A stretch of 64,000 bases of DNA from Candidatus Didemnitutus sp. Lineage in GTDB: Bacteria; Verrucomicrobiota; Verrucomicrobiia; Opitutales; Opitutaceae. The notes under the pieces are model-generated. The model was not told the origin of the DNA, did no database searches, and saw nothing but the letters and a program-made list of their open reading frames with translations. The translations under genes and the position numbers were made by a program. The stretch covers positions 1 to 64,000 of the forward strand of contig JAGOQJ010000007.1 of assembly GCA_017991595.1 (NCBI GenBank), given 5' to 3'. Positions 1 through 64,000 of the stretch are shown piece by piece (the stretch's first letter is position 1; the number at the start of each line of letters is the position of its first letter).

Positions 1-182
1 GCCAAGCGCCGCGGGCCGCGCCGAAAACGGCGCGAATTGAGCCACCGCAGAGCACGCTCCGCCGCCGAAAATCACCCAAAAGGAGAAAGCTATATCAAAA
101 CAGGGCGTTTTTCAGCAGCCTGCTAGGATGAGTTTCGCGTTCCGGGTCGCCTGGGCACGCATGGCTAGATTCTGTTCGCCCC
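1..182. other. Left-edge non-coding stretch
   Basis: I see no convincing gene here. Around positions 107-127 there is a T-run followed by a short CAGCAGCCTGCTAGG-type sequence that resembles the ends of some insertion sequences, but no transposase or matching second end is visible in the window. It precedes a broken TonB receptor gene, so it may mark an old rearrangement. Confidence 0.3.
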
Positions 183-554
183 ATGGCCCCCCTGTGTTTT
201 CGTCGCGCGCTGACCATCGTGTTCGGCGGCGTGGTCTGTTCGTTGAGCGGCTGGGCCCAGCAAAGCCCGCGCACGACGCCCGTCGCCGAGGAGGAGCCCG
301 TGTTGGAGCTCACGCCTTTCGAAGTGAACGCCTCCGCGGACGACGGCTATCGCGTCACGAACGCGCTTTCCGGCACGCGATTCAACACCAACCTGCTGGA
401 CCTGCCCAAGGCTGTCGACGTGGTCTCGTCCGAATTCATGAAGGACATCTGCGCGACCGATCTCGCCAGCGCGATGCAATACATCGCGGGCGTTAATCAG
501 GATGGCCCTCCGGGTGTCGACGACATCACCGGTGGACGATTCACGGTGCGAGTT
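183..554 (+). pseudogene. Truncated TonB-dependent receptor (N-terminal remnant)
   Basis: The first 124 residues are a signal peptide, an ELTPFEVNA segment and the start of the plug domain. They line up closely with the N-terminus of the intact receptor encoded at 686-2890 on the other strand (shared FNTxLLDLP, DGYxVxNxLSGTRFN). After about position 554 the similarity stops inside the plug. The frame runs on to about 824 through sequence antisense to the end of the intact receptor, so the tail is meaningless. The rest of the plug and the whole 22-strand barrel are missing, so it cannot work as a receptor. The likely origin is deletion or recombination between two related receptor genes. Confidence 0.75.
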
Positions 555-613
555 TCACCTCAACGCAGCGCTCTTCGCTTGCGTGATGAAATGCTTAAGC
601 GCCCTCATGTTGA

Positions 614-656
614 AAAACAAATTAGGCGCGCCTTTAAGCCGCGCCTAATTGTTTTG
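614..656 (-). terminator. Rho-independent terminator of the TonB receptor gene
   Basis: An 11-bp perfect stem (620-630 with 640-650, arm AATTAGGCGCG) has a 9-nt loop and is flanked by A-rich sequence on the left and T-rich on the right. Read on the minus strand, the stem is followed by TGTTTTTC, and it lies about 30 bp past the stop of the receptor gene. The flanking A and T runs let the stem extend with one bulge, so it could stop transcription from both sides. Confidence 0.8.
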
Positions 657-685
657 CTACGCCTTAGCGACTCGAGTCGAAATGT

Positions 686-2890
686 TCAGAAATTGATGCC
701 GACAGATCCGGTGACGCTGCGGGGCAGTGCATACCCGCCGGAGGTGGCGAGGTATTCTTCGTCGGTCAGATTCTTGACGGTGACTTTGAAGTTCCAGCGC
801 TTGCTCATGATTCTCGTAGAGTAGGACATGTTCGCGTCGATTTTCGTGTAGGCGGGCAGGTGGAGACCCGGTTGATCGGGCAGACCGACTGATCCGCGGC
901 GGTTGCTGACACTCACGACACCTGCGCCTAAGCCGAATCCTTTAAGCAGGCCCTTCTTGAAGCGGAAGTTATTCCACATCGAAAATTGATGTTCGGGCAC
1001 ATTGGATGCGCGGCCCAACTGGAGGGCGGTCGAGCTTTTGACAACTTCTGCATCTACGTTGGAATAGCCGACGACGATTTGCCACGCTTCGATCGGGCGA
1101 GCGGTCAAGCTGACTTCGAGGCCTTGGCTGACGGCTTCGCCGATCGCGAGGTAGTAGCCGGGATGATCGGGATCGGCAAATGCGGCGTTCTCGCGCTTGA
1201 TGTCGTAGCCGACAATCGAACCGGAAAGGCGCCCTTCAATAATGTCGAACTTCAAGCCATAGTCCCAACCGGAGCCCTTCACAGGCTCGAGAATCTCGCC
1301 GGCGAAGCTGTAGACCGTTTGCGGCAGGAATGATTCACTGTAGCTCACGAAGGCGGTCAGCCACGGAAACACTCGGCCAGACACACCGTAGCTCTGAACA
1401 AGGTCGTCGGCGGCGGTGCTAACGCGTGTGCCGGCCCCCATCAGATTCTTGCGAATTGTATCAATCGCGCTGTAGCGGGCAGCCTGCATGAATGTAACCC
1501 GGGAATCGAAGAGCTTGAGCACATTGGTGATCGACACGCCCGAGCTGCGGTTGAGCACACGTCTTAGGTCGTTGGGGGTATACTCTGTGCGGTCGTCTGG
1601 ATTTCCGAAGGTGAAGTTGTTGTTGGTGCCGGCGTCGATGTTGACGGTGGGGAAAGCGGCGGTGCGTCGGTAGACGTCGTTCTTCTGGTCTTGGTAGCTG
1701 TATTCTCCGCCGATGATCATCTTGTGATCGACTCCAGCGTATTTGAAGCTGCCGAGCGCGTAGGCTTGAGGCGAGATGGTGTAGCTAACCGCGTTTGGTT
1801 CATACGTGGCTGAAGCGCGCGCCACGGTGCGAATTCCCGTCGTCGCGTTGGTCGTGACACGCGTGGAACCTCCGATCAGGAGCCGCTCTAGATCTTGATA
1901 AGAGTAGAAGAGGCCGAGGCGGAAGGACCAAGTTGGGCTAAACGTGTAGGTGAGGTCCGTGGCACCGCTGACCTGCAGGAGATTCGATTTCGCATCGGGC
2001 CCTTGGCGGTTGAAACTGCGCGGGACGTTCGGTTCGTAGTAATACGTCGTTACGCCGGAGACCGTCTTCTGACTGTAGTAAGGAATGTCGGCACTCGGAA
2101 CCAGACGATTGTAAACATACTGAAGGTTGCTTTGGAGGACCAAGTCTTTGGACAGCTTCCATACCAAGGTGCCGCCGAGCACGTATTTGTCGCGACCGGC
2201 GAAGTCTTGATGGCTCTTGTTGGTATTCGAGACGCCTGCGATACGGTAGGAGAGTTTGCCATTCTGGTCGATGGGGCCGCCATCGATGAGTTGCACACGG
2301 AGGTTTTCATAGCTGCCATACTCGACATTCACTGACGAGCTGTGCTTCGCCGGTGGTTTGCGCGTGATGTAGTTGCGAGTGCCACCTGGTTCGATGGGAC
2401 CAGAGAATACCGAGGACGGGCCTTTGATGACTTCGATGCGCTCGACCAAGATCGGATCAATGATGAAGGAGCTCGCGAAACCATCGCGATAACCGGTGTT
2501 CGAGGAAAATCCGCGAATGCTGAATTGTCCACCTTGCACATCATCGCCGCCGGGGGCGATATCGCCTACTACACCGGGCGTGTATTGAAGCGCCTCAAGC
2601 ATGTCTGTCGCGCCGATGTCGCGCATGAAATCCGACGTGATGACGTCAACTGCGCGGGGCAAGTCGAGGAGCTTGGTGTTGAAGCGGGTTCCAGAGAGCG
2701 AGTTGGCGACTTTGTAGCCATCGTCCCCTTCGGCGCGGACTTCGAATGGAGAAAGTTCAATGACCGTTTCCTTTTCGTCGTCAGCGACGGGCTGAGGCGA
2801 CGTGCTTTGCGCGTGCACAGTAATCGTCGCGAAAAGCAACGCGCTGAGCGATACGGTCGTTGGAAAAGTGAGGTTTCGAATGGGTAACAT
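686..2890 (-). CDS. TonB-dependent outer-membrane receptor
   Basis: A 734-residue receptor predicted to import a ligand (siderophore or oligosaccharide) across the outer membrane with energy from TonB-ExbBD. The chosen ATG at 2890 is followed by a clear signal peptide (hydrophobic core about residues 10-25, ending VHAQS). Next come an IELSPFEV segment, the plug domain (DLPRAVDVITSDFM, then IRGFSS) and a long barrel with the late NLTDEEYL motif, ending in a terminal Phe (VGINF) as outer-membrane barrels do. Length and layout fit the FhuA-type receptor group common in Verrucomicrobiota. It sits 77 bp downstream of the PEP-CTERM gene on the same strand and is probably co-transcribed. Base composition looks less GC-rich than the rest of the window. 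The substrate cannot be read from sequence; the hydrolase neighbours suggest a glycan. Confidence 0.9.
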   Translation of the reverse strand: MLPIRNLTFPTTVSLSALLFATITVHAQSTSPQPVADDEKETVIELSPFEVRAEGDDGYKVANSLSGTRFNTKLLDLPRAVDVITSDFMRDIGATDMLEALQYTPGVVGDIAPGGDDVQGGQFSIRGFSSNTGYRDGFASSFIIDPILVERIEVIKGPSSVFSGPIEPGGTRNYITRKPPAKHSSSVNVEYGSYENLRVQLIDGGPIDQNGKLSYRIAGVSNTNKSHQDFAGRDKYVLGGTLVWKLSKDLVLQSNLQYVYNRLVPSADIPYYSQKTVSGVTTYYYEPNVPRSFNRQGPDAKSNLLQVSGATDLTYTFSPTWSFRLGLFYSYQDLERLLIGGSTRVTTNATTGIRTVARASATYEPNAVSYTISPQAYALGSFKYAGVDHKMIIGGEYSYQDQKNDVYRRTAAFPTVNIDAGTNNNFTFGNPDDRTEYTPNDLRRVLNRSSGVSITNVLKLFDSRVTFMQAARYSAIDTIRKNLMGAGTRVSTAADDLVQSYGVSGRVFPWLTAFVSYSESFLPQTVYSFAGEILEPVKGSGWDYGLKFDIIEGRLSGSIVGYDIKRENAAFADPDHPGYYLAIGEAVSQGLEVSLTARPIEAWQIVVGYSNVDAEVVKSSTALQLGRASNVPEHQFSMWNNFRFKKGLLKGFGLGAGVVSVSNRRGSVGLPDQPGLHLPAYTKIDANMSYSTRIMSKRWNFKVTVKNLTDEEYLATSGGYALPRSVTGSVGINF

Positions 2891-2967
2891 GGTGGCTTCC
2901 GGAAAGCTGAGGGAGATAGAAAGGTAACGGCGGGGAAACGCTGAGTTTTCCCGCCGTGTGGTAGCAA

Positions 2968-3837
2968 TTAGATGTTCTTCCGGCTGCGGCGCATCAAGGT
3001 GAGGCCCATCACCAAGCAACCGCCGATGAGCGCGTAGGTGGACGGCTCAGGAATGGCGGTTGCGGGAGCGATCGTGAAATTGTCGATCGCGGTGACACCG
3101 CCGAACTCACCTTGCGCGAGGAACCCGATGTAGAGATCGTTCGGCGTTCCTCCGGTGAAGTAGCTCGCGGCAGTGACCGAGCTCTTCGTGGTGCCCGACG
3201 CGGACGAAACGACGTTTCCACTCGTGAAGTCGATCAGTTGGGTCGAGATCTGGTAAACACCTGCGTCGGCATCTGGAATAAACGTGGCCGAGAACGTATA
3301 CCACGATCCGGCGTTAAGCGTAACGTTGGCGTCGGAGACGGCGTTTTCGGCGGTGCGCACTTCCAAGGTGCCAACGGTGGAGCCGGTCAGGCTGATCAAG
3401 CGCGTGCTGGGCGTCGTGGTGGCGATGTTGAGCGCTGTGCTCGAAGAGGCCGTCGACGGATCGAGGGGCGTGAAGCCGATGGCTGTCCGCGAATTGCCTC
3501 CAGCGGAGAAGGCGGAGGCGAGAAAGTCGTAGCTGACGGTAAATCCGTTACCGGGCGTGATCGACGTCAGGGAGTAATAGGAATAGGCGAGAGAGGCAGA
3601 GACCGAGACGTCCAATCGGCCAGAAGTGCCATCCGGGCCGTTCGCGCTGGACCAAGAAGTGCCCGCGAGCGTGCTGGCCAGCGAACCGCCGTTACGCATG
3701 ACGAAGCTCGAAGACGTGAATTGATTCGCGTCGGCGAAGTCGAGGGACACGTAAGGTTGGGCGTTCGCCGCGAGTGCAGTCGCCGTGAAAAAGAGACCGG
3801 CGAGGGCCGGACGAAGGAATGGGATGTTTTTTTTCAT
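2968..3837 (-). CDS. PEP-CTERM sorting-domain protein
   Basis: A 289-residue exported protein. It has an N-terminal signal peptide (MKKNIPFLRPALAGLFF onward, cleavage near ANA), a middle region rich in Ser/Thr/Gly beta-strands that looks like a LamG/concanavalin-type fold, and a classic C-terminal sorting tag: AIPEPSTYALIGG, a hydrophobic helix and a basic end (RRSRKN). Such proteins are thought to be processed by exosortase and delivered to the surface or exopolysaccharide. Its place directly ahead of the TonB receptor suggests a surface role in glycan capture, but the binding target is unknown. A putative operator lies 210 bp upstream. Confidence 0.85.
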   Translation of the reverse strand: MKKNIPFLRPALAGLFFTATALAANAQPYVSLDFADANQFTSSSFVMRNGGSLASTLAGTSWSSANGPDGTSGRLDVSVSASLAYSYYSLTSITPGNGFTVSYDFLASAFSAGGNSRTAIGFTPLDPSTASSSTALNIATTTPSTRLISLTGSTVGTLEVRTAENAVSDANVTLNAGSWYTFSATFIPDADAGVYQISTQLIDFTSGNVVSSASGTTKSSVTAASYFTGGTPNDLYIGFLAQGEFGGVTAIDNFTIAPATAIPEPSTYALIGGCLVMGLTLMRRSRKNI

Positions 3838-4325
3838 GTTTGCAGCAATGTGAAGGGAAAGGCGCCGCGAGGGGAATTGCCTCGCGGAAGAAGAGCCAGA
3901 GCTAAGCGCGGTTTTGACAATTTGAGGCGTTCGTCGGGGTGCTTAGCCTGCAGTGCAGGCGCAGGCGTCGATTAAGTTGAATCAAGGGAATTGACTTTCG
4001 CGTCGGCTGTCAGAGCAACGGAAAGCGGCTATTCGCGGTGAACTGGATTCCACCATAGGAACAGGTGCATTGGGCCGAGTGTGGGGGCGCGGGGCGCACC
4101 GATCGTGAGTGCGAAGATGGGCGGATAAGACGGTGTCGCAGAGTTCTCGCATTCGAATGCTCACAGGCTTCGCGTTTGAGTCTCCGCGGTCTTGACCGAA
4201 GTGCGGTGGAGCGGAGTGCAAGCCTGACGCAACGCGGTTACGTCAGGGGCGTAGTCGTGCGCGACGTTTCGCGTGAGGCGCGCTTGGTCAAACGGAGCGA
4301 GAAAAGCGGAGTTTACGCGAGGGCG
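3838..4325. other. Intergenic region with a putative operator
   Basis: About 490 bp between the PEP-CTERM gene and the end of the sialidase-like gene, both on the minus strand. I see no believable gene. It should contain the promoter of the PEP-CTERM/TonB receptor pair, and it holds the 16-bp palindrome at 4047-4062 that recurs in other intergenic regions of this cluster. Confidence 0.5.
4047..4062. promoter_or_regulatory. Putative operator, RTTCC-N6-GGAAY palindrome (site 1)
   Basis: The 16-mer ATTCCACCATAGGAAC has perfect TTCC/GGAA arms. It is one of five related sites in non-coding DNA between 4 and 16 kb, and lies 210 bp upstream of the PEP-CTERM gene, which is followed by the TonB receptor gene. 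Confidence 0.4.
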
Positions 4326-6101
4326 TTACCGAATCTCGATCGTCTCGAGATTGAGGCTGATGTTCTGCCCCGTCGGCACCTGACGCGGCCACGTAGGCGC
4401 GGCGTAAAGGCCACCGAAGGCGATTTTCCGCAGAACGGATTCAGCAATCGTCAGAGGGGATGAGCCGTTGACCGAGAGCTGCACGGTGTCGCGGCCGATG
4501 CTGAGTTGAAAGCGATCCCATTGGCCGGGAGTGAATGCACCGATCGTGGTCCACGTGTTTTGGGATGTCGTCTTGGATTGATAGACATTCGCCTGCGTCT
4601 TCGTGTCGTAGATCACTCGGATGAGGAGACCGCCGCTGGTTTTTCCGCCGAGCGTGAGGATGGGGAATTCGTGTCCGTTGTAGATGACCTTCGATTCGAA
4701 GCTGAGATGGACGGTTTCTTGCGCGGTGAGTTCACGCGTGAGGACAAGTCCAAGCGTGCTTTCAGGGAGCTCGAAGCGTGCGATACCATCTTGCACCGCC
4801 AGCCCTTCGCGCCCTTGGCGCGGGAGGAGGAATGGGCGGGAAAAATCAGGGAGCGGGTGAACCTTCGCGGTGCTGATGGAGGCGTAACCGTGTGCTCCGC
4901 TCCCGTAGGTGTAGGCGAGGTAGAGGGTGTCGTCGTCGACGAATCCATTCGGGTAGCACGCGACTCCGGAGGCGGGTTGCACGAGCGGACCGGGCAGAAG
5001 CAAATTCGGGTCTTCGGTCGGCGCGCAGAAGAGGCTCAGGCGATAGCGCGTCTTCCAGCTGGGCTCGGGGACGGAGCGAAGCCAGTCGTTGGTCGAGACG
5101 AGAAGCCCGCTGTCGAGGGAGGCTTTGGTGGCGAATTGGCGGGCGCTCACGCTATCGAGATTGATCGGCATGGCCTTGCTCCACGTGCGACCGCCATCGG
5201 TGCTGCGACCCGCGAGCACAGTGCGGTAATCTGCTTTGGGATCGGGCATGCGGCTGGTGTTGCGCGCGACGAAACCGATGGAGCCATCGAGAGCTTCGAA
5301 GAGAGAGAATTCCCAGTGGTAGATCGTATCGTCATTCCCGAAGCGCGCGGGATCGTCGCCTGCATCGGTCCACTTCGCTCCGGCGATCGGTTCGCTCCAT
5401 TGCCAAGTCTTGCCGTCGTCCGCGCTCATGAGCACGGCTTGATACTCGTTGCGAATCCACAGGCCCTTGCGCTTTTCGCTCACGACTGGAGGTAAACTGC
5501 AGGGAATCATGATGACACCCTTGCTGGTGACGATGCCGTGGCCCACGGGGAAGCCGACGACTTGTCCCTTCAGTGATTCCGGCGCGCTGGGGACTTCCAA
5601 GTGCGTCCAGTTATCGCCATCGGTCGAATACGAGACGAAGGTGCGCCCGGCGTTGAACATGCTCCACGCGCAGAAGAGGACTTCGTCGCGGAGATTCACG
5701 AAGGCCGGTTGCCACTCGAGCAACGCTTCGGCGGGCGGGACGATGTTGTTGGTCGGCGACTGCGTCGCGCTGAACGCGGTGAAAGGCGCGAATGGCGTGG
5801 ACCACGTCACGAAGTCCGGGCTCGTGCTAAAATAAATGGCTTGGCCTGGTTTTCCTTCGCCCTTGTCGGGATTGCCCATCCATGACGCGAGGAAGCGTCC
5901 TTTGAAGCGGACGATGTCGCCGCAGTGGTTGTAGCGCGGCAGATCACCGGCGACATGGGCCACGTGCACTGTGCCCAGTGTCACCTTGGGTTGATAAACC
6001 GGCGGACTGGCGATCGCCGCGTGGCTTGCGAGCAGGGTGCAAGTCGAGAGCAGCGTGCCGAGGGCGCGACGCAGGGTGGGAACAGCGCAGGAGGGGGCCA
6101 T
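4326..6101 (-). CDS. Exported BNR/sialidase-like propeller protein with C-terminal LamG-like domain
   Basis: A 591-residue secreted protein. The signal peptide (LLSTCTLLASHAAIA) is followed by a six-bladed sialidase-type propeller with several Asp-box motifs (STDGDNW, SADDGKTW, STDGGRTW) over roughly residues 45-420. The last 150 residues form a beta-rich region resembling a LamG/concanavalin module. Known relatives are glycosidases or sugar-binding proteins of the sialidase superfamily, and true sialidase activity cannot be assumed. It is the last gene of a minus-strand run (hydrolase, hydrolase, YVTN propeller, this gene) with an 87-bp gap from the gene before it, so it probably takes part in the same glycan breakdown. 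Confidence 0.75.
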   Translation of the reverse strand: MAPSCAVPTLRRALGTLLSTCTLLASHAAIASPPVYQPKVTLGTVHVAHVAGDLPRYNHCGDIVRFKGRFLASWMGNPDKGEGKPGQAIYFSTSPDFVTWSTPFAPFTAFSATQSPTNNIVPPAEALLEWQPAFVNLRDEVLFCAWSMFNAGRTFVSYSTDGDNWTHLEVPSAPESLKGQVVGFPVGHGIVTSKGVIMIPCSLPPVVSEKRKGLWIRNEYQAVLMSADDGKTWQWSEPIAGAKWTDAGDDPARFGNDDTIYHWEFSLFEALDGSIGFVARNTSRMPDPKADYRTVLAGRSTDGGRTWSKAMPINLDSVSARQFATKASLDSGLLVSTNDWLRSVPEPSWKTRYRLSLFCAPTEDPNLLLPGPLVQPASGVACYPNGFVDDDTLYLAYTYGSGAHGYASISTAKVHPLPDFSRPFLLPRQGREGLAVQDGIARFELPESTLGLVLTRELTAQETVHLSFESKVIYNGHEFPILTLGGKTSGGLLIRVIYDTKTQANVYQSKTTSQNTWTTIGAFTPGQWDRFQLSIGRDTVQLSVNGSSPLTIAESVLRKIAFGGLYAAPTWPRQVPTGQNISLNLETIEIR

Positions 6102-6188
6102 ACCGCAATCAACACTCGCGAAGAAGCGCGGGACAACCTCGAAGGAGGTGTCGTGCGCGACGAAATTCCAATAGCGGAACGCTCGCGT

Positions 6189-7331
6189 TCAGCGCTGCGC
6201 TCCGGCGCGGCAGGCTCCGACAGGTTCGCCGTCGAGAGGGATCACGTGACCGGTGTTTTCGAAGCGACCGTTGCGCAGAGTGAAAATCTCAAGCTGACGA
6301 GGCCCCGTGTTGGAAACGATCAAGTGCTGGCTATCGCCGGAAAACACCGCGAACTGCGGCGCACCTTGCACCGGAATGCGATCATGCAGTCGGGACGATT
6401 TCCCGTTAAGGCGAAAGAGATGGATGCGGGCGGACTTTCCGTAAGCGGGGGCAGTGGGCTCGGGGAGATTTGCGCCTTCGAAACAACTCGCGGCGAGCCA
6501 TGCGCTATCAGGCGAAATGTCGATGCCTTCGGGCACACGACCGACGGCGAGCGATTCGACCAGCGTGGCTTTTCCGTCGAGCAGCGCATAACGTTGGACG
6601 CGGTGTTTCGCGATGTCGGCGACGAACAGAAAGTTTTCGTCTGGCGTGAAACGAGCGGCATATGGCGAGCCTTCGAACTCGATGCGTTGGACGACGCTGG
6701 GGCGGCTTGTTTCGTCGATCGCGAGAAGCAACACGGCGTGACCTTGATTGAGCGTGGCGGCCGCGAAACGGCCGCTGGGACTAATCTCGACGTGCGCGAG
6801 CGAATCCGTCGCCGTCGCAACTTGGGTGCGAGCGATTTCGCGGAGTGCTTCTTTCTCGATGCTGACGGATGAGACGGTGCCTTCCGCGCGGTTGGCGATG
6901 AGAGCGAGACGCCCGTCGGGACTGACGGAGAGCCCGGTGGCTTGGACACCAACCGTGATGGAGGCGACGATGCGTTTTTGCGACAAGTCGACGAGGAAGA
7001 CGTCGGAGCGCGGCGCGTGTTTTGGTGTGCCGTTTTCCACTTCAACCGCCATAGCGCAACTGGTGAGCACACGATTCGTGCCCGGAATCGCCGCGATAAA
7101 TGTGGGCGGGCCGATGACCGTCACGGGCACGTCAGAAATCGTGACGGCCTTGGCGGGAATGCTCGCCAGATCGAGCACGGTGAGCGAACCGCGCCCGCCC
7201 GATGAAGCAAAGTGCATGGTGTTGTCCGGATACGTGACGCTCTGGTCATTCGCCGAGACGATGAGGCCGGCGGCGTGGCCGAGCGTGGCACTCCACAATG
7301 GGAAGGATAACAACAGCGCTTTAACTTTCAT
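6189..7331 (-). CDS. Exported YVTN/lactonase-type beta-propeller protein
   Basis: 380 residues: a signal peptide (LLLSFPLWSATLGHAAG) followed by repeated propeller blades with motifs typical of YncE/6-phosphogluconolactonase-like families (GLSVSPDGRLALIANR, ARFTPDENFLFVADI, GIDISPDSAWLAASC). Relatives include lactonases and proteins of unknown function. No catalytic residues can be assigned with confidence. Only 35 bp separate it from the upstream hydrolase gene, so the two are very likely in one operon. A periplasmic sugar-lactone or binding role is an inference from that context. Confidence 0.7.
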   Translation of the reverse strand: MKVKALLLSFPLWSATLGHAAGLIVSANDQSVTYPDNTMHFASSGGRGSLTVLDLASIPAKAVTISDVPVTVIGPPTFIAAIPGTNRVLTSCAMAVEVENGTPKHAPRSDVFLVDLSQKRIVASITVGVQATGLSVSPDGRLALIANRAEGTVSSVSIEKEALREIARTQVATATDSLAHVEISPSGRFAAATLNQGHAVLLLAIDETSRPSVVQRIEFEGSPYAARFTPDENFLFVADIAKHRVQRYALLDGKATLVESLAVGRVPEGIDISPDSAWLAASCFEGANLPEPTAPAYGKSARIHLFRLNGKSSRLHDRIPVQGAPQFAVFSGDSQHLIVSNTGPRQLEIFTLRNGRFENTGHVIPLDGEPVGACRAGAQR

Positions 7332-7366
7332 GACGGGCGGGCGGTTCGGGTGTTTTGAGTTCCGGT

Positions 7367-10087
7367 TCAGTAGAAGCGCAGGACGAAGCGGACTGCGTCG
7401 GCGACGACGAACCCGTCTGCACTATCGTTGCGCACTACGACGCTTCCACCGGTGCCGGCGTTGAAGGCGTAGGTGTCGAGCAGCACCCACGTGCCGCCGT
7501 CGACTTTTTGATTCACGTTGAAGGTTGCGCTGCCGGTGGCGTGGTTGACGTCGATGGGTGCATCGGTCGCGCGGTTAACTGAAGCGGTCCAGCGCACATA
7601 GACATCGTAAACGCCCGTGACCGGGAGGTTCGGCGTGAAGGTGACGCTCTTGCCACCGGTGGTGCCGGTGTTGCCGTCGTGCAGATAATTCGCGCCGTGG
7701 AAACCGGCGGTGGCGGCGGTGGTGGTCCAGCTGCCGACGATGGAGACCGAGCCGGTATCGGTGTTATCGACGATCACCGGCGCGAGTGGCGGAGCCGAGA
7801 TCGCAGGTGATTCAGTGGAAATGCCGCCGTCGTTCACTGACGAAACCGTGTAGTAATAGACGACGTTGGCGGTGACGCTGGTGTCGGTGTAGGACGTCGC
7901 CGTGACGCCGGAGGCAATCGTGGTGTAGGGGCCGTTGAGCGAGGTCGCGCGCTTGACGAGGTAGGACGTGGCGCCTTCCGCGGCGGACCATGAAAGCGAG
8001 ATTCCGGTGAATCCTGGCGCGAGGCCGAGGCCCGTGGGCGCGAGGGGCGGCGCGAGGACGAATTTCACCGCGTCGGCGACGACATAGAAATTCGCGCCGT
8101 CATTGCGCAGCAGAACACTGCTGGATGTGCCCGCGTTGAAGTGGAAAGCGCCAAGGAGCATCCATGCGCCGTTGTTGGCCTTTTGATTCACTTCGGTCGT
8201 GGTCGTGCCGGAGGCGTGGATGATGTCGACCGGTGCGTTCGATGCGCGGTTGGAGCCTGCCGCCCAGCATTGGTAAACGAGGTAGCGTCCGGCGACGGGC
8301 AGGTTGGGCGTGAAGCGCACGCTCTTGCCGCCAGTGGAGCCGGTGTTGCCGTCGAGGAGGTAGTTGGTGCCGTAGTAGCCGGTGCTCGCGGTCGATGTTG
8401 ACCAGCTGCCAGTGACGGTGGCGGCGGTGTTATCGACGATCACGGGATCTTGAGTGCGCGCGCTGGCGGGAACGGAGTCGGTGGAGGTGCCACCGGCGTT
8501 CACCGCGGATACGGAATAGTAGTAGGTGGTGGCGCTCGAGACGGCGGTGTCCGTGTAGCTGCTGGACGTGAGGCCGGTGGCCAGCGTTGTGAGCGAAGTG
8601 GGCGAGGTGCCGCGTTTGACTGTGAACGACGTGGCTTCGACGGTCGGCGCCCACTTGAGCGCAATCTGACTGGAAGAGGCGGTGGCGCGCAGGCCGGTGG
8701 GTTGGGACGCGGAGCCGCCGTTGCTCGTGGGGCTGAGGCGAAGCGTGGTGACGCGATCGGTGACGTTGAGCGTAATCGTGTTGCTGGAGATCGTCGCGTT
8801 CGACGCGGTCATGTCGCCTGCGTCGTCGAGCGTGTAAGCGACCGCGCTGACGATGGAGGCAGGGAGATTAATGGTGACGCTTTGGGGCGAGACCGTGATC
8901 GGCACGCCGGTGTTGCGATTGTAGGAAGAGAGACCGAGCCAGAGGCAGAGATAGAAATCGCCGTTGCGCTTTTGGAAGAGGACGGACCACACATCGGCGG
9001 TGGAGCCGGAGAGACTGTAATCGAGTGAACTCGGAGTGAAGTCGGCGCCCGGATCCTTGAGTAATGAGAGGAGATTCTGGATCGCGGTGTAGGCGGGTTT
9101 CGGCGTGAGGTCGTTGTAGAGGAGGCCGAAGTTGTCCTGCTGGTCGGCGGGATCGAGCCCTTCGTCGACGAGTTCGTAAGAGCAGATGACCGCGGCGCCT
9201 TTGAGAAAGTGAGCGAGATAGAAGCGCGGCATGTAGCGACCGTGGTTCACGATTGGCCACGTGGCGCTGAGGCTGGCGGCGGTGCCGCCGCCGCCCTCGG
9301 TGACGGCATAGCTTTTCGAGGGACTTTGGATGCTGGTGCGGTTCGTGATCGCGTAGTCGATGCCGCGAATGTTGGTCGCCTCCGGATGGGAGCCGAAGAG
9401 GTAGTGGTGAACGTTGCTATGATCAATGGACGAGGTGAGGTCGCCGACTTCTGTATAGGCGGAGTCCTCGCCCAGCGACGGGCCGATCAATGGAATGAGG
9501 CTGATCGCTTCGTCGGCATCGCCGCGGAGCGCGTCGCGCGCATCGGGCGTGGCGGCTTGCAGGTAGGAGGCGAAGTAGAAGGGCGAGGTGTCGCTGCCTG
9601 AGAGCGGCTCGGTGAGATCGCGCCAGTAGGTGCCGCCGTATTGGGTGGGGCTATCGAGCTCGTTGTTCATCTCGACGTAGCGAATGGCGCTCGGTCCGAT
9701 TTTGCGGACGAAGTCGTTGATCGCGTAGTCGGGTGACGCGGCCCAGTAACCGGGGGCGGGCTTCGTGCCGACGATGGGGTTGACGAGCAGGATCGATTTG
9801 GTGCCGGAGAGGGCGAGCTGTTGGAGCTTGGCCTCGAAGGCGGGCGACGCGCCGGAGGTGCGGCACATAGCCAGACTGGAATCGATCAGCTTTTCGCTGA
9901 GCTCGCCGAAGTTGGCGTAAACATTGAATTCTTTTCGCCAATGCGTCGCGACGCCGGTGGAGCGGACGAATTGCTCGGTCGGAATCGCCTGCACTGGCGC
10001 GGCTAGGACGGGTGAACTCAGATTAACGGCGAGGGCGGCCAAGGACGCGATGCGCCCGGCAGCCAGGCCATGCTTTAGGGTGACCAT
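7367..10087 (-). CDS. Putative clan GH-A glycoside hydrolase with two FN3 and two golvesin-like domains (copy A)
   Basis: A 906-residue exported enzyme. I start it at the ATG at 10087 because it gives a normal signal peptide (ending SSPVLAAPVQA); the frame stays open further upstream with non-protein-like sequence. Residues 35-370 look like a TIM-barrel hydrolase, with YVEMNNE (E143, candidate acid/base) and YAVTEGGGG (E264, candidate nucleophile), the usual clan GH-A spacing. A beta-sandwich of about 100 residues follows, then FN3, golvesin-C-like (VIVDNT... to ADAVKFV), a second FN3 and a second golvesin-like domain that ends the protein. The family is unresolved. It is a tandem paralogue of the next gene (10263-12899). 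Confidence 0.7.
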   Translation of the reverse strand: MVTLKHGLAAGRIASLAALAVNLSSPVLAAPVQAIPTEQFVRSTGVATHWRKEFNVYANFGELSEKLIDSSLAMCRTSGASPAFEAKLQQLALSGTKSILLVNPIVGTKPAPGYWAASPDYAINDFVRKIGPSAIRYVEMNNELDSPTQYGGTYWRDLTEPLSGSDTSPFYFASYLQAATPDARDALRGDADEAISLIPLIGPSLGEDSAYTEVGDLTSSIDHSNVHHYLFGSHPEATNIRGIDYAITNRTSIQSPSKSYAVTEGGGGTAASLSATWPIVNHGRYMPRFYLAHFLKGAAVICSYELVDEGLDPADQQDNFGLLYNDLTPKPAYTAIQNLLSLLKDPGADFTPSSLDYSLSGSTADVWSVLFQKRNGDFYLCLWLGLSSYNRNTGVPITVSPQSVTINLPASIVSAVAYTLDDAGDMTASNATISSNTITLNVTDRVTTLRLSPTSNGGSASQPTGLRATASSSQIALKWAPTVEATSFTVKRGTSPTSLTTLATGLTSSSYTDTAVSSATTYYYSVSAVNAGGTSTDSVPASARTQDPVIVDNTAATVTGSWSTSTASTGYYGTNYLLDGNTGSTGGKSVRFTPNLPVAGRYLVYQCWAAGSNRASNAPVDIIHASGTTTTEVNQKANNGAWMLLGAFHFNAGTSSSVLLRNDGANFYVVADAVKFVLAPPLAPTGLGLAPGFTGISLSWSAAEGATSYLVKRATSLNGPYTTIASGVTATSYTDTSVTANVVYYYTVSSVNDGGISTESPAISAPPLAPVIVDNTDTGSVSIVGSWTTTAATAGFHGANYLHDGNTGTTGGKSVTFTPNLPVTGVYDVYVRWTASVNRATDAPIDVNHATGSATFNVNQKVDGGTWVLLDTYAFNAGTGGSVVVRNDSADGFVVADAVRFVLRFY

Positions 10088-10203
10088 GTTATCGAGGGGT
10101 TGAGGCTTGAGCGGAAACCGCGAAGTTCGCGGTCTGGGGAACCGGAGCGTGACGGCGCGCCGGCGACGGGAACAAGCGAGGGCGGCCAAGTATGGCCGAT
10201 CCG

Positions 10204-10219
10204 ATTCAGCTAATTGAAC
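10204..10219. promoter_or_regulatory. Putative operator (site 2)
   Basis: The 16-mer ATTCAGCTAATTGAAC has TTCA/TGAA arms. It lies 117 bp upstream of hydrolase copy A and shares the CTAAT centre with site 3 ahead of copy B, matching it at 12 of 16 positions. Confidence 0.35.
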
Positions 10220-10262
10220 GGCTCGACTTGCTCGCGAAGGTGGATCCGTAGCGAGGTGGCTC

Positions 10263-12899
10263 TCAGCGCACGCGCATCAATCGCCAGAAACGTTGGCGCG
10301 AATTGTTCAAACTACGCCGATCAAAAATGGACAGCGTTTCGCTTGCGGGCTCGTGAGTGATTTCGATCTGAGCGTCGAGTGAGCGCCAGGCGTTTCCATT
10401 GATTGACTCTGCCACATCAATCCATGTGCCGGTGAGTTCTTCCGTGGACTGAAGGCGCCATAAGCTGGCGGTCGAAGATGGTGGCCATTGGAAAGAGAGC
10501 GCGAAACCATCACCGCCGTTGCTCTGATTAATGGTGAGCGTGGGAACGCGATCATCCGCGGGATCGTTGGTGGCAGCGTAAACGGGCGGTGAGTCGCTCG
10601 AGATGCCGCCGTCGTTGAGCGAGGCGACCGTGTAGTAGTAGCGCGTGCCTTGCGTGAGGCCGGTATCGGTGAACACGTTCGAGGTGATGCCGGATGCGAT
10701 GGTGTGGTAAGGACCGCTCGGCGACGTGGCGCGTTTGATGAGGTAGGAATTAGCGCCCTCGGCTGCAGTCCACGTGAGCGAGAGGTCGGTATCGCCGGAT
10801 GAAAAGGTGAGGCCGGTGGGCGCGAGCGGTGGTGCGAGGACGAATTGGGCGGCGTCGGCGATGACGTGAAAGTTGGCGCCATCGTTGCGCAGGAGGATGT
10901 TGCCCGCTTGTCCAGCGTTGAAGTGAGCCGCGCCGATGAGGAGCCAGGTGCCGTTGTTGGCCTTTTGATTGATGGACGTGGTGATCGTGCCAAAGGCGTG
11001 GTTGATATCGACCGGGACGTTCGAGGCGCGATTGGCGCCAGCGGTCCAGCGCAGATAAATGAGGTAGCGTCCGGCGATGGGGAGGTTTGGTGTGAAGCGC
11101 GCGCTTTTGCCGCCGGTGGTGCCGGTGTTGTCGTCGATCAGATAGTCGGCGCCGTAGTAGCCTTCGTTGGCGGTGGAGGAGGTCCAAGTGCCGGTAAGCG
11201 TGGCGTCGGTGTTGTCGATGATGACAGGGTCTTGTGTGCGCGCGCTCGCGAGCGCGGAGTCGGAGGAGATGCCACCAACGTGCACCGCGCAAACGGAGTA
11301 ATAGTAGGTTGTGGAGCCGGAGACGGACGTGTCGGTGTAGTTGTTGGCGGTGAGGCCGGTGGCGAGTGGAATGAGCGAAGTAGGTGAGGTGCCGCGTTTG
11401 AGCGTGAATGAAGTCGCTTCGACGGTGGGTGCCCACTTGAGCACAATCTGATTTGCGGACGCGGAGGCGCGCAGTCCAGTGGGTCGAGACGCGGCGCCGC
11501 CGTTCGTTGAGGGACTGAGGCGCAGAGTGGTGACGCGATCCGTGACGTTGAGGGCAATTTCGCGGTTGGAAATCGCAGCAGACGTGGCGGTCATTCTGCC
11601 GGAGTCATCGAGGGTGTAGGCGATGGCGCTGGCGATGGAGGCCGGGAGACTGACGTTCACGCGTTGAGCTGGGACGACGATATGCTGGCCCGCGTTGCGG
11701 TCGTAAGACGAAAGACCGAGCCAAAGGCAGAGGAAGAAGTCGCCGTTGCGCTTTTGGAAGAGAACCGACCAGACGTCGGAAGTGGAGCCGGAGAGGCTGT
11801 AGTCGAGGGAGCTCGGAATGAAATCAGGGCCCGGGTCTTTGAGGAGCGAGAGGAGATTTTGAATCGCGGTGTAGGCGGGCTTCGGGGTGAGGTCGTTGTA
11901 GAGGAGGCCGAAGTTGTGCTGCTGGTTGGCGGGATCGAGTCCCTCGTCAACGAGTTCGTAGGAACACGTGGCGGCGGACCCTTTGAGGAAGTGGGCGAAA
12001 TAGAAGCGTGGAATGTATCGCCCGTGCGTGACGATGGGCCACGTGGCACTGAGGCTGGCGGCAGTGCCGCCGCCGCCTTCGGTTACAGCGTAGCTTTTGG
12101 TGGGGCTTTGAATGCTGGTGCGGTTGGCAATGGCGTGGTCGATACTGCGGATGTTGGTCGCCTCGGGATGAGACCCAAAAAGGTAATGATGAACGTTGCT
12201 GTGATCGATTGATGGGGTGAGATCGCCGACTTCGGCGTAGGCTGTGTCTTCCCCGAGTGATGGGCCAATCAAAGGGATGCGGTTGATGGCTTCGTCGAAG
12301 TCGCCTTTGAGTGCTGCTTGCGCGGCGGGCGTCGCGGCGCGCAGATAGGAAGCGTAGAAAAAAGGCGAGTTGGCGTCGGCAGAGAGAGGCTCGCTGAGGT
12401 TGCGCCAGTAAGTGCCGCCGTATTGGGTAGGGCTATCGAGCTCGTTGTTCATTTCGACGTAGCGAATCGCTCCCGGACCTACCATGCGGATGAAGTCGTT
12501 GATCGCGTAGTTCGGTGCAGCGGCCCAAAAATCAGCAGAGGGCTTGGTTCCGACGATGGGATTGATCAGCAGGATTGTCTGGGTTCCGGAGAGCGAGAGT
12601 TGCTGAAGTTTCGCGACGAACGCAGGAGAGGCGCCTGACGCGCGGCACATCGCCAAGCTAGAATCGATCAGTTTATCGCTGAGTTCACCGAAGTAGGCGT
12701 AAACATTGATTTCCTTCCGCCAATGCGTCGCCACGCCGGTCGAGCTGACAAACGACTCCGCTGGTATCGCCTGCACCGGATCGGCGAGACCTTGCGAACT
12801 CATAAATGCCGCTAAAAGCAAACCCACGAGCAGGGAGCGAAATCTCTCGGGACGCGTTGTGGTCGCATGTGCTGCGAGAAACGGCATGACGCAGACCAA
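10263..12899 (-). CDS. Putative clan GH-A glycoside hydrolase with FN3 and golvesin-like domains (copy B)
   Basis: An 878-residue exported protein that is collinear with copy A over the catalytic part: same GVATHWRKE, YVEMNNELDSP (E153) and YAVTEGGGG (E274) motifs, long stretches identical. The signal peptide is residues 18-40 (LLVGLLLAAFMSSQGLA). After the catalytic and beta-sandwich region come FN3, one golvesin-like domain and a second FN3. The second golvesin domain is replaced by about 80 residues with a WRLQSTEELTG motif, a type of C-terminal module often seen on exported Verrucomicrobial proteins. The gene arose by tandem duplication with domain exchange at the 3' end. It is probably the first gene of the operon that continues with copy A. 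An alternative start is the Met at residue 5. Confidence 0.7.
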   Translation of the reverse strand: MVCVMPFLAAHATTTRPERFRSLLVGLLLAAFMSSQGLADPVQAIPAESFVSSTGVATHWRKEINVYAYFGELSDKLIDSSLAMCRASGASPAFVAKLQQLSLSGTQTILLINPIVGTKPSADFWAAAPNYAINDFIRMVGPGAIRYVEMNNELDSPTQYGGTYWRNLSEPLSADANSPFFYASYLRAATPAAQAALKGDFDEAINRIPLIGPSLGEDTAYAEVGDLTPSIDHSNVHHYLFGSHPEATNIRSIDHAIANRTSIQSPTKSYAVTEGGGGTAASLSATWPIVTHGRYIPRFYFAHFLKGSAATCSYELVDEGLDPANQQHNFGLLYNDLTPKPAYTAIQNLLSLLKDPGPDFIPSSLDYSLSGSTSDVWSVLFQKRNGDFFLCLWLGLSSYDRNAGQHIVVPAQRVNVSLPASIASAIAYTLDDSGRMTATSAAISNREIALNVTDRVTTLRLSPSTNGGAASRPTGLRASASANQIVLKWAPTVEATSFTLKRGTSPTSLIPLATGLTANNYTDTSVSGSTTYYYSVCAVHVGGISSDSALASARTQDPVIIDNTDATLTGTWTSSTANEGYYGADYLIDDNTGTTGGKSARFTPNLPIAGRYLIYLRWTAGANRASNVPVDINHAFGTITTSINQKANNGTWLLIGAAHFNAGQAGNILLRNDGANFHVIADAAQFVLAPPLAPTGLTFSSGDTDLSLTWTAAEGANSYLIKRATSPSGPYHTIASGITSNVFTDTGLTQGTRYYYTVASLNDGGISSDSPPVYAATNDPADDRVPTLTINQSNGGDGFALSFQWPPSSTASLWRLQSTEELTGTWIDVAESINGNAWRSLDAQIEITHEPASETLSIFDRRSLNNSRQRFWRLMRVR

Positions 12900-12951
12900 G
12901 GCGCGCGGTCAGATGGCAAACAATTCATTTCGCTACGTTAGCTTAGGCTTG

Positions 12952-12967
12952 GTTCGACTAATGGAAC
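12952..12967. promoter_or_regulatory. Putative operator (site 3)
   Basis: The 16-mer GTTCGACTAATGGAAC has GTTC/GAAC arms and lies 53 bp upstream of the start of hydrolase copy B. It is the same distance from its gene as site 5 is from the IclR start. Confidence 0.4.
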
Positions 12968-13091
12968 TTCTGATACGGATTTTCCTGCTCGCGCTTTAAG
13001 GCAGGCAAGGCCCTGCCGTTGTGAGGATTCGCGCGAGTAGCTGCTTGCGCGGAAAGCACGCTCGGTAATGTCGAAATCTGGAGTTGGTGAC

Positions 13092-13107
13092 GTTCCGGTA
13101 ATGGAAC
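13092..13107. promoter_or_regulatory. Putative operator (site 4)
   Basis: The 16-mer GTTCCGGTAATGGAAC has perfect 5-bp arms GTTCC/GGAAC and matches site 3 at 13 of 16 positions. It lies between hydrolase copy B and the MFS transporter, 354 bp from the latter. Confidence 0.4.
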
Positions 13108-13460
13108 CTGTCTGGCCCGAGAAGGGGCTTTGCCGTTGCCTGTCTTGGGCGAGTGGCAGCCAATGGATTTTGTATCCTGCCTGTCCAGGGATAAGGGCTA
13201 CATCCTATTCTACGCATAGTCGTCCGTTCACCCGCTTCAACTCACCCTGTCGATTTACCCATGCTGTTTTCTCCGTTTCATCCCAGTTCCTGTGATGCCG
13301 GCCCGAGGCAACATGGCATTTTGGCGATCAGACACAGCGTGCGGCGAACCGATTTAGGCTACGAAAAGGATATTCGTTCTCGTGTCTCACGTGCGCCGGG
13401 GTGCTGGCGCTGCGTGTGACCACCAGCCCCGTTTTCCTCGACTACCAGGTCAACTGACCG

Positions 13461-14714
13461 ATGACTCACTCCGCCGCTCCGTCCCGTCTCTCGCCAAATT
13501 ACCGTTGGGTCATCCTCGCGCTGCTGTTCTGCGCGGGTTACCTCAACCAATTCGACCGGCAGACGGTTTCGGTGTTGAAGGCGACGCTGAAGCTGGACTT
13601 CGGCATCGACGACGCGGGGTATGCGGTCTTGGTCAATGCTTTCACGGTCTGCTACGCGATCGCCTACATCGCGAGCGGCTGGGTGGTGGATCGGGTCGGC
13701 CCAAAGCGGGCGCTGACGTGGTTCATAGCGGTCTGGTCGCTGGCGACGGTGGGTTGCGGTATCGTGCACTCGCTGTGGCTGATGGTTTTTCTCCGCGGTC
13801 TGCTCGGGCTGGCGGAGCCGGGGCTTTTCCCGGTCACGATCCGCACGGCCACGGCGTGGGTGGAGGACAAGGGGCGCGGCTTCTTCATGGCTTTGGGCAC
13901 CATCGGCACGAGCATCGGCGGCATCACGGCGGTGCCGATCATCGCGTGGCTGACGATTCACATGCACTGGCGCTGGGCCTTCGTGCTGCCGGGGGTGATG
14001 GGATTGCTCGTGGCGGCGGCGTGGTGGAAATTCTACCGTGAACCGGAGCGTCCGGCCGCCGAGGCCGCGGCGGAGCCCGCCGCGGTGCGCCCGGCCCTGC
14101 CGTGGAAAAGCCTCTGGCGCGAGAAGGCGCTCTGGGGCATCGTGCTCGTGCGTCTGGTGAGCGATCCGGTCTGGTATTTTTGCCTCTTCTGGATGCCGGG
14201 TTACCTGCAGGAATCGAAACAGGTCTCGATCGGCCTGCTCGGTGTCATCGGCTGGATTCCGTTCCTGTGTGCGAACGTCGGCGGTCTCGCCTTCACGGCG
14301 TTGTCCGATTGGCGCGCGAAGCAGCGGGGGCTGCTCGGTCGCAAGCATCTGGTGATGCTTACCGCGGTGGCGGGGCCGCTTTGCTGGCTCGTGCCGCAGT
14401 CGTCGATCGCGGTGACGATCCTGTTGTTCTGCCTCATCGCGGTGTTGTGCAACGCCTGGCTGGGATCGTTGGCGCCGATGATCGCGCAACTCTTCCCGAT
14501 GGGCAACGTGGCGAGCGTGTATGGCATCTCGGGTGCGTTCGGCGCATCGGGGGCGATCCTGTTCAACTATCTCATCGGGCAGGCGGCGGGTCGCTTCGGC
14601 ATGGAGCCGCTGTTCCTCGCGATGGGGTTGCTGCATCCGCTCGCGGCGCTGATCATGTTCCTCCTCGTGCGGGAGAAACGGCCGGCGGCCGCGCCGGTGG
14701 CGCTCAACGCTTGA
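13461..14714 (+). CDS. MFS transporter, hexuronate/ACS-like
   Basis: 417 residues with about 12 hydrophobic segments. The N-terminal half carries an early FDRQTVSVLK segment and a DRVGPKRAL loop, the conserved MFS loop 2-3 pattern. The overall pattern (GYLNQFDRQ, WRWAFVLPG) resembles the anion:cation symporter family that includes ExuT hexuronate and related sugar-acid carriers. It probably brings the breakdown product of the surrounding hydrolases into the cytoplasm. Its 3' end overlaps the convergent IclR regulator by 11 bp. The exact substrate is unknown; a uronic acid is only a family-based guess. Confidence 0.8.
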   Translation: MTHSAAPSRLSPNYRWVILALLFCAGYLNQFDRQTVSVLKATLKLDFGIDDAGYAVLVNAFTVCYAIAYIASGWVVDRVGPKRALTWFIAVWSLATVGCGIVHSLWLMVFLRGLLGLAEPGLFPVTIRTATAWVEDKGRGFFMALGTIGTSIGGITAVPIIAWLTIHMHWRWAFVLPGVMGLLVAAAWWKFYREPERPAAEAAAEPAAVRPALPWKSLWREKALWGIVLVRLVSDPVWYFCLFWMPGYLQESKQVSIGLLGVIGWIPFLCANVGGLAFTALSDWRAKQRGLLGRKHLVMLTAVAGPLCWLVPQSSIAVTILLFCLIAVLCNAWLGSLAPMIAQLFPMGNVASVYGISGAFGASGAILFNYLIGQAAGRFGMEPLFLAMGLLHPLAALIMFLLVREKRPAAAPVALNA

Positions 14715-15471
14715 CGGCGAGCAGGCGGCTCAGGTTCTCCGCCAAGGCGAGCACCGAGTCCTGCATCTCGCGTTGATCGCGCAGGATGTAGGCGTCGTGC
14801 CGGATGAGCAGCGCGACAGCCAGGCGAGGCGGATTCACCAGCGGCTCGCGGACGACGGCGGCCACGGAGACGTGGTTGACGCTCGTCTCGCGCATGTTCC
14901 ACGCGTAGCCGTTTTTCCGCGCTTCGCGCAGTTGCGCGTAGAAGCGCGCGGGATCGAGATTGGTGTGAGGCGTGACGGCCGCATCGCCGGGTTGCGGCGC
15001 ATAGGCGGGCCAGGCGCGCTCGTCCATCTGCGCGACCAGCACCTTGCCGGCCGAAGAGCAATGCACGTAGCCGCTGCGGCCGAGGCGCACGGTGTTGCCT
15101 TCCTCGCCGGCGGCGCAGACGACCCACGCCTGCCGCCCGCCGAGCATGTCGAGGTAGATGCTGGCATTCAGCCGCACCGCGGCCTTGCGCAGCGCCTCGT
15201 CGAGGTTCCGATTCTGCCCGAAGTGCGCGGCGAGTTCGTGCACGAAGGCGAAGATCTCGGGGTTGACGCTGTAGCGGTGGTTTTTCTCGTTTTGCTGGAC
15301 GAAGCCGATCTGGCACAGCGTCTGGAGCAGGCGGTGAAGCGAGGATTTGGGCTGGCCGAGCTCGGCGGCGATCTGGGTGACGCCCAAGGCATAACCCTTG
15401 TGCAGCAGCAGGCGCACGACCGCGATGCCTTGGGTCAAGGGCGTATTCGGAACGGGGCCGCGATCTGGCAT
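14704..15471 (-). CDS. IclR-family transcriptional regulator
   Basis: 255 residues from the ATG at 15471. Upstream codons stay open but are not protein-like, and starting there would run through the divergent promoter. An N-terminal winged helix (LTQGIAVVRLLL... then QPKSSLHRLLQTL recognition helix) is followed by the IclR effector-binding domain (GYVHCSSAGKVLVA, NGYAWNMRE, VNHVSVAAVV). IclR proteins bind palindromic operators and respond to small acids or sugars. The gene is divergent from the FAD oxidoreductase, with a palindrome between them, and convergent with the MFS gene. It is the natural candidate regulator of this cluster. Confidence 0.9.
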   Translation of the reverse strand: MPDRGPVPNTPLTQGIAVVRLLLHKGYALGVTQIAAELGQPKSSLHRLLQTLCQIGFVQQNEKNHRYSVNPEIFAFVHELAAHFGQNRNLDEALRKAAVRLNASIYLDMLGGRQAWVVCAAGEEGNTVRLGRSGYVHCSSAGKVLVAQMDERAWPAYAPQPGDAAVTPHTNLDPARFYAQLREARKNGYAWNMRETSVNHVSVAAVVREPLVNPPRLAVALLIRHDAYILRDQREMQDSVLALAENLSRLLAVKR

Positions 15472-15523
15472 GCCACCAGCCAAAGGGCGGGCCGCGCACA
15501 GTGGCAAGGATGCTTCGCGGGTC

Positions 15524-15539
15524 GTTCCATTGCTGGAAT
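15524..15539. promoter_or_regulatory. Putative IclR operator (site 5) in the divergent promoter
   Basis: The 16-mer GTTCCATTGCTGGAAT has perfect TTCCA/TGGAA arms around TTGC. It sits 53 bp before the IclR start and 64 bp before the proposed oxidoreductase start, where an autoregulating IclR protein would be expected to bind. Confidence 0.5.
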
Positions 15540-15602
15540 CGTCCCGCTGCAAATCGCGGACGCAGGCTGGTTCGGTCGAGGCCGACGGGTGACGCTTCAA
15601 TC

Positions 15603-16940
15603 GTGAATTTTCCGCACTACGAATTGCAGACGGCATGTCTGGTGGTCGGCGGCGGGCCGGCCGGCTATGGCGCGGCGGTCGCCGCCAGTTCCCGGGGGGC
15701 GCAGGTGATCCTCGCGGAGCGGCACGGATTCCTCGGCGGCATGGGCTCGGCGGCGGGGCTCGGCTGCTACCTCAACCACCGCGGGGCCGATCGCGACCTC
15801 AGCGACGGGGTGTATCAGGAACTCGTGCAAACGCTGCGGCAGCAAGGCGCGACGTATCACGACGACTATTCGCAGGCCGACTTTTTCGAACCCGAGTGGT
15901 GCAAGCGTCTCATGGAACAAAGGCTCCTGCGCGCAGGTGTGCGGTTGCTTTACCACTGCCTGTTCGAGCAGGTGGAGCGCGATGGCGAAGGCTGGCGCGT
16001 GACCTTCCTGGCCAAGGGCGGACGCGTGGTGGTGCGTTGCGCCTATCTCGTCGATGCGACGGGCGATGCCGACGTGTGCACCGCGGCGGGAGTGACGGTG
16101 ACGCATGGCCGGCGCAGCGATGGCAAGGCGCAACCGATGACGATGGTCGTGCAACTCGGCGGTTTCGACCCGGCGGCGTGGGCGCGGGCGGGCGGGCGCA
16201 TGGTGGGCGACGGCAGCTTTGCGATGGAAGGCGATTGCTTCGCGACGGCGATCGCGGCGGCGCGCGCCGCGGGGCACTGGACGATCCCGCGCACCGAGAT
16301 CGCGATGTTCTGGTCGATGCCGTCCGATCCGACGCGTATCACCATCAACGGCACGCGCATCAACGGTCTCAGCGCCTGCAATCCGCTCGACGTCACCGCG
16401 GCCGAGGTGGAAGGCCGCCGCCAGGCTCAGGAAATCCTGCATTTTTTCCGCCACTATGTGCCGGGCGGAGCGGACGTTTATCTCCTGCAGACCGGACCGC
16501 AGGTCGGCGTGCGCGAGAGCAGGCGCATCGCCGGCCGGGCAGTGTTGTCGGAGGAGGATGTGCGCGCCGGCCGGAGGCCGCCGAATGCGGTCGTGACCTG
16601 CTCTTATCCGATCGACGTGCATCATCCGGATGGGGCTGGAACCCAGTTCGAGAAAGTCACACAGGATCACGCTTACGGAATCCCGTGGGAATGTCTGCTG
16701 CCGATCGGAGCGGAGAATCTCGTCGCAGCTGGGCGCTGCATCAGCGCCACGCATGAGGCGGCAGGCAGCTTCCGCGTCATGCCGACTTGCATGGGACTCG
16801 GCGAGGCGGCCGGCACGGCGGTGGATCTCGCTCAGGCCGAAGGCGTGCCGTTGCATGCCATCACGGGCGAACGCATCCGGCGTGCGATGGATGCGCGCAA
16901 GGCCGCGCTCGTGACAACGGATGCCGGCAGCAGGTCGTAA
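15603..16940 (+). CDS. FAD-dependent oxidoreductase (FAD_oxidored type)
   Basis: 445 residues from the GTG at 15603. An earlier GTG at 15501 is in frame, but it would begin with Arg/Cys-rich, non-protein-like sequence over the operator. The N-terminus holds a Rossmann dinucleotide fold (VVGGGPAGYGAAVAASSRG, then an acidic residue at ILAER). LVDATGDADV and a C-terminal AAGRCISATHEAAGS and MPTCMGLGEAAG complete the FAD-binding pattern. This family is common in polysaccharide-use clusters and is thought to oxidise or reduce sugars, but the reaction is not established. The GH38 gene follows after 17 bp, so the two are co-transcribed. Probably cytoplasmic, as no signal peptide is seen. Confidence 0.8.
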   Translation: MNFPHYELQTACLVVGGGPAGYGAAVAASSRGAQVILAERHGFLGGMGSAAGLGCYLNHRGADRDLSDGVYQELVQTLRQQGATYHDDYSQADFFEPEWCKRLMEQRLLRAGVRLLYHCLFEQVERDGEGWRVTFLAKGGRVVVRCAYLVDATGDADVCTAAGVTVTHGRRSDGKAQPMTMVVQLGGFDPAAWARAGGRMVGDGSFAMEGDCFATAIAAARAAGHWTIPRTEIAMFWSMPSDPTRITINGTRINGLSACNPLDVTAAEVEGRRQAQEILHFFRHYVPGGADVYLLQTGPQVGVRESRRIAGRAVLSEEDVRAGRRPPNAVVTCSYPIDVHHPDGAGTQFEKVTQDHAYGIPWECLLPIGAENLVAAGRCISATHEAAGSFRVMPTCMGLGEAAGTAVDLAQAEGVPLHAITGERIRRAMDARKAALVTTDAGSRS

Positions 16941-16957
16941 GTAACGCCCATCCTGCC

Positions 16958-19900
16958 GTGCTGCCGCCCACCTTTCTGACGCAACTGATCCCGGCGCGGA
17001 TCGCGGAGGCCCTGCGTCGCATCGAGGCCAGGGTTTGGACGTTCGAGTCCGCGAGCATCGCGGTGCAACAGACGGAGAGCTTCCGCGTCCACCGTCGCCT
17101 GGATGAATTGTCGTCCGCGGATTTCACGCCGGTCCCTGCCGCGCCTTTTCATTGGGGACCGAAATATGCGCAGCGGTGGTTCAGGCTCGCGCTGCCGGCG
17201 TGGCCCGACGCGCGCGGGCGTTACCTTGTGTGGGACGATCAGGCCGAAGCCACCGCATACGTTGAGGGCGTGCCGTATTCGGGTTTGGATCTGGCGCACC
17301 GGTTTTGTCCGTTGCCGGCGGGACTGCGCGAGCTGGAGGTCGAGGCGGTGTGCATCCGGTCTGCGATCTGGTTGGACGGGACGGCGTCGCACTTGACCGA
17401 GCAAGGCAGTCGTTACCTGCCGCCGCGCGTGGCGGTGCGCGACGACCTCGCCTGGAGCGTGTATCACGACCTGAAGGTGCTGCTCGATGTGTTGGAGGCG
17501 GAGTATCGCGATTTTCATCCCGGTGCGACGAAGCCCTTCACCGACCCCGTGCGGCACTCTCCGCCGGTGTGGCGGGTCAGCCCGCTGTTTCGCCGGCTCT
17601 GTGAGCGGCTCGATCGTGCGGTGGGCGTGTTCGATCGCGAGGGCCTCGAGGCGCTGGCGGCGGCGCTGGGCGCCATTTACCGCGAGTTCTCGGCGGATCC
17701 GGCGGCGCTGCGGGCTGTTTTGACGGGGCACGCGCACATCGACCTCGTGTGGCTGTGGCCCGAGCGGGTGGGGGAGTTCAAGGCGGTGCACAGCTGGTCG
17801 ACCCAGGTGCGCTTGCTGCGGACCTACCCGGAGTTCCGTTTCGGCTACTCGCAGCCGGCAAGCTACGAGGCGGTGGCGCGGCGCGCGCCTGGATTGCACG
17901 CGCGGGTGCGCGGCTTGATTGCGGAGGGACGCTGGGAGGCGACGGGAGCGAGTTATGTCGAGAGCGATACGCAGCTGCCCTGCGGCGAGGCGCTCTGGCG
18001 CAGCCTGCGGCTGGGCCAGGAGTCTTTCGCGGCGCTGCGCGGCCGGCCGGCCACAGTGTTCTGGCTGCCGGATGTCTTCGGTTACAGTGGCTGCCTGCCG
18101 CAGCTGTTGCAGGCGTGTGGCGTGCGAGGATTCTTCACCACCAAGCTCTCATGGAGCACCGTCAACCGGCATCCGCACACCAGCTTTGTCTGGCGCGGCA
18201 ACGACGGCTCGGAGGTCGTCGCGCACGTGGTGCTGCTGCACGATTACAACGAGTCCGTGGATGTCCGCCGTCTGCGGGAGGATGCGCTACATCATCAGCA
18301 GGCCGCGGTGCATGACGAGTTCCTCGTGCCGACCGGCTACGGCGATGGTGGCGGCGGCCCGACAGAGGAGATGTGCGAAAGGGTGCGGCGGTTGCGCGAT
18401 CTCGCCGGTGCGCCACGCGCGGAGTGGGGCGGCATCGAGGCATTCTACGAGCGGCTCGGACGGGTGGCGGACCGGTTGCCAACTGCGAGCGGTGAGCTGA
18501 TGCTCGAATTGCATCGCGGCGTCTATACGACGCACGGGCGGCTGAAGGCGGCCTTCCGCGGACTGGAGCGTGCGCTTCAGGTGCAAGAGGCGGCGCACAT
18601 CGCCGCCGGCGCCGGACCGGTGGCAGGCGAGGCGTGGCGTCGGCTCGTGTTCGCGCAATTCCACGACTACATTCCGGGCAGTTCGATCTGGGAAGTTTAT
18701 GCGGAGGGCATCCCGGAATTGGAGCAGCTCGCGCGGGCGGCGTGGACCGCGGCGGAGACGTGCCTGCAGTCGGAGGCCGCGGCTGCGGTGGGCTGGTTCA
18801 ATCCGCTGGCGGTGGCGCGGCATTGGCGGGTAGGCGCGGAGTGTTATCGGCTGGCGCCGCTGAGCGGAGGACCGATCGCTTCGCTGGAGCGCGTGGCGTT
18901 GCCGCCGCCGCAGGCGACGGCGCAGCATCTCAGCAGCGCGCGTGTGCAGGCGGAGTTCGATGCGCACGGGGCGTTGCGGGGTTTGCGGATCGACGGGCAC
19001 GAGGTCGCGTTGCGTGGAGCCGGGCATCGGCTGGTGGCTTATCCCGATCACCCGGCGGCGTTCGAGGCGTGGGATGTCGATCGCAACACCTTGGTGAATG
19101 GAGTGCCGGCAATCTGTGTCGGCGGGCCGGAAATCTCGCTGACAGCGGGCGAGGCGAGTTTGTCTTTCGCGTATCGCGCCGCCGTGTCCAGCACGGTGCG
19201 GGTGACGTATCGGGTCACGGCGGACGAACCGGTGCTGCGGGTCGATTACGAGATCGATTGGCGGGATCCGGAGTGGTTGCTCAAGGCCATTTTCTCCACG
19301 GCGTATCAGGGACGGCAGGCGCGTTTTGGCGCGCCGTTTGGCAGCACTTTGCGCGGGCAATGGCCCGGGCAGACGCGCGAGGAGGCGTTGTGGGAGGTGC
19401 CGTTCAGCCGTTGGTTGGTGGTCATGGACGACGCGCAAGCGGAGGGATTGGCGGTCGTGACCTGCGATCGTTACGGCGCGACGGTGCGCGAAGGCGAAGC
19501 GGGCGTCACGCTGTTGCGGAGCGCGCGCGTGACCGAGGCGGATCATCACCCGGCCATCCGCGAGACTCCCGCGCGTCCGGACCACTCCGACCTCGGCGGG
19601 CAGAGAGTCAGCCTGGCGATCGCACGCTTCGCGGGCAACCTGTCGCAGGCGGAGCATCCTGCGATGCTGGCGGACACTTTGTTCACTCCGTGCGTGGCGG
19701 TGCGCGGCATGATGCCATGCGCGGCTGGCCTCGCGGCGATGGAGCATGCGGACACGCTGATCCCGGCTTGGAGCGAGCCCGTGGCGGTTGGACTGTGGTG
19801 CTTGCGGGTGCACGAAGTCGGAGGACGCCACGGTCGGGCGAAACTCACTTTATTGCCCGGTTGGCAAGCGGTCGCGTCGTCTTTGTCGGCGACAACGCCG

Positions 19901-20014
19901 CCGACGGCGGGCTGGCAAACAGGGACGCTGGAGATGAATTACACGGCGTATGCTGTGGCCACGGTGTGGTTCCGCGCCACAGGTGTGGAGCGTTTGGCCT
20001 CGGTGGGCTCGTAG
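16958..20014 (+). CDS. GH38 alpha-mannosidase
   Basis: 1018 residues from the GTG at 16958, 17 bp after the oxidoreductase stop; the earlier in-frame Met lies inside that gene in another frame. GH38 hallmarks are present in order: GHAHIDLVWLWPE (H260 and D262, expected zinc ligands), WLPDVFGYSG (D372, expected nucleophile), FTTKLSWS, and FAQFHDYIPGSS (H569, expected zinc ligand). The N-terminal 240 residues match the beta-sandwich that precedes the catalytic domain, and the C-terminal half is the usual large beta-domain. It should cleave terminal alpha-mannosides from imported oligosaccharides. No signal peptide is seen, so it is likely cytoplasmic. Confidence 0.9.
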   Translation: MLPPTFLTQLIPARIAEALRRIEARVWTFESASIAVQQTESFRVHRRLDELSSADFTPVPAAPFHWGPKYAQRWFRLALPAWPDARGRYLVWDDQAEATAYVEGVPYSGLDLAHRFCPLPAGLRELEVEAVCIRSAIWLDGTASHLTEQGSRYLPPRVAVRDDLAWSVYHDLKVLLDVLEAEYRDFHPGATKPFTDPVRHSPPVWRVSPLFRRLCERLDRAVGVFDREGLEALAAALGAIYREFSADPAALRAVLTGHAHIDLVWLWPERVGEFKAVHSWSTQVRLLRTYPEFRFGYSQPASYEAVARRAPGLHARVRGLIAEGRWEATGASYVESDTQLPCGEALWRSLRLGQESFAALRGRPATVFWLPDVFGYSGCLPQLLQACGVRGFFTTKLSWSTVNRHPHTSFVWRGNDGSEVVAHVVLLHDYNESVDVRRLREDALHHQQAAVHDEFLVPTGYGDGGGGPTEEMCERVRRLRDLAGAPRAEWGGIEAFYERLGRVADRLPTASGELMLELHRGVYTTHGRLKAAFRGLERALQVQEAAHIAAGAGPVAGEAWRRLVFAQFHDYIPGSSIWEVYAEGIPELEQLARAAWTAAETCLQSEAAAAVGWFNPLAVARHWRVGAECYRLAPLSGGPIASLERVALPPPQATAQHLSSARVQAEFDAHGALRGLRIDGHEVALRGAGHRLVAYPDHPAAFEAWDVDRNTLVNGVPAICVGGPEISLTAGEASLSFAYRAAVSSTVRVTYRVTADEPVLRVDYEIDWRDPEWLLKAIFSTAYQGRQARFGAPFGSTLRGQWPGQTREEALWEVPFSRWLVVMDDAQAEGLAVVTCDRYGATVREGEAGVTLLRSARVTEADHHPAIRETPARPDHSDLGGQRVSLAIARFAGNLSQAEHPAMLADTLFTPCVAVRGMMPCAAGLAAMEHADTLIPAWSEPVAVGLWCLRVHEVGGRHGRAKLTLLPGWQAVASSLSATTPPTAGWQTGTLEMNYTAYAVATVWFRATGVERLASVGS

Positions 20015-20367
20015 CACACCGCCTGAGGTGGCGCGGAGTGTGTGAAGGCACAGCGGCGGTGCATGGGGCGCGCGAGAACGTTGGCGCCGTGCGTATCGCG
20101 GTATTTGCGCGCTTCGTCGTGGAAACCGTGGCGCGACCTGATTTCGGGCACGCGCGGGCGTGGATGACGGAGGCGACGGGGCACCCTGCATTTCCGCCGC
20201 TGTCACGCGGGCCGAATCCGATGTTCGCGCCGGAAAATACGACGAACATGTTTTAACGATATTTTTAAGATGCTGAAAAACAAGGTATTGGGTGGCCGGA
20301 AGGACAGGGTCGACTTATCGCAACAAAATGGCTGGAGCGCCCGACGTGGGTCTTTCTGCGCGTGCTT
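20015..20367. other. Intergenic region before the GH44 gene
   Basis: 353 bp with no convincing gene. Positions 20240-20285 are strikingly AT-rich for this window (runs of T and A around 20255-20280) and are the best place for the promoter of the downstream exported endoglucanase. None of the 16-bp palindromes is seen here. Confidence 0.4.
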
Positions 20368-23300
20368 ATGCAACTTATCTTGCACCACTGGCGCTCCCTT
20401 TTGGGCGCGATTCGCGCGCGAGCCTCCGGGCTCCGCTTTTTCAGGACAGTCACTCCGTTGCTGGCGGTTTTGGCGACGCATGCCTTCATGTTGCCCGCGC
20501 TCTCCGCGGACATGCGACCGCCGCTGCCGACGATTGGCGAGTTCAAGGCCGACACCGTCACGCATGCGACGATCCGCCTCGGCGAGTCGTCCACGCTCAC
20601 TTGGGCGATCGGTGACGCCACCAAGATCACGATCGATCAAGGCATCGGCGATGTCACCGCGCTCCCGAGCGTCCGAGTAACACCGACGAAAACGACGACC
20701 TACACGCTCACGGCGTCGAATGTCCGCGGCTCACGCACGGCGCGGGTGCGGGTGACGGTCGTCGTGCCGCCACCCAGCATCGCCTCGTTCACGGCCACGC
20801 CTTCGTCCGTGGCGCTGGGGTCATCGACCACGTTGGCGTGGGACGTCGCGGGCGCTGCGTCCGTGAAGATCAACAATGGCGTCGGTGAAGTCTCCGGTTC
20901 GAGCGTGAGCGTCACGCCGACCGCGACGACGACCTACACGCTCGTCGCGCAGAACGTCGCCGGCAGCACGCGCGCCACCACGCGGGTGACGGTGGTCGTG
21001 CCTCCGCCGGTCATCGCTTCGTTCACCGCCGCGCCGGCCTCCATCGCGCTGGGACAATCCACGACGTTGAGCTGGGACGTGTCAGGCGCGACTTCCGTCG
21101 CGATCAACAACGGTGTCGGCGCCGTCACGGGCACGAGCGTGTCCGTCACCCCGACCAAGACCACCACCTACACGCTCACGGCGCGCAACGCCGCTGGTGC
21201 CGTGAAAGCCACAGCGCGAGTCACGGTCACGGTGCCGCCGCCGTCGATCGCGTCGTTTACCGCTTCGCCGGCGTCGATCACCGCGGGCGAGTCGACCACC
21301 TTGAGCTGGAACGTCACCGGGGCGACCTCGCTCAGCATCAGCAACGGCGTGGGCACGGTCATCGGTTCGAGTGTCCGGGTTTCGCCCAGCGCCACCACCA
21401 CCTACACGCTGACGGCCAAGAGCGCTGGCGGCACGGTCACGGCCACCACGCGCGTCACCGTCGCGGTGGCGCCGCCGGTCATCTCGTCGTTCAGCGCGTC
21501 CCCGGCGTCCATCGCGGCCGGACAGGCGAGCACGCTGAGCTGGAATGTCTCCGGCGCGACTTCGCTCGCGATCGACCATGGCGTGGGCACGGTCTCCGGC
21601 TCGAACGTCAGTGTGTCGCCGACGGCTTCGACCACTTACACGCTCACCGCGCGCAACAGCGCCGGCACGGTCACCGCGTCGACCTCGGTTGCCGTCACGC
21701 CGTCCACGGGCGGCATGAAATACCAAGTCGCCTACGACTCGGCCCTGCTCGGCTCCTGGATTCGCTCCTGCTGGGAATCCGAAACCGCGCCGATCTACAG
21801 CAATTTCGCCGCGGAGGCGCCGGGCCGCACCGGTCACGCCATCGAAGTCCGCTTCGGTCCCGAGAACGGCAGCAACGCCTTCGGCCTCGCCGATCGCAAG
21901 CCGGGTTGGGACACACAGGACAAATACCTGAACGAGTTCCGCACGATCGAATTCGACCTCTACGTCGATGCGGACGCCACCGGCATGGAGAACCTTGAGT
22001 TTATCTTCGAGGACGCTTTCCAGTCCGACGACGCCAAGCTCGTGAACTTCATCCCGGGCTGGTTCGATCTCACGCCGGCCGAGCGCGTGAACCGCTGGTA
22101 TCATGTCGTGATCGATCTCGAGGCGATCCACCCGAAGATCATCCGTTTCCACCAGTTCCTCCTTTTCAACGCCGGCAATCCCGACTCCCAGCCACATTTC
22201 CGCATGGCCAACGTGCGCCTCGGCTACGTCGACGATCTCGTCGCGCCCGTCGTGACATTCCAGTCGGCTACGCCGTCGGTCAGCTACGACGCGATGACGC
22301 TCGCGTTCACGACGAACGAGTTTGCGCGCTTCCGCATCGAATACGGCCGCACCGGCTACACGGAGACGTTCGAAGGTCCCGGCGATTGGGACGGCTGGGT
22401 CACCGCGCACAGCGCGACGCTGCCCGGCTTGCTGCCCGGCGTGACGTATCAGTATCGCATCGTCGCGTTCGATCACCGCACCGAACCGGGCACGGCGCCC
22501 AACTTCGGCTACCACACCGGCACGTTCACCATGCCGCCGGCGCCGACCACGCCGCCGATCCTCTCCGGTCTCGCGGCGACGAATGTGACCGGCAACAGCG
22601 CCACGCTCGTCTGGCAGACCAACCGCCCGACGAAGGCGCGCCTCGTTTACCGCAAGGTCGGCGGCGCCGAACTCGTGCGCACGTTCGACGACTACGCACT
22701 CAGCCGCAGTTCGCTCGCGGACTTGCTCGAGCCGAACACGGCCTATCAGGGCGCGGTGACCGTCACCGACGCATTCAACCTGAGTGCGTCGCAGGAAATC
22801 GCGTTCACGACGAATGCGGCCGGCCAGGCGACCGTGACGATCGCGGTGAACCCGGCGCAGACGCGCCCGATCTCGCCGTGGATTTACGGCATGAACTTCT
22901 ACCAGGAGACGGCCGACCAGGTGCGCAACCTGACGTTCAACCGTCAGGGCGGCAACCGCTGGACGGCCTACAACTGGGAGAACAACGCGTCGAACAGCGG
23001 CGCCGATTGGGGGCCCTACAGCAACGACAACTTCCTCGGCGGCGACACGATCGTGCCCGCGGAAGCCGTTCGCTCGCGTGTCGCCGAAGATCGCGCGCGT
23101 AACAGCGCGAGCCTCATCTCGGTGCAGATGCAGGGCTACGTGGCCGCCGACAAAAACGGCCTCGTCGACATCCACGCGCCCAACTACCTCGCGGAGCGCT
23201 TCAAGCCGGTCGTTTACCGCAAGGGCACGGCGTTCACCTCCACGCCGTCGACCACCGACAACGCCGTCTACATGGACGAGTTCATCTGGGCGCTGCGCGG

Positions 23301-24339
23301 CAAGTTCTCCGGCAACATCTACTCGGACCCCGTCACGCCGACGTTCGTGTCGCTCGACAACGAGCCCGACCTTTGGTCGCTCACGCACCCGCAGATCCAG
23401 CCGCAGCATCCGACCGCGGCGTCGTTCATCGAGAAATCGGTCGCGCTCGCGCGCGCGGTGAAGGACGTCGACTCGTCGATCAAGATCTTCGGCCCGGTGA
23501 ACTATGGCATCAGCGGCTTCATCAACTGGCAGGGCAGCCCCGGCTACACGGAAGATTATTGGTTTATGGACCAATACCTCCAAGCGATGAAAGCAGCCTC
23601 CGATAGCGCCGGCCAGCGCCTGCTCGATGTCTTCGACTTCCACTGGTATTCGGAAGCCTACGCGGGCAACACCCGCATCATCTCGCTCAGCTCGCCGAAT
23701 CTGAACGCCGAGCAGATTCAGGAAATCGTGCAGAGCCCGCGCTCGCTGTGGGACCCGACCTATGCCGAAAATTCCTGGATCGTGAGCTACTTCGGCGGAC
23801 CGGTGCGCATTCTCCCGCGCCTCGAGGCGAAGATCGCGGCCGGTTTCCCCGGCACGAAGCTCGCCATCACCGAATACGACAACGGCGGTCACAACCACAT
23901 CGCCGGCGCGATCGCGCAGGCCGATAACCTCGGTGTCTTCGGTGCGCACGGCGTCTTCGCCGCCAACTACTGGCCGCTGGCGCAGAGCTATCCGTTCGTG
24001 CAAGGCGCGTTCAAGATGTATCGCGACTACGACGGCAACCAGAGCGCGTTCGGTGACATCTCGCTCGCCGCGACGTCGAGCAACATCGCGAAGGTCGCCG
24101 CCTACGTGAGCCGCGATTCGAACCACCCGAATCGGCTCGTGCTCGTGGTCATCAACCGCTCGTTCACGGCGGAGGACGTTTCGTTCAACGGCCTCGCCGC
24201 GAGCGGCAACGCGAAGGTTTATCGCATGGAGACGAACAAGTCGTCGCCGGTGTTCGTCGGCAAGGTGCCGGTGAACCTGAGCAACTGGGTCATCTCGCTC
24301 CCGGCGCTCAGCGTCTCGACGATCGAGATCACGCCGTAA
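20368..24339 (+). CDS. Exported multidomain GH44 endoglucanase/xyloglucanase with five Ig-like repeats
   Basis: 1323 residues from the ATG at 20368 (a GTG two codons earlier is possible). The order is a long N-terminal signal/anchor region (hydrophobic about residues 28-45), five Ig-like repeats of about 78 residues (each with TSLxWxVxGA, a GVGxVxGS turn and TTTYTLTAxN), a beta-sandwich of about 170 residues, an FN3-like domain, then a GH44 catalytic domain from about residue 825. GH44 signs are SPWIYGMNFY, SLDNEPDLW (E999, expected acid/base) and AITEYDNGG (E1169, expected nucleophile), plus the closing beta-domain. GH44 enzymes cut beta-1,4-glucans and xyloglucan. The repeats probably hold the catalytic part away from the cell surface. 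Confidence 0.9.
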   Translation: MQLILHHWRSLLGAIRARASGLRFFRTVTPLLAVLATHAFMLPALSADMRPPLPTIGEFKADTVTHATIRLGESSTLTWAIGDATKITIDQGIGDVTALPSVRVTPTKTTTYTLTASNVRGSRTARVRVTVVVPPPSIASFTATPSSVALGSSTTLAWDVAGAASVKINNGVGEVSGSSVSVTPTATTTYTLVAQNVAGSTRATTRVTVVVPPPVIASFTAAPASIALGQSTTLSWDVSGATSVAINNGVGAVTGTSVSVTPTKTTTYTLTARNAAGAVKATARVTVTVPPPSIASFTASPASITAGESTTLSWNVTGATSLSISNGVGTVIGSSVRVSPSATTTYTLTAKSAGGTVTATTRVTVAVAPPVISSFSASPASIAAGQASTLSWNVSGATSLAIDHGVGTVSGSNVSVSPTASTTYTLTARNSAGTVTASTSVAVTPSTGGMKYQVAYDSALLGSWIRSCWESETAPIYSNFAAEAPGRTGHAIEVRFGPENGSNAFGLADRKPGWDTQDKYLNEFRTIEFDLYVDADATGMENLEFIFEDAFQSDDAKLVNFIPGWFDLTPAERVNRWYHVVIDLEAIHPKIIRFHQFLLFNAGNPDSQPHFRMANVRLGYVDDLVAPVVTFQSATPSVSYDAMTLAFTTNEFARFRIEYGRTGYTETFEGPGDWDGWVTAHSATLPGLLPGVTYQYRIVAFDHRTEPGTAPNFGYHTGTFTMPPAPTTPPILSGLAATNVTGNSATLVWQTNRPTKARLVYRKVGGAELVRTFDDYALSRSSLADLLEPNTAYQGAVTVTDAFNLSASQEIAFTTNAAGQATVTIAVNPAQTRPISPWIYGMNFYQETADQVRNLTFNRQGGNRWTAYNWENNASNSGADWGPYSNDNFLGGDTIVPAEAVRSRVAEDRARNSASLISVQMQGYVAADKNGLVDIHAPNYLAERFKPVVYRKGTAFTSTPSTTDNAVYMDEFIWALRGKFSGNIYSDPVTPTFVSLDNEPDLWSLTHPQIQPQHPTAASFIEKSVALARAVKDVDSSIKIFGPVNYGISGFINWQGSPGYTEDYWFMDQYLQAMKAASDSAGQRLLDVFDFHWYSEAYAGNTRIISLSSPNLNAEQIQEIVQSPRSLWDPTYAENSWIVSYFGGPVRILPRLEAKIAAGFPGTKLAITEYDNGGHNHIAGAIAQADNLGVFGAHGVFAANYWPLAQSYPFVQGAFKMYRDYDGNQSAFGDISLAATSSNIAKVAAYVSRDSNHPNRLVLVVINRSFTAEDVSFNGLAASGNAKVYRMETNKSSPVFVGKVPVNLSNWVISLPALSVSTIEITP
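20758..21693 (+). repeat. Four exact-period 234-bp tandem repeats inside the GH44 gene
   Basis: The segments starting at 20758, 20992, 21226 and 21460 each begin with the codons for VxVxPPxI and are exactly 234 bp apart (78 codons). A more divergent first unit lies at about 20530-20757. They encode the Ig-like repeats. The exact spacing with no indels suggests recent amplification or continuing gene conversion. Confidence 0.85.
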
Positions 24340-24379
24340 CGCGAAAATCCTCGCAGGAGGCCCATCCTGCGTTTTCCCG

Positions 24380-24412
24380 CCGGCCGGACCCGCAAGGTCC
24401 GGCCGGTTTTTT
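24380..24412 (+). terminator. Rho-independent terminator after the GH44 gene
   Basis: An 11-bp perfect stem (CCGGCCGGACC pairing with GGTCCGGCCGG, loop CGCAA) is followed by six Ts, 40 bp past the stop codon. Confidence 0.92.
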
Positions 24413-24583
24413 GCGCGACCGCCGATCGCTCGCCGGTGACTCGCGATTCGCCCTGTCGTCAACGATTGAGTCCGAAAGGTGCTGCGCGGGCGCGGTGCGC
24501 GTGACAGTCGTGGCCTTGCCCGGCTTGCGCGCGGACAACCGCATCGGCGCAGCCCCTTTCCCCGTCGTCCTGCCTCATTCCCC

Positions 24584-25903
24584 ATGACGTTCCCGTTCCG
24601 CTGGCTTCACCTGCTGCGCATTCTTGCCTTATGCGCGTTGGCCGGTCTCCCTGAGACTCTGCCGGGCCAGACCGGACCGGACGGCACGTTCGGCATCACG
24701 ACGCTCACCCCGCCGTGGATCGATGTGAAGCCCGGCCCCGCCTATTGGGCACGCATGCGGCTGTGGCAGGGCATTCCGAGCATTGAGCGCGCCCCGGGCG
24801 GTCGCTTGTGGGCGACTTGGTATACGGGCGGCGTCGGCGAGGGGAAGGGGCACAACCACGCTTTGCTCGTCACCAGTGGAGACGACGGCCGGACATGGTC
24901 GCAACCGGTCGCGGTCTACGATCCCAGCCGGCAGCTGCTGGGCGGGCAGGGCGGCGATCCGCATGTCTGGCTCGATCCGAACGGCAAACTCTGGTGGTTC
25001 GTCCACCGGGTGATGCCGTCGCCCGGCGTGCACCCGCGCACTTGCTGGGGTTTCTACACGGACGAACCGGATCGGCCCAACCCCCGCTGGCAAGGGCCGG
25101 TGTTTGCGGGCTACGGCTACTCGCTCAACAAGGAAGTGGTTCTCTCCGACGGCACATGGCTGCACATGATCGATCCGTTTTCGCGCCGCGACGATCCCGC
25201 CTCGCCGCTGACCCGCTCCGGCGCGCATGTCTATCGCTTCGCGGGCTACGACCAGCCCTTCGAGCCGGTCGGACACGTGAAGATCCAGGACACGCCCTTC
25301 ACCGAGCACATGGTGGTCGAGCGTCGTGATGGCAGTCTCTGGATGCTCGCGCGCACCCGCTTCGGCGTCGCGCAGGCCGTTTCCACCGACCGTGGGCGAA
25401 GCTGGACCGAAGGCGAGGCGTTCACGCGCGATTTCAGCGTCAACACGCGCTTTTCTCTCCAACGCCTTGCGTCGGGCCGCCTGCTGTTCATCGGCAACGA
25501 TCATCCGAAGCACCGGCGCAACCTCACGGCGATGCTCTCCGAGGACGACGGCCGCACCTGGCCGCACAAGCTCGTCCTCGACGAGCGGGAGCGCGTCAGC
25601 TACCCGGATGCGACGCAGGCCCGGGACGGTTCGATCTACGCGGTTTACGACCACGGGCGCTACCAGCCTGGTGAGCAGGCGATCCTGTTCGCGAAATTCA
25701 CCGAGGCCGACGTGATGGCCGGCCGGCTCGTCACGGAAAGCAGCCGTCTGCGGCAAACGATCAACCGCCTCGCTGATGAAGGCGGAGGCGTGCACCATGT
25801 GGGCGAGAGCGCCGACCTGACGAAGCGCTTCCAGCAAATGGACGCCGGAGCACCTGCTTTGGAGGAGGGCGAGCGCGCCGAACTGCCCCGCTCGCGCCCG
25901 TAG
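24584..25903 (+). CDS. Exported BNR/sialidase-like protein
   Basis: 439 residues from the ATG at 24584, which starts a clear signal peptide (LLRILALCALAGLPETLPG). The body is a sialidase-type six-bladed propeller with Asp-box motifs SGDDGRTW, STDRGRSW and SEDDGRTW. It is unlike the sialidase-like protein at 4326-6101 in length and motifs, so the two are not recent duplicates. Members of this superfamily include sialidases and other exo-glycosidases, as well as proteins with no known activity. It lies downstream of the GH44 terminator and so has its own promoter. Confidence 0.75.
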   Translation: MTFPFRWLHLLRILALCALAGLPETLPGQTGPDGTFGITTLTPPWIDVKPGPAYWARMRLWQGIPSIERAPGGRLWATWYTGGVGEGKGHNHALLVTSGDDGRTWSQPVAVYDPSRQLLGGQGGDPHVWLDPNGKLWWFVHRVMPSPGVHPRTCWGFYTDEPDRPNPRWQGPVFAGYGYSLNKEVVLSDGTWLHMIDPFSRRDDPASPLTRSGAHVYRFAGYDQPFEPVGHVKIQDTPFTEHMVVERRDGSLWMLARTRFGVAQAVSTDRGRSWTEGEAFTRDFSVNTRFSLQRLASGRLLFIGNDHPKHRRNLTAMLSEDDGRTWPHKLVLDERERVSYPDATQARDGSIYAVYDHGRYQPGEQAILFAKFTEADVMAGRLVTESSRLRQTINRLADEGGGVHHVGESADLTKRFQQMDAGAPALEEGERAELPRSRP

Positions 25904-26105
25904 CGTCATCACGCTCTTCGGGTTTATTTCGCTGCGGCGTGCAGATGGCCCTTGCTAATCCCTCCGGACCCGTGAGCGTGCAGTCTCTCGTAAGAACGTT
26001 AGATGCAGTGGCAGGTGGATCTCCGGTGAGCTTTCAGTTCGTTGATGATTCGAAACCCGATCCTCGGGAACACGCTGACAGAAGACGCAGTATACGATCA
26101 TCATC

Positions 26106-26411
26106 ATGAACTCCAAACTCTACGTTGGGAATATGTCCTTCAACACCACCGAAGACGGCCTTCGCACCGCGTTCGGCGCCTTCGGTCAGATCACCGACGT
26201 CTACGTCGCCAACGATCGCATGACGGGCCGCCCGCGTGGCTTCGCCTTCGTGACCTTCAGCACCGCGCAGGAAAGCCAGCTCGCCATGGAAAAGATGAAC
26301 GGCGCCGACCTCGACGGCCGCGCCCTCACCGTCAACGAGGCGAAGCCCAAGGAACAGATGGCCGGCGCGCGTCCCTCCGGTGGCGCGGGTGGTTTCCGTT
26401 CCCGCTACTAA
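26106..26411 (+). CDS. RRM-domain RNA-binding protein
   Basis: A 101-residue protein with one RNA-recognition motif: RNP2 LYVGNM at residues 5-10 and RNP1 RGFAFVTF at 44-51, followed by a short Gly/Arg-rich tail (GGAGGFRSRY). This is the normal length for the small bacterial RRM proteins found in cyanobacteria, Verrucomicrobiota and other phyla, which bind single-stranded RNA and are often linked to cold or stress responses. It is monocistronic, with a strong terminator 26 bp after the stop. The roughly 200 bp upstream carry no gene. Confidence 0.92.
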   Translation: MNSKLYVGNMSFNTTEDGLRTAFGAFGQITDVYVANDRMTGRPRGFAFVTFSTAQESQLAMEKMNGADLDGRALTVNEAKPKEQMAGARPSGGAGGFRSRY

Positions 26412-26436
26412 GCGTCCATTCCGACGCGACATCCGA

Positions 26437-26465
26437 GGCGAGGCGCACTGCGCTTCGCCTTTTTT
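26437..26465 (+). terminator. Rho-independent terminator of the RRM gene
   Basis: A 10-bp stem (GGCGAGGCGC with GCGCTTCGCC, one G-U pair) has a 3-nt loop and six Ts. Confidence 0.92.
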
Positions 26466-26600
26466 ATTGGCCGCGTCCGACGATGGACGTCGGTCCAGCG
26501 GAGCAGCTTCCGGGAACGGCGGGCCGGGGGACTACGCTATTATGCTCCGGCGGGACGATGGGCATCGCTACCCGTGCGAACCTTCGATAGCAGTGGCGCG

Positions 26601-26825
26601 ATGCGTTTCCTTCCTCCCCGTCTTGGTCTTCTCGTTCTCGCGCTTTCCTTCTCCGCCGCGCCGCTGCCGGCCGGGGTGATGGAAGACCGCGCCATGGAGG
26701 ATGCGATCAAGAATTCCTACGTCCTCCGCGAGGTGGTCGTCGATCCCCTCATGGTGCAGCTCTACATTCGCGGCGGCACCGTCGAAGTGCGCGCCAGGCG
26801 GCTGACGAGCAGGAGCGCGCGCTGA
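26601..26825 (+). pseudogene. N-terminal part of a frameshifted BON-domain exported protein
   Basis: This part encodes a signal peptide (LGLLVLALSFSAAPLPAG) and the start of a BON domain (DAIKNSYVLREVVVDPLMV, then IRGGTVEVR), then runs into meaningless RRLTSRSAR and a stop. From about 26790 the other frame continues the same domain as QAADEQERALIVDMITAVV, which flows into the frame at 26828-27349. One missing base in the GCGCGC run near 26788-26794 would restore VEVRGQAADEQER, the expected BON pattern. Either a real inactivating mutation or a sequencing error. The full protein would be about 249 residues. Confidence 0.75.
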
Positions 26826-26827
26826 TC

Positions 26828-27349
26828 GTGGACATGATCACGGCCGTCGTGGCCCCGCTGACGGTCGACAACCGGCTCTTCGTCGATTCGGCGCACCGGC
26901 GCTCGTCCGATCGCTGGCTGGCCGCGCGCATCCGCGCCGGTCTGCAAGTCGTGGGCGCGTTGGATAGCGGCAGCGTGCAGGTGGAGGTGTTGCCTGATGG
27001 GGTCGTGCTCACCGGCTCGGTGCGCACGGAGGCACAGCGTCAGCTGGCCGAAACCCATGCGCGCGTTCTCTCCGCTCCCCGCGCCCTGCGCAACCAGCTG
27101 CAAGTCGCGCCGGGTTTGCCGGAGAAACGCCGTCCGGTCGACGATCCCTCCATTTTGGCGATGATTCGCCAAGTGCTCAGTGCCGTGCCGACCGCCAAAA
27201 TCGCTGCGCACGAGCTGACCTGTCGCGAAGGCGAAGTCATGATCGATGGCACGGTGGCGACCGAGGCCGATCGGGAATTGGTCACGCGCCTCGTCAGCTC
27301 CGTGCGTGGCGTGAAAGCCGTGTCGAACCGGCTGCGAGTGAACAGCTGA
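26828..27349 (+). CDS. BON-domain protein (downstream part of the frameshifted gene)
   Basis: 173 residues from the first Met in this frame, which is probably not a true start. It covers the end of BON domain 1, a second BON domain (VQVEVLPDGVVLTGSVRTE) and a third (MIDGTVATEADRELVTRLV, ending AVSNRLRV). BON domains bind phospholipid or peptidoglycan-linked surfaces in the periplasm. Read with the segment at 26601-26825 it makes one exported three-BON protein. Without the N-terminal part this fragment would lack a signal peptide. Confidence 0.7.
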   Translation: MDMITAVVAPLTVDNRLFVDSAHRRSSDRWLAARIRAGLQVVGALDSGSVQVEVLPDGVVLTGSVRTEAQRQLAETHARVLSAPRALRNQLQVAPGLPEKRRPVDDPSILAMIRQVLSAVPTAKIAAHELTCREGEVMIDGTVATEADRELVTRLVSSVRGVKAVSNRLRVNS

Positions 27350-27357
27350 GGCACACG

Positions 27358-27387
27358 TCGCGGTCGAAGCACAAGCCTCGACCGCGA
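27358..27387. other. Perfect hairpin between the BON gene and nuoN
   Basis: Arms TCGCGGTCGA and TCGACCGCGA with a 10-nt loop sit between two convergent genes. It may help end both transcripts, but there is no clear T-run on either strand, so I do not call it an intrinsic terminator. Confidence 0.4.
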
Positions 27388-27415
27388 AAACGGCGCCCGG
27401 CGAGCCGTCGCTCGC

Positions 27416-28888
27416 TCAGCTGAACAGGTGGAGCACCGGAGCCGGGAAGAGCCCCAGCACCACCAGCAGCGCGGCGCCGATAAGCAACGCGACACCCGCC
27501 AACGCCGGCACGGCGATGGGCGCATCGGCCTTGTCCTGCGGTGAGGCGACGAGCGCCTGCTTCAGGATCAGCAGATAATAGTAGAGGGCCACGGCGCTGA
27601 GGGCGATGGCCGTGATGGTCAGCCAGCCCGCCGGACCGTTGAGTCCGCCGAGTTTCAACACGGAGGCGAAGACCGCGAACTTGCCGAAGAAGCCAGCCAG
27701 CGGCGGCACGCCCGCCAGCGAGAGCACGCAGACCGCGAGCACGCCCGCGAGCAGCGGAGAGCGTTTGTAGAGACCGGCGAGGTCGGTCAGATCCTGGCAG
27801 CGACCGGCCCGCTCGACCACGGCGACGACGCCGAACGCGCCGACCGTCGCGAGACCGTAGGTGGCCGCGTAATAGAACAGCGCGCCTGGACCAGCCCGGC
27901 CGGCGGCGATCACGCCGAGGAGCAATGCGCCGGCGTGGGCAATGGCCGAGTAGGCGAGCAGGCGGCGGACGTTGGTTTGGGCCAGCGCGGCAAAATTACC
28001 GAGGAACAGCGACGCGAGCGCGAGCACCGCGACGACGGGCAGCCAGCCGACGATGATCGGCAGGTCCACCACGCGCCCGGCCGTGAAGCCGAGCCCCGGC
28101 CAGAGCAACCGCGTGAAGAGCACGAAGCCCGCGAGCTTCGAGGCGGACGCGATCAGCGCGGCCGACGAGGCCGGCGCGCCTTGATAAACGTCCGGCGCCC
28201 AGAGATGGAACGGCGCGGCGGCGGCCTTGAAACCGAAGGCGACGAGCACCATCGTGAGGCCGACCATCAGCAGCGGGGACATGCCTTGCAGCGCCAGCGT
28301 CTGGCCGATTTGCGTGAAATGCAGCGAGCCGGTCAGGCCGTAGAGCAGGCTGAAGCCGAACAGCAGGAACGCGGCGGACATCGCCCCGAAGAGGAAATAC
28401 TTCAGCGCCGCCTCGGCGGATTCCGGGCGCGACTTGTCGAAGCCGGCCAAGGCGTAGAGCGAGAGGCTGGCGAGCTCGATGGCGAGGAAGGCTACGAGCA
28501 GCTGCTGTGCACCTGCCATCAGCGTGAAGCCGGAGGTGGCGAGCAGGATCAGCGCCACGTATTCGACCGGGTGGCGCAGGCGCGCGACGCCGGGCAGCAA
28601 CGCGAGCGTCAGGCCGCCCAGCAGCAGCACGCCCAGGCGCGTGGCGAGCGACAGGTGGTCGAGGATGAACACGTCCCCGAACACCGGGCCGCCGGTGCCG
28701 GCGAAGATCGTGCCGTAGGCCGCGGCCACCAGTGCCACGAGACCGATCCCGGTCGACGTGCGCAGGCGTTGCGCTGCCGTCCGGCCTTTGCCGGTGGCGA
28801 GATCGTAACCGAGGACGACGAGGGCACCGAGGACGAGGGCCGTCTCCGGCAGCAGGGCGCGGAATAGTTCTGCGTAGCTCAAGGTCAT
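27416..28888 (-). CDS. nuoN: NADH-quinone oxidoreductase-type complex I subunit N
   Basis: 490 residues with about 14 membrane helices, an antiporter-like proton-pumping subunit of complex I. The key acidic residue (AIELASLSLYAL) and the lysine-bearing helix (ASASKLAGFVLF) after FHLWAPDVYQG are present. It is the last gene of the nuo operon, and its ATG overlaps the stop of the second nuoM by 4 bp. Confidence 0.96.
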   Translation of the reverse strand: MTLSYAELFRALLPETALVLGALVVLGYDLATGKGRTAAQRLRTSTGIGLVALVAAAYGTIFAGTGGPVFGDVFILDHLSLATRLGVLLLGGLTLALLPGVARLRHPVEYVALILLATSGFTLMAGAQQLLVAFLAIELASLSLYALAGFDKSRPESAEAALKYFLFGAMSAAFLLFGFSLLYGLTGSLHFTQIGQTLALQGMSPLLMVGLTMVLVAFGFKAAAAPFHLWAPDVYQGAPASSAALIASASKLAGFVLFTRLLWPGLGFTAGRVVDLPIIVGWLPVVAVLALASLFLGNFAALAQTNVRRLLAYSAIAHAGALLLGVIAAGRAGPGALFYYAATYGLATVGAFGVVAVVERAGRCQDLTDLAGLYKRSPLLAGVLAVCVLSLAGVPPLAGFFGKFAVFASVLKLGGLNGPAGWLTITAIALSAVALYYYLLILKQALVASPQDKADAPIAVPALAGVALLIGAALLVVLGLFPAPVLHLFS

Positions 28889-30396
28889 GACGCACCTCCT
28901 GTCAGCGCCGCGCGCATGAGCGGCGATTCCAGCGCGGGCCGGATCCAGTCGAGCAGCACGTCCGGCTGCAGGCCGACATAGACCATCGCCGCGATCAGGA
29001 TGATCGCGCCGGCCTTCTCTGGCCAGGTGATCGGCGTGATGTCGTGCGCGTGGTGCGCCGCCTCGGCGGTCGCGGCGGGTTTATCGGTCTTGCCGAAGAA
29101 GGACACTTGGATCGCGCGCAGCGTGAAGGCCGCGGCGATGAGCACGCCCGTGACGGCGACCAGCGCCCACAGCGGCGAGGTCTTCCACGTGCCGATGAGG
29201 ATGGTCAACTCGGCCGGGAAACCGCTGAAGCCCGGCATGCCCATCGAGGCGAGCCCGGCGATGACGAACACCACGGCGGCAAACGGCATCAGTTTGTGCA
29301 GCGGCATCGCGCGTAAGTCGTCGAGCTTCCGCGTGTGCGTGCGCTCATAAACCATGCGGCCGACGACGGCGAACAGCAGCCCGGCGATGATGCCGTGCGA
29401 GAACATCTGCAGCACCGCGCCCGCGACCGCCGTCGGATTGGCGGCGGCGAGGCCGAGCAGGACGAAGCCCATGTGGCTCACGCTCGAGTAGCCGATGACG
29501 AACTTGAAATCCTCCTGCACCAGCGCCACGAGGCCCGCATAGACGATGCCGATGATGGCCAGCCATGCGATGACCGGAGCGAAATACGCCAGACCGGCCG
29601 GGAACGTGGCCATCGCCACGCGCAGGCAGCCGTAGGCGCCCAGCTTCATCACGACGCCCGCCAGCAGCATCGACGCGGCGGTCGGCGCGGCCACGTGGCC
29701 CGTCGGCGCCCACGTGTGGAAGGGGAACATGCCCGCGAGCACCGCGAAGCCCGTGAAGATCAGCGCGAACATGCCCAGCTGTTCGAACCGCGTGAACTGC
29801 GGCACGGCCGCCGCGATCTCGCCCAGCGCAAACGTGGTGCCGCCCGCCGCCGCCCAGGCCCAGATCAGGCCGGCCATGACGAGCGCGCTGCCCGCGAACG
29901 AGTAGAGCACGAGCTTCATCGCGCCGTATTCGCGGTTGGTGGAGCCCCAGTTCGCGATGAGGAAATACTTCGGCACGATCGCGATTTCGTAGAACACGAA
30001 GAACAGGAACGCATCCGCGCTGAGGAACACGCCGAACACACCGCCGATCAGCGCGAGGTAGAAAGCGAAGAACTCGCCCGTGCGGTGCTCGATGTTCCAG
30101 GAGAAGAGCACGCCGACGACCGAGGCGAGGCCGGTGAGGACCATCAGCGTCATGCTGATGCCGTCGGCCGCGAGGTGGTAGCGCACGCCGAGTTGCGGAA
30201 TCCACTCGACATTGACCAGCGTCTGCAGGGCGGCGGCGGGCTCGAAGCCGAGCGCGGCCCACAGCGCGAGGGCGAGGCTGGTCAGCGCCGTGCCGAGCGC
30301 CACGACGCGCGCGGCCTGCGCCGAGCGGAGGCCGGCCAGCAACGCCAGCGCGGCGCCGGCGAAGGACACGTAGATGGTGCAGGGAAGGGCGTTCAT
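28885..30396 (-). CDS. nuoM: Complex I subunit M, second copy
   Basis: 503 residues with about 14 membrane helices. The ATG at 30396 overlaps the stop of the upstream nuoM by 4 bp (ATGA), which fixes the start. The conserved pumping residues are present: the Glu in FVFYEIAIVP and the Lys in GVVMKLGAYGCLR after FHTWAPTGHVAAPT. It is clearly a different protein from the copy at 30393-31922, so the pair is an old duplication rather than a recent one. Having both suggests a membrane arm with an extra pump. Confidence 0.93.
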   Translation of the reverse strand: MNALPCTIYVSFAGAALALLAGLRSAQAARVVALGTALTSLALALWAALGFEPAAALQTLVNVEWIPQLGVRYHLAADGISMTLMVLTGLASVVGVLFSWNIEHRTGEFFAFYLALIGGVFGVFLSADAFLFFVFYEIAIVPKYFLIANWGSTNREYGAMKLVLYSFAGSALVMAGLIWAWAAAGGTTFALGEIAAAVPQFTRFEQLGMFALIFTGFAVLAGMFPFHTWAPTGHVAAPTAASMLLAGVVMKLGAYGCLRVAMATFPAGLAYFAPVIAWLAIIGIVYAGLVALVQEDFKFVIGYSSVSHMGFVLLGLAAANPTAVAGAVLQMFSHGIIAGLLFAVVGRMVYERTHTRKLDDLRAMPLHKLMPFAAVVFVIAGLASMGMPGFSGFPAELTILIGTWKTSPLWALVAVTGVLIAAAFTLRAIQVSFFGKTDKPAATAEAAHHAHDITPITWPEKAGAIILIAAMVYVGLQPDVLLDWIRPALESPLMRAALTGGAS

Positions 30397-31922
30397 GGCA
30401 GCGGAAGTTGGGCGGCCCACGACGTCACGAGCGGGTTGACGAGGCCGGCGAGCAATTGCGGGACGAGGCCGAGCACGAACATCAGCACGATGAGCGGCAC
30501 GAGCGTCATGATCTCCTCGGCGTCGAGATCGCGGAACTTCATCCCGGCGCCGGCGGACGGGCCGTGGAAGACGCGTTGCCAGAAGGTGAGGAGGAAGATC
30601 GCCGTGGCGAGCAGGCCGAGCGTGGAGACCGCGGCCGCGACCGGCGTGAGGCCGAACACGCCGCGGAAGATGAGGAACTCACCGACGAAGCCGTTCAGGC
30701 CCGGCAGGCCGAGCGAGGAGAACATCGCGATGCCGCACAGACCGGCGAAGACCGGAGCCGCGGTGCGCACGCCGCCGAAGTCGACGAGGCCGCGCCGGCC
30801 CGCGGCGCGCGTCTCGAGCACGCCCACGCAGAAGAACAGCGCGGCGGCGGAGAGACCGTGATTGAACATCTGCAGGATCGCTCCGCTCAGCGCGGCGGCG
30901 GGCGCCTCCGTGCCGGCTTGGCCGGCGGCAGCCACGGCGAAGAGCGCGAGGAGGCAGTAGCTCAAGTGGTTGACGGAGGAGTAGGCGACGAGGCGTTTCA
31001 GATCGGTCTGGCGCAGCGCGGCGTAGGCGCCGAGCACGACGCCCGCGACGGCGAGCCAGAGCAGGCACGGCGCGGCGGCGTGCAGTTGCGCCGGGAAGAG
31101 CGGCCAGAGCAGCCGGAGGAAGCCGTAAACACCCATCTTCGACAGCACGCCGGTGAGGAACATCGACGCACCGGTCGGCGCCTCGGCGTAAGCCGACGGC
31201 AGCCAGGTGTGGAAGGGGAAGAGCGGCACCTTCACGGCGAGTGCGATCAGCACGCCGAGGAAGACGACCTGCGGCCAGATGCCGCCCAGCGCTGCGAGCT
31301 TGCCCGCCAGTGCACCCTCGCGGGCGAGCGCGGCCAGTTGCACGAAGTCGAACGTGCCCGTGGCGGCGTAGAGCGCAGCGAAGGCCAGCAGCATGAACGC
31401 GCTGCCGCCGATGGTGTAGATCACGAACTGGTAGGCTGCGCGCGTGGCGCCCGGGCCGCCCCAGAGTTTGATGAGGAAGAAGGCCGGCACGAGGCTCAGC
31501 TCCCAGAAGATGAACCACGGGAAGAAATCCAGCGCGAGGAACACACCGAGCGCGCTGCCTTGCAGGAACAGGTAGAGCGAGGCGTAGAGCGCGGGCTGGC
31601 GTGCGGCGCGGGTCGTGCCGAACAGCGCCACTGGCGCGATCAGGCCGGTGAGGAGCACCAGCACGAGACTGAGCCCGTCGAGACCGAGGAAATAGTTCAC
31701 GTTCAGCGCGCCGATCCAGGCGTGCTTCTCGACGAATTGCAGCGCGGTCTGGTGCGGATCGAAGCCGGCGAGCGCGGTGGTGCCGAGCGCGAGCGTCGAG
31801 AGGCTGAAGAACAGCGCGAGGGCGCGCGTGGCGCCGGCGCCGAGGCGCGGCAGCAGCGCGAGCAGGAGCGCACCCAGCCAGGGCGTGAAGACGATGAGCG
31901 AGAGGAGCGGGAGCGAGTTCAT
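30393..31922 (-). CDS. nuoM: Complex I subunit M, first copy
   Basis: 509 residues with about 14 membrane helices. The pumping residues are retained (FIFWELSLVPAFF with Glu, and TGVLSKMGVYGFLR with Lys, after FHTWLPSAYAEAPT). It follows nuoL after a 112-bp gap, the only sizeable gap in the operon, which is filled by a 70-bp inverted-repeat element. The two M subunits would lie next to each other in the membrane arm if both assemble into the same complex. Confidence 0.93.
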   Translation of the reverse strand: MNSLPLLSLIVFTPWLGALLLALLPRLGAGATRALALFFSLSTLALGTTALAGFDPHQTALQFVEKHAWIGALNVNYFLGLDGLSLVLVLLTGLIAPVALFGTTRAARQPALYASLYLFLQGSALGVFLALDFFPWFIFWELSLVPAFFLIKLWGGPGATRAAYQFVIYTIGGSAFMLLAFAALYAATGTFDFVQLAALAREGALAGKLAALGGIWPQVVFLGVLIALAVKVPLFPFHTWLPSAYAEAPTGASMFLTGVLSKMGVYGFLRLLWPLFPAQLHAAAPCLLWLAVAGVVLGAYAALRQTDLKRLVAYSSVNHLSYCLLALFAVAAAGQAGTEAPAAALSGAILQMFNHGLSAAALFFCVGVLETRAAGRRGLVDFGGVRTAAPVFAGLCGIAMFSSLGLPGLNGFVGEFLIFRGVFGLTPVAAAVSTLGLLATAIFLLTFWQRVFHGPSAGAGMKFRDLDAEEIMTLVPLIVLMFVLGLVPQLLAGLVNPLVTSWAAQLPLP

Positions 31923-31946
31923 GCGTTCAGGCGCGACGCAGCGAAT

Positions 31947-32016
31947 GTAGGGGCGCAGACTTGCTGCGCCCGACCGGTGCCCGCTGCACTTGGGCGCAGC
32001 AAGTCTGCGCCCCTAC
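31947..32016. repeat. 70-bp inverted-repeat (REP-like) element, copy 1, between nuoL and nuoM
   Basis: Perfect 25-bp arms (31947-31971 and 31992-32016, starting GTAGGGGCGCAGACTTGCTG) surround a 20-bp spacer. A related element with the same outer arms and overall size lies at 60864-60934. In the nuo transcript it would form a very stable hairpin that could tune the level of the downstream M, M and N genes. Confidence 0.85.
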
Positions 32017-32034
32017 GATAAAGACCTTCGTGGC

Positions 32035-34035
32035 TCATTTCGCACCTCCCAGCAGGACGACGAGGAGGACGATCACGAAACCGAGGGCGAGCGTGCGCAG
32101 GTAGCCGTGCGCGTCGCCGGTCTGGAGCCGCGAGTAGAGCTGACCGAGGCCGCGGAGGCGCTCGCTGGTGGCGTTGAAGCCGCCGTTTAGCGTGCGCTCG
32201 TCGGTCTCGCGGTTGGCGAAGCCGGTGAACTCGCCGAGCTTGGCGAGGAAGCGGATGGCTCCGTCCCACACATTTCTGTCCATCCAGTCGGCCACGATGG
32301 CAAGGCCGGCGTTCAGGCGGAAGGCGGTGGCGGCGTAGAGTTCGTCGAAGCCGAGGCGGTTGCCCAGCGCGGCGAAGGCGCGGGGGGCTTGCACCTCGAG
32401 CGGGTCGCGCGCGGCGGCGTCCGCGCGCGGCCGGCGGCCGTAATAGGCCCAGCCGGCGCCGATGCCGACGGCGACGATGAGGACGGACGCGGCCATCAGG
32501 CCGGCGCCGTCGAAGAGGCCGTGGCCGTGCACCTCGGAGTGGCCTTCGAGCATGGCGCTGAGCCACGGATAGGAGGGCAGGTTGACCAAGCTCAGCAACA
32601 CGGCGCAGGCCGCGAGCAGCACGAGCGGCACGGTCATGGCAGCGCGGTTCTCATGGGCGTGCTCGGCTGCGTGCGAGCGGGGCGCGCCGAAGAACGTCTC
32701 GGCCATGAGGCGCGTGTTGTAGAAAGCGGTGAGCACGACGCCGAGGAGTGCGGCGTAGAACGGGATCTGCGAGAAACTCCAGCCGTGCGCGGCGTGGAGA
32801 ATGGCTTCCTTCGACCAGAAGCCGGAGAAGAACAGCGGCACGCCGACGAGCGCCATGGTGCCGATGCTGAAGGTGATGAAGGTGACCTTCATCTTCTTCG
32901 ACAGACCGCCGAGCGAGCGGATGTCCTGCTCGTGATGCGCGGCGTGGATGACCGAGCCGGCGCCGAGGAAGAGCAGGGCCTTGAAGAAGGCGTGCGTCAG
33001 CAGGTGGAAAATCGCGGCCACCCACGAGCCGACGCCGATCGCGAGCATCATGTAGCCGAGCTGCGAGACGGTGGAGAAGGCGAGGATGCGCTTGATGTCG
33101 TTTTGCGCGACGGCGATGAACGCGCCCATGAGCGCCGTGATCGCGCCGATGAAGGCGACGACGGTGAGCGCGTCGGGCGTGAGCAGCGGGAAGACGCGCG
33201 CCATCAGGAACACGCCGGCGGCCACCATCGTGGCGGCGTGGATCAGGGCCGAGACTGGCGTCGGGCCCTCCATCGCGTCCGGGAGCCACACATGCAGCGG
33301 GAACTGGCCGGACTTGCCAACTGCACCGCAGAAGATGAGGAGGCCGATGGCGGTCGAGAGGGTGAGGCCGCCGCAGACCGTCTGGCCGGCCAGCGTGCCG
33401 AGCACGGCGGGTTCGAGCGCGCCGGCGCCGCCGTCGTAGAAGAGCATCGTGCCGCCCGCGTGTTGGAGCCAGAGCATGCCAAGCAACAGGCCGAGGTCGC
33501 CGATGCGCGTCGTGATGAAGGCTTTCTTCGCGGCGGCGGCGGCGGACGGCTTGTGGAACCAGAAGCCGATGAGCAGATACGACGCGAGGCCGACGAGTTC
33601 CCAACAGAGGAAGAGGAGCAGGAGGCTGTTCGCCACGAGCAGGCCGAGCATCGCGGCGGCGAAGAGGCTCAGGAAGCAGAAGAAGCGCGTGAAGTTGGCG
33701 TCCTCCTTCATGTAACCCGTGCTGAAGATGAAGATCAGCGCGCCGACGAAGGTCACCATCACGCACATGAAGGCCGTGAGCGGATCGAGCAGGAAACCGA
33801 GGCGAAGCGCGCCCGAGCCGAGGTCGAACCAGGCGAAGTTGAACACTTGTTTCGCGGCCGGATCGGCCAGCGCACCTTGGAGCGCGAGGCAGGACAGCAC
33901 GAACGCGCCGAGCATGGCCGCGATGGCGGCGCCGGCGGCGATTTTGCGGCCGCCGCGCGGTGTGAGCGCGCCGATCGCGGCGGACGCGAGCGGCAGTGCC
34001 GGGATGAGCCAGAGAGTGTGGGCGGAGAGGGTCAT
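32035..34035 (-). CDS. nuoL: Complex I subunit L
   Basis: 666 residues, somewhat longer than the E. coli subunit (613). It has about 16 helices, the Glu-bearing helix FLCWELVGLASYLL, the LHVWLPDAMEGPTPVSALIHAATM region, and a long C-terminal lateral helix region ending in a final membrane helix (TLALGFVIVLLVVLLGG). The lateral helix normally runs along N and M, so a complex with an extra M should need a longer one. The extra length may lie there, but I cannot align it by eye. The start is 3 bp after the nuoK stop. Confidence 0.95.
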   Translation of the reverse strand: MTLSAHTLWLIPALPLASAAIGALTPRGGRKIAAGAAIAAMLGAFVLSCLALQGALADPAAKQVFNFAWFDLGSGALRLGFLLDPLTAFMCVMVTFVGALIFIFSTGYMKEDANFTRFFCFLSLFAAAMLGLLVANSLLLLFLCWELVGLASYLLIGFWFHKPSAAAAAKKAFITTRIGDLGLLLGMLWLQHAGGTMLFYDGGAGALEPAVLGTLAGQTVCGGLTLSTAIGLLIFCGAVGKSGQFPLHVWLPDAMEGPTPVSALIHAATMVAAGVFLMARVFPLLTPDALTVVAFIGAITALMGAFIAVAQNDIKRILAFSTVSQLGYMMLAIGVGSWVAAIFHLLTHAFFKALLFLGAGSVIHAAHHEQDIRSLGGLSKKMKVTFITFSIGTMALVGVPLFFSGFWSKEAILHAAHGWSFSQIPFYAALLGVVLTAFYNTRLMAETFFGAPRSHAAEHAHENRAAMTVPLVLLAACAVLLSLVNLPSYPWLSAMLEGHSEVHGHGLFDGAGLMAASVLIVAVGIGAGWAYYGRRPRADAAARDPLEVQAPRAFAALGNRLGFDELYAATAFRLNAGLAIVADWMDRNVWDGAIRFLAKLGEFTGFANRETDERTLNGGFNATSERLRGLGQLYSRLQTGDAHGYLRTLALGFVIVLLVVLLGGAK

Positions 34036-34038
34036 GGC

Positions 34039-34350
34039 TCAGCCTTTGAGTTGGGCCGCTTCCTGGAGCTTCACGCTCTTGCGGTGGCGGTAGACGGCGA
34101 TGACGAGCGCCAGGCCGACGGCGGCCTCGGCGGCGGCGACCGCAATGGAGAACAGCACGAAGATGAGACCGGTGCCCATCTCCGGGTGCGGGCCGTAGCG
34201 CCAGAACGCGATGAAGTTCAGGTTCGCGGCGTTGAGCATGAGCTCGATGCCGAGCAGCACGAGGATGGTGTTGCTGCGGGACAGCGCGCCGATCAGGCCG
34301 ACGCAGAACAGCAGCGAGGAGAGGAGCAGGCAGAGCTGCAGCGTGCTCAT
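34039..34350 (-). CDS. nuoK: Complex I subunit K
   Basis: 103 residues with three membrane helices, the usual NuoK size. The conserved glutamates of helices 2 and 3 are seen (VLLGIELMLNAANLNFI and AAAEAAVGLALVIAVYR). These acids are part of the central proton channel. The ATG overlaps the nuoJ stop by 4 bp. Confidence 0.96.
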   Translation of the reverse strand: MSTLQLCLLLSSLLFCVGLIGALSRSNTILVLLGIELMLNAANLNFIAFWRYGPHPEMGTGLIFVLFSIAVAAAEAAVGLALVIAVYRHRKSVKLQEAAQLKG

Positions 34351-34859
34351 GAGAAATCCTCCGGGTTGTCGGTGCGCTCCTGCGAGGCGATGACCACGGC
34401 GCCGAGCAGGGCGACGGTCAGGATGATGCCGATGATGAGCAGGCCGATCGCATGCGGTCCCATGAGTTGCCGGCCGATCTCCTTCACACTCGCGGCCGCC
34501 GGGAGCGCGGACGAGACATCGAGCGGCGTGCCGAAGATGGCGCCGCCAAGGACTCCGGCCACGCCGCCCGCGGCGAAGAGGCCGCCGATGACGCGCGGAA
34601 TGGAATCCGCCTCGATCGGCGTCGGCGTGCCCTGCCGCGTGAGCAGGACCGCGAAGAGCACGACCATCGAGACAGCTCCGACGTAAACGAGGATCTGGGC
34701 GAAGGCGACGAACTGCGCGCCGGTCCAGAGGTAGAACGCCGCGACGCCGACCCAGCTGAGGACGAACAGCAGCGCGCTGTGAATCAGGTTGCGCAGCGAC
34801 AAAGCCACGGCGGCCGAGCCGAGGATGAGAGCGGCGATGACGAGGAGGGCGAGCGTCAT
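34347..34859 (-). CDS. nuoJ: Complex I subunit J
   Basis: 170 residues with five membrane helices, including the characteristic SWVGVAAFYLW and QILVYVGAVSMVVLFAVLL stretch. NuoJ links the quinone end of the membrane arm to the pumping subunits. It overlaps nuoH and nuoK by 4 bp on either side. Confidence 0.95.
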   Translation of the reverse strand: MTLALLVIAALILGSAAVALSLRNLIHSALLFVLSWVGVAAFYLWTGAQFVAFAQILVYVGAVSMVVLFAVLLTRQGTPTPIEADSIPRVIGGLFAAGGVAGVLGGAIFGTPLDVSSALPAAASVKEIGRQLMGPHAIGLLIIGIILTVALLGAVVIASQERTDNPEDFS

Positions 34860-36088
34860 GTGGCGTAGCGGTAAGTGCGCGGACCGCGGCCTTGGTTGAG
34901 GCGGCGACCGATCCAGAGGAAGGGCACGATCACGATGGCGGCGGAGACGATCCAGCGGACCACCTGCAGTGCGGGGCTCCAGCCGGCCGTCAGCGACCAG
35001 AAGGCGGCGTTGGCGAGGTTGAGCAGGGCCAGCGGCACGAGGAATTGCCAGGAGAGGCGCGTGAGCTGGTCGATGCGGAGACGCAGCAGCGTGCCGCGGA
35101 TCCAGATGAAGAAGACGATCATGCCGACGAGCTTCCCCATGAACCAGAGATACGAGGGGATGAACTCGAGGAAGGGGAACGGCGCCTGCCAGCCGCCGAG
35201 GAAGACGGTGATGCCGAGGCCGCTGAGGGCGAACAGGCCGAAGTATTCAGCCATGAAGAAGAGCGCGTATTTGAAACCGGAGTATTCCGTGAGGTGACCG
35301 GCGATGAGCTCGGACTCGGCCTCGGGCAAGTCGAACGGCGAGCGGTTGCTCTCGGCGAGAGCCGAGATGAGGAAGATGACGAAGCCCGCGAAACCCCACG
35401 GTGTGAACACGTGCCACGCGGGGAGGAAGCCGAAGGCCCAGTCGCCCTGCGCGAGGACGATCTCCTGCGTCGAGAGCGTGCCGGCGACGAGCAGCACGGG
35501 GACGACGGAGAGGATGAGCGGCAGCTCGTAGCTGATGAGCTGCGCCAGCGCGCGCATGGCCGCGAGCATCGAGTATTTGTTCCGGCTCGCCCAGCCGGCC
35601 ATGAAGATGGCGAGCTCGGTGGCGGCGCCGGCGGCGAAGAAGTAGAGCACTGCGGCGTCGAGCTCGACCGGGATGAGGTTGCGGCCGTAGGGCAGCACGG
35701 CGTAGCCGAGCAAGGAGAAGGCGACGATACAGACCGGCGCGAGGAAGTGCAGGAGCTTGTCGGCGCCGGCGGGGACGATGTCCTCCTTGGTGAGCGCCTT
35801 GACGGCGTCGGCGAAGGGCTGGGTGAGGCCCCAGAGGCGCGGGCCGTTCTTCCACCAGGGCAGGCCGGCGCGGTTGGGGCCGAGGCGGTTTTGCAGGCGA
35901 CTGAGAAGCTTGCGCTCGGCGATGGTCGTGAAGGCGAAGAGCACGCCGAACACCGTCAGGATGACGATGATGGTGATGAGCTGGTGCACGAGCCACTGCG
36001 CGGGCGCGGGGAACCAGGCCACGATGGCGTCACGGAGTTCGAGAGGGGCGCGTTCGAGGAACGCGGCGGATGCGGCGGCGGCGCTCAT
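34856..36088 (-). CDS. nuoH: Complex I subunit H
   Basis: 410 residues, longer than the E. coli protein (325), with an N-terminal extension of about 40 residues before the first helix. Conserved quinone-chamber motifs are clear: AERKLLSRLQNRLGPNRAG, the E-rich loop ALAESNRSPFDLPEAESEL, and SGFKYALFFMAEY. It forms the membrane side of the quinone site. Here it follows nuoI rather than nuoG, because nuoE, nuoF and nuoG are absent. Confidence 0.96.
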   Translation of the reverse strand: MSAAAASAAFLERAPLELRDAIVAWFPAPAQWLVHQLITIIVILTVFGVLFAFTTIAERKLLSRLQNRLGPNRAGLPWWKNGPRLWGLTQPFADAVKALTKEDIVPAGADKLLHFLAPVCIVAFSLLGYAVLPYGRNLIPVELDAAVLYFFAAGAATELAIFMAGWASRNKYSMLAAMRALAQLISYELPLILSVVPVLLVAGTLSTQEIVLAQGDWAFGFLPAWHVFTPWGFAGFVIFLISALAESNRSPFDLPEAESELIAGHLTEYSGFKYALFFMAEYFGLFALSGLGITVFLGGWQAPFPFLEFIPSYLWFMGKLVGMIVFFIWIRGTLLRLRIDQLTRLSWQFLVPLALLNLANAAFWSLTAGWSPALQVVRWIVSAAIVIVPFLWIGRRLNQGRGPRTYRYAT

Positions 36089-36801
36089 GAGGCGGCAGGT
36101 TGTCCGCCTTCGCTCGGGGAGCTAGGGCGGGATTCGTCCTTCGGCTGCGCAGCGGGCGAAGCGGTGGGCGCGGGCGAAGCGGGTTGGGCCGGCGCGGCGG
36201 CGGCGGCGGCGGCTGCCTTGGCGGCGGCGGCTTTCGCTGCAGCGGCGGCCGCGGCAGCCTTGGCTTTTTCCTCGGCGGCCTTGCGCTCGGCGCCGAGACG
36301 CTCGTCGACCTCGGCAGCTTCGGTCGGGCGGATCTGGTTGTAGTAAACGTTGGACTTCGCGAGCAGCTCGCGGGTGAGGAGCAGGCCGGTGAAGCGGTCC
36401 GTAGCGCCGACCTCGAAGACCTTGTCCATCTTGATCGAGTCGAAGGGGCAGACCTCGGCGCAGATGCCGCAACTCATGCAGACGGAGGTGTCGATGTCGA
36501 AGACGGCCGGGTAGAACTGCTGCTTGCCGGTGGCGTCGGGCTTCTTGTCCTTCGATTTCTCGATGTAGATGCACTGCGGTGGGCATTCCTTCTCGCAGAT
36601 CTGGCAGGCGACACAGCGCAGCGTCGTCATCGGGTCTGCGCCGTCCTCGCACACGAGGAAAGGGAAGCTGCGGTAGTTCTCGCCGATGGGTGCCTTCTCC
36701 TCGGGATAGGAGACGGTCACCATGCGGGCGGGATCATGGTAGCTGCCGACGAAATTCTTCGCCGTGACGGCGAGGCCTTTGAGGAGTCCGGTGCCGAGCA
36801 T
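36085..36801 (-). CDS. nuoI: Complex I subunit I, 2[4Fe-4S], with a long Ala/Pro-rich tail
   Basis: 238 residues. Residues 1-165 are a normal NuoI with two [4Fe-4S] motifs, CVACQICEKECP and CMSCGICAEVCP, which carry clusters N6a and N6b. From about residue 165 an unusual charged then Ala-rich and Pro/Ser-rich tail of about 70 residues follows, low in complexity and encoded by GCC/GCG repeats. The tail is likely disordered. In this operon NuoI would be the outermost known iron-sulfur subunit and could receive electrons directly from a soluble donor. Confidence 0.95.
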   Translation of the reverse strand: MLGTGLLKGLAVTAKNFVGSYHDPARMVTVSYPEEKAPIGENYRSFPFLVCEDGADPMTTLRCVACQICEKECPPQCIYIEKSKDKKPDATGKQQFYPAVFDIDTSVCMSCGICAEVCPFDSIKMDKVFEVGATDRFTGLLLTRELLAKSNVYYNQIRPTEAAEVDERLGAERKAAEEKAKAAAAAAAAKAAAAKAAAAAAAAPAQPASPAPTASPAAQPKDESRPSSPSEGGQPAAS

Positions 36802-36804
36802 GGT

Positions 36805-37983
36805 TTAGCGGTCCACTTCTCCGAGGACGATGTCGATGCTGCCGAGGATGACGACGGCGTCGGCCACGGTGTGGCCGAGACACATCTCCTCGAGCAGCGT
36901 CAGGTTGATGAGGGTGGGCGGGCGGACGCGGTAACGATACGGATTGGGCGTGCCGTCGCTGATGAGATAGAAACCGAGTTCGCCCTTCGGGCCTTCGATG
37001 CGGCCGTAGGCCTCGCCGGCTTTCGGGCGGAAGCCGCGGAGCTTCGCCTTCGGGTCCATGACCGGACCGGCGGGCAGGTCGCGGAAGGCCTGTTGGAGGA
37101 TTTTGACCGACTCGCGCATTTCGAGGATGCGGAGCATGTAGCGGTCGTAGGTGTCGCCGTGCTCGCCGAGCGGCACGCGGAAATCGAAGCGCGGGTAGAA
37201 GCCGTAGCCGTCGACCTTGCGCAGGTCGTAGTTGTAGCCGGAGGCGCGGAGGCAAGGGCCGGTGATGCCGGCGTTGATGGCCTGTTTTGCGTCGAGCACG
37301 CCGAGGCCCTGGGTGCGGGCGAGCATGATCTCGTTGCCGGTGAGCATTTCCTCCCACTCGTCGAGGAAGCGGGGGAAGCCTTCCACGAGCTTCTGCGCGG
37401 CGGCGAGCCACTCGGGCGTCGGATCGACGCGGCAGCCTCCGAAGCGCTGGAAGTTGCACATCATGCGGGAGCCGCTCAGCGCCTCGAAAAGATCGAGGAA
37501 CTTCTCGCGCTCGCGGAAGCCGTAGAGGAGCGGCGTGAACGAGGTGCCGAGGTCGTTGAAGAGGAAGCCGACGAGGCAGGTGTGGTTCACCAGGCGCGTC
37601 ATTTCCGCGAGGATGATGCGGAGGTATTGCGCGCGATCGGGCACGGGTTGGCCGGCGAGCTTCTCGACCGCCATCGCGTAGGCCCAGTTGGTCGACATCG
37701 AGCAAAGGTAGTCGAGCCGATCGGTGTAGGGCATCGTCGCGAGATAGGTCGTGTTTTCAGCGATCTTCTCGTGGTTGCGGTGCAGGTAACCGAAGACGGG
37801 CTTGAGCTTGACGATCTGTTCGCCGTCGAGCGTCACGACCATGCGGAACACGCCGTGGGTCGAGGGGTGTTGCGGTCCCATCGAGACCTCGAGGAGGTCG
37901 CCGTGGAACTCGTCGTGCACGGCGCGGACGGTGGGTCCGCCGAAGGGATTGAACGGGGTGGGAGCGGAGCCGGCGCCGATCAT
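36805..37983 (-). CDS. nuoD: Complex I subunit D (49-kDa)
   Basis: 392 residues. The ATG at 37983 overlaps the nuoC stop by 4 bp, which decides the start over the longer open frame. It has the MGPQHPSTHGVFRM quinone-site motif, FGYLHRNHEKIAE, and ends GSIDIVLGEVDR as NuoD proteins do. NuoC and NuoD are separate here, not fused as in E. coli. Confidence 0.96.
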   Translation of the reverse strand: MIGAGSAPTPFNPFGGPTVRAVHDEFHGDLLEVSMGPQHPSTHGVFRMVVTLDGEQIVKLKPVFGYLHRNHEKIAENTTYLATMPYTDRLDYLCSMSTNWAYAMAVEKLAGQPVPDRAQYLRIILAEMTRLVNHTCLVGFLFNDLGTSFTPLLYGFREREKFLDLFEALSGSRMMCNFQRFGGCRVDPTPEWLAAAQKLVEGFPRFLDEWEEMLTGNEIMLARTQGLGVLDAKQAINAGITGPCLRASGYNYDLRKVDGYGFYPRFDFRVPLGEHGDTYDRYMLRILEMRESVKILQQAFRDLPAGPVMDPKAKLRGFRPKAGEAYGRIEGPKGELGFYLISDGTPNPYRYRVRPPTLINLTLLEEMCLGHTVADAVVILGSIDIVLGEVDR

Positions 37984-38654
37984 GATTTGGTCTCCGGTTG
38001 GGCGGGCGCGGCGCTGGGCGCGGGCGCGGCCGGGTAATGCGACTTGGCGCGGACGAGCACCTGATCGTGGGGCGTCGGCTCCCATTCGTAGTCGTCGGGG
38101 GCGACGTAGTCCTTGCGCATCGGGTGATCCTTGAACTCGGGCCACATCAGCAGGCGGCGGAGGTCGGGATGGCCTTCGAACCGGATGCCGTAGAGATCGT
38201 AGATCTCGCGTTCCTGGAAATCGCAGGAGCGCCAGACGGGCGTGAGGGAAGGGAGCGCGACGTCGTCCGAGCGGTTGCCGGTGCGGAGGCGGATGACGAC
38301 GGGGCCGTGCTTCAGCGCCATCGAATAGAGATGATAGACCGCCTCAAGGCAGCCGGGCTCGAAGCGCTTGGTCTTCTCCTCAATGACTTTGGCGGGACCG
38401 CCCGCGGGATCGGGCACGGTGGTCTTCTTCGTCTCGACGACTTCCTTGTCGGGCCAGTCGACGCCGGTGGCGTTGGAGCAGTAATCGAGTTGCAGCGCCT
38501 CGTCGTCGCGGAGGAAGAGGGCGATCTCCCGTCCGCAGGCCGGGTCGATGAGCAGCGAGTGCTCGGCGGCGGGGCCGGGGTTCTGCAGGATGGAAATCTT
38601 CGCGCCGGGGAAGCGGGCGAGCAGGCGGTCGCGGATCTGTTCGAGGGATTCCAT
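37980..38654 (-). CDS. nuoC: Complex I subunit C (30-kDa)
   Basis: 224 residues. The conserved 30-kDa motif DFQEREIYDLYGIRFEGHPDLRRLL and the DHPMRKDY end are present. About 50 residues in the middle (VVETKKTTVPDPAGGPAK region) look like a lineage insertion. It is followed by an Ala/Pro-rich tail of about 20 residues, echoing the NuoI tail. Confidence 0.95.
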   Translation of the reverse strand: MESLEQIRDRLLARFPGAKISILQNPGPAAEHSLLIDPACGREIALFLRDDEALQLDYCSNATGVDWPDKEVVETKKTTVPDPAGGPAKVIEEKTKRFEPGCLEAVYHLYSMALKHGPVVIRLRTGNRSDDVALPSLTPVWRSCDFQEREIYDLYGIRFEGHPDLRRLLMWPEFKDHPMRKDYVAPDDYEWEPTPHDQVLVRAKSHYPAAPAPSAAPAQPETKS

Positions 38655-38657
38655 GGC

Positions 38658-39326
38658 TCAGGCCTTGCGCGGGAGCGACGGCGGGGTCCACACGTCGGGA
38701 TTTTTCGCGGGCACGATGTCGTGCTCGCCGTAAGTGGGAACGGGGAACTCGCTCGGCTTCTCCGGTTGGAACTGGCGGGCGGCGCCGGGGCCGGCGACGC
38801 GTTCGCCCTGGATCTTCTTTTGCAGCTCGATGAGGCCGTTGAGCAGCGCCTCGGGGCGCGGCGGGCAGCCGGGGATGTAGATATCGACCGGGATGAAACG
38901 ATCGATGCCCTTGAGGACGTTGTAGCCCTGCTTGAAGGGACCGCCGGAGATGGCGCAGGCGCCCATGGCGATGCAGTATTTCGGCTCGGGCATCTGGTTC
39001 CAGAGGCGGACGACGTTCGGCGCCATCTTCTTGGTCACCGTGCCGGAGACGATCATGAGGTCGGCCTGGCGGGGCGAGGGGCGGAAAATCTCGGCGCCGA
39101 AGCGGGCGATGTCGAAACGGGCCGTGGCCGCGGCGATCATCTCGATGGCGCAGCAGGCGAGGCCGAATTGGAGCGGCCAGATGGAGTTGGCGCGGCCCCA
39201 GTTGTAGAGCTCCTCGAGGCTGGTGAGGAGGATGCCGTGGCGGCGGAGCTCCTCGCGTTCAGCGTCGGAGATGTTGCCCGCCGCCGGGAAGGGCGTCGGG
39301 GTTGGCGTGGAGGAAGCGTCGCTCAT
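38658..39326 (-). CDS. nuoB: Complex I subunit B (N2 cluster)
   Basis: 222 residues from the ATG at 39326, which overlaps the nuoA stop by 4 bp. The N2 [4Fe-4S] ligands are visible: the tandem CC in [14 protein letters not shown], the Cys in [13 protein letters not shown] and the Cys in [16 protein letters not shown]2 is the last cluster before quinone. Confidence 0.97.
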
Positions 39327-39694
39327 TTCCAGTTGAGGTGGCCGCGTGCCCAGGCCCAGACGAGGCCTTCGGCGAGAAGAAGGATGAACACCAGCATCGC
39401 GAACAACGCGCCCGCGGGCAGGCCGGTGAAGGCGACGGCGAAGGGCAGGAGGAACAGCACCTCGACGTCGAAGATCAGGAACAGGATCGCGTAGAGATAA
39501 TAGTGGGCCTTGAACTGGATCCACGATTCGCCGCTCGGCGGGAGGCCGCATTCATAGACGGCGTTCTTCATCGCGCCGGGCTTGGCCGGTTGGAAAAAGC
39601 GGACCCAAAGCCAGGTGACGCTCAGCAAAATCAGCGGGAAGGCGAGCGCGACAGCAAGGAAGAGGGCCAGAAATGCGTGGGGGTGGCCGTTCAT
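39323..39694 (-). CDS. nuoA: Complex I subunit A
   Basis: 123 residues from the ATG at 39694; a TTG 12 codons upstream is possible. Three membrane helices, the [12 protein letters not shown] loop with the conserved Cys that sits at the quinone entry, and [13 protein letters not shown] in helix 2. It is the first gene of the operon; a 223-bp region upstream is shared with the divergent ferredoxin gene. Confidence 0.95.
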
Positions 39695-39917
39695 GTTTAT
39701 TTTGGTAGAACGAGCTTCCAAAGATGCCAATCTCCATTCAACGCCGAAGCCGTTCCGTTAATTGTCAGAAGCTGCTCATGGGTTGTCGTGGGAGCGTGAT
39801 GAGGAAGCATGATTGATAGTTGTCGCACGCGGGCCAAGAAACGCGCCGTGCTCGTCAAGAAGTGGAGAGAGCGGGCGCGGCTTTGCCGCTAGAGTGGGCC
39901 GGTCAACCCTCCACCAC

Positions 39918-40151
39918 ATGGCAACTCTCACCGATCGTCTTCCCTACAACGTCGCCGGCCGATTCTATGTCGATTCGACCTGCATCGATTGCGACCAATG
40001 TCGCGTCATCGCGCCCGAGAACTTCGCGCGCAATGAGGAGACCGGCACGTCCTACGTCACCAAGCAACCGGTCACCGAAGAGGAGATCGCCAAGTGCAAG
40101 GAAGCCATCGACAGCTGCGCCACGGCTTCGATCGGCGACGACGGCGAGTGA
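39918..40151 (+). CDS. Small single-cluster ferredoxin
   Basis: 77 residues from the ATG at 39918. One iron-sulfur motif: CIDCDQC (C-x2-C-x2-C) followed later by a Cys in KEAIDSCATASI, preceded by an extra Cys in KCKEAID. This matches the monocluster [4Fe-4S]/[3Fe-4S] ferredoxins that serve as low-potential one-electron carriers. It is transcribed divergently from nuoA with a shared promoter region and has a strong terminator, so it is a single gene. Given the missing NADH module in the nuo operon, a role as electron partner of that complex is attractive but unproven. Confidence 0.85.
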   Translation: MATLTDRLPYNVAGRFYVDSTCIDCDQCRVIAPENFARNEETGTSYVTKQPVTEEEIAKCKEAIDSCATASIGDDGE

Positions 40152-40220
40152 TTTTCCCCCTGACCGACTGAACGCGCCTTGGCGCGCATGCTGTTACTTC
40201 CCCTTTGTGTGTTGTGTTCG

Positions 40221-40264
40221 ACCGGCCGCGGCTGAGTAGTCAGCCGACGGCCGGTTCGGTTTTT
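40221..40264 (+). terminator. Rho-independent terminator of the ferredoxin gene
   Basis: A long stem (ACCGGCCG plus CGGCTGA pairing with TCAGCCG plus CGGCCGGT, one bulged A, loop GTAG) is followed by a short linker and five Ts. It lies about 70 bp past the stop. Confidence 0.85.
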
Positions 40265-40350
40265 GGCGGGGCGCATGCGCGCCCACGCCGCAAAATTGCC
40301 CGGGGCGGGCGCCGCATTCGGTGCGGCGGCGCCGTTTCCCGCTGAGGATT

Positions 40351-40836
40351 TCAACGGGCGCCAGCCGCGCGCAACACCTCGCGCCAGAGCGCGGTTTCGC
40401 CCGGGATGCCGTGGGCATCGAGTCGCGCGGCGATCTCGTGGAGCGTGGGCTCGGTGACACGGTGCTTCGGGTCGGCAGGCCATTCCGGGCGGCAGGCGCG
40501 GGCGAGAGCCCAGCAGGCCCAGGCTCGCCAGCGCCGCTGGTCGCGCCGCGGCTCGTTCATGCGGTCGGCGAGATGCTGGAAGTGCACGCGCGGGTTGCCG
40601 ATGAAGACCTCGGGTGGCGTGTGCGTGAGGAACCACGCCATGGCGGCGTAGGGCAGCGGCCAGGTTCGCAGCACCACTTCGTCGCCGCGCAAATCGGCGC
40701 CGAGCGCGCGGTCCAGGCAGAGCGTGGCGCGCGCGGCGAGTCCGCGTTGCCAGAGGTGATGCCCGTAGGTCAGCGCGGTGAGATAGAACTCGGGTCCGCG
40801 GTCGGCACCCAGCGTCGTGAGCGCGCCCGCGTCCAT
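40351..40836 (-). CDS. Conserved hypothetical protein
   Basis: 161 residues from the ATG at 40836; the frame continues upstream but there it is Pro/Arg-rich and overlaps the divergent gene region. I recognise no domain. The sequence is mostly helical, rich in Trp and Arg, with motifs such as EFYLTALTYGHHLWQRGLAA and AWACWALARACRPEW. It looks like a small helical-repeat, TPR-like soluble protein. The gene is divergent from the acyltransferase gene and is probably a separate unit. Confidence 0.65.
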   Translation of the reverse strand: MDAGALTTLGADRGPEFYLTALTYGHHLWQRGLAARATLCLDRALGADLRGDEVVLRTWPLPYAAMAWFLTHTPPEVFIGNPRVHFQHLADRMNEPRRDQRRWRAWACWALARACRPEWPADPKHRVTEPTLHEIAARLDAHGIPGETALWREVLRAAGAR

Positions 40837-41044
40837 CGCGGAAGGCGCAGCGGGCAGGTGAGGGCAGGGCGGGAGCGTGGGAGACAAAGGCAAGGGACGA
40901 TGCGGGCGGTTGAGGAGCAGCACAAAATGGCCGCGGGCGGGCAAGATTTCTCCCTGCGGGCGCGACAAGTTTGTCTTGGCGCGCCGGGCGGGCTCCGCGC
41001 ATAACGGGGCCCTGCAAGCGAGCGACTCAGATCTCATCAACGAA

Positions 41045-41671
41045 GTGCGGGGCTGGAAACGCCTCGCCCTGTGGTGCGTGGCGACGCTGCTGCGCGCATG
41101 GGTGCGCACGTTGCGGTTCGAGGTGGACGCGGCGACGCTGGCGTTGCTGACCAAATCGGACGTGCCCGTGGCGGTCGTGCTCTGGCACAACCGGTTGTTC
41201 CTTTCGCCGGAATTTTTCCGGCGCTACCGCACGCAGCGGCGCGTTTACGGGCTCGTGAGCGCGAGCAAGGACGGCGCTTGGCTGGCGGCTTTTTACCGGA
41301 TGATCGGCATCCACCCGGTGCGCGGCTCGAGCAGCAACCTCGGCCGCGAGGCCGCGCGCGTGCTGATCGAGAAGATGCGCGAAGGGCACGACATCGGCAT
41401 CACGCCTGACGGCCCGCGCGGCCCGCTCTACACGGTGGAGCCGGGCGTGCTGGTGGTGACTCGACGGCTCCACGCTCCGCTGGTGCTGATGGGGGCGGAA
41501 TTCGGTCCGGCCCTGCGGCTGAAGAGCTGGGACAAGTTCTACGTGCCCGCGCCGTTCAGCCGCATCCGCATGCGCGCTGCCGTGCTCGCGCCGGTGAAGG
41601 CAGACGGCGAAAAATTGAACGCCGAGGACGTGCGCTCCGCGTTGTTGGCGATCAATCCCGACCGGGAATGA
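41045..41671 (+). CDS. DUF374-type lysophospholipid acyltransferase-like protein
   Basis: 208 residues from the GTG at 41045, where family members begin. The frame is open back to 40877, but the extra sequence is not protein-like. The N-terminus has a hydrophobic segment (RLALWCVATLLRAWVRTLRF), then VVLWHNRLF, a variant of the HxxxxD acyltransferase region, GLVSASKDGAW, VRGSSSNLGREAARVL, and GITPDGPRGPLYTVEPGV, which is the DUF374 signature. Relatives are thought to acylate lipid A or phospholipid precursors at the inner membrane. The substrate is unknown. Confidence 0.8.
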   Translation: MRGWKRLALWCVATLLRAWVRTLRFEVDAATLALLTKSDVPVAVVLWHNRLFLSPEFFRRYRTQRRVYGLVSASKDGAWLAAFYRMIGIHPVRGSSSNLGREAARVLIEKMREGHDIGITPDGPRGPLYTVEPGVLVVTRRLHAPLVLMGAEFGPALRLKSWDKFYVPAPFSRIRMRAAVLAPVKADGEKLNAEDVRSALLAINPDRE

Positions 41672-41683
41672 TCGTTGCTACGA

Positions 41684-41700
41684 ACCGTCCTGAGGACGGT
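41684..41700. repeat. Short palindrome between convergent genes
   Basis: ACCGTCC-TGA-GGACGGT forms a 7-bp perfect stem with a 3-nt loop in the 99-bp gap between two convergent genes. There is no T-run. It resembles a short REP unit, but I see no second copy in the window. Confidence 0.4.
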
Positions 41701-41770
41701 CCGACTGGATCGATGGAAACCAAGCCCGGGAACGGATCGGACGATCGCGCTCCGCGGGCGGGCAACAGGA

Positions 41771-42160
41771 TCAGAAGCTCGGCGTGACGGTGACGCTCTG
41801 ACCGGGCTCGACGACGTAGTCGTTGCCGGTGCACCAGGTGACGTCGTTGATCAACACCTTGAAGATGACGGGGGAAGTGGCGCCCTTCAGCGTGGACGCC
41901 CAACCGTCGGCCGCGACGCAATCCATCGCCACGCCGTGATCCCAGCTCAGGCCGGGGCCTTCGCCGCGGAGGTAAAGGTGGTTGCCGAAGCCGATGTCGA
42001 CCCGGGCCGAGATGAAGGTGGCGGGCGCTTCGCTCTGCGCGCCGGAGGCCTTTTTCCGCGTCGTGGCGGCGGCCGCGGGGGCGGTCGCCTTCTTGGCCGG
42101 AGCTTTGGTGACGGACGCCTTCTTGGCGACCGGAGTCTTCTTTGCGGTGGTCTTCTTCAT
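41771..42160 (-). CDS. Histone-H1-like Lys/Ala tail fused to a starch-binding-like domain
   Basis: 129 residues in two parts. Residues 1-40 are an H1-like tail of Lys, Ala, Thr and Pro (MKKTTAKKTPVAKKASVTK onward). Residues 45-129 form a compact beta-domain with FGNHLYLRGEGPGLSWDHG, a central Trp and FKVLINDVTW, resembling carbohydrate-binding modules of the CBM20/25/48 sandwich type. No signal peptide is seen, so it is probably cytoplasmic. The tail could bind DNA or another polyanion and the domain could bind glycogen, but neither is established. It is a stand-alone gene. Confidence 0.75.
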   Translation of the reverse strand: MKKTTAKKTPVAKKASVTKAPAKKATAPAAAATTRKKASGAQSEAPATFISARVDIGFGNHLYLRGEGPGLSWDHGVAMDCVAADGWASTLKGATSPVIFKVLINDVTWCTGNDYVVEPGQSVTVTPSF

Positions 42161-42345
42161 GTCGGAAAGGGAATGAAAGTGAGTGTTGGAGGGTCTGTTC
42201 TCAGGCCAGCGCCCGCCGGTGCAATAGCAAATTCGGGGCCAATCTTACGGGCAGGTGAAATCGGGAGGCACTCGCGGACCGGTTTTCCGAGAAAATTTTG
42301 TTTTACTCCGACGAAATGGACCTTCAAACAGTGCGACTCCCTCGT

Positions 42346-42421
42346 GGGGCAGTAGCTCAGTTGATAGAGCGCGTCGTTCGCAACGACGAGGTCGTCGGTT
42401 TGATCCCGATCTGCTCCACCA
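42346..42421 (+). tRNA. tRNA-Ala (anticodon CGC)
   Basis: 76 nt with a full cloverleaf: acceptor GGGGCAG/CTGCTCC, D-arm GCTC...GAGC, anticodon stem CGTCG/CGACG with loop TTCGCAA, T-arm GTCGG/CCGAT, encoded CCA. The T-loop reads TTTGATC instead of the usual TTCGATC. Confidence 0.95.
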
Positions 42422-42426
42422 CTTTC

Positions 42427-42459
42427 CGCCTCCGGTGCCCGCGCGCCGGAGGCGATTTT
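42427..42459 (+). terminator. Hairpin after tRNA-Ala
   Basis: A 9-bp perfect stem CGCCTCCGG/CCGGAGGCG is followed by ATTTTG, five bases after the tRNA. Confidence 0.6.
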
Positions 42460-42519
42460 GTCGGTGCCGGCGGTCTGGACAAGGCTGCGCCCGTCTTGCA
42501 GTGTGCGCGCCGGAGGTCT

Positions 42520-42596
42520 GTCCCCGTAGCTCAGCTGGATAGAGCAGCGGTTTTCTAAACCGCTGGTCGCGTGTTCGAGTCACGCCGGGGACGCCA
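42520..42596 (+). tRNA. tRNA-Arg (anticodon TCT)
   Basis: 77 nt: acceptor GTCCCCG/CGGGGAC, anticodon stem GCGGT/ACCGC with loop TTTCTAA, T-loop TTCGAGT, encoded CCA. It ends 21 bp before the convergent stop of the RCC1-like gene. Confidence 0.96.
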
Positions 42597-42617
42597 CTCC
42601 GCTTCCGCGTCGGGAGA

Positions 42618-45600
42618 TCAGGGGCGGGTCACCTTGAGCCGGAAGAAAAGGTGCGGATGTTCGAGCTTGGGGCAACGGGCCTCCCAAGTCTGCCAGCCGT
42701 CCTGCTCCGAAACCTTCGCGTGCTCAACACCAGCTGTCGTCCAATTCACGAAGTCCGCCGTCGCTTCCACCGCGAAGTTGAGGTCGGTGACCGCGGCAGG
42801 GCGCTGATAGACGAAGGTCCAGTCTGCGGAGGTGGCGCCGGCCGCGCAGGCTCCCGACGGCGCGACGCGGTGGGCGTCGAGGCCGAGGGCGTATTTGAGG
42901 AGATTCGGCAGGCCATCGGCGGTGAGGACTGCTTGCGGCCCACTGAGCGCCGGGTCGGCCAGCTCCTCACTGCTGAACTGTTGCGCCTGCCACGCGGCGT
43001 AGGTCGCGGGGGCGGACGGGCCGCTGAGTTGGAGCGTGACGCTCTCGAATGAGAGCGGGACGTTGCCGACACCGCCGCCGTCGTCGGTCGAGAAATAGAC
43101 GTGCAGCGCGCCGTCCGGCAGGTTGGTGGAGAAGGCACCGAGTTCGACGCCGTCGACCGAGAAGGTCACGGTCGTGGCCGTGACGGCGATCGCGTAGTCG
43201 TGCATCGAGTCGACGCCGGCGGGGAACGCGACGGTGAGCGCCGATTCCACACCGGCGCGGCGCACGCGCAGGCCGAGCGAGGTGCGTGAGGCGGAGTAGA
43301 ACTCGGCGACGTTGGCCGCGTCGCTGCCGGCGCGCAGCCCGCGCGGCTGCTTGTTGCCGTAAACGCCGGGGTTCCAGTGTTCGGCGTAGGCGTAGCCGCG
43401 GAATTGCAGCCGGAGCGTCTGATCCGCGGCGACGGTCGCACCGCTCCGCGAGCGCAGCCACGAGTGTTGCACGGACTGCGTCAGGAGATTGAGCGCGCCG
43501 GTGCCGGTGTGCCCGATTTCGCCCGACCACTCCCAGAGTGCGGCATCGGGTGCGGCCCCGGCCGTGAGGTTGAAATCGTCGGCCACGAGCACGAGCGGAC
43601 CGGTGTTGCTCGCGGTGACCGTGAGCGTGCGGGACACGTTCTCCGCGGGGAGCCAGGCCGTGTCGCCATCTTGGTTGGCGGTGATGGTGGCGGTGCCGGC
43701 ACCGGTGATCGTGACCGTGGCGCCGTCGACCGTGGCCACGGCGGGGTTGTCGCTGCTGAAGGTGACGGGCAACCCGCTGCTGGCGGAGGCGGTGAGTGCG
43801 AACGGCGCCGCTTGGGTGGTGACCGAGGGAAGTTCACCGAAAGTGAGGGTCTGCGGCAGTCGGTGAACCCAGAGGGTGACGGGACTGCAGATCACGTGGC
43901 CGACGTCGTTGGTCACGACGACGTGGTAAGTGCCCATGGCGGTCGTGCGCACCGCGGCGAGCGTGAGCGTGGCGTCGGTGGCGCCTTCGATGGGCTGTTC
44001 CTCGAAATACCACTGATAGCGCAGTGGCGGCGTGCCGTTGGCGTTGACGCTGAAAACGGCGTCGGTGAGCGCATCGGCCACGAGGTCGGTCGGTGCGGCG
44101 AGGATGCCGGGCGGGGCGGGAGCGACCACGAGCGTGCGGCTCACCGGCTCGGCGGGCAGGTAGAAATCATCGCCCGGTTGGCTGGCGGTGAGGATCGTCT
44201 CGCCGATGCCGCGGATCGTCACGGTGGCGAGCTCCGTGGTCGCGATGGCGGGATCGGAGCTGGTGAAAAGCACCGGGAGTCCACTGCTCGCGCTCGCGTG
44301 CAAGGTGAAGGGCTCGTCATCGATGCGCTTGGGCGCGAATTCCTCGAACACGATCGTCTGCGGCAGGCGGTTGACCGTGAGGATCGCGGCGCGGCTCGTG
44401 GCGCTGCCGGCGGCGTTGGTGATGGTGACGCGGTATTCGCCGGCGTGCAGCGCATGCACGCTCGCGATGGTGAGGGTGGCGGTGGTGGCGCCGGCGAGCT
44501 CCGCGCCGTCCTTCGTCCATTGATACGAGAGGGGCGGGGTGCCGGTGGCGGTGACGCTGAAGGTGACGCTGGCGGTGGCGTCCACTGTGACGTCGGCCGG
44601 CTGCGTGGTGATGACCGGGAGGATCGGTGAAACCAGCGCGACGGAGTGCATCGCGCCTGCGGCGAGCGCGCTGACGTTGATCACGCCTCCGGGCGGCGAA
44701 GTCTGGCCGCTGTTGTTCAGGCCCCAGCCCACCACCGTGCCGCCGGATTGCACGGCGAGCGTGTGGCTTTCGCCGGCGGCGATCAGGCGTGGCCAACTGG
44801 GACCGGAGCTGAGCTGACCGTAGTTGCTCGCGCCCCAGCTCGCGGTCGCGGCTCCGTCCGCGATGAGGGCGACGCTGTGGTAACCGCCGGCAGCGATCGC
44901 GATGGCGCGGGTGACGTTGCCCGTCACGTTGCACTGTCCGTAGTTGTTCAGGCCCCAGGTGACGACGGTGCCGTCGCTCTTCAACGCCAGACTGTGGTAA
45001 TGGCCGGCAGCGATCGCGATGACACCGCTGAGACCTGCGGGCACGGCGGTCTGGCCGGAACCGTTCTGGCCCCAAGCCACGACGGTGCCGTCGCTCTTCA
45101 GCGCGAGCGAGTGGTAGATGCCGGCCGCGATGGCGATGACGTTGCTCAGCGTCGGGGGCGGGGAGGCTTGGAAATAACCGTTGTGCCCCCAGCCGATGAC
45201 GGTGCCGTTGCTGCGCAGGGCGAGGCTGTGATAGCCGCCGGCGGCGATGGCGACCGCATCGGTCAGCCCGGCTGGCACACCAGTCTGGCCGTTCGAGTTG
45301 AGGCCCCAAGCGACGACGGTGCCGTCCTGTTTCAGGGCGAGCGTGTGGGCGAAACAAGATGAGACCGAGACGACGCCGCTGAGGCCGGCAGGGATGGTCG
45401 TTTGGCCGGCGTTGTTGGCGCCCCAAGCGACAACGGTGCCGGGCATGCCGGTGACGCGCAGGACCTGTCGCACGCTCGGCGCGGCGAGATGGACTTCGTC
45501 GCCGGACTGCGAGGCGGTGATGACGACATAGCCGGCGTTGTGCACGGTCAGCACGCCGTCGGCGACGGAGGCGATGGAGGGATTCGCACTCGTGTAGCTC

Positions 45601-46976
45601 ACGGGCAGGCCGCTGCTGGCCGTCGCTTGCAAGGTCACGGGCGCCGCATCCACGCGCAGCGCGCCGGGCGAGGGGAACGTGATCGTTTGCGCGAGGCGGT
45701 TGACGGTGAGCGTGGCGGGATCGCTCGTGACGCTGCCTGCGGGGTTGCTGACGACGGCGCGGTAGCTGCCGGCATCGCTGAGGCTCACTTGACTGAGGTC
45801 AAGGGTTGCGCTGGTTGCGCCGGTGATCGGCTGATCGTCCTTCAACCATTGATACGTGAACGGCGGCGTGCCACTCGCAGCCACCGTGAATGAGGCCGCT
45901 GCGGTCGGCGTGACGGTGAGGCTCGTCGGGTGCGTTGTAATGTCCGGTGCGACGATGCGCACGAGCGCGATGAGGAAATCGCTGCGCGAGGAGAGGGCGA
46001 AAAGGTTCGTCGCGGAGCCGGGAACGACGAGCTGGCCGTAGGCGTTGTTGCCCCAGACGACGACGGTGCCGTCGCGACGAATCGCGGCACTGTGCATGTT
46101 GCCCGCGGCAACCGCGACGACGTCGCTGAGATTGGCCGGAACGTTGCATTGTCCGTAGTAGTTATAGCCCCACGCGGCCACCGTGCCGTCGGCTTTCAAT
46201 GCGACGGTGTGTGAGGAACCGCCGGCGACCGCCGCGACCGCGCCAAGGTCGCCGGGCACGTTGCATTGCCCGTAGGTGTTATTGCCCCACGCGACGAGGC
46301 TGCCGTCCGCCCGGATGGCGAGGGAGTGCACGGCGCCGGCGGCTATCCGGGTGACGTTGTTGAGCCCAGCGGGCGGATTGGCCTGTCCATAAACGTAGCC
46401 TCCGACAGCACCCCAACCGACGACGGTGCCGTCCGCTTTCAACGCGAGGGAATGCGCGCCGCCACCCGCCACGGCAGTCACGGTATTCAGGCCGGCGGGG
46501 ATGTTGAGTTCGCCCCAATTATTCGTGCCCCAGCCGACGACGGTGCCATCGGAGCGCACCGCCAAATTATGCCAGTTGCCCGCGGCGATGGCGCGCACGC
46601 CCGTTAGTCCGGCCGGCACGGTGGCTTGGCCGTTGCTGTTGTAGCCCCACGCCACGACGGTCCCATCGGCGCGCAGTGCGATCGTGTGCATGCTTCCCGT
46701 CTCGACCGCGATCACGGCGCCGAGGCCCGCGGGCGGTGTGGTCACGCCGTAGGAGCTGTAGCCCCAGCCGACGACGTAGCCGAGCGGCGTCTCAGTTGCG
46801 CCGACGCTGGAAAGCGCGAACAGGAATCCGGCGGCGAGCGCGAGGCATGTTCCGACGCAGCGGTTGCGGCAAGCGGCAGCGACAGCAGAAGTCAGTCGTG
46901 CGCGGGCGGCGGTGAGTGCGCGTGAGCCGCGCGATTGCGCGGCGGGGTGAGCCGGTCCAGCGTCCAGGAAGTTCAT
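42618..46976 (-). CDS. Giant exported RCC1-repeat / Ig-like protein
   Basis: 1452 residues. After an N-terminal region with a hydrophobic signal segment (about residues 42-60, LALAAGFLFALSSVGA) come two blocks of RCC1-like repeats (about 65-335 and 510-790). Each repeat carries a unit such as HSLALKSDGTVVAWG followed by an NxxGQ-x-VPAGL turn. Between and after them lie Ig-like domains (PPFTYQWLKDDQPITGA) and BIG/cadherin-like domains (AxSGLPVxxxSxNP), then a LamG-like region (VLVADDFNLTAG) and a C-terminal module with LPNLLKYALGLDAHR. No enzyme motif is visible. Probably a surface or secreted binding protein. The gene stands alone. Confidence 0.85.
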   Translation of the reverse strand: MNFLDAGPAHPAAQSRGSRALTAARARLTSAVAAACRNRCVGTCLALAAGFLFALSSVGATETPLGYVVGWGYSSYGVTTPPAGLGAVIAVETGSMHTIALRADGTVVAWGYNSNGQATVPAGLTGVRAIAAGNWHNLAVRSDGTVVGWGTNNWGELNIPAGLNTVTAVAGGGAHSLALKADGTVVGWGAVGGYVYGQANPPAGLNNVTRIAAGAVHSLAIRADGSLVAWGNNTYGQCNVPGDLGAVAAVAGGSSHTVALKADGTVAAWGYNYYGQCNVPANLSDVVAVAAGNMHSAAIRRDGTVVVWGNNAYGQLVVPGSATNLFALSSRSDFLIALVRIVAPDITTHPTSLTVTPTAAASFTVAASGTPPFTYQWLKDDQPITGATSATLDLSQVSLSDAGSYRAVVSNPAGSVTSDPATLTVNRLAQTITFPSPGALRVDAAPVTLQATASSGLPVSYTSANPSIASVADGVLTVHNAGYVVITASQSGDEVHLAAPSVRQVLRVTGMPGTVVAWGANNAGQTTIPAGLSGVVSVSSCFAHTLALKQDGTVVAWGLNSNGQTGVPAGLTDAVAIAAGGYHSLALRSNGTVIGWGHNGYFQASPPPTLSNVIAIAAGIYHSLALKSDGTVVAWGQNGSGQTAVPAGLSGVIAIAAGHYHSLALKSDGTVVTWGLNNYGQCNVTGNVTRAIAIAAGGYHSVALIADGAATASWGASNYGQLSSGPSWPRLIAAGESHTLAVQSGGTVVGWGLNNSGQTSPPGGVINVSALAAGAMHSVALVSPILPVITTQPADVTVDATASVTFSVTATGTPPLSYQWTKDGAELAGATTATLTIASVHALHAGEYRVTITNAAGSATSRAAILTVNRLPQTIVFEEFAPKRIDDEPFTLHASASSGLPVLFTSSDPAIATTELATVTIRGIGETILTASQPGDDFYLPAEPVSRTLVVAPAPPGILAAPTDLVADALTDAVFSVNANGTPPLRYQWYFEEQPIEGATDATLTLAAVRTTAMGTYHVVVTNDVGHVICSPVTLWVHRLPQTLTFGELPSVTTQAAPFALTASASSGLPVTFSSDNPAVATVDGATVTITGAGTATITANQDGDTAWLPAENVSRTLTVTASNTGPLVLVADDFNLTAGAAPDAALWEWSGEIGHTGTGALNLLTQSVQHSWLRSRSGATVAADQTLRLQFRGYAYAEHWNPGVYGNKQPRGLRAGSDAANVAEFYSASRTSLGLRVRRAGVESALTVAFPAGVDSMHDYAIAVTATTVTFSVDGVELGAFSTNLPDGALHVYFSTDDGGGVGNVPLSFESVTLQLSGPSAPATYAAWQAQQFSSEELADPALSGPQAVLTADGLPNLLKYALGLDAHRVAPSGACAAGATSADWTFVYQRPAAVTDLNFAVEATADFVNWTTAGVEHAKVSEQDGWQTWEARCPKLEHPHLFFRLKVTRP

Positions 46977-47289
46977 GGTCAGCGGCGGCGAGGGGACGTG
47001 CAGCGCATCGCTCGTCGTTCGATGGTCGCGCTGCCGATGAAAACGTCGGACCGAAAGAGATCCGGCGTTGCACGAGGCATGGGCTGGATTTTAACGCCAC
47101 GGCGCGCGGGCGGCTCCGCAGTTCTTGTGTTATTGCTCGGCGTCGACCTAGGGCCGGTTGCCCTTGATCTGCGCCAAGGCCGATTGGTGCCGGCGTGGTT
47201 GGCGTGACGTGCGCGCAGGGCGAATCACGCAGGCAGCAAAAAGGGCGCGTGCGGTCACGCGCCCTGAAATGGAAACGAAGGCGAAAAAC
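46977..47289. other. Intergenic region before the RCC1-like gene
   Basis: 313 bp that should hold the minus-strand promoter of the RCC1-like gene at its left end and the terminator of the racemase-like gene at its right end (see 47238-47265). No gene is seen. Confidence 0.5.
47238..47265 (-). terminator. Rho-independent terminator of the racemase-like gene
   Basis: On the minus strand: stem AGGGCGCGTG/CACGCGCCCT (10 bp, perfect), a 4-nt loop, then five Ts, 25 bp past the stop codon. Confidence 0.93.
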
Positions 47290-48615
47290 CTAGCGAGCCG
47301 CGGCGCTGAGGCTCGCCCACGTGGCGGGCAGGCGCTCGCGCACGAGCTTCGCGCTGCTCGTGGGCAGGCGGGCGGGCGTGAGCGGGACGACGACCGTGTC
47401 TTCGCGGCTGAGGTCGCCGGCGGTGCGGCCGTATTTGTAGGTGCGGTCGAGGCCGCCATCGGTGTCGAGCTTCACGCTGGGCCATTGCGGGTTGGCCACC
47501 GAGATGTAGAACTGGTCGCCGCCCGCGGGTGCGGTGCCGGTGGCGGGACGCAACAGGCCAGCCTGGGAGAGGGAGCGCCAGAGGTCCTGCGCCGTCCACT
47601 TCGCGGGATCGACGACGTGGATTTGGCCGTCTGTGACGAGCGCGGCGTAGGGCTTGGTGCCGTCTGCGGCGGTGTAATCGCGCCACTTGGCGAGGGCGTC
47701 GACGATCTCCTGTTCCACCAGCGGATAGTGCGTGCAACCGAGCATGACGCTGTCGAGCGCGGCGCTCGCGCTGCCAGCCTTGAGGCGATCATTGAGCAGG
47801 CCGCGGATCTCGTAGTCGATGATCTCGGGGATGCTCTGTTTGACGGACGGCTCACCTTCGATGGCGGCGGCGAGCGTGACGGAGCCGCGTTGCCAGACGG
47901 CGGGGGATTTATCGCCGAGCACGCGCGTGATTGCAGTGGGGTAGGCTTGGCTGGCGCAGGTGGCGACCGTGGCGAACACGGCGATGCTGCCGGCCGACTC
48001 GCCGCGCGATTCCGCGTAGCCGCGTGCACCGGCCTCGACGACGCCGACCGTGATGACGGGAACGCCCCAGGCTTGTGTGGCCGCGCGGATGTCTTCCAAG
48101 CCGAAAGCCGTGGCGGTGTTGCAGGCGATGACGATCGCCTTCACCGCCGGCTTGTCCAACGCAGGGGCGGCGTCGCCCGGCGCGTGCCAGTAGCGGCGAC
48201 CGAGGAGAAACGCCGCGTCCTTGAGGATGAGCTCGCGGAGAAAATCGGTCTTCTGCACGGCCGGGTAATTGCCGTAGGGCATGTTCGCCTGGTCGCCGAG
48301 GTAGATGAAGCGCTCGTTGACGAAGTCCGGCACGCCGTCGGCGCCGGGCTGGCCGGTGGCATTGTTGAAGCCGTCGAAGGTCTTGATCGCCTCGAACACG
48401 GTGAGGCCGCCCACGCCGGAATCGAACACACCGATGGGCAGCTCGCGCAGGTCGCCGCGGTAGTCGGCTGCGACGAAGGAGGCGGGCGCTTCCCCGGCGG
48501 GATGAGCGCGGGCGTGGTCGGCGGCGCGTTGCACCACCGCGTCGGCCGCGAAGGCGCTGACCGCGAACAGACAGGAAACCAACGTCAGGAAGGGGAGGCG
48601 TCGCAGGGTATTCAC
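47290..48615 (-). CDS. Exported glutamate/aspartate racemase homologue
   Basis: 441 residues from the GTG at 48615, chosen because it gives an immediate signal peptide (LRRLPFLTLVSCLFAVSAFAAD). The body is a MurI-type racemase: GVFDSGVGGLTVFEAI, YLGDQANMPYG, VIACNTATA (first catalytic Cys) and MLGCTHYPLVEQEI (second catalytic Cys). It is about 170 residues longer than cytoplasmic MurI (265-280), with insertions after the first motif and a long C-terminal region. MurI makes D-Glu for peptidoglycan in the cytoplasm, so an exported version must do something else, such as processing D-amino acids in the periplasm. It stands alone with its own terminator. Confidence 0.85.
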   Translation of the reverse strand: MNTLRRLPFLTLVSCLFAVSAFAADAVVQRAADHARAHPAGEAPASFVAADYRGDLRELPIGVFDSGVGGLTVFEAIKTFDGFNNATGQPGADGVPDFVNERFIYLGDQANMPYGNYPAVQKTDFLRELILKDAAFLLGRRYWHAPGDAAPALDKPAVKAIVIACNTATAFGLEDIRAATQAWGVPVITVGVVEAGARGYAESRGESAGSIAVFATVATCASQAYPTAITRVLGDKSPAVWQRGSVTLAAAIEGEPSVKQSIPEIIDYEIRGLLNDRLKAGSASAALDSVMLGCTHYPLVEQEIVDALAKWRDYTAADGTKPYAALVTDGQIHVVDPAKWTAQDLWRSLSQAGLLRPATGTAPAGGDQFYISVANPQWPSVKLDTDGGLDRTYKYGRTAGDLSREDTVVVPLTPARLPTSSAKLVRERLPATWASLSAAAR

Positions 48616-48784
48616 GGGCGAAAGGGAAATCCCGGTGGCCGGCAGTTTCGAGCGAAATGGGAGGAGGATTTGTCGCCGCACGAGTTAAGTAGGTCTCTCC
48701 CGGAACAGGTGGCGGGATGGGGGCAAAAATAATGACTTGCCTCGCGCCGGGGCGTGGGACTTCTTCGTCGTTCCGATGAACAAT

Positions 48785-48861
<77 letters not shown>

Positions 48862-48868
48862 TTTTCCC

Positions 48869-48902
48869 CGAACCGCATCTTGGCGACGAGATGCGGTTCG
48901 TT
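48869..48902 (+). terminator. Hairpin after tRNA-Pro
   Basis: A perfect 12-bp stem (CGAACCGCATCT/AGATGCGGTTCG) with an 8-nt loop lies 7 bp after the tRNA. The T-run is weak, so it may act as a 3' processing barrier rather than a full terminator. Confidence 0.6.
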
Positions 48903-49025
48903 GCGTCTAGTGACGGCGCATCAGGGAGTTTACGAAAACTAGCGGGGACGACCTGCCGCGATTCGTAGAGCCGGGCAAACCGCGGGAATTTTTCCCGGCT
49001 TGGGTGGGTGTTGGGTGTAAGCGCC

Positions 49026-49919
49026 CTATCTGCGAGCGACCCAGAAGCGGCACTCGTCGGAGAAGTCCTTCACCGCCTTCGGCTCGACGGCGATGCGGCG
49101 GCGCATCTCGTCCCACTCGTGTTCCCAACCGGTGGCGGCCAAATCCTCCAGAATCTCGGTGCGATCCGGCAGGTGCATGAAGACGCGGTAGTGGTCGTCG
49201 TCGACGAAGTAGCGGTCGCCGAATTCGACCAGCGCCGGGTCCTGCTTGTCCTGCGCCCAGAGCTCGGCCTGCCGCTTCCAGTGCCGGCGCTCGGCCGGTT
49301 CATCGTCGCGGTCGTGCGTGGTGAAGAGCAGCGGCGCGCCCGGGCGCGCGAGCGAGTGCAGGCCGCGGAGCGCGGCCCGGCGGTTCGCGCGGCCGGGGAT
49401 CTGCATCAGGCCATTGAAAAGAAAAAGCACGCCGGCGAACCCCGGCGTCGCCGTCGTCGTCGACGACTCATCCGGCGACTTGTAACCTATTAGGTTACCC
49501 TTGCTGGAGCCTTTCCGTTCGTCGTGGCCGGTGCGCTCTCCGGCGGTTTGGTAACCTAATAGGTTACCAGTGGCGTCGAGGCGGGTGGCGTCGGCGTGGT
49601 GGAAACGGATGCGGCGCGTGACTTTTTTCTCGCGGGCGAAGTGGCGGGCTTGGGCGAGCAGTTCTTCGGCGAAGTCGAACGCGGTGATGCGCGTGTAGCC
49701 GAGTTCGGCCAGCGCGAGCGTCACGCGGCCGGTGCCGCAGCCGGCCTCAAGGAGCGGGGCGCGGAGGTCGGGAAAGTGTTGTTCGATCAGTTTCCGTTCC
49801 GAGGCCCAGAGCCCGAGCCGTTCGGCGGCGCGTGAGTAGTGCACGACGGATTCGAGCGCGTTGAAGTCTGCGCGAACGGTGTCGCCGGAGATTTTTTTCG
49901 GTGAGTCAGAGGCGGGCAT
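49026..49919 (-). CDS. SAM-dependent methyltransferase with an in-frame palindromic insertion
   Basis: 297 residues from the ATG at 49919. Class I methyltransferase: LLEAGCGTGRVTLALAELG (motif I, residues 56-74), an acidic residue at the end of strand 2 (ITAFDFAEE), HADATRLD (about 108-115) and FAGVLFLFNGLMQIPG (161-176, motif IV). Between residues 117 and 159, where the family has a short loop, there is an extra segment that reads GNLLGYQ...GNLIGYK. At DNA level it is two palindromes in an inverted pair. The rest of the protein is intact, so the enzyme may tolerate it. Substrate unknown. The gene lies downstream of the RsmB-type gene on the same strand, 71 bp apart. Confidence 0.85.
   Translation of the reverse strand: MPASDSPKKISGDTVRADFNALESVVHYSRAAERLGLWASERKLIEQHFPDLRAPLLEAGCGTGRVTLALAELGYTRITAFDFAEELLAQARHFAREKKVTRRIRFHHADATRLDATGNLLGYQTAGERTGHDERKGSSKGNLIGYKSPDESSTTTATPGFAGVLFLFNGLMQIPGRANRRAALRGLHSLARPGAPLLFTTHDRDDEPAERRHWKRQAELWAQDKQDPALVEFGDRYFVDDDHYRVFMHLPDRTEILEDLAATGWEHEWDEMRRRIAVEPKAVKDFSDECRFWVARR
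49482..49568. repeat. Palindromic element inserted in a coding sequence
   Basis: Two near-identical palindromes, GTAACCTATTAGGTTAC (49482-49498) and GGTAACCTAATAGGTTACC (49550-49568), bound an 87-bp element that keeps the reading frame of the methyltransferase. Each arm is a self-palindrome around a central A/T, and the two are also inverted copies of each other. Confidence 0.85.
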
Positions 49920-49990
49920 CAGGGGCAAAACAGGGCGGCAATTCACGCGGGCGAAAGGTGGCGTGGCGCGGCTCGTGCGGAGAACTCGCC

Positions 49991-51157
49991 CTACCTTTTC
50001 TTCCAGGCGGCGAGGAACATGCCGTTGGCGTCGAGTTCCTGCGGCCAGAGGAAGAGTTGGGCGGCACCGGCCGCCGCAGTGGGCGCGCCGGCGAACACAG
50101 GTGCGGGCTCGAACTCGGGGTGCGCGGCGGTGAAGGCGTCGGCGATCGCGGTCGTCTCGGCGCGCGTGAGCGTGCAGACCGAATAGACGAGACGCCCGCC
50201 GGACTTGAGCGCAGGCGCGGCATGGTCGAGGAGGCGCTGTTGCACGACGGCGAGCTCGCGCACGTCGTCGGGCGAAGTGGTCCAGCGCGCGTGCGGGTTG
50301 CGCTGCCAGGTGCCGACGCCGCTGCAGGGGGCGTCGATGAGGATGCCGTCGAACTTGGTTTTGGTTGGGAGCTTCGCGCCGCCGTCCCACGGGGCGGTGC
50401 GGTAGTTGAACATCGCGGCGCGGGCGGCGCGTTTTTTCAGGTGATCGAGGCGGCGCACGGAGCGGTCGCTGGCCCAGATCATGCCCTTGTTCTGCATGAG
50501 GTCGGAGAGGTGGAGCGTCTTGCCGCCTTCACCGGCGCAGGCATCCCACCAAGTCTGGCCCGGCGCGGGGGCGCAGGCGTGGCCGACGAGTTGCGAGGCG
50601 AGGTCTTGGATTTCGAAAAGGCCGTCACGAAACTCGTCGGTGAGGAAGAGGTCGCGGGTGCCGGTGTAGCGGAAGGCGGCAGACGCCGCGCTGAATGCGG
50701 AAGACGGAACGCCGGTGGCAGCAGCAGCGGCAGGTGTGAGATCGCCGAGCCGGGCGGGGAGGTTGGGCGCCTCGTGCTGCTTGGCGCGAAGCCAGAGGGT
50801 CGGTGGGCGCTGGATTTGGCGGAGCCAATCGGCGGGCGCATCCATCTCGTCCTTCACCCACGCGGGAACGGCGCGGGCGGCGAGGGCTTCGGGCTTGAAG
50901 GATGCGGGCGTGCGATCGAAGCGGGCCTGGAGTTCAAGCGCGGCCGCGGCCTGTTTTTGCAGGGATTGCTTGGCGTCGAGCCAGCGCCACCAGCGGAACG
51001 TGGCGAACACCGCCTGGCTGACCGCCCGGCGCAGGGCGGGCGCGGATCCGTGCCGCGTGCGCCCGAGCGTCTCGCGCAGGGCGGCATCGGCGGGTTGGCC
51101 GCTCTGGACGAGCTTCAGGACGCGGGCGGTTTCGTTGAGGACGGCAGAGGTGGACAC
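49991..51157 (-). CDS. RsmB/NOP-family rRNA (cytosine-5) methyltransferase
   Basis: 388 residues. The catalytic domain has motif I (WWDACAGEGGKTLHLSDLM), motif IV with DAPCSGVGTWQRNP, and motif VI VYSVCTLTRAET, with the two cysteines used by m5C methyltransferases. The N-terminal 150 residues are helical, with a NusB-like or family-specific domain. This group methylates rRNA or tRNA cytosines. It is shorter than E. coli RsmB (429) and the exact target base is not readable. It is cytoplasmic and read in the same direction as the next methyltransferase. Confidence 0.85.
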   Translation of the reverse strand: MSTSAVLNETARVLKLVQSGQPADAALRETLGRTRHGSAPALRRAVSQAVFATFRWWRWLDAKQSLQKQAAAALELQARFDRTPASFKPEALAARAVPAWVKDEMDAPADWLRQIQRPPTLWLRAKQHEAPNLPARLGDLTPAAAAATGVPSSAFSAASAAFRYTGTRDLFLTDEFRDGLFEIQDLASQLVGHACAPAPGQTWWDACAGEGGKTLHLSDLMQNKGMIWASDRSVRRLDHLKKRAARAAMFNYRTAPWDGGAKLPTKTKFDGILIDAPCSGVGTWQRNPHARWTTSPDDVRELAVVQQRLLDHAAPALKSGGRLVYSVCTLTRAETTAIADAFTAAHPEFEPAPVFAGAPTAAAGAAQLFLWPQELDANGMFLAAWKKR

Positions 51158-51175
51158 GCCGCGCAGCGAAGCCGT

Positions 51176-53221
51176 TCAGAGGTGCTTCTTCAAGAACGCT
51201 TCGATGCGCGTGTAGAGCTCGACGCGATTTTCCACCCGGGCGATGCCGTGGCCGACTTCCTTGAGGAACAGGGTCTCGTGCGGCACGCGGTTGGCGGCGA
51301 GGGCCTTCACCAGGCGGCGCGATTGCGCGATGTCGGCGATGTCGTCCTCATCGCCGTGCGCGACAAACACCGGGATGCGGATGTCGCCCACCGCGTTCAT
51401 GGGGGACAGGGCGGCGAACTTGGCGCTCTGGGATTTCGGGTCGCCGATCCGACGCCGCAACAGGGCGATGGTGTAGGACGCGTCGTTGCGCCAGTCGCGG
51501 ATCAGGCGCTGCCAGTCGAAGACGCCGGCGACGGTGACCGCGCAACGATAGAGTTCGGGCTCGAAGGCGGCGCCGCAGACGGCCAGATAGCCGCCAAAAC
51601 TGGTGCCGACGATCGCGATGCGCTTGGGGTCGGCCACGCCGTATTTGATGAGCATGCGCACGCCGTCGGTGACGTCGTCGTGCATCTTCCGGAAAGCATA
51701 CGCATCCCGCTCGCTGATGGAGTTGTCGTAGCCGGCGGAGCCGCGGTAATTCGGCTGGAACACCACGTAGCCGCGGCTGGCGTAGAACTGGGCCTCCGGG
51801 TCGAAATCGAGCGAGTCGCGCACCCACGGGCCGCCGTGGGGAAGCACGATGACGGGTGCGGGGCGCTTGGGATCGTGGCCGACGGGGTAGGTGAGGTAGG
51901 CGTCGAGCTGCAAGCCGTCGCGGGTGCGATACGTGGCGTGGTGCATCGGCGCGAGCAGCCGATCCTGAAGCCACGGGGCGAGGTTGCCGATCCGGCGGAC
52001 CCGGTTGGCCGTGAGCTCGACGACGAAGTATTCGCCGGGATGTCGCGTGGTGCCGCTGTGGACGACCACGACGTCGCCCTTGTCGTCGACGATGCGGTTG
52101 ATGCGTCCCTTCGGGAGCATCGCATCGATGCGCTGCTTGCGTGCAGCGACCGCGTCGTCGACCCACATTTGCACCGGGCCTTCGCGGTGAAGGTCCACAC
52201 CGACGAATTCATCGTGTTGGAACAGCGGCGCGGCGTAGTCGAAACTGTAGCGCTTGGACGTGAGCAAGGGAGCGCTGAAGGAGAGGTCGACGGTGTTGAG
52301 GCGGACGATTTCGTGCTGGCCGGTGTCGGAGGTGCGGGCGGCGAAGACGACGGCAGGGTCGCGATCTACGGCGAGCAGTCGGACCTGATTCAGTTTTACG
52401 GGTGTGGGGACCCATTGTTTGCCGTCGCGACGGAAGAGCCGGGTCTTGGCGCCGGTGTGGGTGATGATGTAGCGCAGTTCGCCGTCCCGGTCGCGCAGCC
52501 AGCGGATCATGTTCTCGCCGGGCGGTGGCGGGATGTAGGCGGCGAGGTTGGCGTTGCTCATGTGGATGTTCTCGCTGTCTTGGCGCAGGTCGAGTTCGAC
52601 GAGGCCCTCGGGCGTCCCGTTGTCCTCCTCGGCGAGGGCGGCGGCGCGCACCCAGACGAGCAGGTTGTCCGGCCGCGCACGAGGAATGCCCAGGATTTGC
52701 ACCACGTCGTAGCGGTTCACCACGGTGATCTTGTCCGGCCGGTCGCGCGGGATGGCGTAAACGCCGTAGGCGTAGCGGCGGTCCTGCGAGACGCTGAAGA
52801 CGAGACGGTCGTCGCCGGCCCACGAGAAGCTGTAAATGTCGAGCTCGCGCGACGGGCGCAGGCCGGCGGCTTCGCCGGTCTTGATGTCGACGATCGAGAG
52901 GCCGCGTGAATCGAGCTTCGCGTCCTGCACCATCATGGCGAGGTGGGTGCCCGTGCGGTTCAGTTGCGGGGCTTTCAGCTGTGGCGCGCGGAAGAAATCC
53001 TCGACGCTCAACTCGGCCGGGCTGGTGGGTGGAGTGGCGGGCTGGCTGGCGGGCGCGAGAAGAGTCAGTGCGCAGAAGAGCACAAGACTCACGCCCAGCG
53101 TCGGGCGTGTGAAGCGGCACGTTTTTCCGAGCGAGCGCGGGCAATGGGGTTTTGCGCGGTGAGACGAAACCGACGCGGGTCGGCATGGACCGCGGCCACA
53201 GGCGAAGCGAACGATGGGCAT
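51176..53221 (-). CDS. Exported S9-family (prolyl oligopeptidase-like) serine peptidase
   Basis: 681 residues from the Met at 53221; the frame stays open 36 codons further upstream. A hydrophobic signal segment (VSLVLFCALTLLAPASQ) is followed by SVEDFFRAPQLKAPQLN, a seven-bladed propeller typical of S9 enzymes, then an alpha/beta hydrolase domain with the catalytic triad: GTSFGG (Ser), HGDEDD (Asp) and EVGHGI (His). It also has the PHGGPWVRD and PNYRGSAGY motifs of the S9C group. It probably trims peptides in the periplasm. The stop is 18 bp from the start of the RsmB-type gene, so the two may be co-transcribed. Confidence 0.88.
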   Translation of the reverse strand: MPIVRFACGRGPCRPASVSSHRAKPHCPRSLGKTCRFTRPTLGVSLVLFCALTLLAPASQPATPPTSPAELSVEDFFRAPQLKAPQLNRTGTHLAMMVQDAKLDSRGLSIVDIKTGEAAGLRPSRELDIYSFSWAGDDRLVFSVSQDRRYAYGVYAIPRDRPDKITVVNRYDVVQILGIPRARPDNLLVWVRAAALAEEDNGTPEGLVELDLRQDSENIHMSNANLAAYIPPPPGENMIRWLRDRDGELRYIITHTGAKTRLFRRDGKQWVPTPVKLNQVRLLAVDRDPAVVFAARTSDTGQHEIVRLNTVDLSFSAPLLTSKRYSFDYAAPLFQHDEFVGVDLHREGPVQMWVDDAVAARKQRIDAMLPKGRINRIVDDKGDVVVVHSGTTRHPGEYFVVELTANRVRRIGNLAPWLQDRLLAPMHHATYRTRDGLQLDAYLTYPVGHDPKRPAPVIVLPHGGPWVRDSLDFDPEAQFYASRGYVVFQPNYRGSAGYDNSISERDAYAFRKMHDDVTDGVRMLIKYGVADPKRIAIVGTSFGGYLAVCGAAFEPELYRCAVTVAGVFDWQRLIRDWRNDASYTIALLRRRIGDPKSQSAKFAALSPMNAVGDIRIPVFVAHGDEDDIADIAQSRRLVKALAANRVPHETLFLKEVGHGIARVENRVELYTRIEAFLKKHL

Positions 53222-53392
53222 ATTGGAGTGACGTGCGTGGCCCGCAGCGGCAGCAGACGCGCTGGCGAAGCGAGCGTCAATCGCCGCTCCGCAGGCGGAC
53301 GGGCTTAGAACCGTCGCTAACGCGCGCAACGTGTTTGCCTCATCGCGAATGCGCAGGCGTGCTGAGCAGGCGTGAGACCGCCGCGGGCGTGC

Positions 53393-56300
53393 TTAGCCGG
53401 AACGCTTACCCCAGCGACGCACTTCCTTCAGCTCGAGCGCGCGGGTCTCGATGAGCGCGCCGACGCAGGCGGCGTGGTGACGCAATTCCTGGAAGGCCGG
53501 ACCGGTGACGCGCCACTTCAACGCGAAGGACGTCTCGGCGATCGGCGCGACGCGGCCTTCGAAGAGGAAGGCGATCTCGACCTTCGTGTCGCCGTTGGCG
53601 GCGTCGATGGCTTTGCGGAGCTTGGGCAGAAAGTCGGTGACGCCCGGGTGGTCGGGCTGGAGGAGCCAGGTGACCTTGCGGATGTTCGACGGCAAGTAGG
53701 CGTCGAGCGGATAGACTTCCTTGATGTTCAGGCGCGCGCCGTCGTTGCCCTTCATCACGGAGCCGAGGAGGACGACGGGGAGGTTTTCGCCAAGGAGCTT
53801 GCCGTAGGTCTCGTAGGCGTCGGCATACATGTTGACCGAGATCGTCGCGCGGCGGCTGGCGAGGTTGAAGAAGGCCCACGGACGGTTGTCGCGTTTCGAG
53901 AGACGCTTCGTGACACCACTCATCAGGCCGGCGAGGCGGAACTCCACGCGGTCGCCTTCGAGGAGAACGGATTCTTCAGTATGCGTGCACAGCGCCTCGG
54001 CGAGGCCGGCGTAGGCGTTGAGCGGATGGCCGGAGACGTAGAAGCCGAGGAGCTCTTTTTCGAACTGGAGGCGCTCCTGTGCGGTGAAGTCGGTGGCGGA
54101 GTCGGCGGGGGCGGGTGCTTTTTCGCCGCCGGGGACGTCAGCGACCACCTTTTTGCCGCGCTTCGGTTTCTCGTCGGCGAGCATGTCGAGGAAGCTGTGC
54201 TGGCCGGCGGCCTTGTCGCGGGCGTGCGCGACGGCACCGGCGAGGGCGGCGTCGATGCCGTCGAAGAGCGGTTTGCGCGGCGCGTGGCTGTAGTCGAAGG
54301 CGCCGGTCTTCACGAGGTGCTCGAGCACGCGCTTGTTGATCGCGCGGCCGTCGACGCGGCGCACGAAGTCCTCGAAGTCGGCGAACGGGCCGTTGGCTTC
54401 GCGCTCCTCGATGATCTTGGCGGCGGCGAGTTCGCCGACGCCCTTGATGCCGGCGAGACCGAAGCGGATCTTGTCGCCGACGGGCGTGAAGTCACCGCGC
54501 GATTCGTTCACGTCGGGGCCGAGCACGGTGATGCCCATGGCCTCGGCCTCGGCGATGAAGTGCGAGACCTTTTCCGCGTTGCCGAGTTCGGCCGTGAGCA
54601 CGGCGGCCATGAACTGCACCGGGTAATTCGCCTTGAGAAACGCGGTCTGGTAGCTGACGAGCGCGTAGGACGCGGAGTGCGATTTGTTGAAGCCGTAGTT
54701 CGCGAACTTGTTCAGCAGGTCGAAGATTTCGTTGGCCTTGGCCTCGCTGATGTCGTTCACGCGCTTGGCGCCTTCGACGAACTTGATGCGCTCCTTGGCC
54801 ATGGCCTCGGCGTCCTTCTTGCCCATGGCGCGGCGGAGCATGTCGGCGCCGCCGAGCGTGTAGCCGGCGATGATTTTCGCGCACTCCATGACCTGCTCCT
54901 GATAGACGATGATGCCGTAGGTTTCCTGCAGGGATTGCTCGAGGAGCTTGTGCGGGTAGGAGACGGTTGAGGGGTCGCGTTTGCCGCGGGCGTAGTCGGG
55001 GATGAACTGCATCGGGCCCGGGCGGTAGAGGGCGCAGATGGCGTTGATGTCGTTGATGTCGGTCACGCCGACCTGCTTGCAGGCGTTCTGCATGCCGCCG
55101 GATTCGAGTTGGAACACGCCGACGGTCTTGCCGGCGTTGAGCATTGCGTAGGTCTTCGGGTCGTCGAGCGGGATGGCCTCGATGTCGAAAGTCGGATTCG
55201 GGCCGCGGCGGACGTTGGCGACGGCGTCGGCGATGACGGTGAGCGTCTTGAGGCCGAGGAAGTCCATCTTCAGCAACCCGAGTTTGCCGACGGCGTTCAT
55301 GTCGTATTGCACCGTCACGTCGCCTTCCTGGAGCGTGAGCGGGACGAACTCGTCGAGCGGCTGGTCGGTGATGATGATGCCGGCGGCGTGCTTGCCGGTG
55401 TTGCGCACCATGCCTTCGAGGACGAGGCCTTGGTCGATGATCTTTTTCGCGTTGGGGTTCGTATCGTATTCGCGTTTGAGCTCGGCGGATTTTTCCAACG
55501 CGTCCTTGAGCGCGATGTTGAGCTCGTCGGGGATCATCTTCGCGAGGCGGTCGGCCTCGGCGAAGGTCAGGTCGTGCACGCGCGAGACGTCGCGCACGAC
55601 CATCTTCGCGCCGAGCGTGCCGTAGGTTATGATGTTGGCGACGCAGTCGTGGCCGTATTTCTGGCGGACGTAGTCGATGACCTCGCCGCGGCGGCGCATG
55701 CAGAAATCGATATCGAAGTCCGGCGGCGACACGCGCTCGGGATTGAGGAAGCGCTCGAACAGCAGCTTGAACCGGATCGGATCGAGATTGGTGATCGAGA
55801 GGAGGTAGGCGACGAGACAGCCGGCACCCGAGCCGCGGCCGGGGCCGACGGGGATGCCCTTCGATTTGGCCCAGTGGATGAAATCCCAGACGACGAGGAA
55901 GTAGTCGATGAAGCCCGTGACCCGGATGATCGAGAGCTCGAAGGCGAGACGCACGACGAGTTCCTCTTCGAGCGGCAGACCGGTGTAGTCGGGTGCGGTG
56001 GGCTTCTGGCCCTCAGGGAGATTTGTGAGTTTGGCCAAGCGCTCGGCTACGGCAGGGCGAGCAGCGATGTCGGCGTAATTGAACCCGTAGCGCTTCTTCA
56101 GGCCCTCATGGCAGAGTTGCTCGAGGTAATCGCCGGGGGTGAGCTGGTCCTTGATCTCGGCCGGGAGCGGATACTTCGGGTAACGTTCGGAGCCCTTCGG
56201 GAACGGGATGATGCCCGTCTCGCACATCTCGGCGACGGCCTGGGTGTTGGTGACCGATTCGGGCACCTCGCCGAAGAGCTGCTCCATCTCGGCGCGCGAC

Positions 56301-57055
56301 TTGAGGTAGAATTGCGTGCCGTCGAACTTCATGCGGTCCGTCTCGGCGACCTTGGCGCCGGTCTGGATGCAGAGGAGGGCGTCGTGCGGGCCGGCGTCCT
56401 CGTGGTTCACGTAGTGGACGTCGTTCGTGCAGATGACCTTCAGGTTGAACTCCTCGCCGAGCTTGAGGAGGCCGGGGATGATCTTGCGTTGCTCGGGGAT
56501 GCCGTGGTCCTGGATTTCGACGAAGAAATTCTCGCGGCCGAAGATTTCCACGAAGCGTCCGCAGGCCTGCCGTGCCTGCTCGTAGCGGTCGTGCAGCAGG
56601 TGCTGAGGCACGATGGCGGCGAGGCAGCCGGTGAAGCCGATGAGGCCGCCGGAGTGGCGCGCGAGGGTGTCCATGTCGGCACGCGGCTTGTAGTAAAAGC
56701 CCTTGAGGTGCGCGTAGGAGACGAGTTTCAGCAGGTTTTGGTAGCCCTGAAGATTCTTTGCCAGCAGCCCCATGTGGTAGTAGCTCTTGCCGTCCTCGGC
56801 GCGGCCGTTCTTTTCCAAAGCGGAGCCTTCGGTCAGATAAATTTCGCAGCCGATGAGCGGCTTGATGCCGTGGGTTTTGGCTGCGTTGTAGAACTCGATC
56901 GCGCCATACATGTTGCCGTGGTCCGTGAGCGCGAGGGAGGTCATGCCCAGCGCCTTGGCGCGGCCCATGAGGCGGTCGATGCGGCAGGCGCCGTCGAGCA
57001 GGCTGTAGTCGGTGTGGACGTGGAGATGGACGAAACTGTTGTCGGGAGCGGCCAC
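53393..57055 (-). CDS. dnaE: DNA polymerase III alpha subunit
   Basis: 1220 residues from a GTG at 57055. An N-terminal PHP domain (FVHLHVHTDYSLLDGACRI, TDHGNMYG) is followed by the polymerase core with GPGRGSGAGCLVAY and PDFDIDFCMRRR (the catalytic aspartates), GMVRNTGKHAAGI, KMDFLGLKTL, then the HhH and OB-fold region near the C-terminus. Length and order match bacterial DnaE1. It replicates the chromosome. Divergent from rpsU. Confidence 0.97.
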   Translation of the reverse strand: MAAPDNSFVHLHVHTDYSLLDGACRIDRLMGRAKALGMTSLALTDHGNMYGAIEFYNAAKTHGIKPLIGCEIYLTEGSALEKNGRAEDGKSYYHMGLLAKNLQGYQNLLKLVSYAHLKGFYYKPRADMDTLARHSGGLIGFTGCLAAIVPQHLLHDRYEQARQACGRFVEIFGRENFFVEIQDHGIPEQRKIIPGLLKLGEEFNLKVICTNDVHYVNHEDAGPHDALLCIQTGAKVAETDRMKFDGTQFYLKSRAEMEQLFGEVPESVTNTQAVAEMCETGIIPFPKGSERYPKYPLPAEIKDQLTPGDYLEQLCHEGLKKRYGFNYADIAARPAVAERLAKLTNLPEGQKPTAPDYTGLPLEEELVVRLAFELSIIRVTGFIDYFLVVWDFIHWAKSKGIPVGPGRGSGAGCLVAYLLSITNLDPIRFKLLFERFLNPERVSPPDFDIDFCMRRRGEVIDYVRQKYGHDCVANIITYGTLGAKMVVRDVSRVHDLTFAEADRLAKMIPDELNIALKDALEKSAELKREYDTNPNAKKIIDQGLVLEGMVRNTGKHAAGIIITDQPLDEFVPLTLQEGDVTVQYDMNAVGKLGLLKMDFLGLKTLTVIADAVANVRRGPNPTFDIEAIPLDDPKTYAMLNAGKTVGVFQLESGGMQNACKQVGVTDINDINAICALYRPGPMQFIPDYARGKRDPSTVSYPHKLLEQSLQETYGIIVYQEQVMECAKIIAGYTLGGADMLRRAMGKKDAEAMAKERIKFVEGAKRVNDISEAKANEIFDLLNKFANYGFNKSHSASYALVSYQTAFLKANYPVQFMAAVLTAELGNAEKVSHFIAEAEAMGITVLGPDVNESRGDFTPVGDKIRFGLAGIKGVGELAAAKIIEEREANGPFADFEDFVRRVDGRAINKRVLEHLVKTGAFDYSHAPRKPLFDGIDAALAGAVAHARDKAAGQHSFLDMLADEKPKRGKKVVADVPGGEKAPAPADSATDFTAQERLQFEKELLGFYVSGHPLNAYAGLAEALCTHTEESVLLEGDRVEFRLAGLMSGVTKRLSKRDNRPWAFFNLASRRATISVNMYADAYETYGKLLGENLPVVLLGSVMKGNDGARLNIKEVYPLDAYLPSNIRKVTWLLQPDHPGVTDFLPKLRKAIDAANGDTKVEIAFLFEGRVAPIAETSFALKWRVTGPAFQELRHHAACVGALIETRALELKEVRRWGKRSG

Positions 57056-57338
57056 TGGAAGGTGATGGCAAGCCTGCGCCCCGGACCGCGCAAGAGCATT
57101 CCTCGGAATGTGGAAAACTTATGCGGGGCCAGCGGTTGCGCGGGTCGGGCCCTGCCGGCGTGGCCGAGTTTCGCGCTGAGGCGCTGGTTCTCGGGCGCCC
57201 TGAATTTCAGCCCTCAACCCATGACGGCTAGGGGCAGTCGCCCCCACCTTGGGAGACCCTTAAAAATAGTCATTGACGGCGGCGCGGCGGACCGGCTTCT
57301 TTCTGGCCTTTCGTCCCTTTACCAACCGTCCCTTTACC

Positions 57339-57536
57339 ATGTCTATCGAGATCAAAATGCGCAAAAACGAGCCCATCGATCGTGCGATCCGTCGCATGAA
57401 GAAGAAGCTCGACCGCGAGAACATCATCAAGGACGTGCGCGCCAAGCGTTACTACGAGAAGCCCTGCGAGAAGCGCCGCCGCAAGAACAAGGTGGCCGCC
57501 TTCACCGCGATGCTCCGCGCGCGCTACGCGAACTGA
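57339..57536 (+). CDS. rpsU: 30S ribosomal protein bS21
   Basis: 65 residues from the ATG at 57339. Highly basic, with the bS21 pattern PIDRAIRRMKKKLDRENII and KRYYEKPCEKRRRKNK. The normal length for the family. A strong terminator follows, so it is monocistronic. The 283-bp region upstream, shared with divergent dnaE, should hold its promoter. Confidence 0.96.
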   Translation: MSIEIKMRKNEPIDRAIRRMKKKLDRENIIKDVRAKRYYEKPCEKRRRKNKVAAFTAMLRARYAN

Positions 57537-57558
57537 GTTCCGCGTCCCTCCGTTTTCG

Positions 57559-57593
57559 AACCGGCCGCACGCCTAGTGCGCGGCCGGTTTTTT
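57559..57593 (+). terminator. Rho-independent terminator of rpsU
   Basis: A 10-bp perfect stem AACCGGCCGC/GCGGCCGGTT with a short inner loop is followed by a run of six Ts, 22 bp after the stop. Confidence 0.93.
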
Positions 57594-57691
57594 ATTGTTC
57601 GCGCGACGGGGAGCGCTGGCGGGAACTATGCGGATGACGTGGACGCGCGCTTGCCAGCCGCTGAATCTCTTGTCCTAGTGCACGTTGCCCA

Positions 57692-58645
57692 ATGAAGCCG
57701 ATTCTCGCCCTGTCCAGTTGCTGGTGTTCGCCACGGCACCAGGACGGCTACGAAATGCTGAAGGAAATGGCCGGGCTGGGCTTCGAGTATGTCGAGCTCA
57801 GCCACGGCATCCGGATCACGCTGGTGCCGGGCATTATGCGGGCGGTGGAGGAGGGCGTGATCAAGGTCGCCTCCTGCCATAACTTCTGCCCGTTGCCGAC
57901 CGGCATCAACCACGCCGCGCCCAATCTCTACATGCCGTCCTCCAAGGACCGCCGGGAGCGCGAGCAATGGCTGCGCAACAGCCGCCGCTCGGTCGAGTTT
58001 GCGAGCCAGATCGGCGCCAAGAAATTGGTGATGCACTTGGGCAGCGTGGAATTCTTCTGGTCGAACCCCGGCCGCAAGCTCGACGACTACATCGAGGCGC
58101 GCACCGGGCAGGACGTAACCCAGGATCCCGTCTACCAGAAGTTGCTCGCGTCGGCCCTGGCCAAGCTGCGGGCGCGCAAGGCCGATTACTGGGAAAACAC
58201 CCGCGCCGGCATCGCGGAGCTGCTGCCTTACGCCGCCTCCAAGGGCATCGCCCTCGGCTTCGAGAACCGCGAAGCCTTCGAGGAGCTTCCGCTCGACGAG
58301 GACTACGCGGAGTTTGTCGCGACTGTGCCGCCCGAGTCGCTCGCCGGCTACTGGCACGACGCCGGTCACGCGCAGATCAAGCAGGGCATGGGCCTGCTCA
58401 ATCACCGCGAGCATCTGGAGAAAAACGCGCCGCGCGCGATCGGGTTCCACTTGCACGACGTCAGCGCCGATGGACGCGACCACCAGCCGATCGGCTCGGG
58501 GCAGATCGATTTCGAGATGATCAGTCGCTTCTGGCGCCCCGAGCACACGCTCGTGCTTGAGTTCAGCCCGCGCCTCACGCCGGAAGACATCCTCGTCTCG
58601 AAGAAGCGCGTCGAGGCGCTCATCGAAGCGCGCTTCGGCTCGTAA
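57692..58645 (+). CDS. Xylose isomerase-like TIM-barrel protein
   Basis: 317 residues resembling the AP endonuclease 2/sugar isomerase-like TIM-barrel fold: EMAGLGFEYVELSHG, ASCHNFCPLP, KKLVMHLGSVEF, GIALGFENREAFEELP, WHDAGHAQI, GFHLHDV and LVLEFSP. The metal-binding His, Glu and Asp residues of the fold (HLGS, FENR, DAGH, HLHD, LEFS) are all in place, so it is likely an active metal-dependent isomerase or epimerase. Substrate unknown. It is convergent with mutY; the two ends are 7 bp apart. Confidence 0.8.
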   Translation: MKPILALSSCWCSPRHQDGYEMLKEMAGLGFEYVELSHGIRITLVPGIMRAVEEGVIKVASCHNFCPLPTGINHAAPNLYMPSSKDRREREQWLRNSRRSVEFASQIGAKKLVMHLGSVEFFWSNPGRKLDDYIEARTGQDVTQDPVYQKLLASALAKLRARKADYWENTRAGIAELLPYAASKGIALGFENREAFEELPLDEDYAEFVATVPPESLAGYWHDAGHAQIKQGMGLLNHREHLEKNAPRAIGFHLHDVSADGRDHQPIGSGQIDFEMISRFWRPEHTLVLEFSPRLTPEDILVSKKRVEALIEARFGS

Positions 58646-58652
58646 GCGGGAC

Positions 58653-59690
58653 CTACTTCTGCAGTTCCGCGATCCAGCGCTTGTGCGGACCGGAGAGCGT
58701 GACGCGGTCGAGCTCCGCGAGCGGAACCCATTCGAGCGCGGCGTTCTTCGCGAGGCGGGTGCGCAGCGGCGCGTCGACTTTCACCGCATGGATCCGCTCG
58801 GTGATCTGAAAGCGCGTGATGGCGCGTCGCTTGGTGGCGAGAAGCGGCAAATCGCCCGCTGGCACGCCCAGATCCGCCAACTCCGGCAACTCGTGCAAGC
58901 CCGCCAACCGCTTCGCGCCCGCGCCGCCGCGTCGCAGCAGCAGGCGGCCGTCGTGCGTGCACCATGCGCGGTCGATGGTGCGCTGCTCGATCTTCTTCGG
59001 CGCGAGCCGGGGTAGCGCTTCCGGATCGCCGGCCCGGCGCGCGGCGCAGAAGGCGGCGACGGGGCAGGTGAGGCAGAGCGGTTTCTGGCGGAAACAGACC
59101 GTCGCCCCGAGTTCCATCATCGCCTGGTTGTGCGTGCCCGGGTGCGAGCCGACGATCAGCGCGTCGGCCAGCGGGGTGAAGTGCTTCACCGCCGCCGTGC
59201 CGTCGCGGAACGCCTGGCGCTCGTCCGTCAGGCGCGCGAGGATGCGCACGACATTGCCGTCCACGACGGCCGCGGGTTCGTCGAAGGCGATGCTCGTGAC
59301 CGCTGCGGCCGTGTAAGGTCCGATGCCGGGGAGTTCGCGCCACGCGGCCGGCGTGCGCGGCGGGGCGGGCATGGCCGCCACGGCTTGCGCGAGGCGGTGG
59401 AGATTGCGCGCGCGCGAGTAGTAGCCGAGGCCCTCCCAGAGTTTCAGCACCTTGGCCTCGGGCGCGGCGGCGAGCGCGGCGAAGTCGGGCAACTCCCGCA
59501 GCCAGCGCTCGAAGTAGGGCAGCACGGTCGCGACCTGCGTCTGCTGCAGCATCAATTCCGAGACGACGGTCTTGTAGAGCGAGGGCGCGGTGCGCCACGG
59601 CAGCCGGCGCTGGTGCACGCGATACCAGCCGTGGAGAGCGGCTTGGAAATCGGCGCGGCAGGCGGTGAGTCGGGTGGATGCGTGGGCCAC
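58653..59690 (-). CDS. mutY: A/G-specific adenine DNA glycosylase
   Basis: 345 residues from the GTG at 59690; upstream codons run into a repeat-rich region that also serves the divergent rnhC. It has SELMLQQTQVATVLPYF (catalytic Glu), the HhH LPGIGPYTAAAV, the catalytic Asp in AVVDGNVVRIL, and the iron-sulfur Cys pattern C-x6-C-x2-C-x5-C in CFRQKPLCLTCPVAAFC. The C-terminal 120 residues form the NUDIX-like domain that recognises 8-oxoG. It removes adenine from A:8-oxoG pairs. Confidence 0.95.
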   Translation of the reverse strand: MAHASTRLTACRADFQAALHGWYRVHQRRLPWRTAPSLYKTVVSELMLQQTQVATVLPYFERWLRELPDFAALAAAPEAKVLKLWEGLGYYSRARNLHRLAQAVAAMPAPPRTPAAWRELPGIGPYTAAAVTSIAFDEPAAVVDGNVVRILARLTDERQAFRDGTAAVKHFTPLADALIVGSHPGTHNQAMMELGATVCFRQKPLCLTCPVAAFCAARRAGDPEALPRLAPKKIEQRTIDRAWCTHDGRLLLRRGGAGAKRLAGLHELPELADLGVPAGDLPLLATKRRAITRFQITERIHAVKVDAPLRTRLAKNAALEWVPLAELDRVTLSGPHKRWIAELQK

Positions 59691-59701
59691 GAAAAGGCCC
59701 C

Positions 59702-59808
59702 AGCCTTCGCCGAAGGCTCCGGCTGACAAGCGCGAAGGCACGGACGCGCGCCGGACGAAGGCGGCGCGGGGCAAGTTTTTCGTGTATTTTTGCGTCTCTT
59801 TGTGGCCA
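59702..59808. repeat. Repeat-like intergenic sequence between mutY and rnhC
   Basis: It holds a perfect palindrome AGCCTTCG-C-CGAAGGCT (59702-59718) and a T-rich string at 59776-59808 (TTTTTCGTG, TATTTTTGCG, TCTCTTTGTGGCCA) that looks like a periodic intergenic repeat. It sits exactly where both divergent promoters must be. I cannot see a second copy of the T-rich string in the window, so the repeat call is provisional. Confidence 0.4.
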
Positions 59809-59817
59809 CCTCTGCGC

Positions 59818-60828
59818 ATGCCCAAACGGTCATACGACGCCGAGGAGGAGAAGCCCAAGGCGCTCACCACCTACACGATCAAGCTCGACGACGCGCAGAT
59901 GGAAAAACTGCGCGCCGCGGTGGCGAAGAAGTATTGGGAGGAGGTCGAGGTGCCGTATGCGCGGTTCGCGTTCAAGGGCCCGAAGGTCAACGTCACCGCC
60001 TACACCAGCGGCAAGGTCGTCGTCGCCGGCAAGGAGACTGAGGATTTCGTGCAGAACATCATCGAAGCCGAGGTCACCGGCCTCGCGCAACTGGGCTACG
60101 ACGACGTGCACCATCCCGAGTGGTTCGAGCCGCACGCCGGCCTCGACGAATCGGGCAAGGGCGACCTCTTCGGCCCGGTCGTGGCCGCGACGGTCATTGC
60201 CGAGCGCCCGGCGATCGAAGCCTGGCGCAAAGCTGGCGTGCGCGATTCTAAGAGCATCGAGGACTCGCAGATCCTGAAGCTCGACGAGGTCATCCGCGCC
60301 ACGCCCGGCGTCGTCGTGGAAGTCGTCGCCTGTGGCATGGCGAAATACAACGAACTCATGCTCAAGCCCGCCGCCAACCTCAACCGCCTGCTCGCCTGGC
60401 AGCACGCGCGCGCTCTCGAGGCGGCGTTGCAGAAGAAGTGGGTCGGACGCGGCCTGCTCGACCAGTTCTCCAAGGAACCGCTGGTGCAGCGCGAGCTGAA
60501 GAAGCGCGGCCTCGAGCGCTTCAACCTCGAGATGCGCACCAAGGCCGAGTCGGACCCGGTGGTCGCGGCGGCTTCGGTCGTGGCGCGCGCGGAGTTCGTG
60601 CGGACGATGCGGGAACTGTCGCGCGAGGCGGGCGAGAAGCTGCAATTCGGCGCCGGCGCGCAGGCCAAGGCGCAGGCGGCGCGCATCATCGACACGCTGG
60701 GCGCGCGCGCGCTGGGGCGTTTCGCCAAGCTGCATTTCCGCACGAGCTACGAAGTGGTCGCCGCGGCGGGCAAGCTGGGCGAACTGCCGCTGAAGGAGCC
60801 GAGGGAGAAGACGGAGTGGCGCCGCTGA
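59818..60828 (+). CDS. rnhC: Ribonuclease HIII
   Basis: 336 residues from the ATG at 59818. An N-terminal TBP-like substrate-binding domain (residues about 15-90, TYTIKLDDAQMEKLRAAV) precedes the type 2 RNase H core, which begins HAGLDESGKGDLFGPVV (D110 and E111) and has VRDSKSIED later. RNase HIII cuts RNA in RNA-DNA hybrids. It is followed by a REP-like element and then rnhB, so the two type 2 RNase H enzymes are neighbours. Confidence 0.95.
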   Translation: MPKRSYDAEEEKPKALTTYTIKLDDAQMEKLRAAVAKKYWEEVEVPYARFAFKGPKVNVTAYTSGKVVVAGKETEDFVQNIIEAEVTGLAQLGYDDVHHPEWFEPHAGLDESGKGDLFGPVVAATVIAERPAIEAWRKAGVRDSKSIEDSQILKLDEVIRATPGVVVEVVACGMAKYNELMLKPAANLNRLLAWQHARALEAALQKKWVGRGLLDQFSKEPLVQRELKKRGLERFNLEMRTKAESDPVVAAASVVARAEFVRTMRELSREAGEKLQFGAGAQAKAQAARIIDTLGARALGRFAKLHFRTSYEVVAAAGKLGELPLKEPREKTEWRR

Positions 60829-60863
60829 TGAGGGCGATCCGAATGAGCGTCGTGGGCTCCGTG

Positions 60864-60934
60864 GTAGGGGCGCAGTCTTGCTGCGCCCGACGGATCGACA
60901 TTCGCGCGCAGGGCGCAGCCAGCCTGCGCCCCTA
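60864..60934. repeat. 70-bp inverted-repeat (REP-like) element, copy 2, between rnhC and rnhB
   Basis: It shares the outer arm TAGGGGCGCAG (865-875) paired with CTGCGCCCCTA (924-934), and the inner CTTGCTGCGCCCG, with the element at 31947-32016. The inner arms have diverged here, so its stem is imperfect. Confidence 0.8.
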
Positions 60935-60955
60935 TAGTTTCAGTCGAGGCCACCC

Positions 60956-61720
60956 ATGCCGGTGAAACGCCGCCAACTCCGCGGATTCGACCTGAAGCAG
61001 ATCCAGGGCTTCGAGGGCCTGATCGGCGTGGATGAGGCCGGGCGCGGCGCGCTGGCCGGCCCGGTCGTGGCCGGCGCGGTGCTCGTGACGCGCGACTTCC
61101 TCGAATCCCGCTGGGCCGTGGGCAAATCCGGCCGCGTGAACGACTCGAAGCAGCTCTCGGCGGCGGAGCGCACGGAGTTGTGGACCGAGTTCGAGGAACT
61201 CGCCCGGCAGGGGCAGATCCACGCGACCTTCGGCCTCGCCGACGTGGCCGAGATCGAGACGGTGAACATCCTCGGCGCGACGAAGCTCGCCATGCGCCGC
61301 GCGCTCGAAGGCATCTATCCCGCGACGGCCTTCGAGCGGAAGGAGGCGCCGGACCTTTTTGCCAGCGAGGCGGAGCGCAGCGCGTTCCAGCCGACGGTGT
61401 CGTGCCACATCCTGATCGACGGTCTGCCGCTGCGCCATTTCCCGTATCCGCACCAAGGCGTCGTCAGCGGCGACGCGCGCTCGCTGTGCGTCGCCATGGC
61501 GTCGATCGTCGCCAAGGTGACGCGCGACCGCTTGATGGACGAGCTCGACAAAGTGCATCCCGGCTACGGCTTCGCGCAACACAAGGGCTACGGCACCGAG
61601 GAACACCGCGAGGCGTTGCTCAAGCTCGGGCGCAGTCCCGTGCACCGGGACAGTTTTCTCCGCAAGCTCTTCGCGCAGCCGCGCGACCTCGAGGGACAGC
61701 TCACTTTTTTCAGCGAGTAG
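60956..61720 (+). CDS. rnhB: Ribonuclease HII
   Basis: 254 residues from the ATG at 60956. Type 2 RNase H: GLIGVDEAGRGALAGPVVAG (D26 and E27 in the active site), VNDSKQLSAAER, ASIVAKVTRDRLMDEL and GYGFAQHKGYGTEEH. It removes single ribonucleotides from DNA. It is a separate protein from rnhC: it lacks the TBP-like domain and has an insertion of about 40 residues around 125-160 (FERKEAPDLFASEAERSAF). Confidence 0.95.
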   Translation: MPVKRRQLRGFDLKQIQGFEGLIGVDEAGRGALAGPVVAGAVLVTRDFLESRWAVGKSGRVNDSKQLSAAERTELWTEFEELARQGQIHATFGLADVAEIETVNILGATKLAMRRALEGIYPATAFERKEAPDLFASEAERSAFQPTVSCHILIDGLPLRHFPYPHQGVVSGDARSLCVAMASIVAKVTRDRLMDELDKVHPGYGFAQHKGYGTEEHREALLKLGRSPVHRDSFLRKLFAQPRDLEGQLTFFSE

Positions 61721-61784
61721 GACAGGGCGGGGCAGGCGCAATTTCCGCGTGCTCCGCCGGCGAAAATACCTTTGGCTGCGGACG

Positions 61785-62978
61785 ATGATACCCCGCGTCT
61801 CACTCGTCGTCCTGCTGCTGGCTGCGGCTGCCGTCGTGCCGTGCGCCCGCGCGGAGCCGAGTGTCGAGGAGCGCCTGCGTGCACTCGAGCAACAGGTGCA
61901 GCGTCTCGCGCAGGAGAACGCCGACCTGCGTCGTGAGCTGTGCGCGAAGGCCGCGGATATCCCGCCGCCGGTGACGGTGCGGCCCGCGGGCAAGGAGACG
62001 CGCCTCGCCGTGGGCGGCATGCTGCAGGGGCAGGCGGAGTTCGGTGGCCGGCCCGACACGCGTTGGTCCGGCAGCACGGGGAACGATCGATTCTTCTTTC
62101 GCCGCGCGCGGCTTTACGTGACGGGCGAGTTGGCTGAGCACTTCGATTTCAAGGCCGAGCTCGATCTTCAGGGCAACACGCTTGCCGGTGGCACCGGCCA
62201 CAACGCCCGCGCCAACGAAGTCTATGTCAACTGGCGCCAGTTCCCCGCGGCGAACCTGCGCTTCGGCCAGCTCAAGCCCGCCTTCGGCGGCGAGCAGCTG
62301 CTCAGCGATGCGAAGATGCTCACGATCGAGCGTTCGCTTGCCAACGACCGCCTCACCGACGGCCGCCAGCTCGCCGCTGCCGTGCTCGGCGAACTCTTCG
62401 ACCGGCGGCTGAGCTACATGGTCGTCGTGGGCAACGGTAACGGCTCCAACGTCAGCGCGAACGACAACAACAAATTCCAGCGTTCCGCGCGCGTCGCATT
62501 CTCCCCGTGGTCGGCGCCGGGCCGCAGGCTCACCGTCGCCGTCAACGGCCTGCAGACCGAGGACGACGCCGTGACGCGCAGCGGGCTCGGCTTCACCGGC
62601 AACACCTTCGCCGGCCGGCGCTCGGGGCTGGGCGCCGATGTTGCGTTCACTGCCGGCGCGTTGGATCTCTCCGCCGAGTGGCTTCGCGCCACTTACCGTC
62701 CGACGGACGGCGTGCCGGAGCCGCGTTTCCACGGCGAGGGCTGGCACCTCACGGCGGCGTATTTCCTCTGGCCGGCGAAGTTGCAGGCGGTCGTGCGGCG
62801 CGAGTCCTTCGATCCCGATTCGGATCGGCCCGGCGACGCGGTCGACACCTGGCTCTTTGGTCTCAATTACCTTCTCAAGGGCGACGATCTCAAATTCCAG
62901 CTCAACTACCTGCGCGGCGACTCCCCCGCGACCGGCGAGGACGGCCGGCTGTTGACGCGCGTGCAGCTGTTGTTCTGA
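61785..62978 (+). CDS. OprP/OprO-type outer-membrane porin
   Basis: 397 residues from the ATG at 61785; an in-frame GTG 12 codons upstream is less likely. It has a signal peptide (VSLVVLLLAAAAVVPCARA), a coiled coil (SVEERLRALEQQVQRLAQEN) and a 16-strand barrel of the phosphate-selective porin family: FFFRRARLYVTGELAEHFDFK, WRQFPAANLRFGQLKPAFG, SLANDRLTDGRQLAAAV, and a C-terminal Phe (VQLLF). It is expected to let phosphate or other anions through the outer membrane. The histidine kinase gene starts 23 bp later, and the pair may be an operon. Confidence 0.85.
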   Translation: MIPRVSLVVLLLAAAAVVPCARAEPSVEERLRALEQQVQRLAQENADLRRELCAKAADIPPPVTVRPAGKETRLAVGGMLQGQAEFGGRPDTRWSGSTGNDRFFFRRARLYVTGELAEHFDFKAELDLQGNTLAGGTGHNARANEVYVNWRQFPAANLRFGQLKPAFGGEQLLSDAKMLTIERSLANDRLTDGRQLAAAVLGELFDRRLSYMVVVGNGNGSNVSANDNNKFQRSARVAFSPWSAPGRRLTVAVNGLQTEDDAVTRSGLGFTGNTFAGRRSGLGADVAFTAGALDLSAEWLRATYRPTDGVPEPRFHGEGWHLTAAYFLWPAKLQAVVRRESFDPDSDRPGDAVDTWLFGLNYLLKGDDLKFQLNYLRGDSPATGEDGRLLTRVQLLF

Positions 62979-63001
62979 GTCGCGCCGCGGCGGCACCCAC
63001 C

Positions 63002-64000
63002 ATGGCGGGCAAGAAACACAGTTCCCTCGACAAGGTCCTCGGTCGGCTCGACCAGCTCGACCAGGCCAACCTGCAGAATCTCGTGCAGCGTCTCGCGCGC
63101 GAGCGCGCGCTGCTTGAGGCGGTTTTCAACACGCTGCAGGAGGGCATCCTCGTCATTGATGCCGACGGCAACATCGACTACGCCAACGAGTCCGCGCTGA
63201 AGCTCATCGGCCTGAAGGACGGCGCCACCGGCGCCTCGCTCTGGCGGCTCGTGCCGGGTCTGCGCGATTCGCTCGCCGGCGGCGCCGAGTCGTCGGGCAG
63301 CGATCGCACCGCGCCGGTCGCCACGCGCGAGTTTGAGCTGACTTATCCGCAGCCGCGCGTCGTGCGGCTCTACCGCGTGCCGTTCCACGAAGGCGCCAAC
63401 GGCCAGGCGCGCTCCGCCATCATCCTCACCGACATCACGAGCGAGAAACAGTCCACCGAGGAACGCATCGAGAACGAGCGCGTCTCGTCCATCCTGCTCC
63501 TCGCCGCCGGCGTGGCGCACGAGCTGGGCAATCCGCTCAACTCGCTCACGATCCACCTCCAACTGATCGACCGCCGGCTCCGCAAACTCCGCGGCTCGAA
63601 GGAGACCGACGCCATAGTCGAGTCCATCAAGGTCTGTAAGGACGAGGTCACGCGGCTCGACGGCATCATCAAGAATTTCCTCGAGGCCATCCGCCCGCGG
63701 CCGCCCGATCTCGCCGACACCAATCTCATCGAGGTGCTGGAGGATGTGCTGCGTTTCCAAGCGCGCGAACTCGAGGACCGCCGCATCGAGGTGGACGGCG
63801 ATCTACCCGGCACCGCGCCCGTGATCTCCGCCGACCGCGACCAGCTCAAGCAGGTCTTCTTCAATCTCATCAAGAACGCCATGGAGGCCATGGAGCCGGG
63901 CGGCCGGTTGCGCGTGCGCGTGCGCACGGACGACGACTCGGTCTTCGTCGCCTTCGCCGACACCGGTAGCGGCATCAAGGTGGAGGACATGGCCAAGCTC
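63002..64000 (+). CDS. Sensor histidine kinase (cut by the right edge)
   Basis: 333 codons are visible from the ATG at 63002. A coiled N-terminus (RLDQLDQANLQNLVQRL) leads to a PAS domain (AVFNTLQEGILVIDADGNIDYANESAL), then the H-box GVAHELGNPLNSLTIHLQL with the phosphorylated His, and the start of the ATPase domain with the N-box FFNLIKNAMEAM and the G1 motif DTGSGIKVEDM. No membrane segments are seen, so it is a soluble sensor. It follows the porin gene by 23 bp. The G2 box and end of the gene lie outside the window. Confidence 0.92.
   Translation, partial: MAGKKHSSLDKVLGRLDQLDQANLQNLVQRLARERALLEAVFNTLQEGILVIDADGNIDYANESALKLIGLKDGATGASLWRLVPGLRDSLAGGAESSGSDRTAPVATREFELTYPQPRVVRLYRVPFHEGANGQARSAIILTDITSEKQSTEERIENERVSSILLLAAGVAHELGNPLNSLTIHLQLIDRRLRKLRGSKETDAIVESIKVCKDEVTRLDGIIKNFLEAIRPRPPDLADTNLIEVLEDVLRFQARELEDRRIEVDGDLPGTAPVISADRDQLKQVFFNLIKNAMEAMEPGGRLRVRVRTDDDSVFVAFADTGSGIKVEDMAKL

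What the first reader, a model, noticed from the sequence alone, without database searches (positions are those of the whole stretch)
4047..15539. Shared 16-bp palindrome linking receptor, hydrolase, transporter and oxidoreductase genes
Five intergenic sites read ATTCCACCATAGGAAC (4047), ATTCAGCTAATTGAAC (10204), GTTCGACTAATGGAAC (12952), GTTCCGGTAATGGAAC (13092) and GTTCCATTGCTGGAAT (15524). Three fit RTTCC-N6-GGAAY exactly; with equal base use one such match is expected per about 260 kb. All five lie in front of cluster genes, and one lies in the divergent promoter of an IclR regulator, where autoregulation is expected. IclR proteins commonly bind palindromes of about this size. This suggests one undescribed regulon from the TonB receptor to the mannosidase.
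Basis: partly seen in the sequence, partly recalled or inferred. Interest (0 to 1): 0.72.

Follow-up and report, generated by a model that had tools for sequence, protein, structure and literature searches.

The report
IclR-controlled glycan-use regulon, conserved operator
A short mirror-image DNA signal in front of a bacterial sugar-degradation gene cluster is very probably the docking site of the cluster's own switch protein, because the same signal sits at nearly the same distance from the same gene in about a dozen related bacteria.

Summary
A matrix trained only on 19 sites of other genomes scores five window sites 19.4-21.9 (4047, 6165, 12952, 13092, 15524); the next best is 11.3. Site 10204 (11.2) is background.

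The regulator's clade carries the palindrome in 12 of 12 loci examined (window included), in two families of one order. Its centre sits 71-79 bp upstream of the FAD-oxidoreductase gene in 17 of 18 loci with a close oxidoreductase. Paralogous IclR loci have 16-bp palindromes of the same geometry with one symmetric base changed: clade A GTTCC...GGAAC (22 of 23 paired intergenic sites), clade B GTTCA...TGAAC (16 of 16).

Best explanation: the operator of the divergent IclR regulator, controlling oxidoreductase-mannosidase, TonB-receptor, sialidase-like, transporter and hydrolase units, plus itself. It is a new member of the known IclR group-1 operator type (PMC8222616), in a phylum absent from that survey's taxon table. 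Binding, ligand and sign of regulation are untested.

The parts
4047..4062 (.). operator-like palindrome ATTCCACCATAGGAAC, centre 217.5 bp before the ATG of the PEP-CTERM-like gene that precedes the TonB receptor
   Evidence: exact pattern; score 19.4 with a matrix from other genomes; distance
   Evidence: exact pattern; score 21.9; distance
12952..12967 (.). operator-like palindrome GTTCGACTAATGGAAC (one mismatch), centre 72.5 bp before the in-frame ATG at 12887 of a Golvesin_C/fn3 gene
   Evidence: score 21.7; distance and open frame
13092..13107 (.). operator-like palindrome GTTCCGGTAATGGAAC in the divergent gap between the Golvesin_C gene (212.5 bp) and the MFS transporter (361.5 bp)
   Evidence: exact pattern; score 21.1; distances
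15524..15539 (.). operator-like palindrome GTTCCATTGCTGGAAT in the divergent IclR / FAD-oxidoreductase gap
   Evidence: exact pattern; score 21.3; centre 71.5 bp before GTG 15603 and 60.5 bp before ATG 15471, as in the orthologues
10204..10219 (.).
   Evidence: score 11.2, equal to background
14704..15471 (-). IclR-family regulator (HTH_IclR + IclR_C)
   Evidence: Pfam 50.1 and 52 bits; gene call
15603..16940 (+). FAD-dependent oxidoreductase PF12831, start at GTG 15603 by homology (the gene caller chose 15642)
   Evidence: Pfam 6.6e-108; homologues
16958..20014 (+). GH38 alpha-mannosidase-like protein, 17 bp behind the oxidoreductase
   Evidence: Pfam 2e-65; gene call
13461..14714 (+). MFS transporter; best NCBIfam model is the D-galactonate transporter subfamily, well below its cut-off
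   Evidence: Pfam 6e-49; TIGR00893 190.9 against 395 bits
10263..12887 (-). Golvesin_C + fn3 protein with an uncharacterised N-terminal part; the N-terminus looks like a signal peptide (by eye)
   Evidence: Pfam 2e-29; weak PDB hit 5jvk_A; frame
7367..10087 (-). second Golvesin_C + fn3 protein
   Evidence: Pfam 2.5e-72; gene call
6189..7331 (-). beta-propeller (lactonase-like) protein, 35 bp behind the previous gene
   Evidence: Pfam 2.9e-9
4326..6101 (-). BNR_2 sialidase-like protein
   Evidence: Pfam 4.8e-13
2968..3837 (-). protein with a C-terminal PEP-CTERM-like motif
   Evidence: Pfam E 0.00063, 20.2 bits, just under the cut-off of 20.7
686..2818 (-). TonB-dependent receptor
   Evidence: Plug domain 6.8e-18; siderophore-type NCBIfam model, 213.4 bits against a cut-off of 223.5

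Best explanation
The palindrome GTTCCA-N4-TGGAAC is the operator of the IclR-family regulator encoded at 14704-15471. A dimer would read the two GTTCC half-sites. It controls, from the divergent gap, its own gene and the FAD-oxidoreductase/GH38 unit, and from further sites the PEP-CTERM/TonB-receptor unit, the BNR_2 gene, and the Golvesin_C and MFS units: a local regulon for taking up and breaking down a glycan, probably one with mannose. Shown: site positions, rarity, conservation with the regulator, near-fixed spacing to the oxidoreductase, and change of one operator base with the regulator's clade. Inferred: protein binding, dimer mode, operons, glycan substrate. The sign is open; I lean towards repression relieved by a sugar or sugar-acid intermediate, by analogy with other IclR proteins (recalled), but the fixed distance would also suit an activator.
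For: Rarity and clustering: 12 places per genome, 4 of them in 11.5 kb; 4 of 4 intergenic against 1 of 8 elsewhere. Cross-genome prediction: a matrix from 19 foreign sites finds five window sites far above the rest of the contig. Conservation: exact C-type palindromes before the regulator and/or the oxidoreductase in 12 of 12 clade-A loci, window included, four of them in another family of the order. Spacing: centre 71-79 bp from the oxidoreductase reference start in 17 of 18 loci whose oxidoreductase is 53% or more identical, also where the regulator is not adjacent (G017a, G134a) (G620 by hand). Flanks diverge while the palindrome stays. Co-evolution: paired intergenic RTTC-N8-GAAY sites are C-type in 22 of 23 for clade A and A-type in 16 of 16 for clade B; clade A support 98/99. 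Co-occurrence: the 10 of 252 family genomes with the oxidoreductase at E<=1e-90 are all among the 17 of 252 with an IclR relative at E<=1e-15.
Against: No binding or expression data. Four of the 17 clade A and B regulators (G134a, G017a, G243b, G232b) have no exact paired palindrome within 450 bp upstream of themselves, so autoregulation is not universal. G114 (oxidoreductase 55% identical) has no exact site before the oxidoreductase; the regulator gene lies directly upstream of it on the same strand, with a one-mismatch palindrome in front. Six more distant oxidoreductase homologues (32-37%) in these loci have no site. Genomes without the regulator hold similar totals of the bare pattern (10-21 in G001, G005, G015, G025, G032; refined pattern 1-6 in G055, G475, G615, G617 against 2-10 in 12 genomes with it): what differs is the placing, not the number. 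No residue of the HTH separates clades A and B under the rule used. Sites 4047 and 13092 lie over 200 bp from the nearest start. Related genomes are not independent (G000/G003 98%). Gene calls were home-made; three sites called coding were moved to intergenic after reading the frames.
Confidence: 0.9

Rival explanations
1. The palindrome is read by a different regulator, encoded elsewhere, and sits beside IclR only because the whole cluster is inherited together.
For: In G017a and G134a the site lies before the oxidoreductase while the IclR gene is preceded by an AraC-type gene (Pfam); the site tracks the oxidoreductase start (71-79 bp) more tightly than the IclR start (17-167 bp).
Against: One symmetric base of the site changes together with the IclR clade; the form GTTC-N8-GAAC is close to that published for IclR group 1 (PMC8222616); the site also lies within 450 bp upstream of the IclR gene in 13 of the 17 clade A and B rows.
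Confidence: 0.06
2. The repeated palindromes are chance matches in a favourable composition.
For: The genome-wide density of 12 in 2.88 Mb is near expectation and most matches elsewhere are in coding DNA; G017 has 34 matches; genomes without the regulator have similar totals; one of 60 or more simulated contigs reached a score of 20.5.
Against: 0 of 100 shuffles reach 4 in the window; sites at near-fixed spacing in 17 of 18 loci; five sites at 19.4 or more in one cluster against 0.33 sites of 15 or more per simulated 142 kb.
Confidence: 0.01
3. The element acts as RNA or as a promoter part of the oxidoreductase gene, not as a protein operator.
For: Distance of 71-79 bp to one gene and a second conserved patch (about GCTNGT) 26 nt downstream.
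Against: The same palindrome occurs before unrelated genes (TonB, BNR, Golvesin_C) at various distances, and the six central bases vary between sites.
Confidence: 0.03

Closest known systems
IclR-family group 1 operators, even-length subgroup iv NGTYCRAW4TYGRACN (Suvorova and Gelfand 2021, PMC8222616)
   Same: Even 16-bp core and GTTC outer half-site; that paper finds sugar/sugar-acid genes frequent and dehydrogenase COGs over-represented in this subgroup. Paralogue clade B (GTTCA..TGAAC) fits the R at half-site position 5.
   Different: Clade A, the window's own, has C instead of R at position 5 (GTTCC). Verrucomicrobiota is not in that paper's Table 2 and the word is not in its main text.
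GTT-11-AAC subgroup GTTYCRYW3RYGRAAC of the same paper
   Same: Half-site GTTYCR matches GTTCCR.
   Different: One base shorter: N6 between the C and G of the arms, against N7.
GenR, C. glutamicum, ATTCC-N7(5)-GGAAT (Table 1 of PMC8222616)
   Same: TTCC/GGAA arms, IclR family.
   Different: Spacer 7 or 5 instead of 6; 3-hydroxybenzoate/gentisate pathway in Corynebacterium.
PcaR/PcaU/PobR regulators
   Same: Best NCBIfam model for the protein (TIGR02431, 72.7 bits); best PDB sequence hit is 8eju, a Pca-regulon regulator.
   Different: Far below the family cut-off of 284.75 bits; different operator and an aromatic pathway (Table 1 of PMC8222616).

Membership tests
IclR-family transcriptional regulator | N-terminal HTH_IclR and C-terminal IclR_C domains in a protein of about 250 aa | tested here: met
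   PF09339 50.1 bits and PF01614 52 bits, both above cut-off
IclR-family transcriptional regulator | sequence-specific binding to an operator | not testable with these tools
   only co-evolution and conservation were computed
IclR group 1 operator | palindrome with outer GTTC/GAAC-type half-sites, 15-18 bp | tested here: met
   sites against the consensus of PMC8222616
IclR group 1, subgroup iv (NGTYCRAW4TYGRACN) | R at half-site position 5 | tested here: not met
   with only RTTC-N8-GAAY and a paired position 5 required, clade A has C in 22 of 23 intergenic sites and A in 1 (10204); clade B meets it, A in 16 of 16. The 19 matrix sites all have C because they were chosen by the pattern, so they do not count here.
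IclR group 1, subgroup ii (GTT-11-AAC) | 17-bp length | tested here: not met
   a search for RTTC...GAAY of 15, 16 and 17 bp over the window and 22 loci listed mostly 16-bp intergenic sites and only scattered 15- and 17-bp ones (non-palindromic coding hits were not printed)
PcaR/PcaU/PobR | score above the curated cut-off | tested here: not met
   72.7 against 284.75 bits
polysaccharide-utilisation-type locus | TonB receptor plus glycoside hydrolases under a local regulator | tested here: inconclusive
   Plug, GH38, GH44 and BNR domains and shared sites are there; common control is predicted, not shown
polysaccharide-utilisation-type locus | SusD-like lipoprotein | tested here: inconclusive
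   no SusD family among the cluster proteins scanned, but not every small ORF was scanned

The most novel reading that the evidence does not exclude
Opitutales carry a family of paralogous IclR/FAD-oxidoreductase pairs that act as interchangeable control modules for different glycan loci. Each paralogue clade reads the same 16-bp frame with a private base pair at half-site position 5 (C, A and perhaps G), so that several modules in one genome, as in G017, G134, G243 and G232, stay insulated from each other.
Probability: 0.6. Interest if true: 0.6.

Novelty: new member of a known kind. Interest (0 to 1): 0.45.

Why it matters
I know of little on how glycan loci are controlled in Verrucomicrobiota (recalled). 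In the open-access library, IclR+Opitut+regulon and Verrucomicrobi+IclR+polysaccharide utilization gave no paper, and a wider Opitut search listed two papers that I did not open. A predicted operator with near-fixed spacing gives a direct handle for naming regulon members in uncultured Opitutales. The one-base difference between paralogue operators is a ready test case for how IclR proteins read DNA.

Tried and rejected
10204 as a site: rejected, score 11.2 against 11.3 for the best non-site. Two-mismatch matches: uninformative. Promoter and terminator scans in three stretches that together hold all five strong sites found nothing. A single HTH residue explaining C versus A: none under the rule of disjoint residues with at most four kinds in clade A. 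Clade C as G-type (GTTCG..CGAAC): 2 intergenic and 2 coding paired G sites, plus 1 coding C site, over six loci; suggestive only. Control stretches of the window's contig gave 1 paired intergenic site, C-type, the GC palindrome at C2:105720. Remote regulon members: 18 stretches asked for, one of them already held; the 17 new ones and L068 held 19 exact palindromes, 11 coding and 8 intergenic, 2 of these 8 on the G620 contig that carries the rest of its split IclR gene (the stretches were picked by eye, not at random; not pursued). General palindrome search upstream of IclR genes gave mostly GC-rich noise. Five proteins of L061 and an antisense frame of L064 gave no Pfam hit; the L064 frame was a gene-caller error.

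Capped lists: the refined-pattern scan of 252 genomes found a match in 71 and listed only part; in G000, G003, G117, G134, G017 and G232, 7 of 8 matches lie near the IclR gene, the 2 of G245 were not listed and G243 had none. In one search (RTTCCRN4YGGAAY), matches on the IclR cluster were G414 2 of 2, G575 3 of 6, G620 2 of 5, G117 2 of 5, G000 3 of 8, G232 2 of 6, G003 2 of 7, G134 1 of 5, G616 1 of 7, G017 1 of 10, G243 at least 2 of 5; G245 (9) was not listed. The oxidoreductase search scored at most 6 candidates per genome, so absence elsewhere is not proved.
Full report
Observation. The exact pattern RTTCC-N6-GGAAY occurs four times in the window (4047, 6165, 13092, 15524), against 0.22 expected; 0 of 100 shuffles reach four. 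With a simple codon-usage gene caller of my own the four cluster sites are all intergenic, while of the other eight, seven are coding. The sister genome G003 has a contig of the same length (48,132) and match place as a record titled Candidatus Didemnitutus sp. MAG, so the window is very probably from Opitutaceae.

Independent prediction. I built a weight matrix from 19 sites of other genomes, none from the window or its 98%-identical sister; they had been found with the exact pattern, so their arms are uniform by choice. On the 142-kb contig it ranks 6165, 12952, 15524, 13092 and 4047 first, with scores 21.9 to 19.4; the sixth is 11.3. Site 12952, with one mismatch, is therefore as good as the exact ones. 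Site 10204 scores 11.2 and is not supported. In 60 simulated 142-kb sequences the mean best score was 14.0, the highest 20.5, and sites of 15 or more came at 0.33 per sequence: one hit could be chance, five in one cluster hardly.

Conservation. IclR relatives at E<=1e-15 occur in 17 of 252 family genomes, and in 2 of the 13 genomes of the genus. The clade of the window's protein (clade A, support 98/99 in a tree of 28 rows) has members 48-98% identical to it in two families of the order. Including G620, whose IclR gene is split over two contigs and is not in the tree, 12 of 12 clade-A loci carry an exact C-type palindrome before the regulator and/or before the oxidoreductase. The four loci of the second family were fetched after the motif had been defined and served as a test. 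My gene caller put three of these sites inside genes; reading the frames showed them to lie before the homologous starts of an oxidoreductase (L092, L064) and of the regulator (L090).

Spacing. Measured against the same reference codon, the centre of the palindrome lies 71-79 bp before the FAD oxidoreductase in 17 of the 18 loci where that protein is 53% or more identical: 12 of clade A and 5 of clade B (G620 by hand from its coordinates). The exception is G114, where the regulator gene lies directly upstream of the oxidoreductase on the same strand and a one-mismatch palindrome lies before the regulator. Six more distant homologues (32-37%) in the loci have none. In the window the distances to the BNR_2 ATG (71.5 bp) and to the ATG at 12887 of the Golvesin_C gene (72.5 bp) are the same as that to the oxidoreductase (71.5 bp); the site at 4047 is 217.5 bp and the one at 13092 is 212.5 and 361.5 bp from the nearest starts. 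The flanks of the 17 sites have diverged while the palindrome has not. Before the regulator gene itself a paired palindrome lies within 450 bp in 13 of 17 clade A and B rows; G134a, G017a, G243b and G232b lack one.

A base that changes with the regulator. Paralogous IclR proteins (clade B, 44-55% identical), five of six with the oxidoreductase in the same locus, have palindromes of the same length with A instead of C at position 5. Counting every RTTC-N8-GAAY with a complementary position 5 in intergenic DNA: clade A stretches 22 C and 1 A (the A is 10204), with 6 unpaired and 4 coding C; clade B stretches 16 A and 0 C, with 2 unpaired and 1 coding A. Clade B is not resolved as one clade and clade A is a single group, so this may reflect very few evolutionary changes. 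No HTH residue separates the two sets under the rule used.

Counts elsewhere. The bare pattern is no commoner in genomes with the regulator: 10-21 matches in five orthologue-free relatives, 12 in G000, 12 in G003, 34 in G017. With the tighter pattern RTTCCRN4YGGAAY four orthologue-free genomes have 1-6 and the twelve others 2-10. The signal is in placing: for example both matches of G414 (3.8 Mb) lie in the IclR cluster.

Gene content. The window cluster encodes a TonB receptor, a PEP-CTERM-like protein, a BNR_2 protein, a beta-propeller, two Golvesin_C proteins, an MFS transporter, IclR, the FAD oxidoreductase (PF12831), GH38, GH44 and a second BNR_2 protein. In G117 and G243 the same core (TonB receptor, MFS 67-70%, Golvesin_C 46-48%, GH38 67-69%, oxidoreductase, IclR) is joined by GH65, a HAD hydrolase and a GH42-like protein; in G134 and G017 a GH4 enzyme lies beside the oxidoreductase. 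G003 shares IclR, oxidoreductase, GH38, GH44 and BNR_2 but has other genes on the IclR side, five of which gave no Pfam hit. The operator and the IclR/oxidoreductase pair are thus kept while other enzymes change. A glycan with alpha-mannose is the likeliest substrate; this is inference from GH38 alone.

Mechanism. The most likely reading is a local IclR regulon with autoregulation. The direction of control is open. The near-strict distance to the oxidoreductase start fits either a repressor over the promoter or an activator just upstream; the sigma-70 scan was empty.

Known context. Suvorova and Gelfand 2021 (PMC8222616; I read the abstract, passages and the three sections on site structure, regulog content and protein-DNA correlations) define group 1 IclR motifs with GTTC-type half-sites, including an even-length subgroup frequent in sugar regulons. 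The present motif resembles that subgroup with C instead of R at position 5. Verrucomicrobiota is absent from the taxon table and main text of that paper. Seven library searches were made; the two that name this phylum or group together with IclR gave no paper, within an open-access library only. The finding is a new member of a known kind, with a clean operator prediction.

Noticed in passing
26 nt downstream of the palindrome before the FAD oxidoreductase, window 15566-15571: A second conserved patch, about GCTNGT: four of its columns agree in at least 12 of 17 upstream regions; 0 of 2000 single-base shuffles of 12 of these sequences reach the observed six-column agreement, though the sequences are related. 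Could be a promoter element; unexplained.
   Followed up: partly
L094, L065, L095, L096, L066: Paralogous IclR loci with GTTCA-N6-TGAAC palindromes, six intergenic ones in L094 alone, two of these 34 bp apart.
   Followed up: yes
L067, L103, L104, L102: More distant IclR paralogues (helix with HD instead of HR) near GTTCG...CGAAC palindromes, two intergenic and two coding: a possible third operator type.
   Followed up: partly
G000:C2:105720 (L071:1720): The only other intergenic exact match in G000, GTTCCCGGGCCGGAAC, inside a longer inverted repeat (acagcacaGTTCCCGGGCCGGAACtgtgccgg); looks like another kind of element.
   Followed up: no
L064:17221-18236: A strong site lies directly before a gene for a protein with a PEP-CTERM-like end, as at 4047 in the window; the two proteins align only over that end.
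   Followed up: partly
family-wide: All 10 of 252 genomes with the oxidoreductase at E<=1e-90 also carry the IclR relative, but both are patchy: 2 of 13 genomes of the genus have them. This suggests gain and loss of the pair together.
   Followed up: partly
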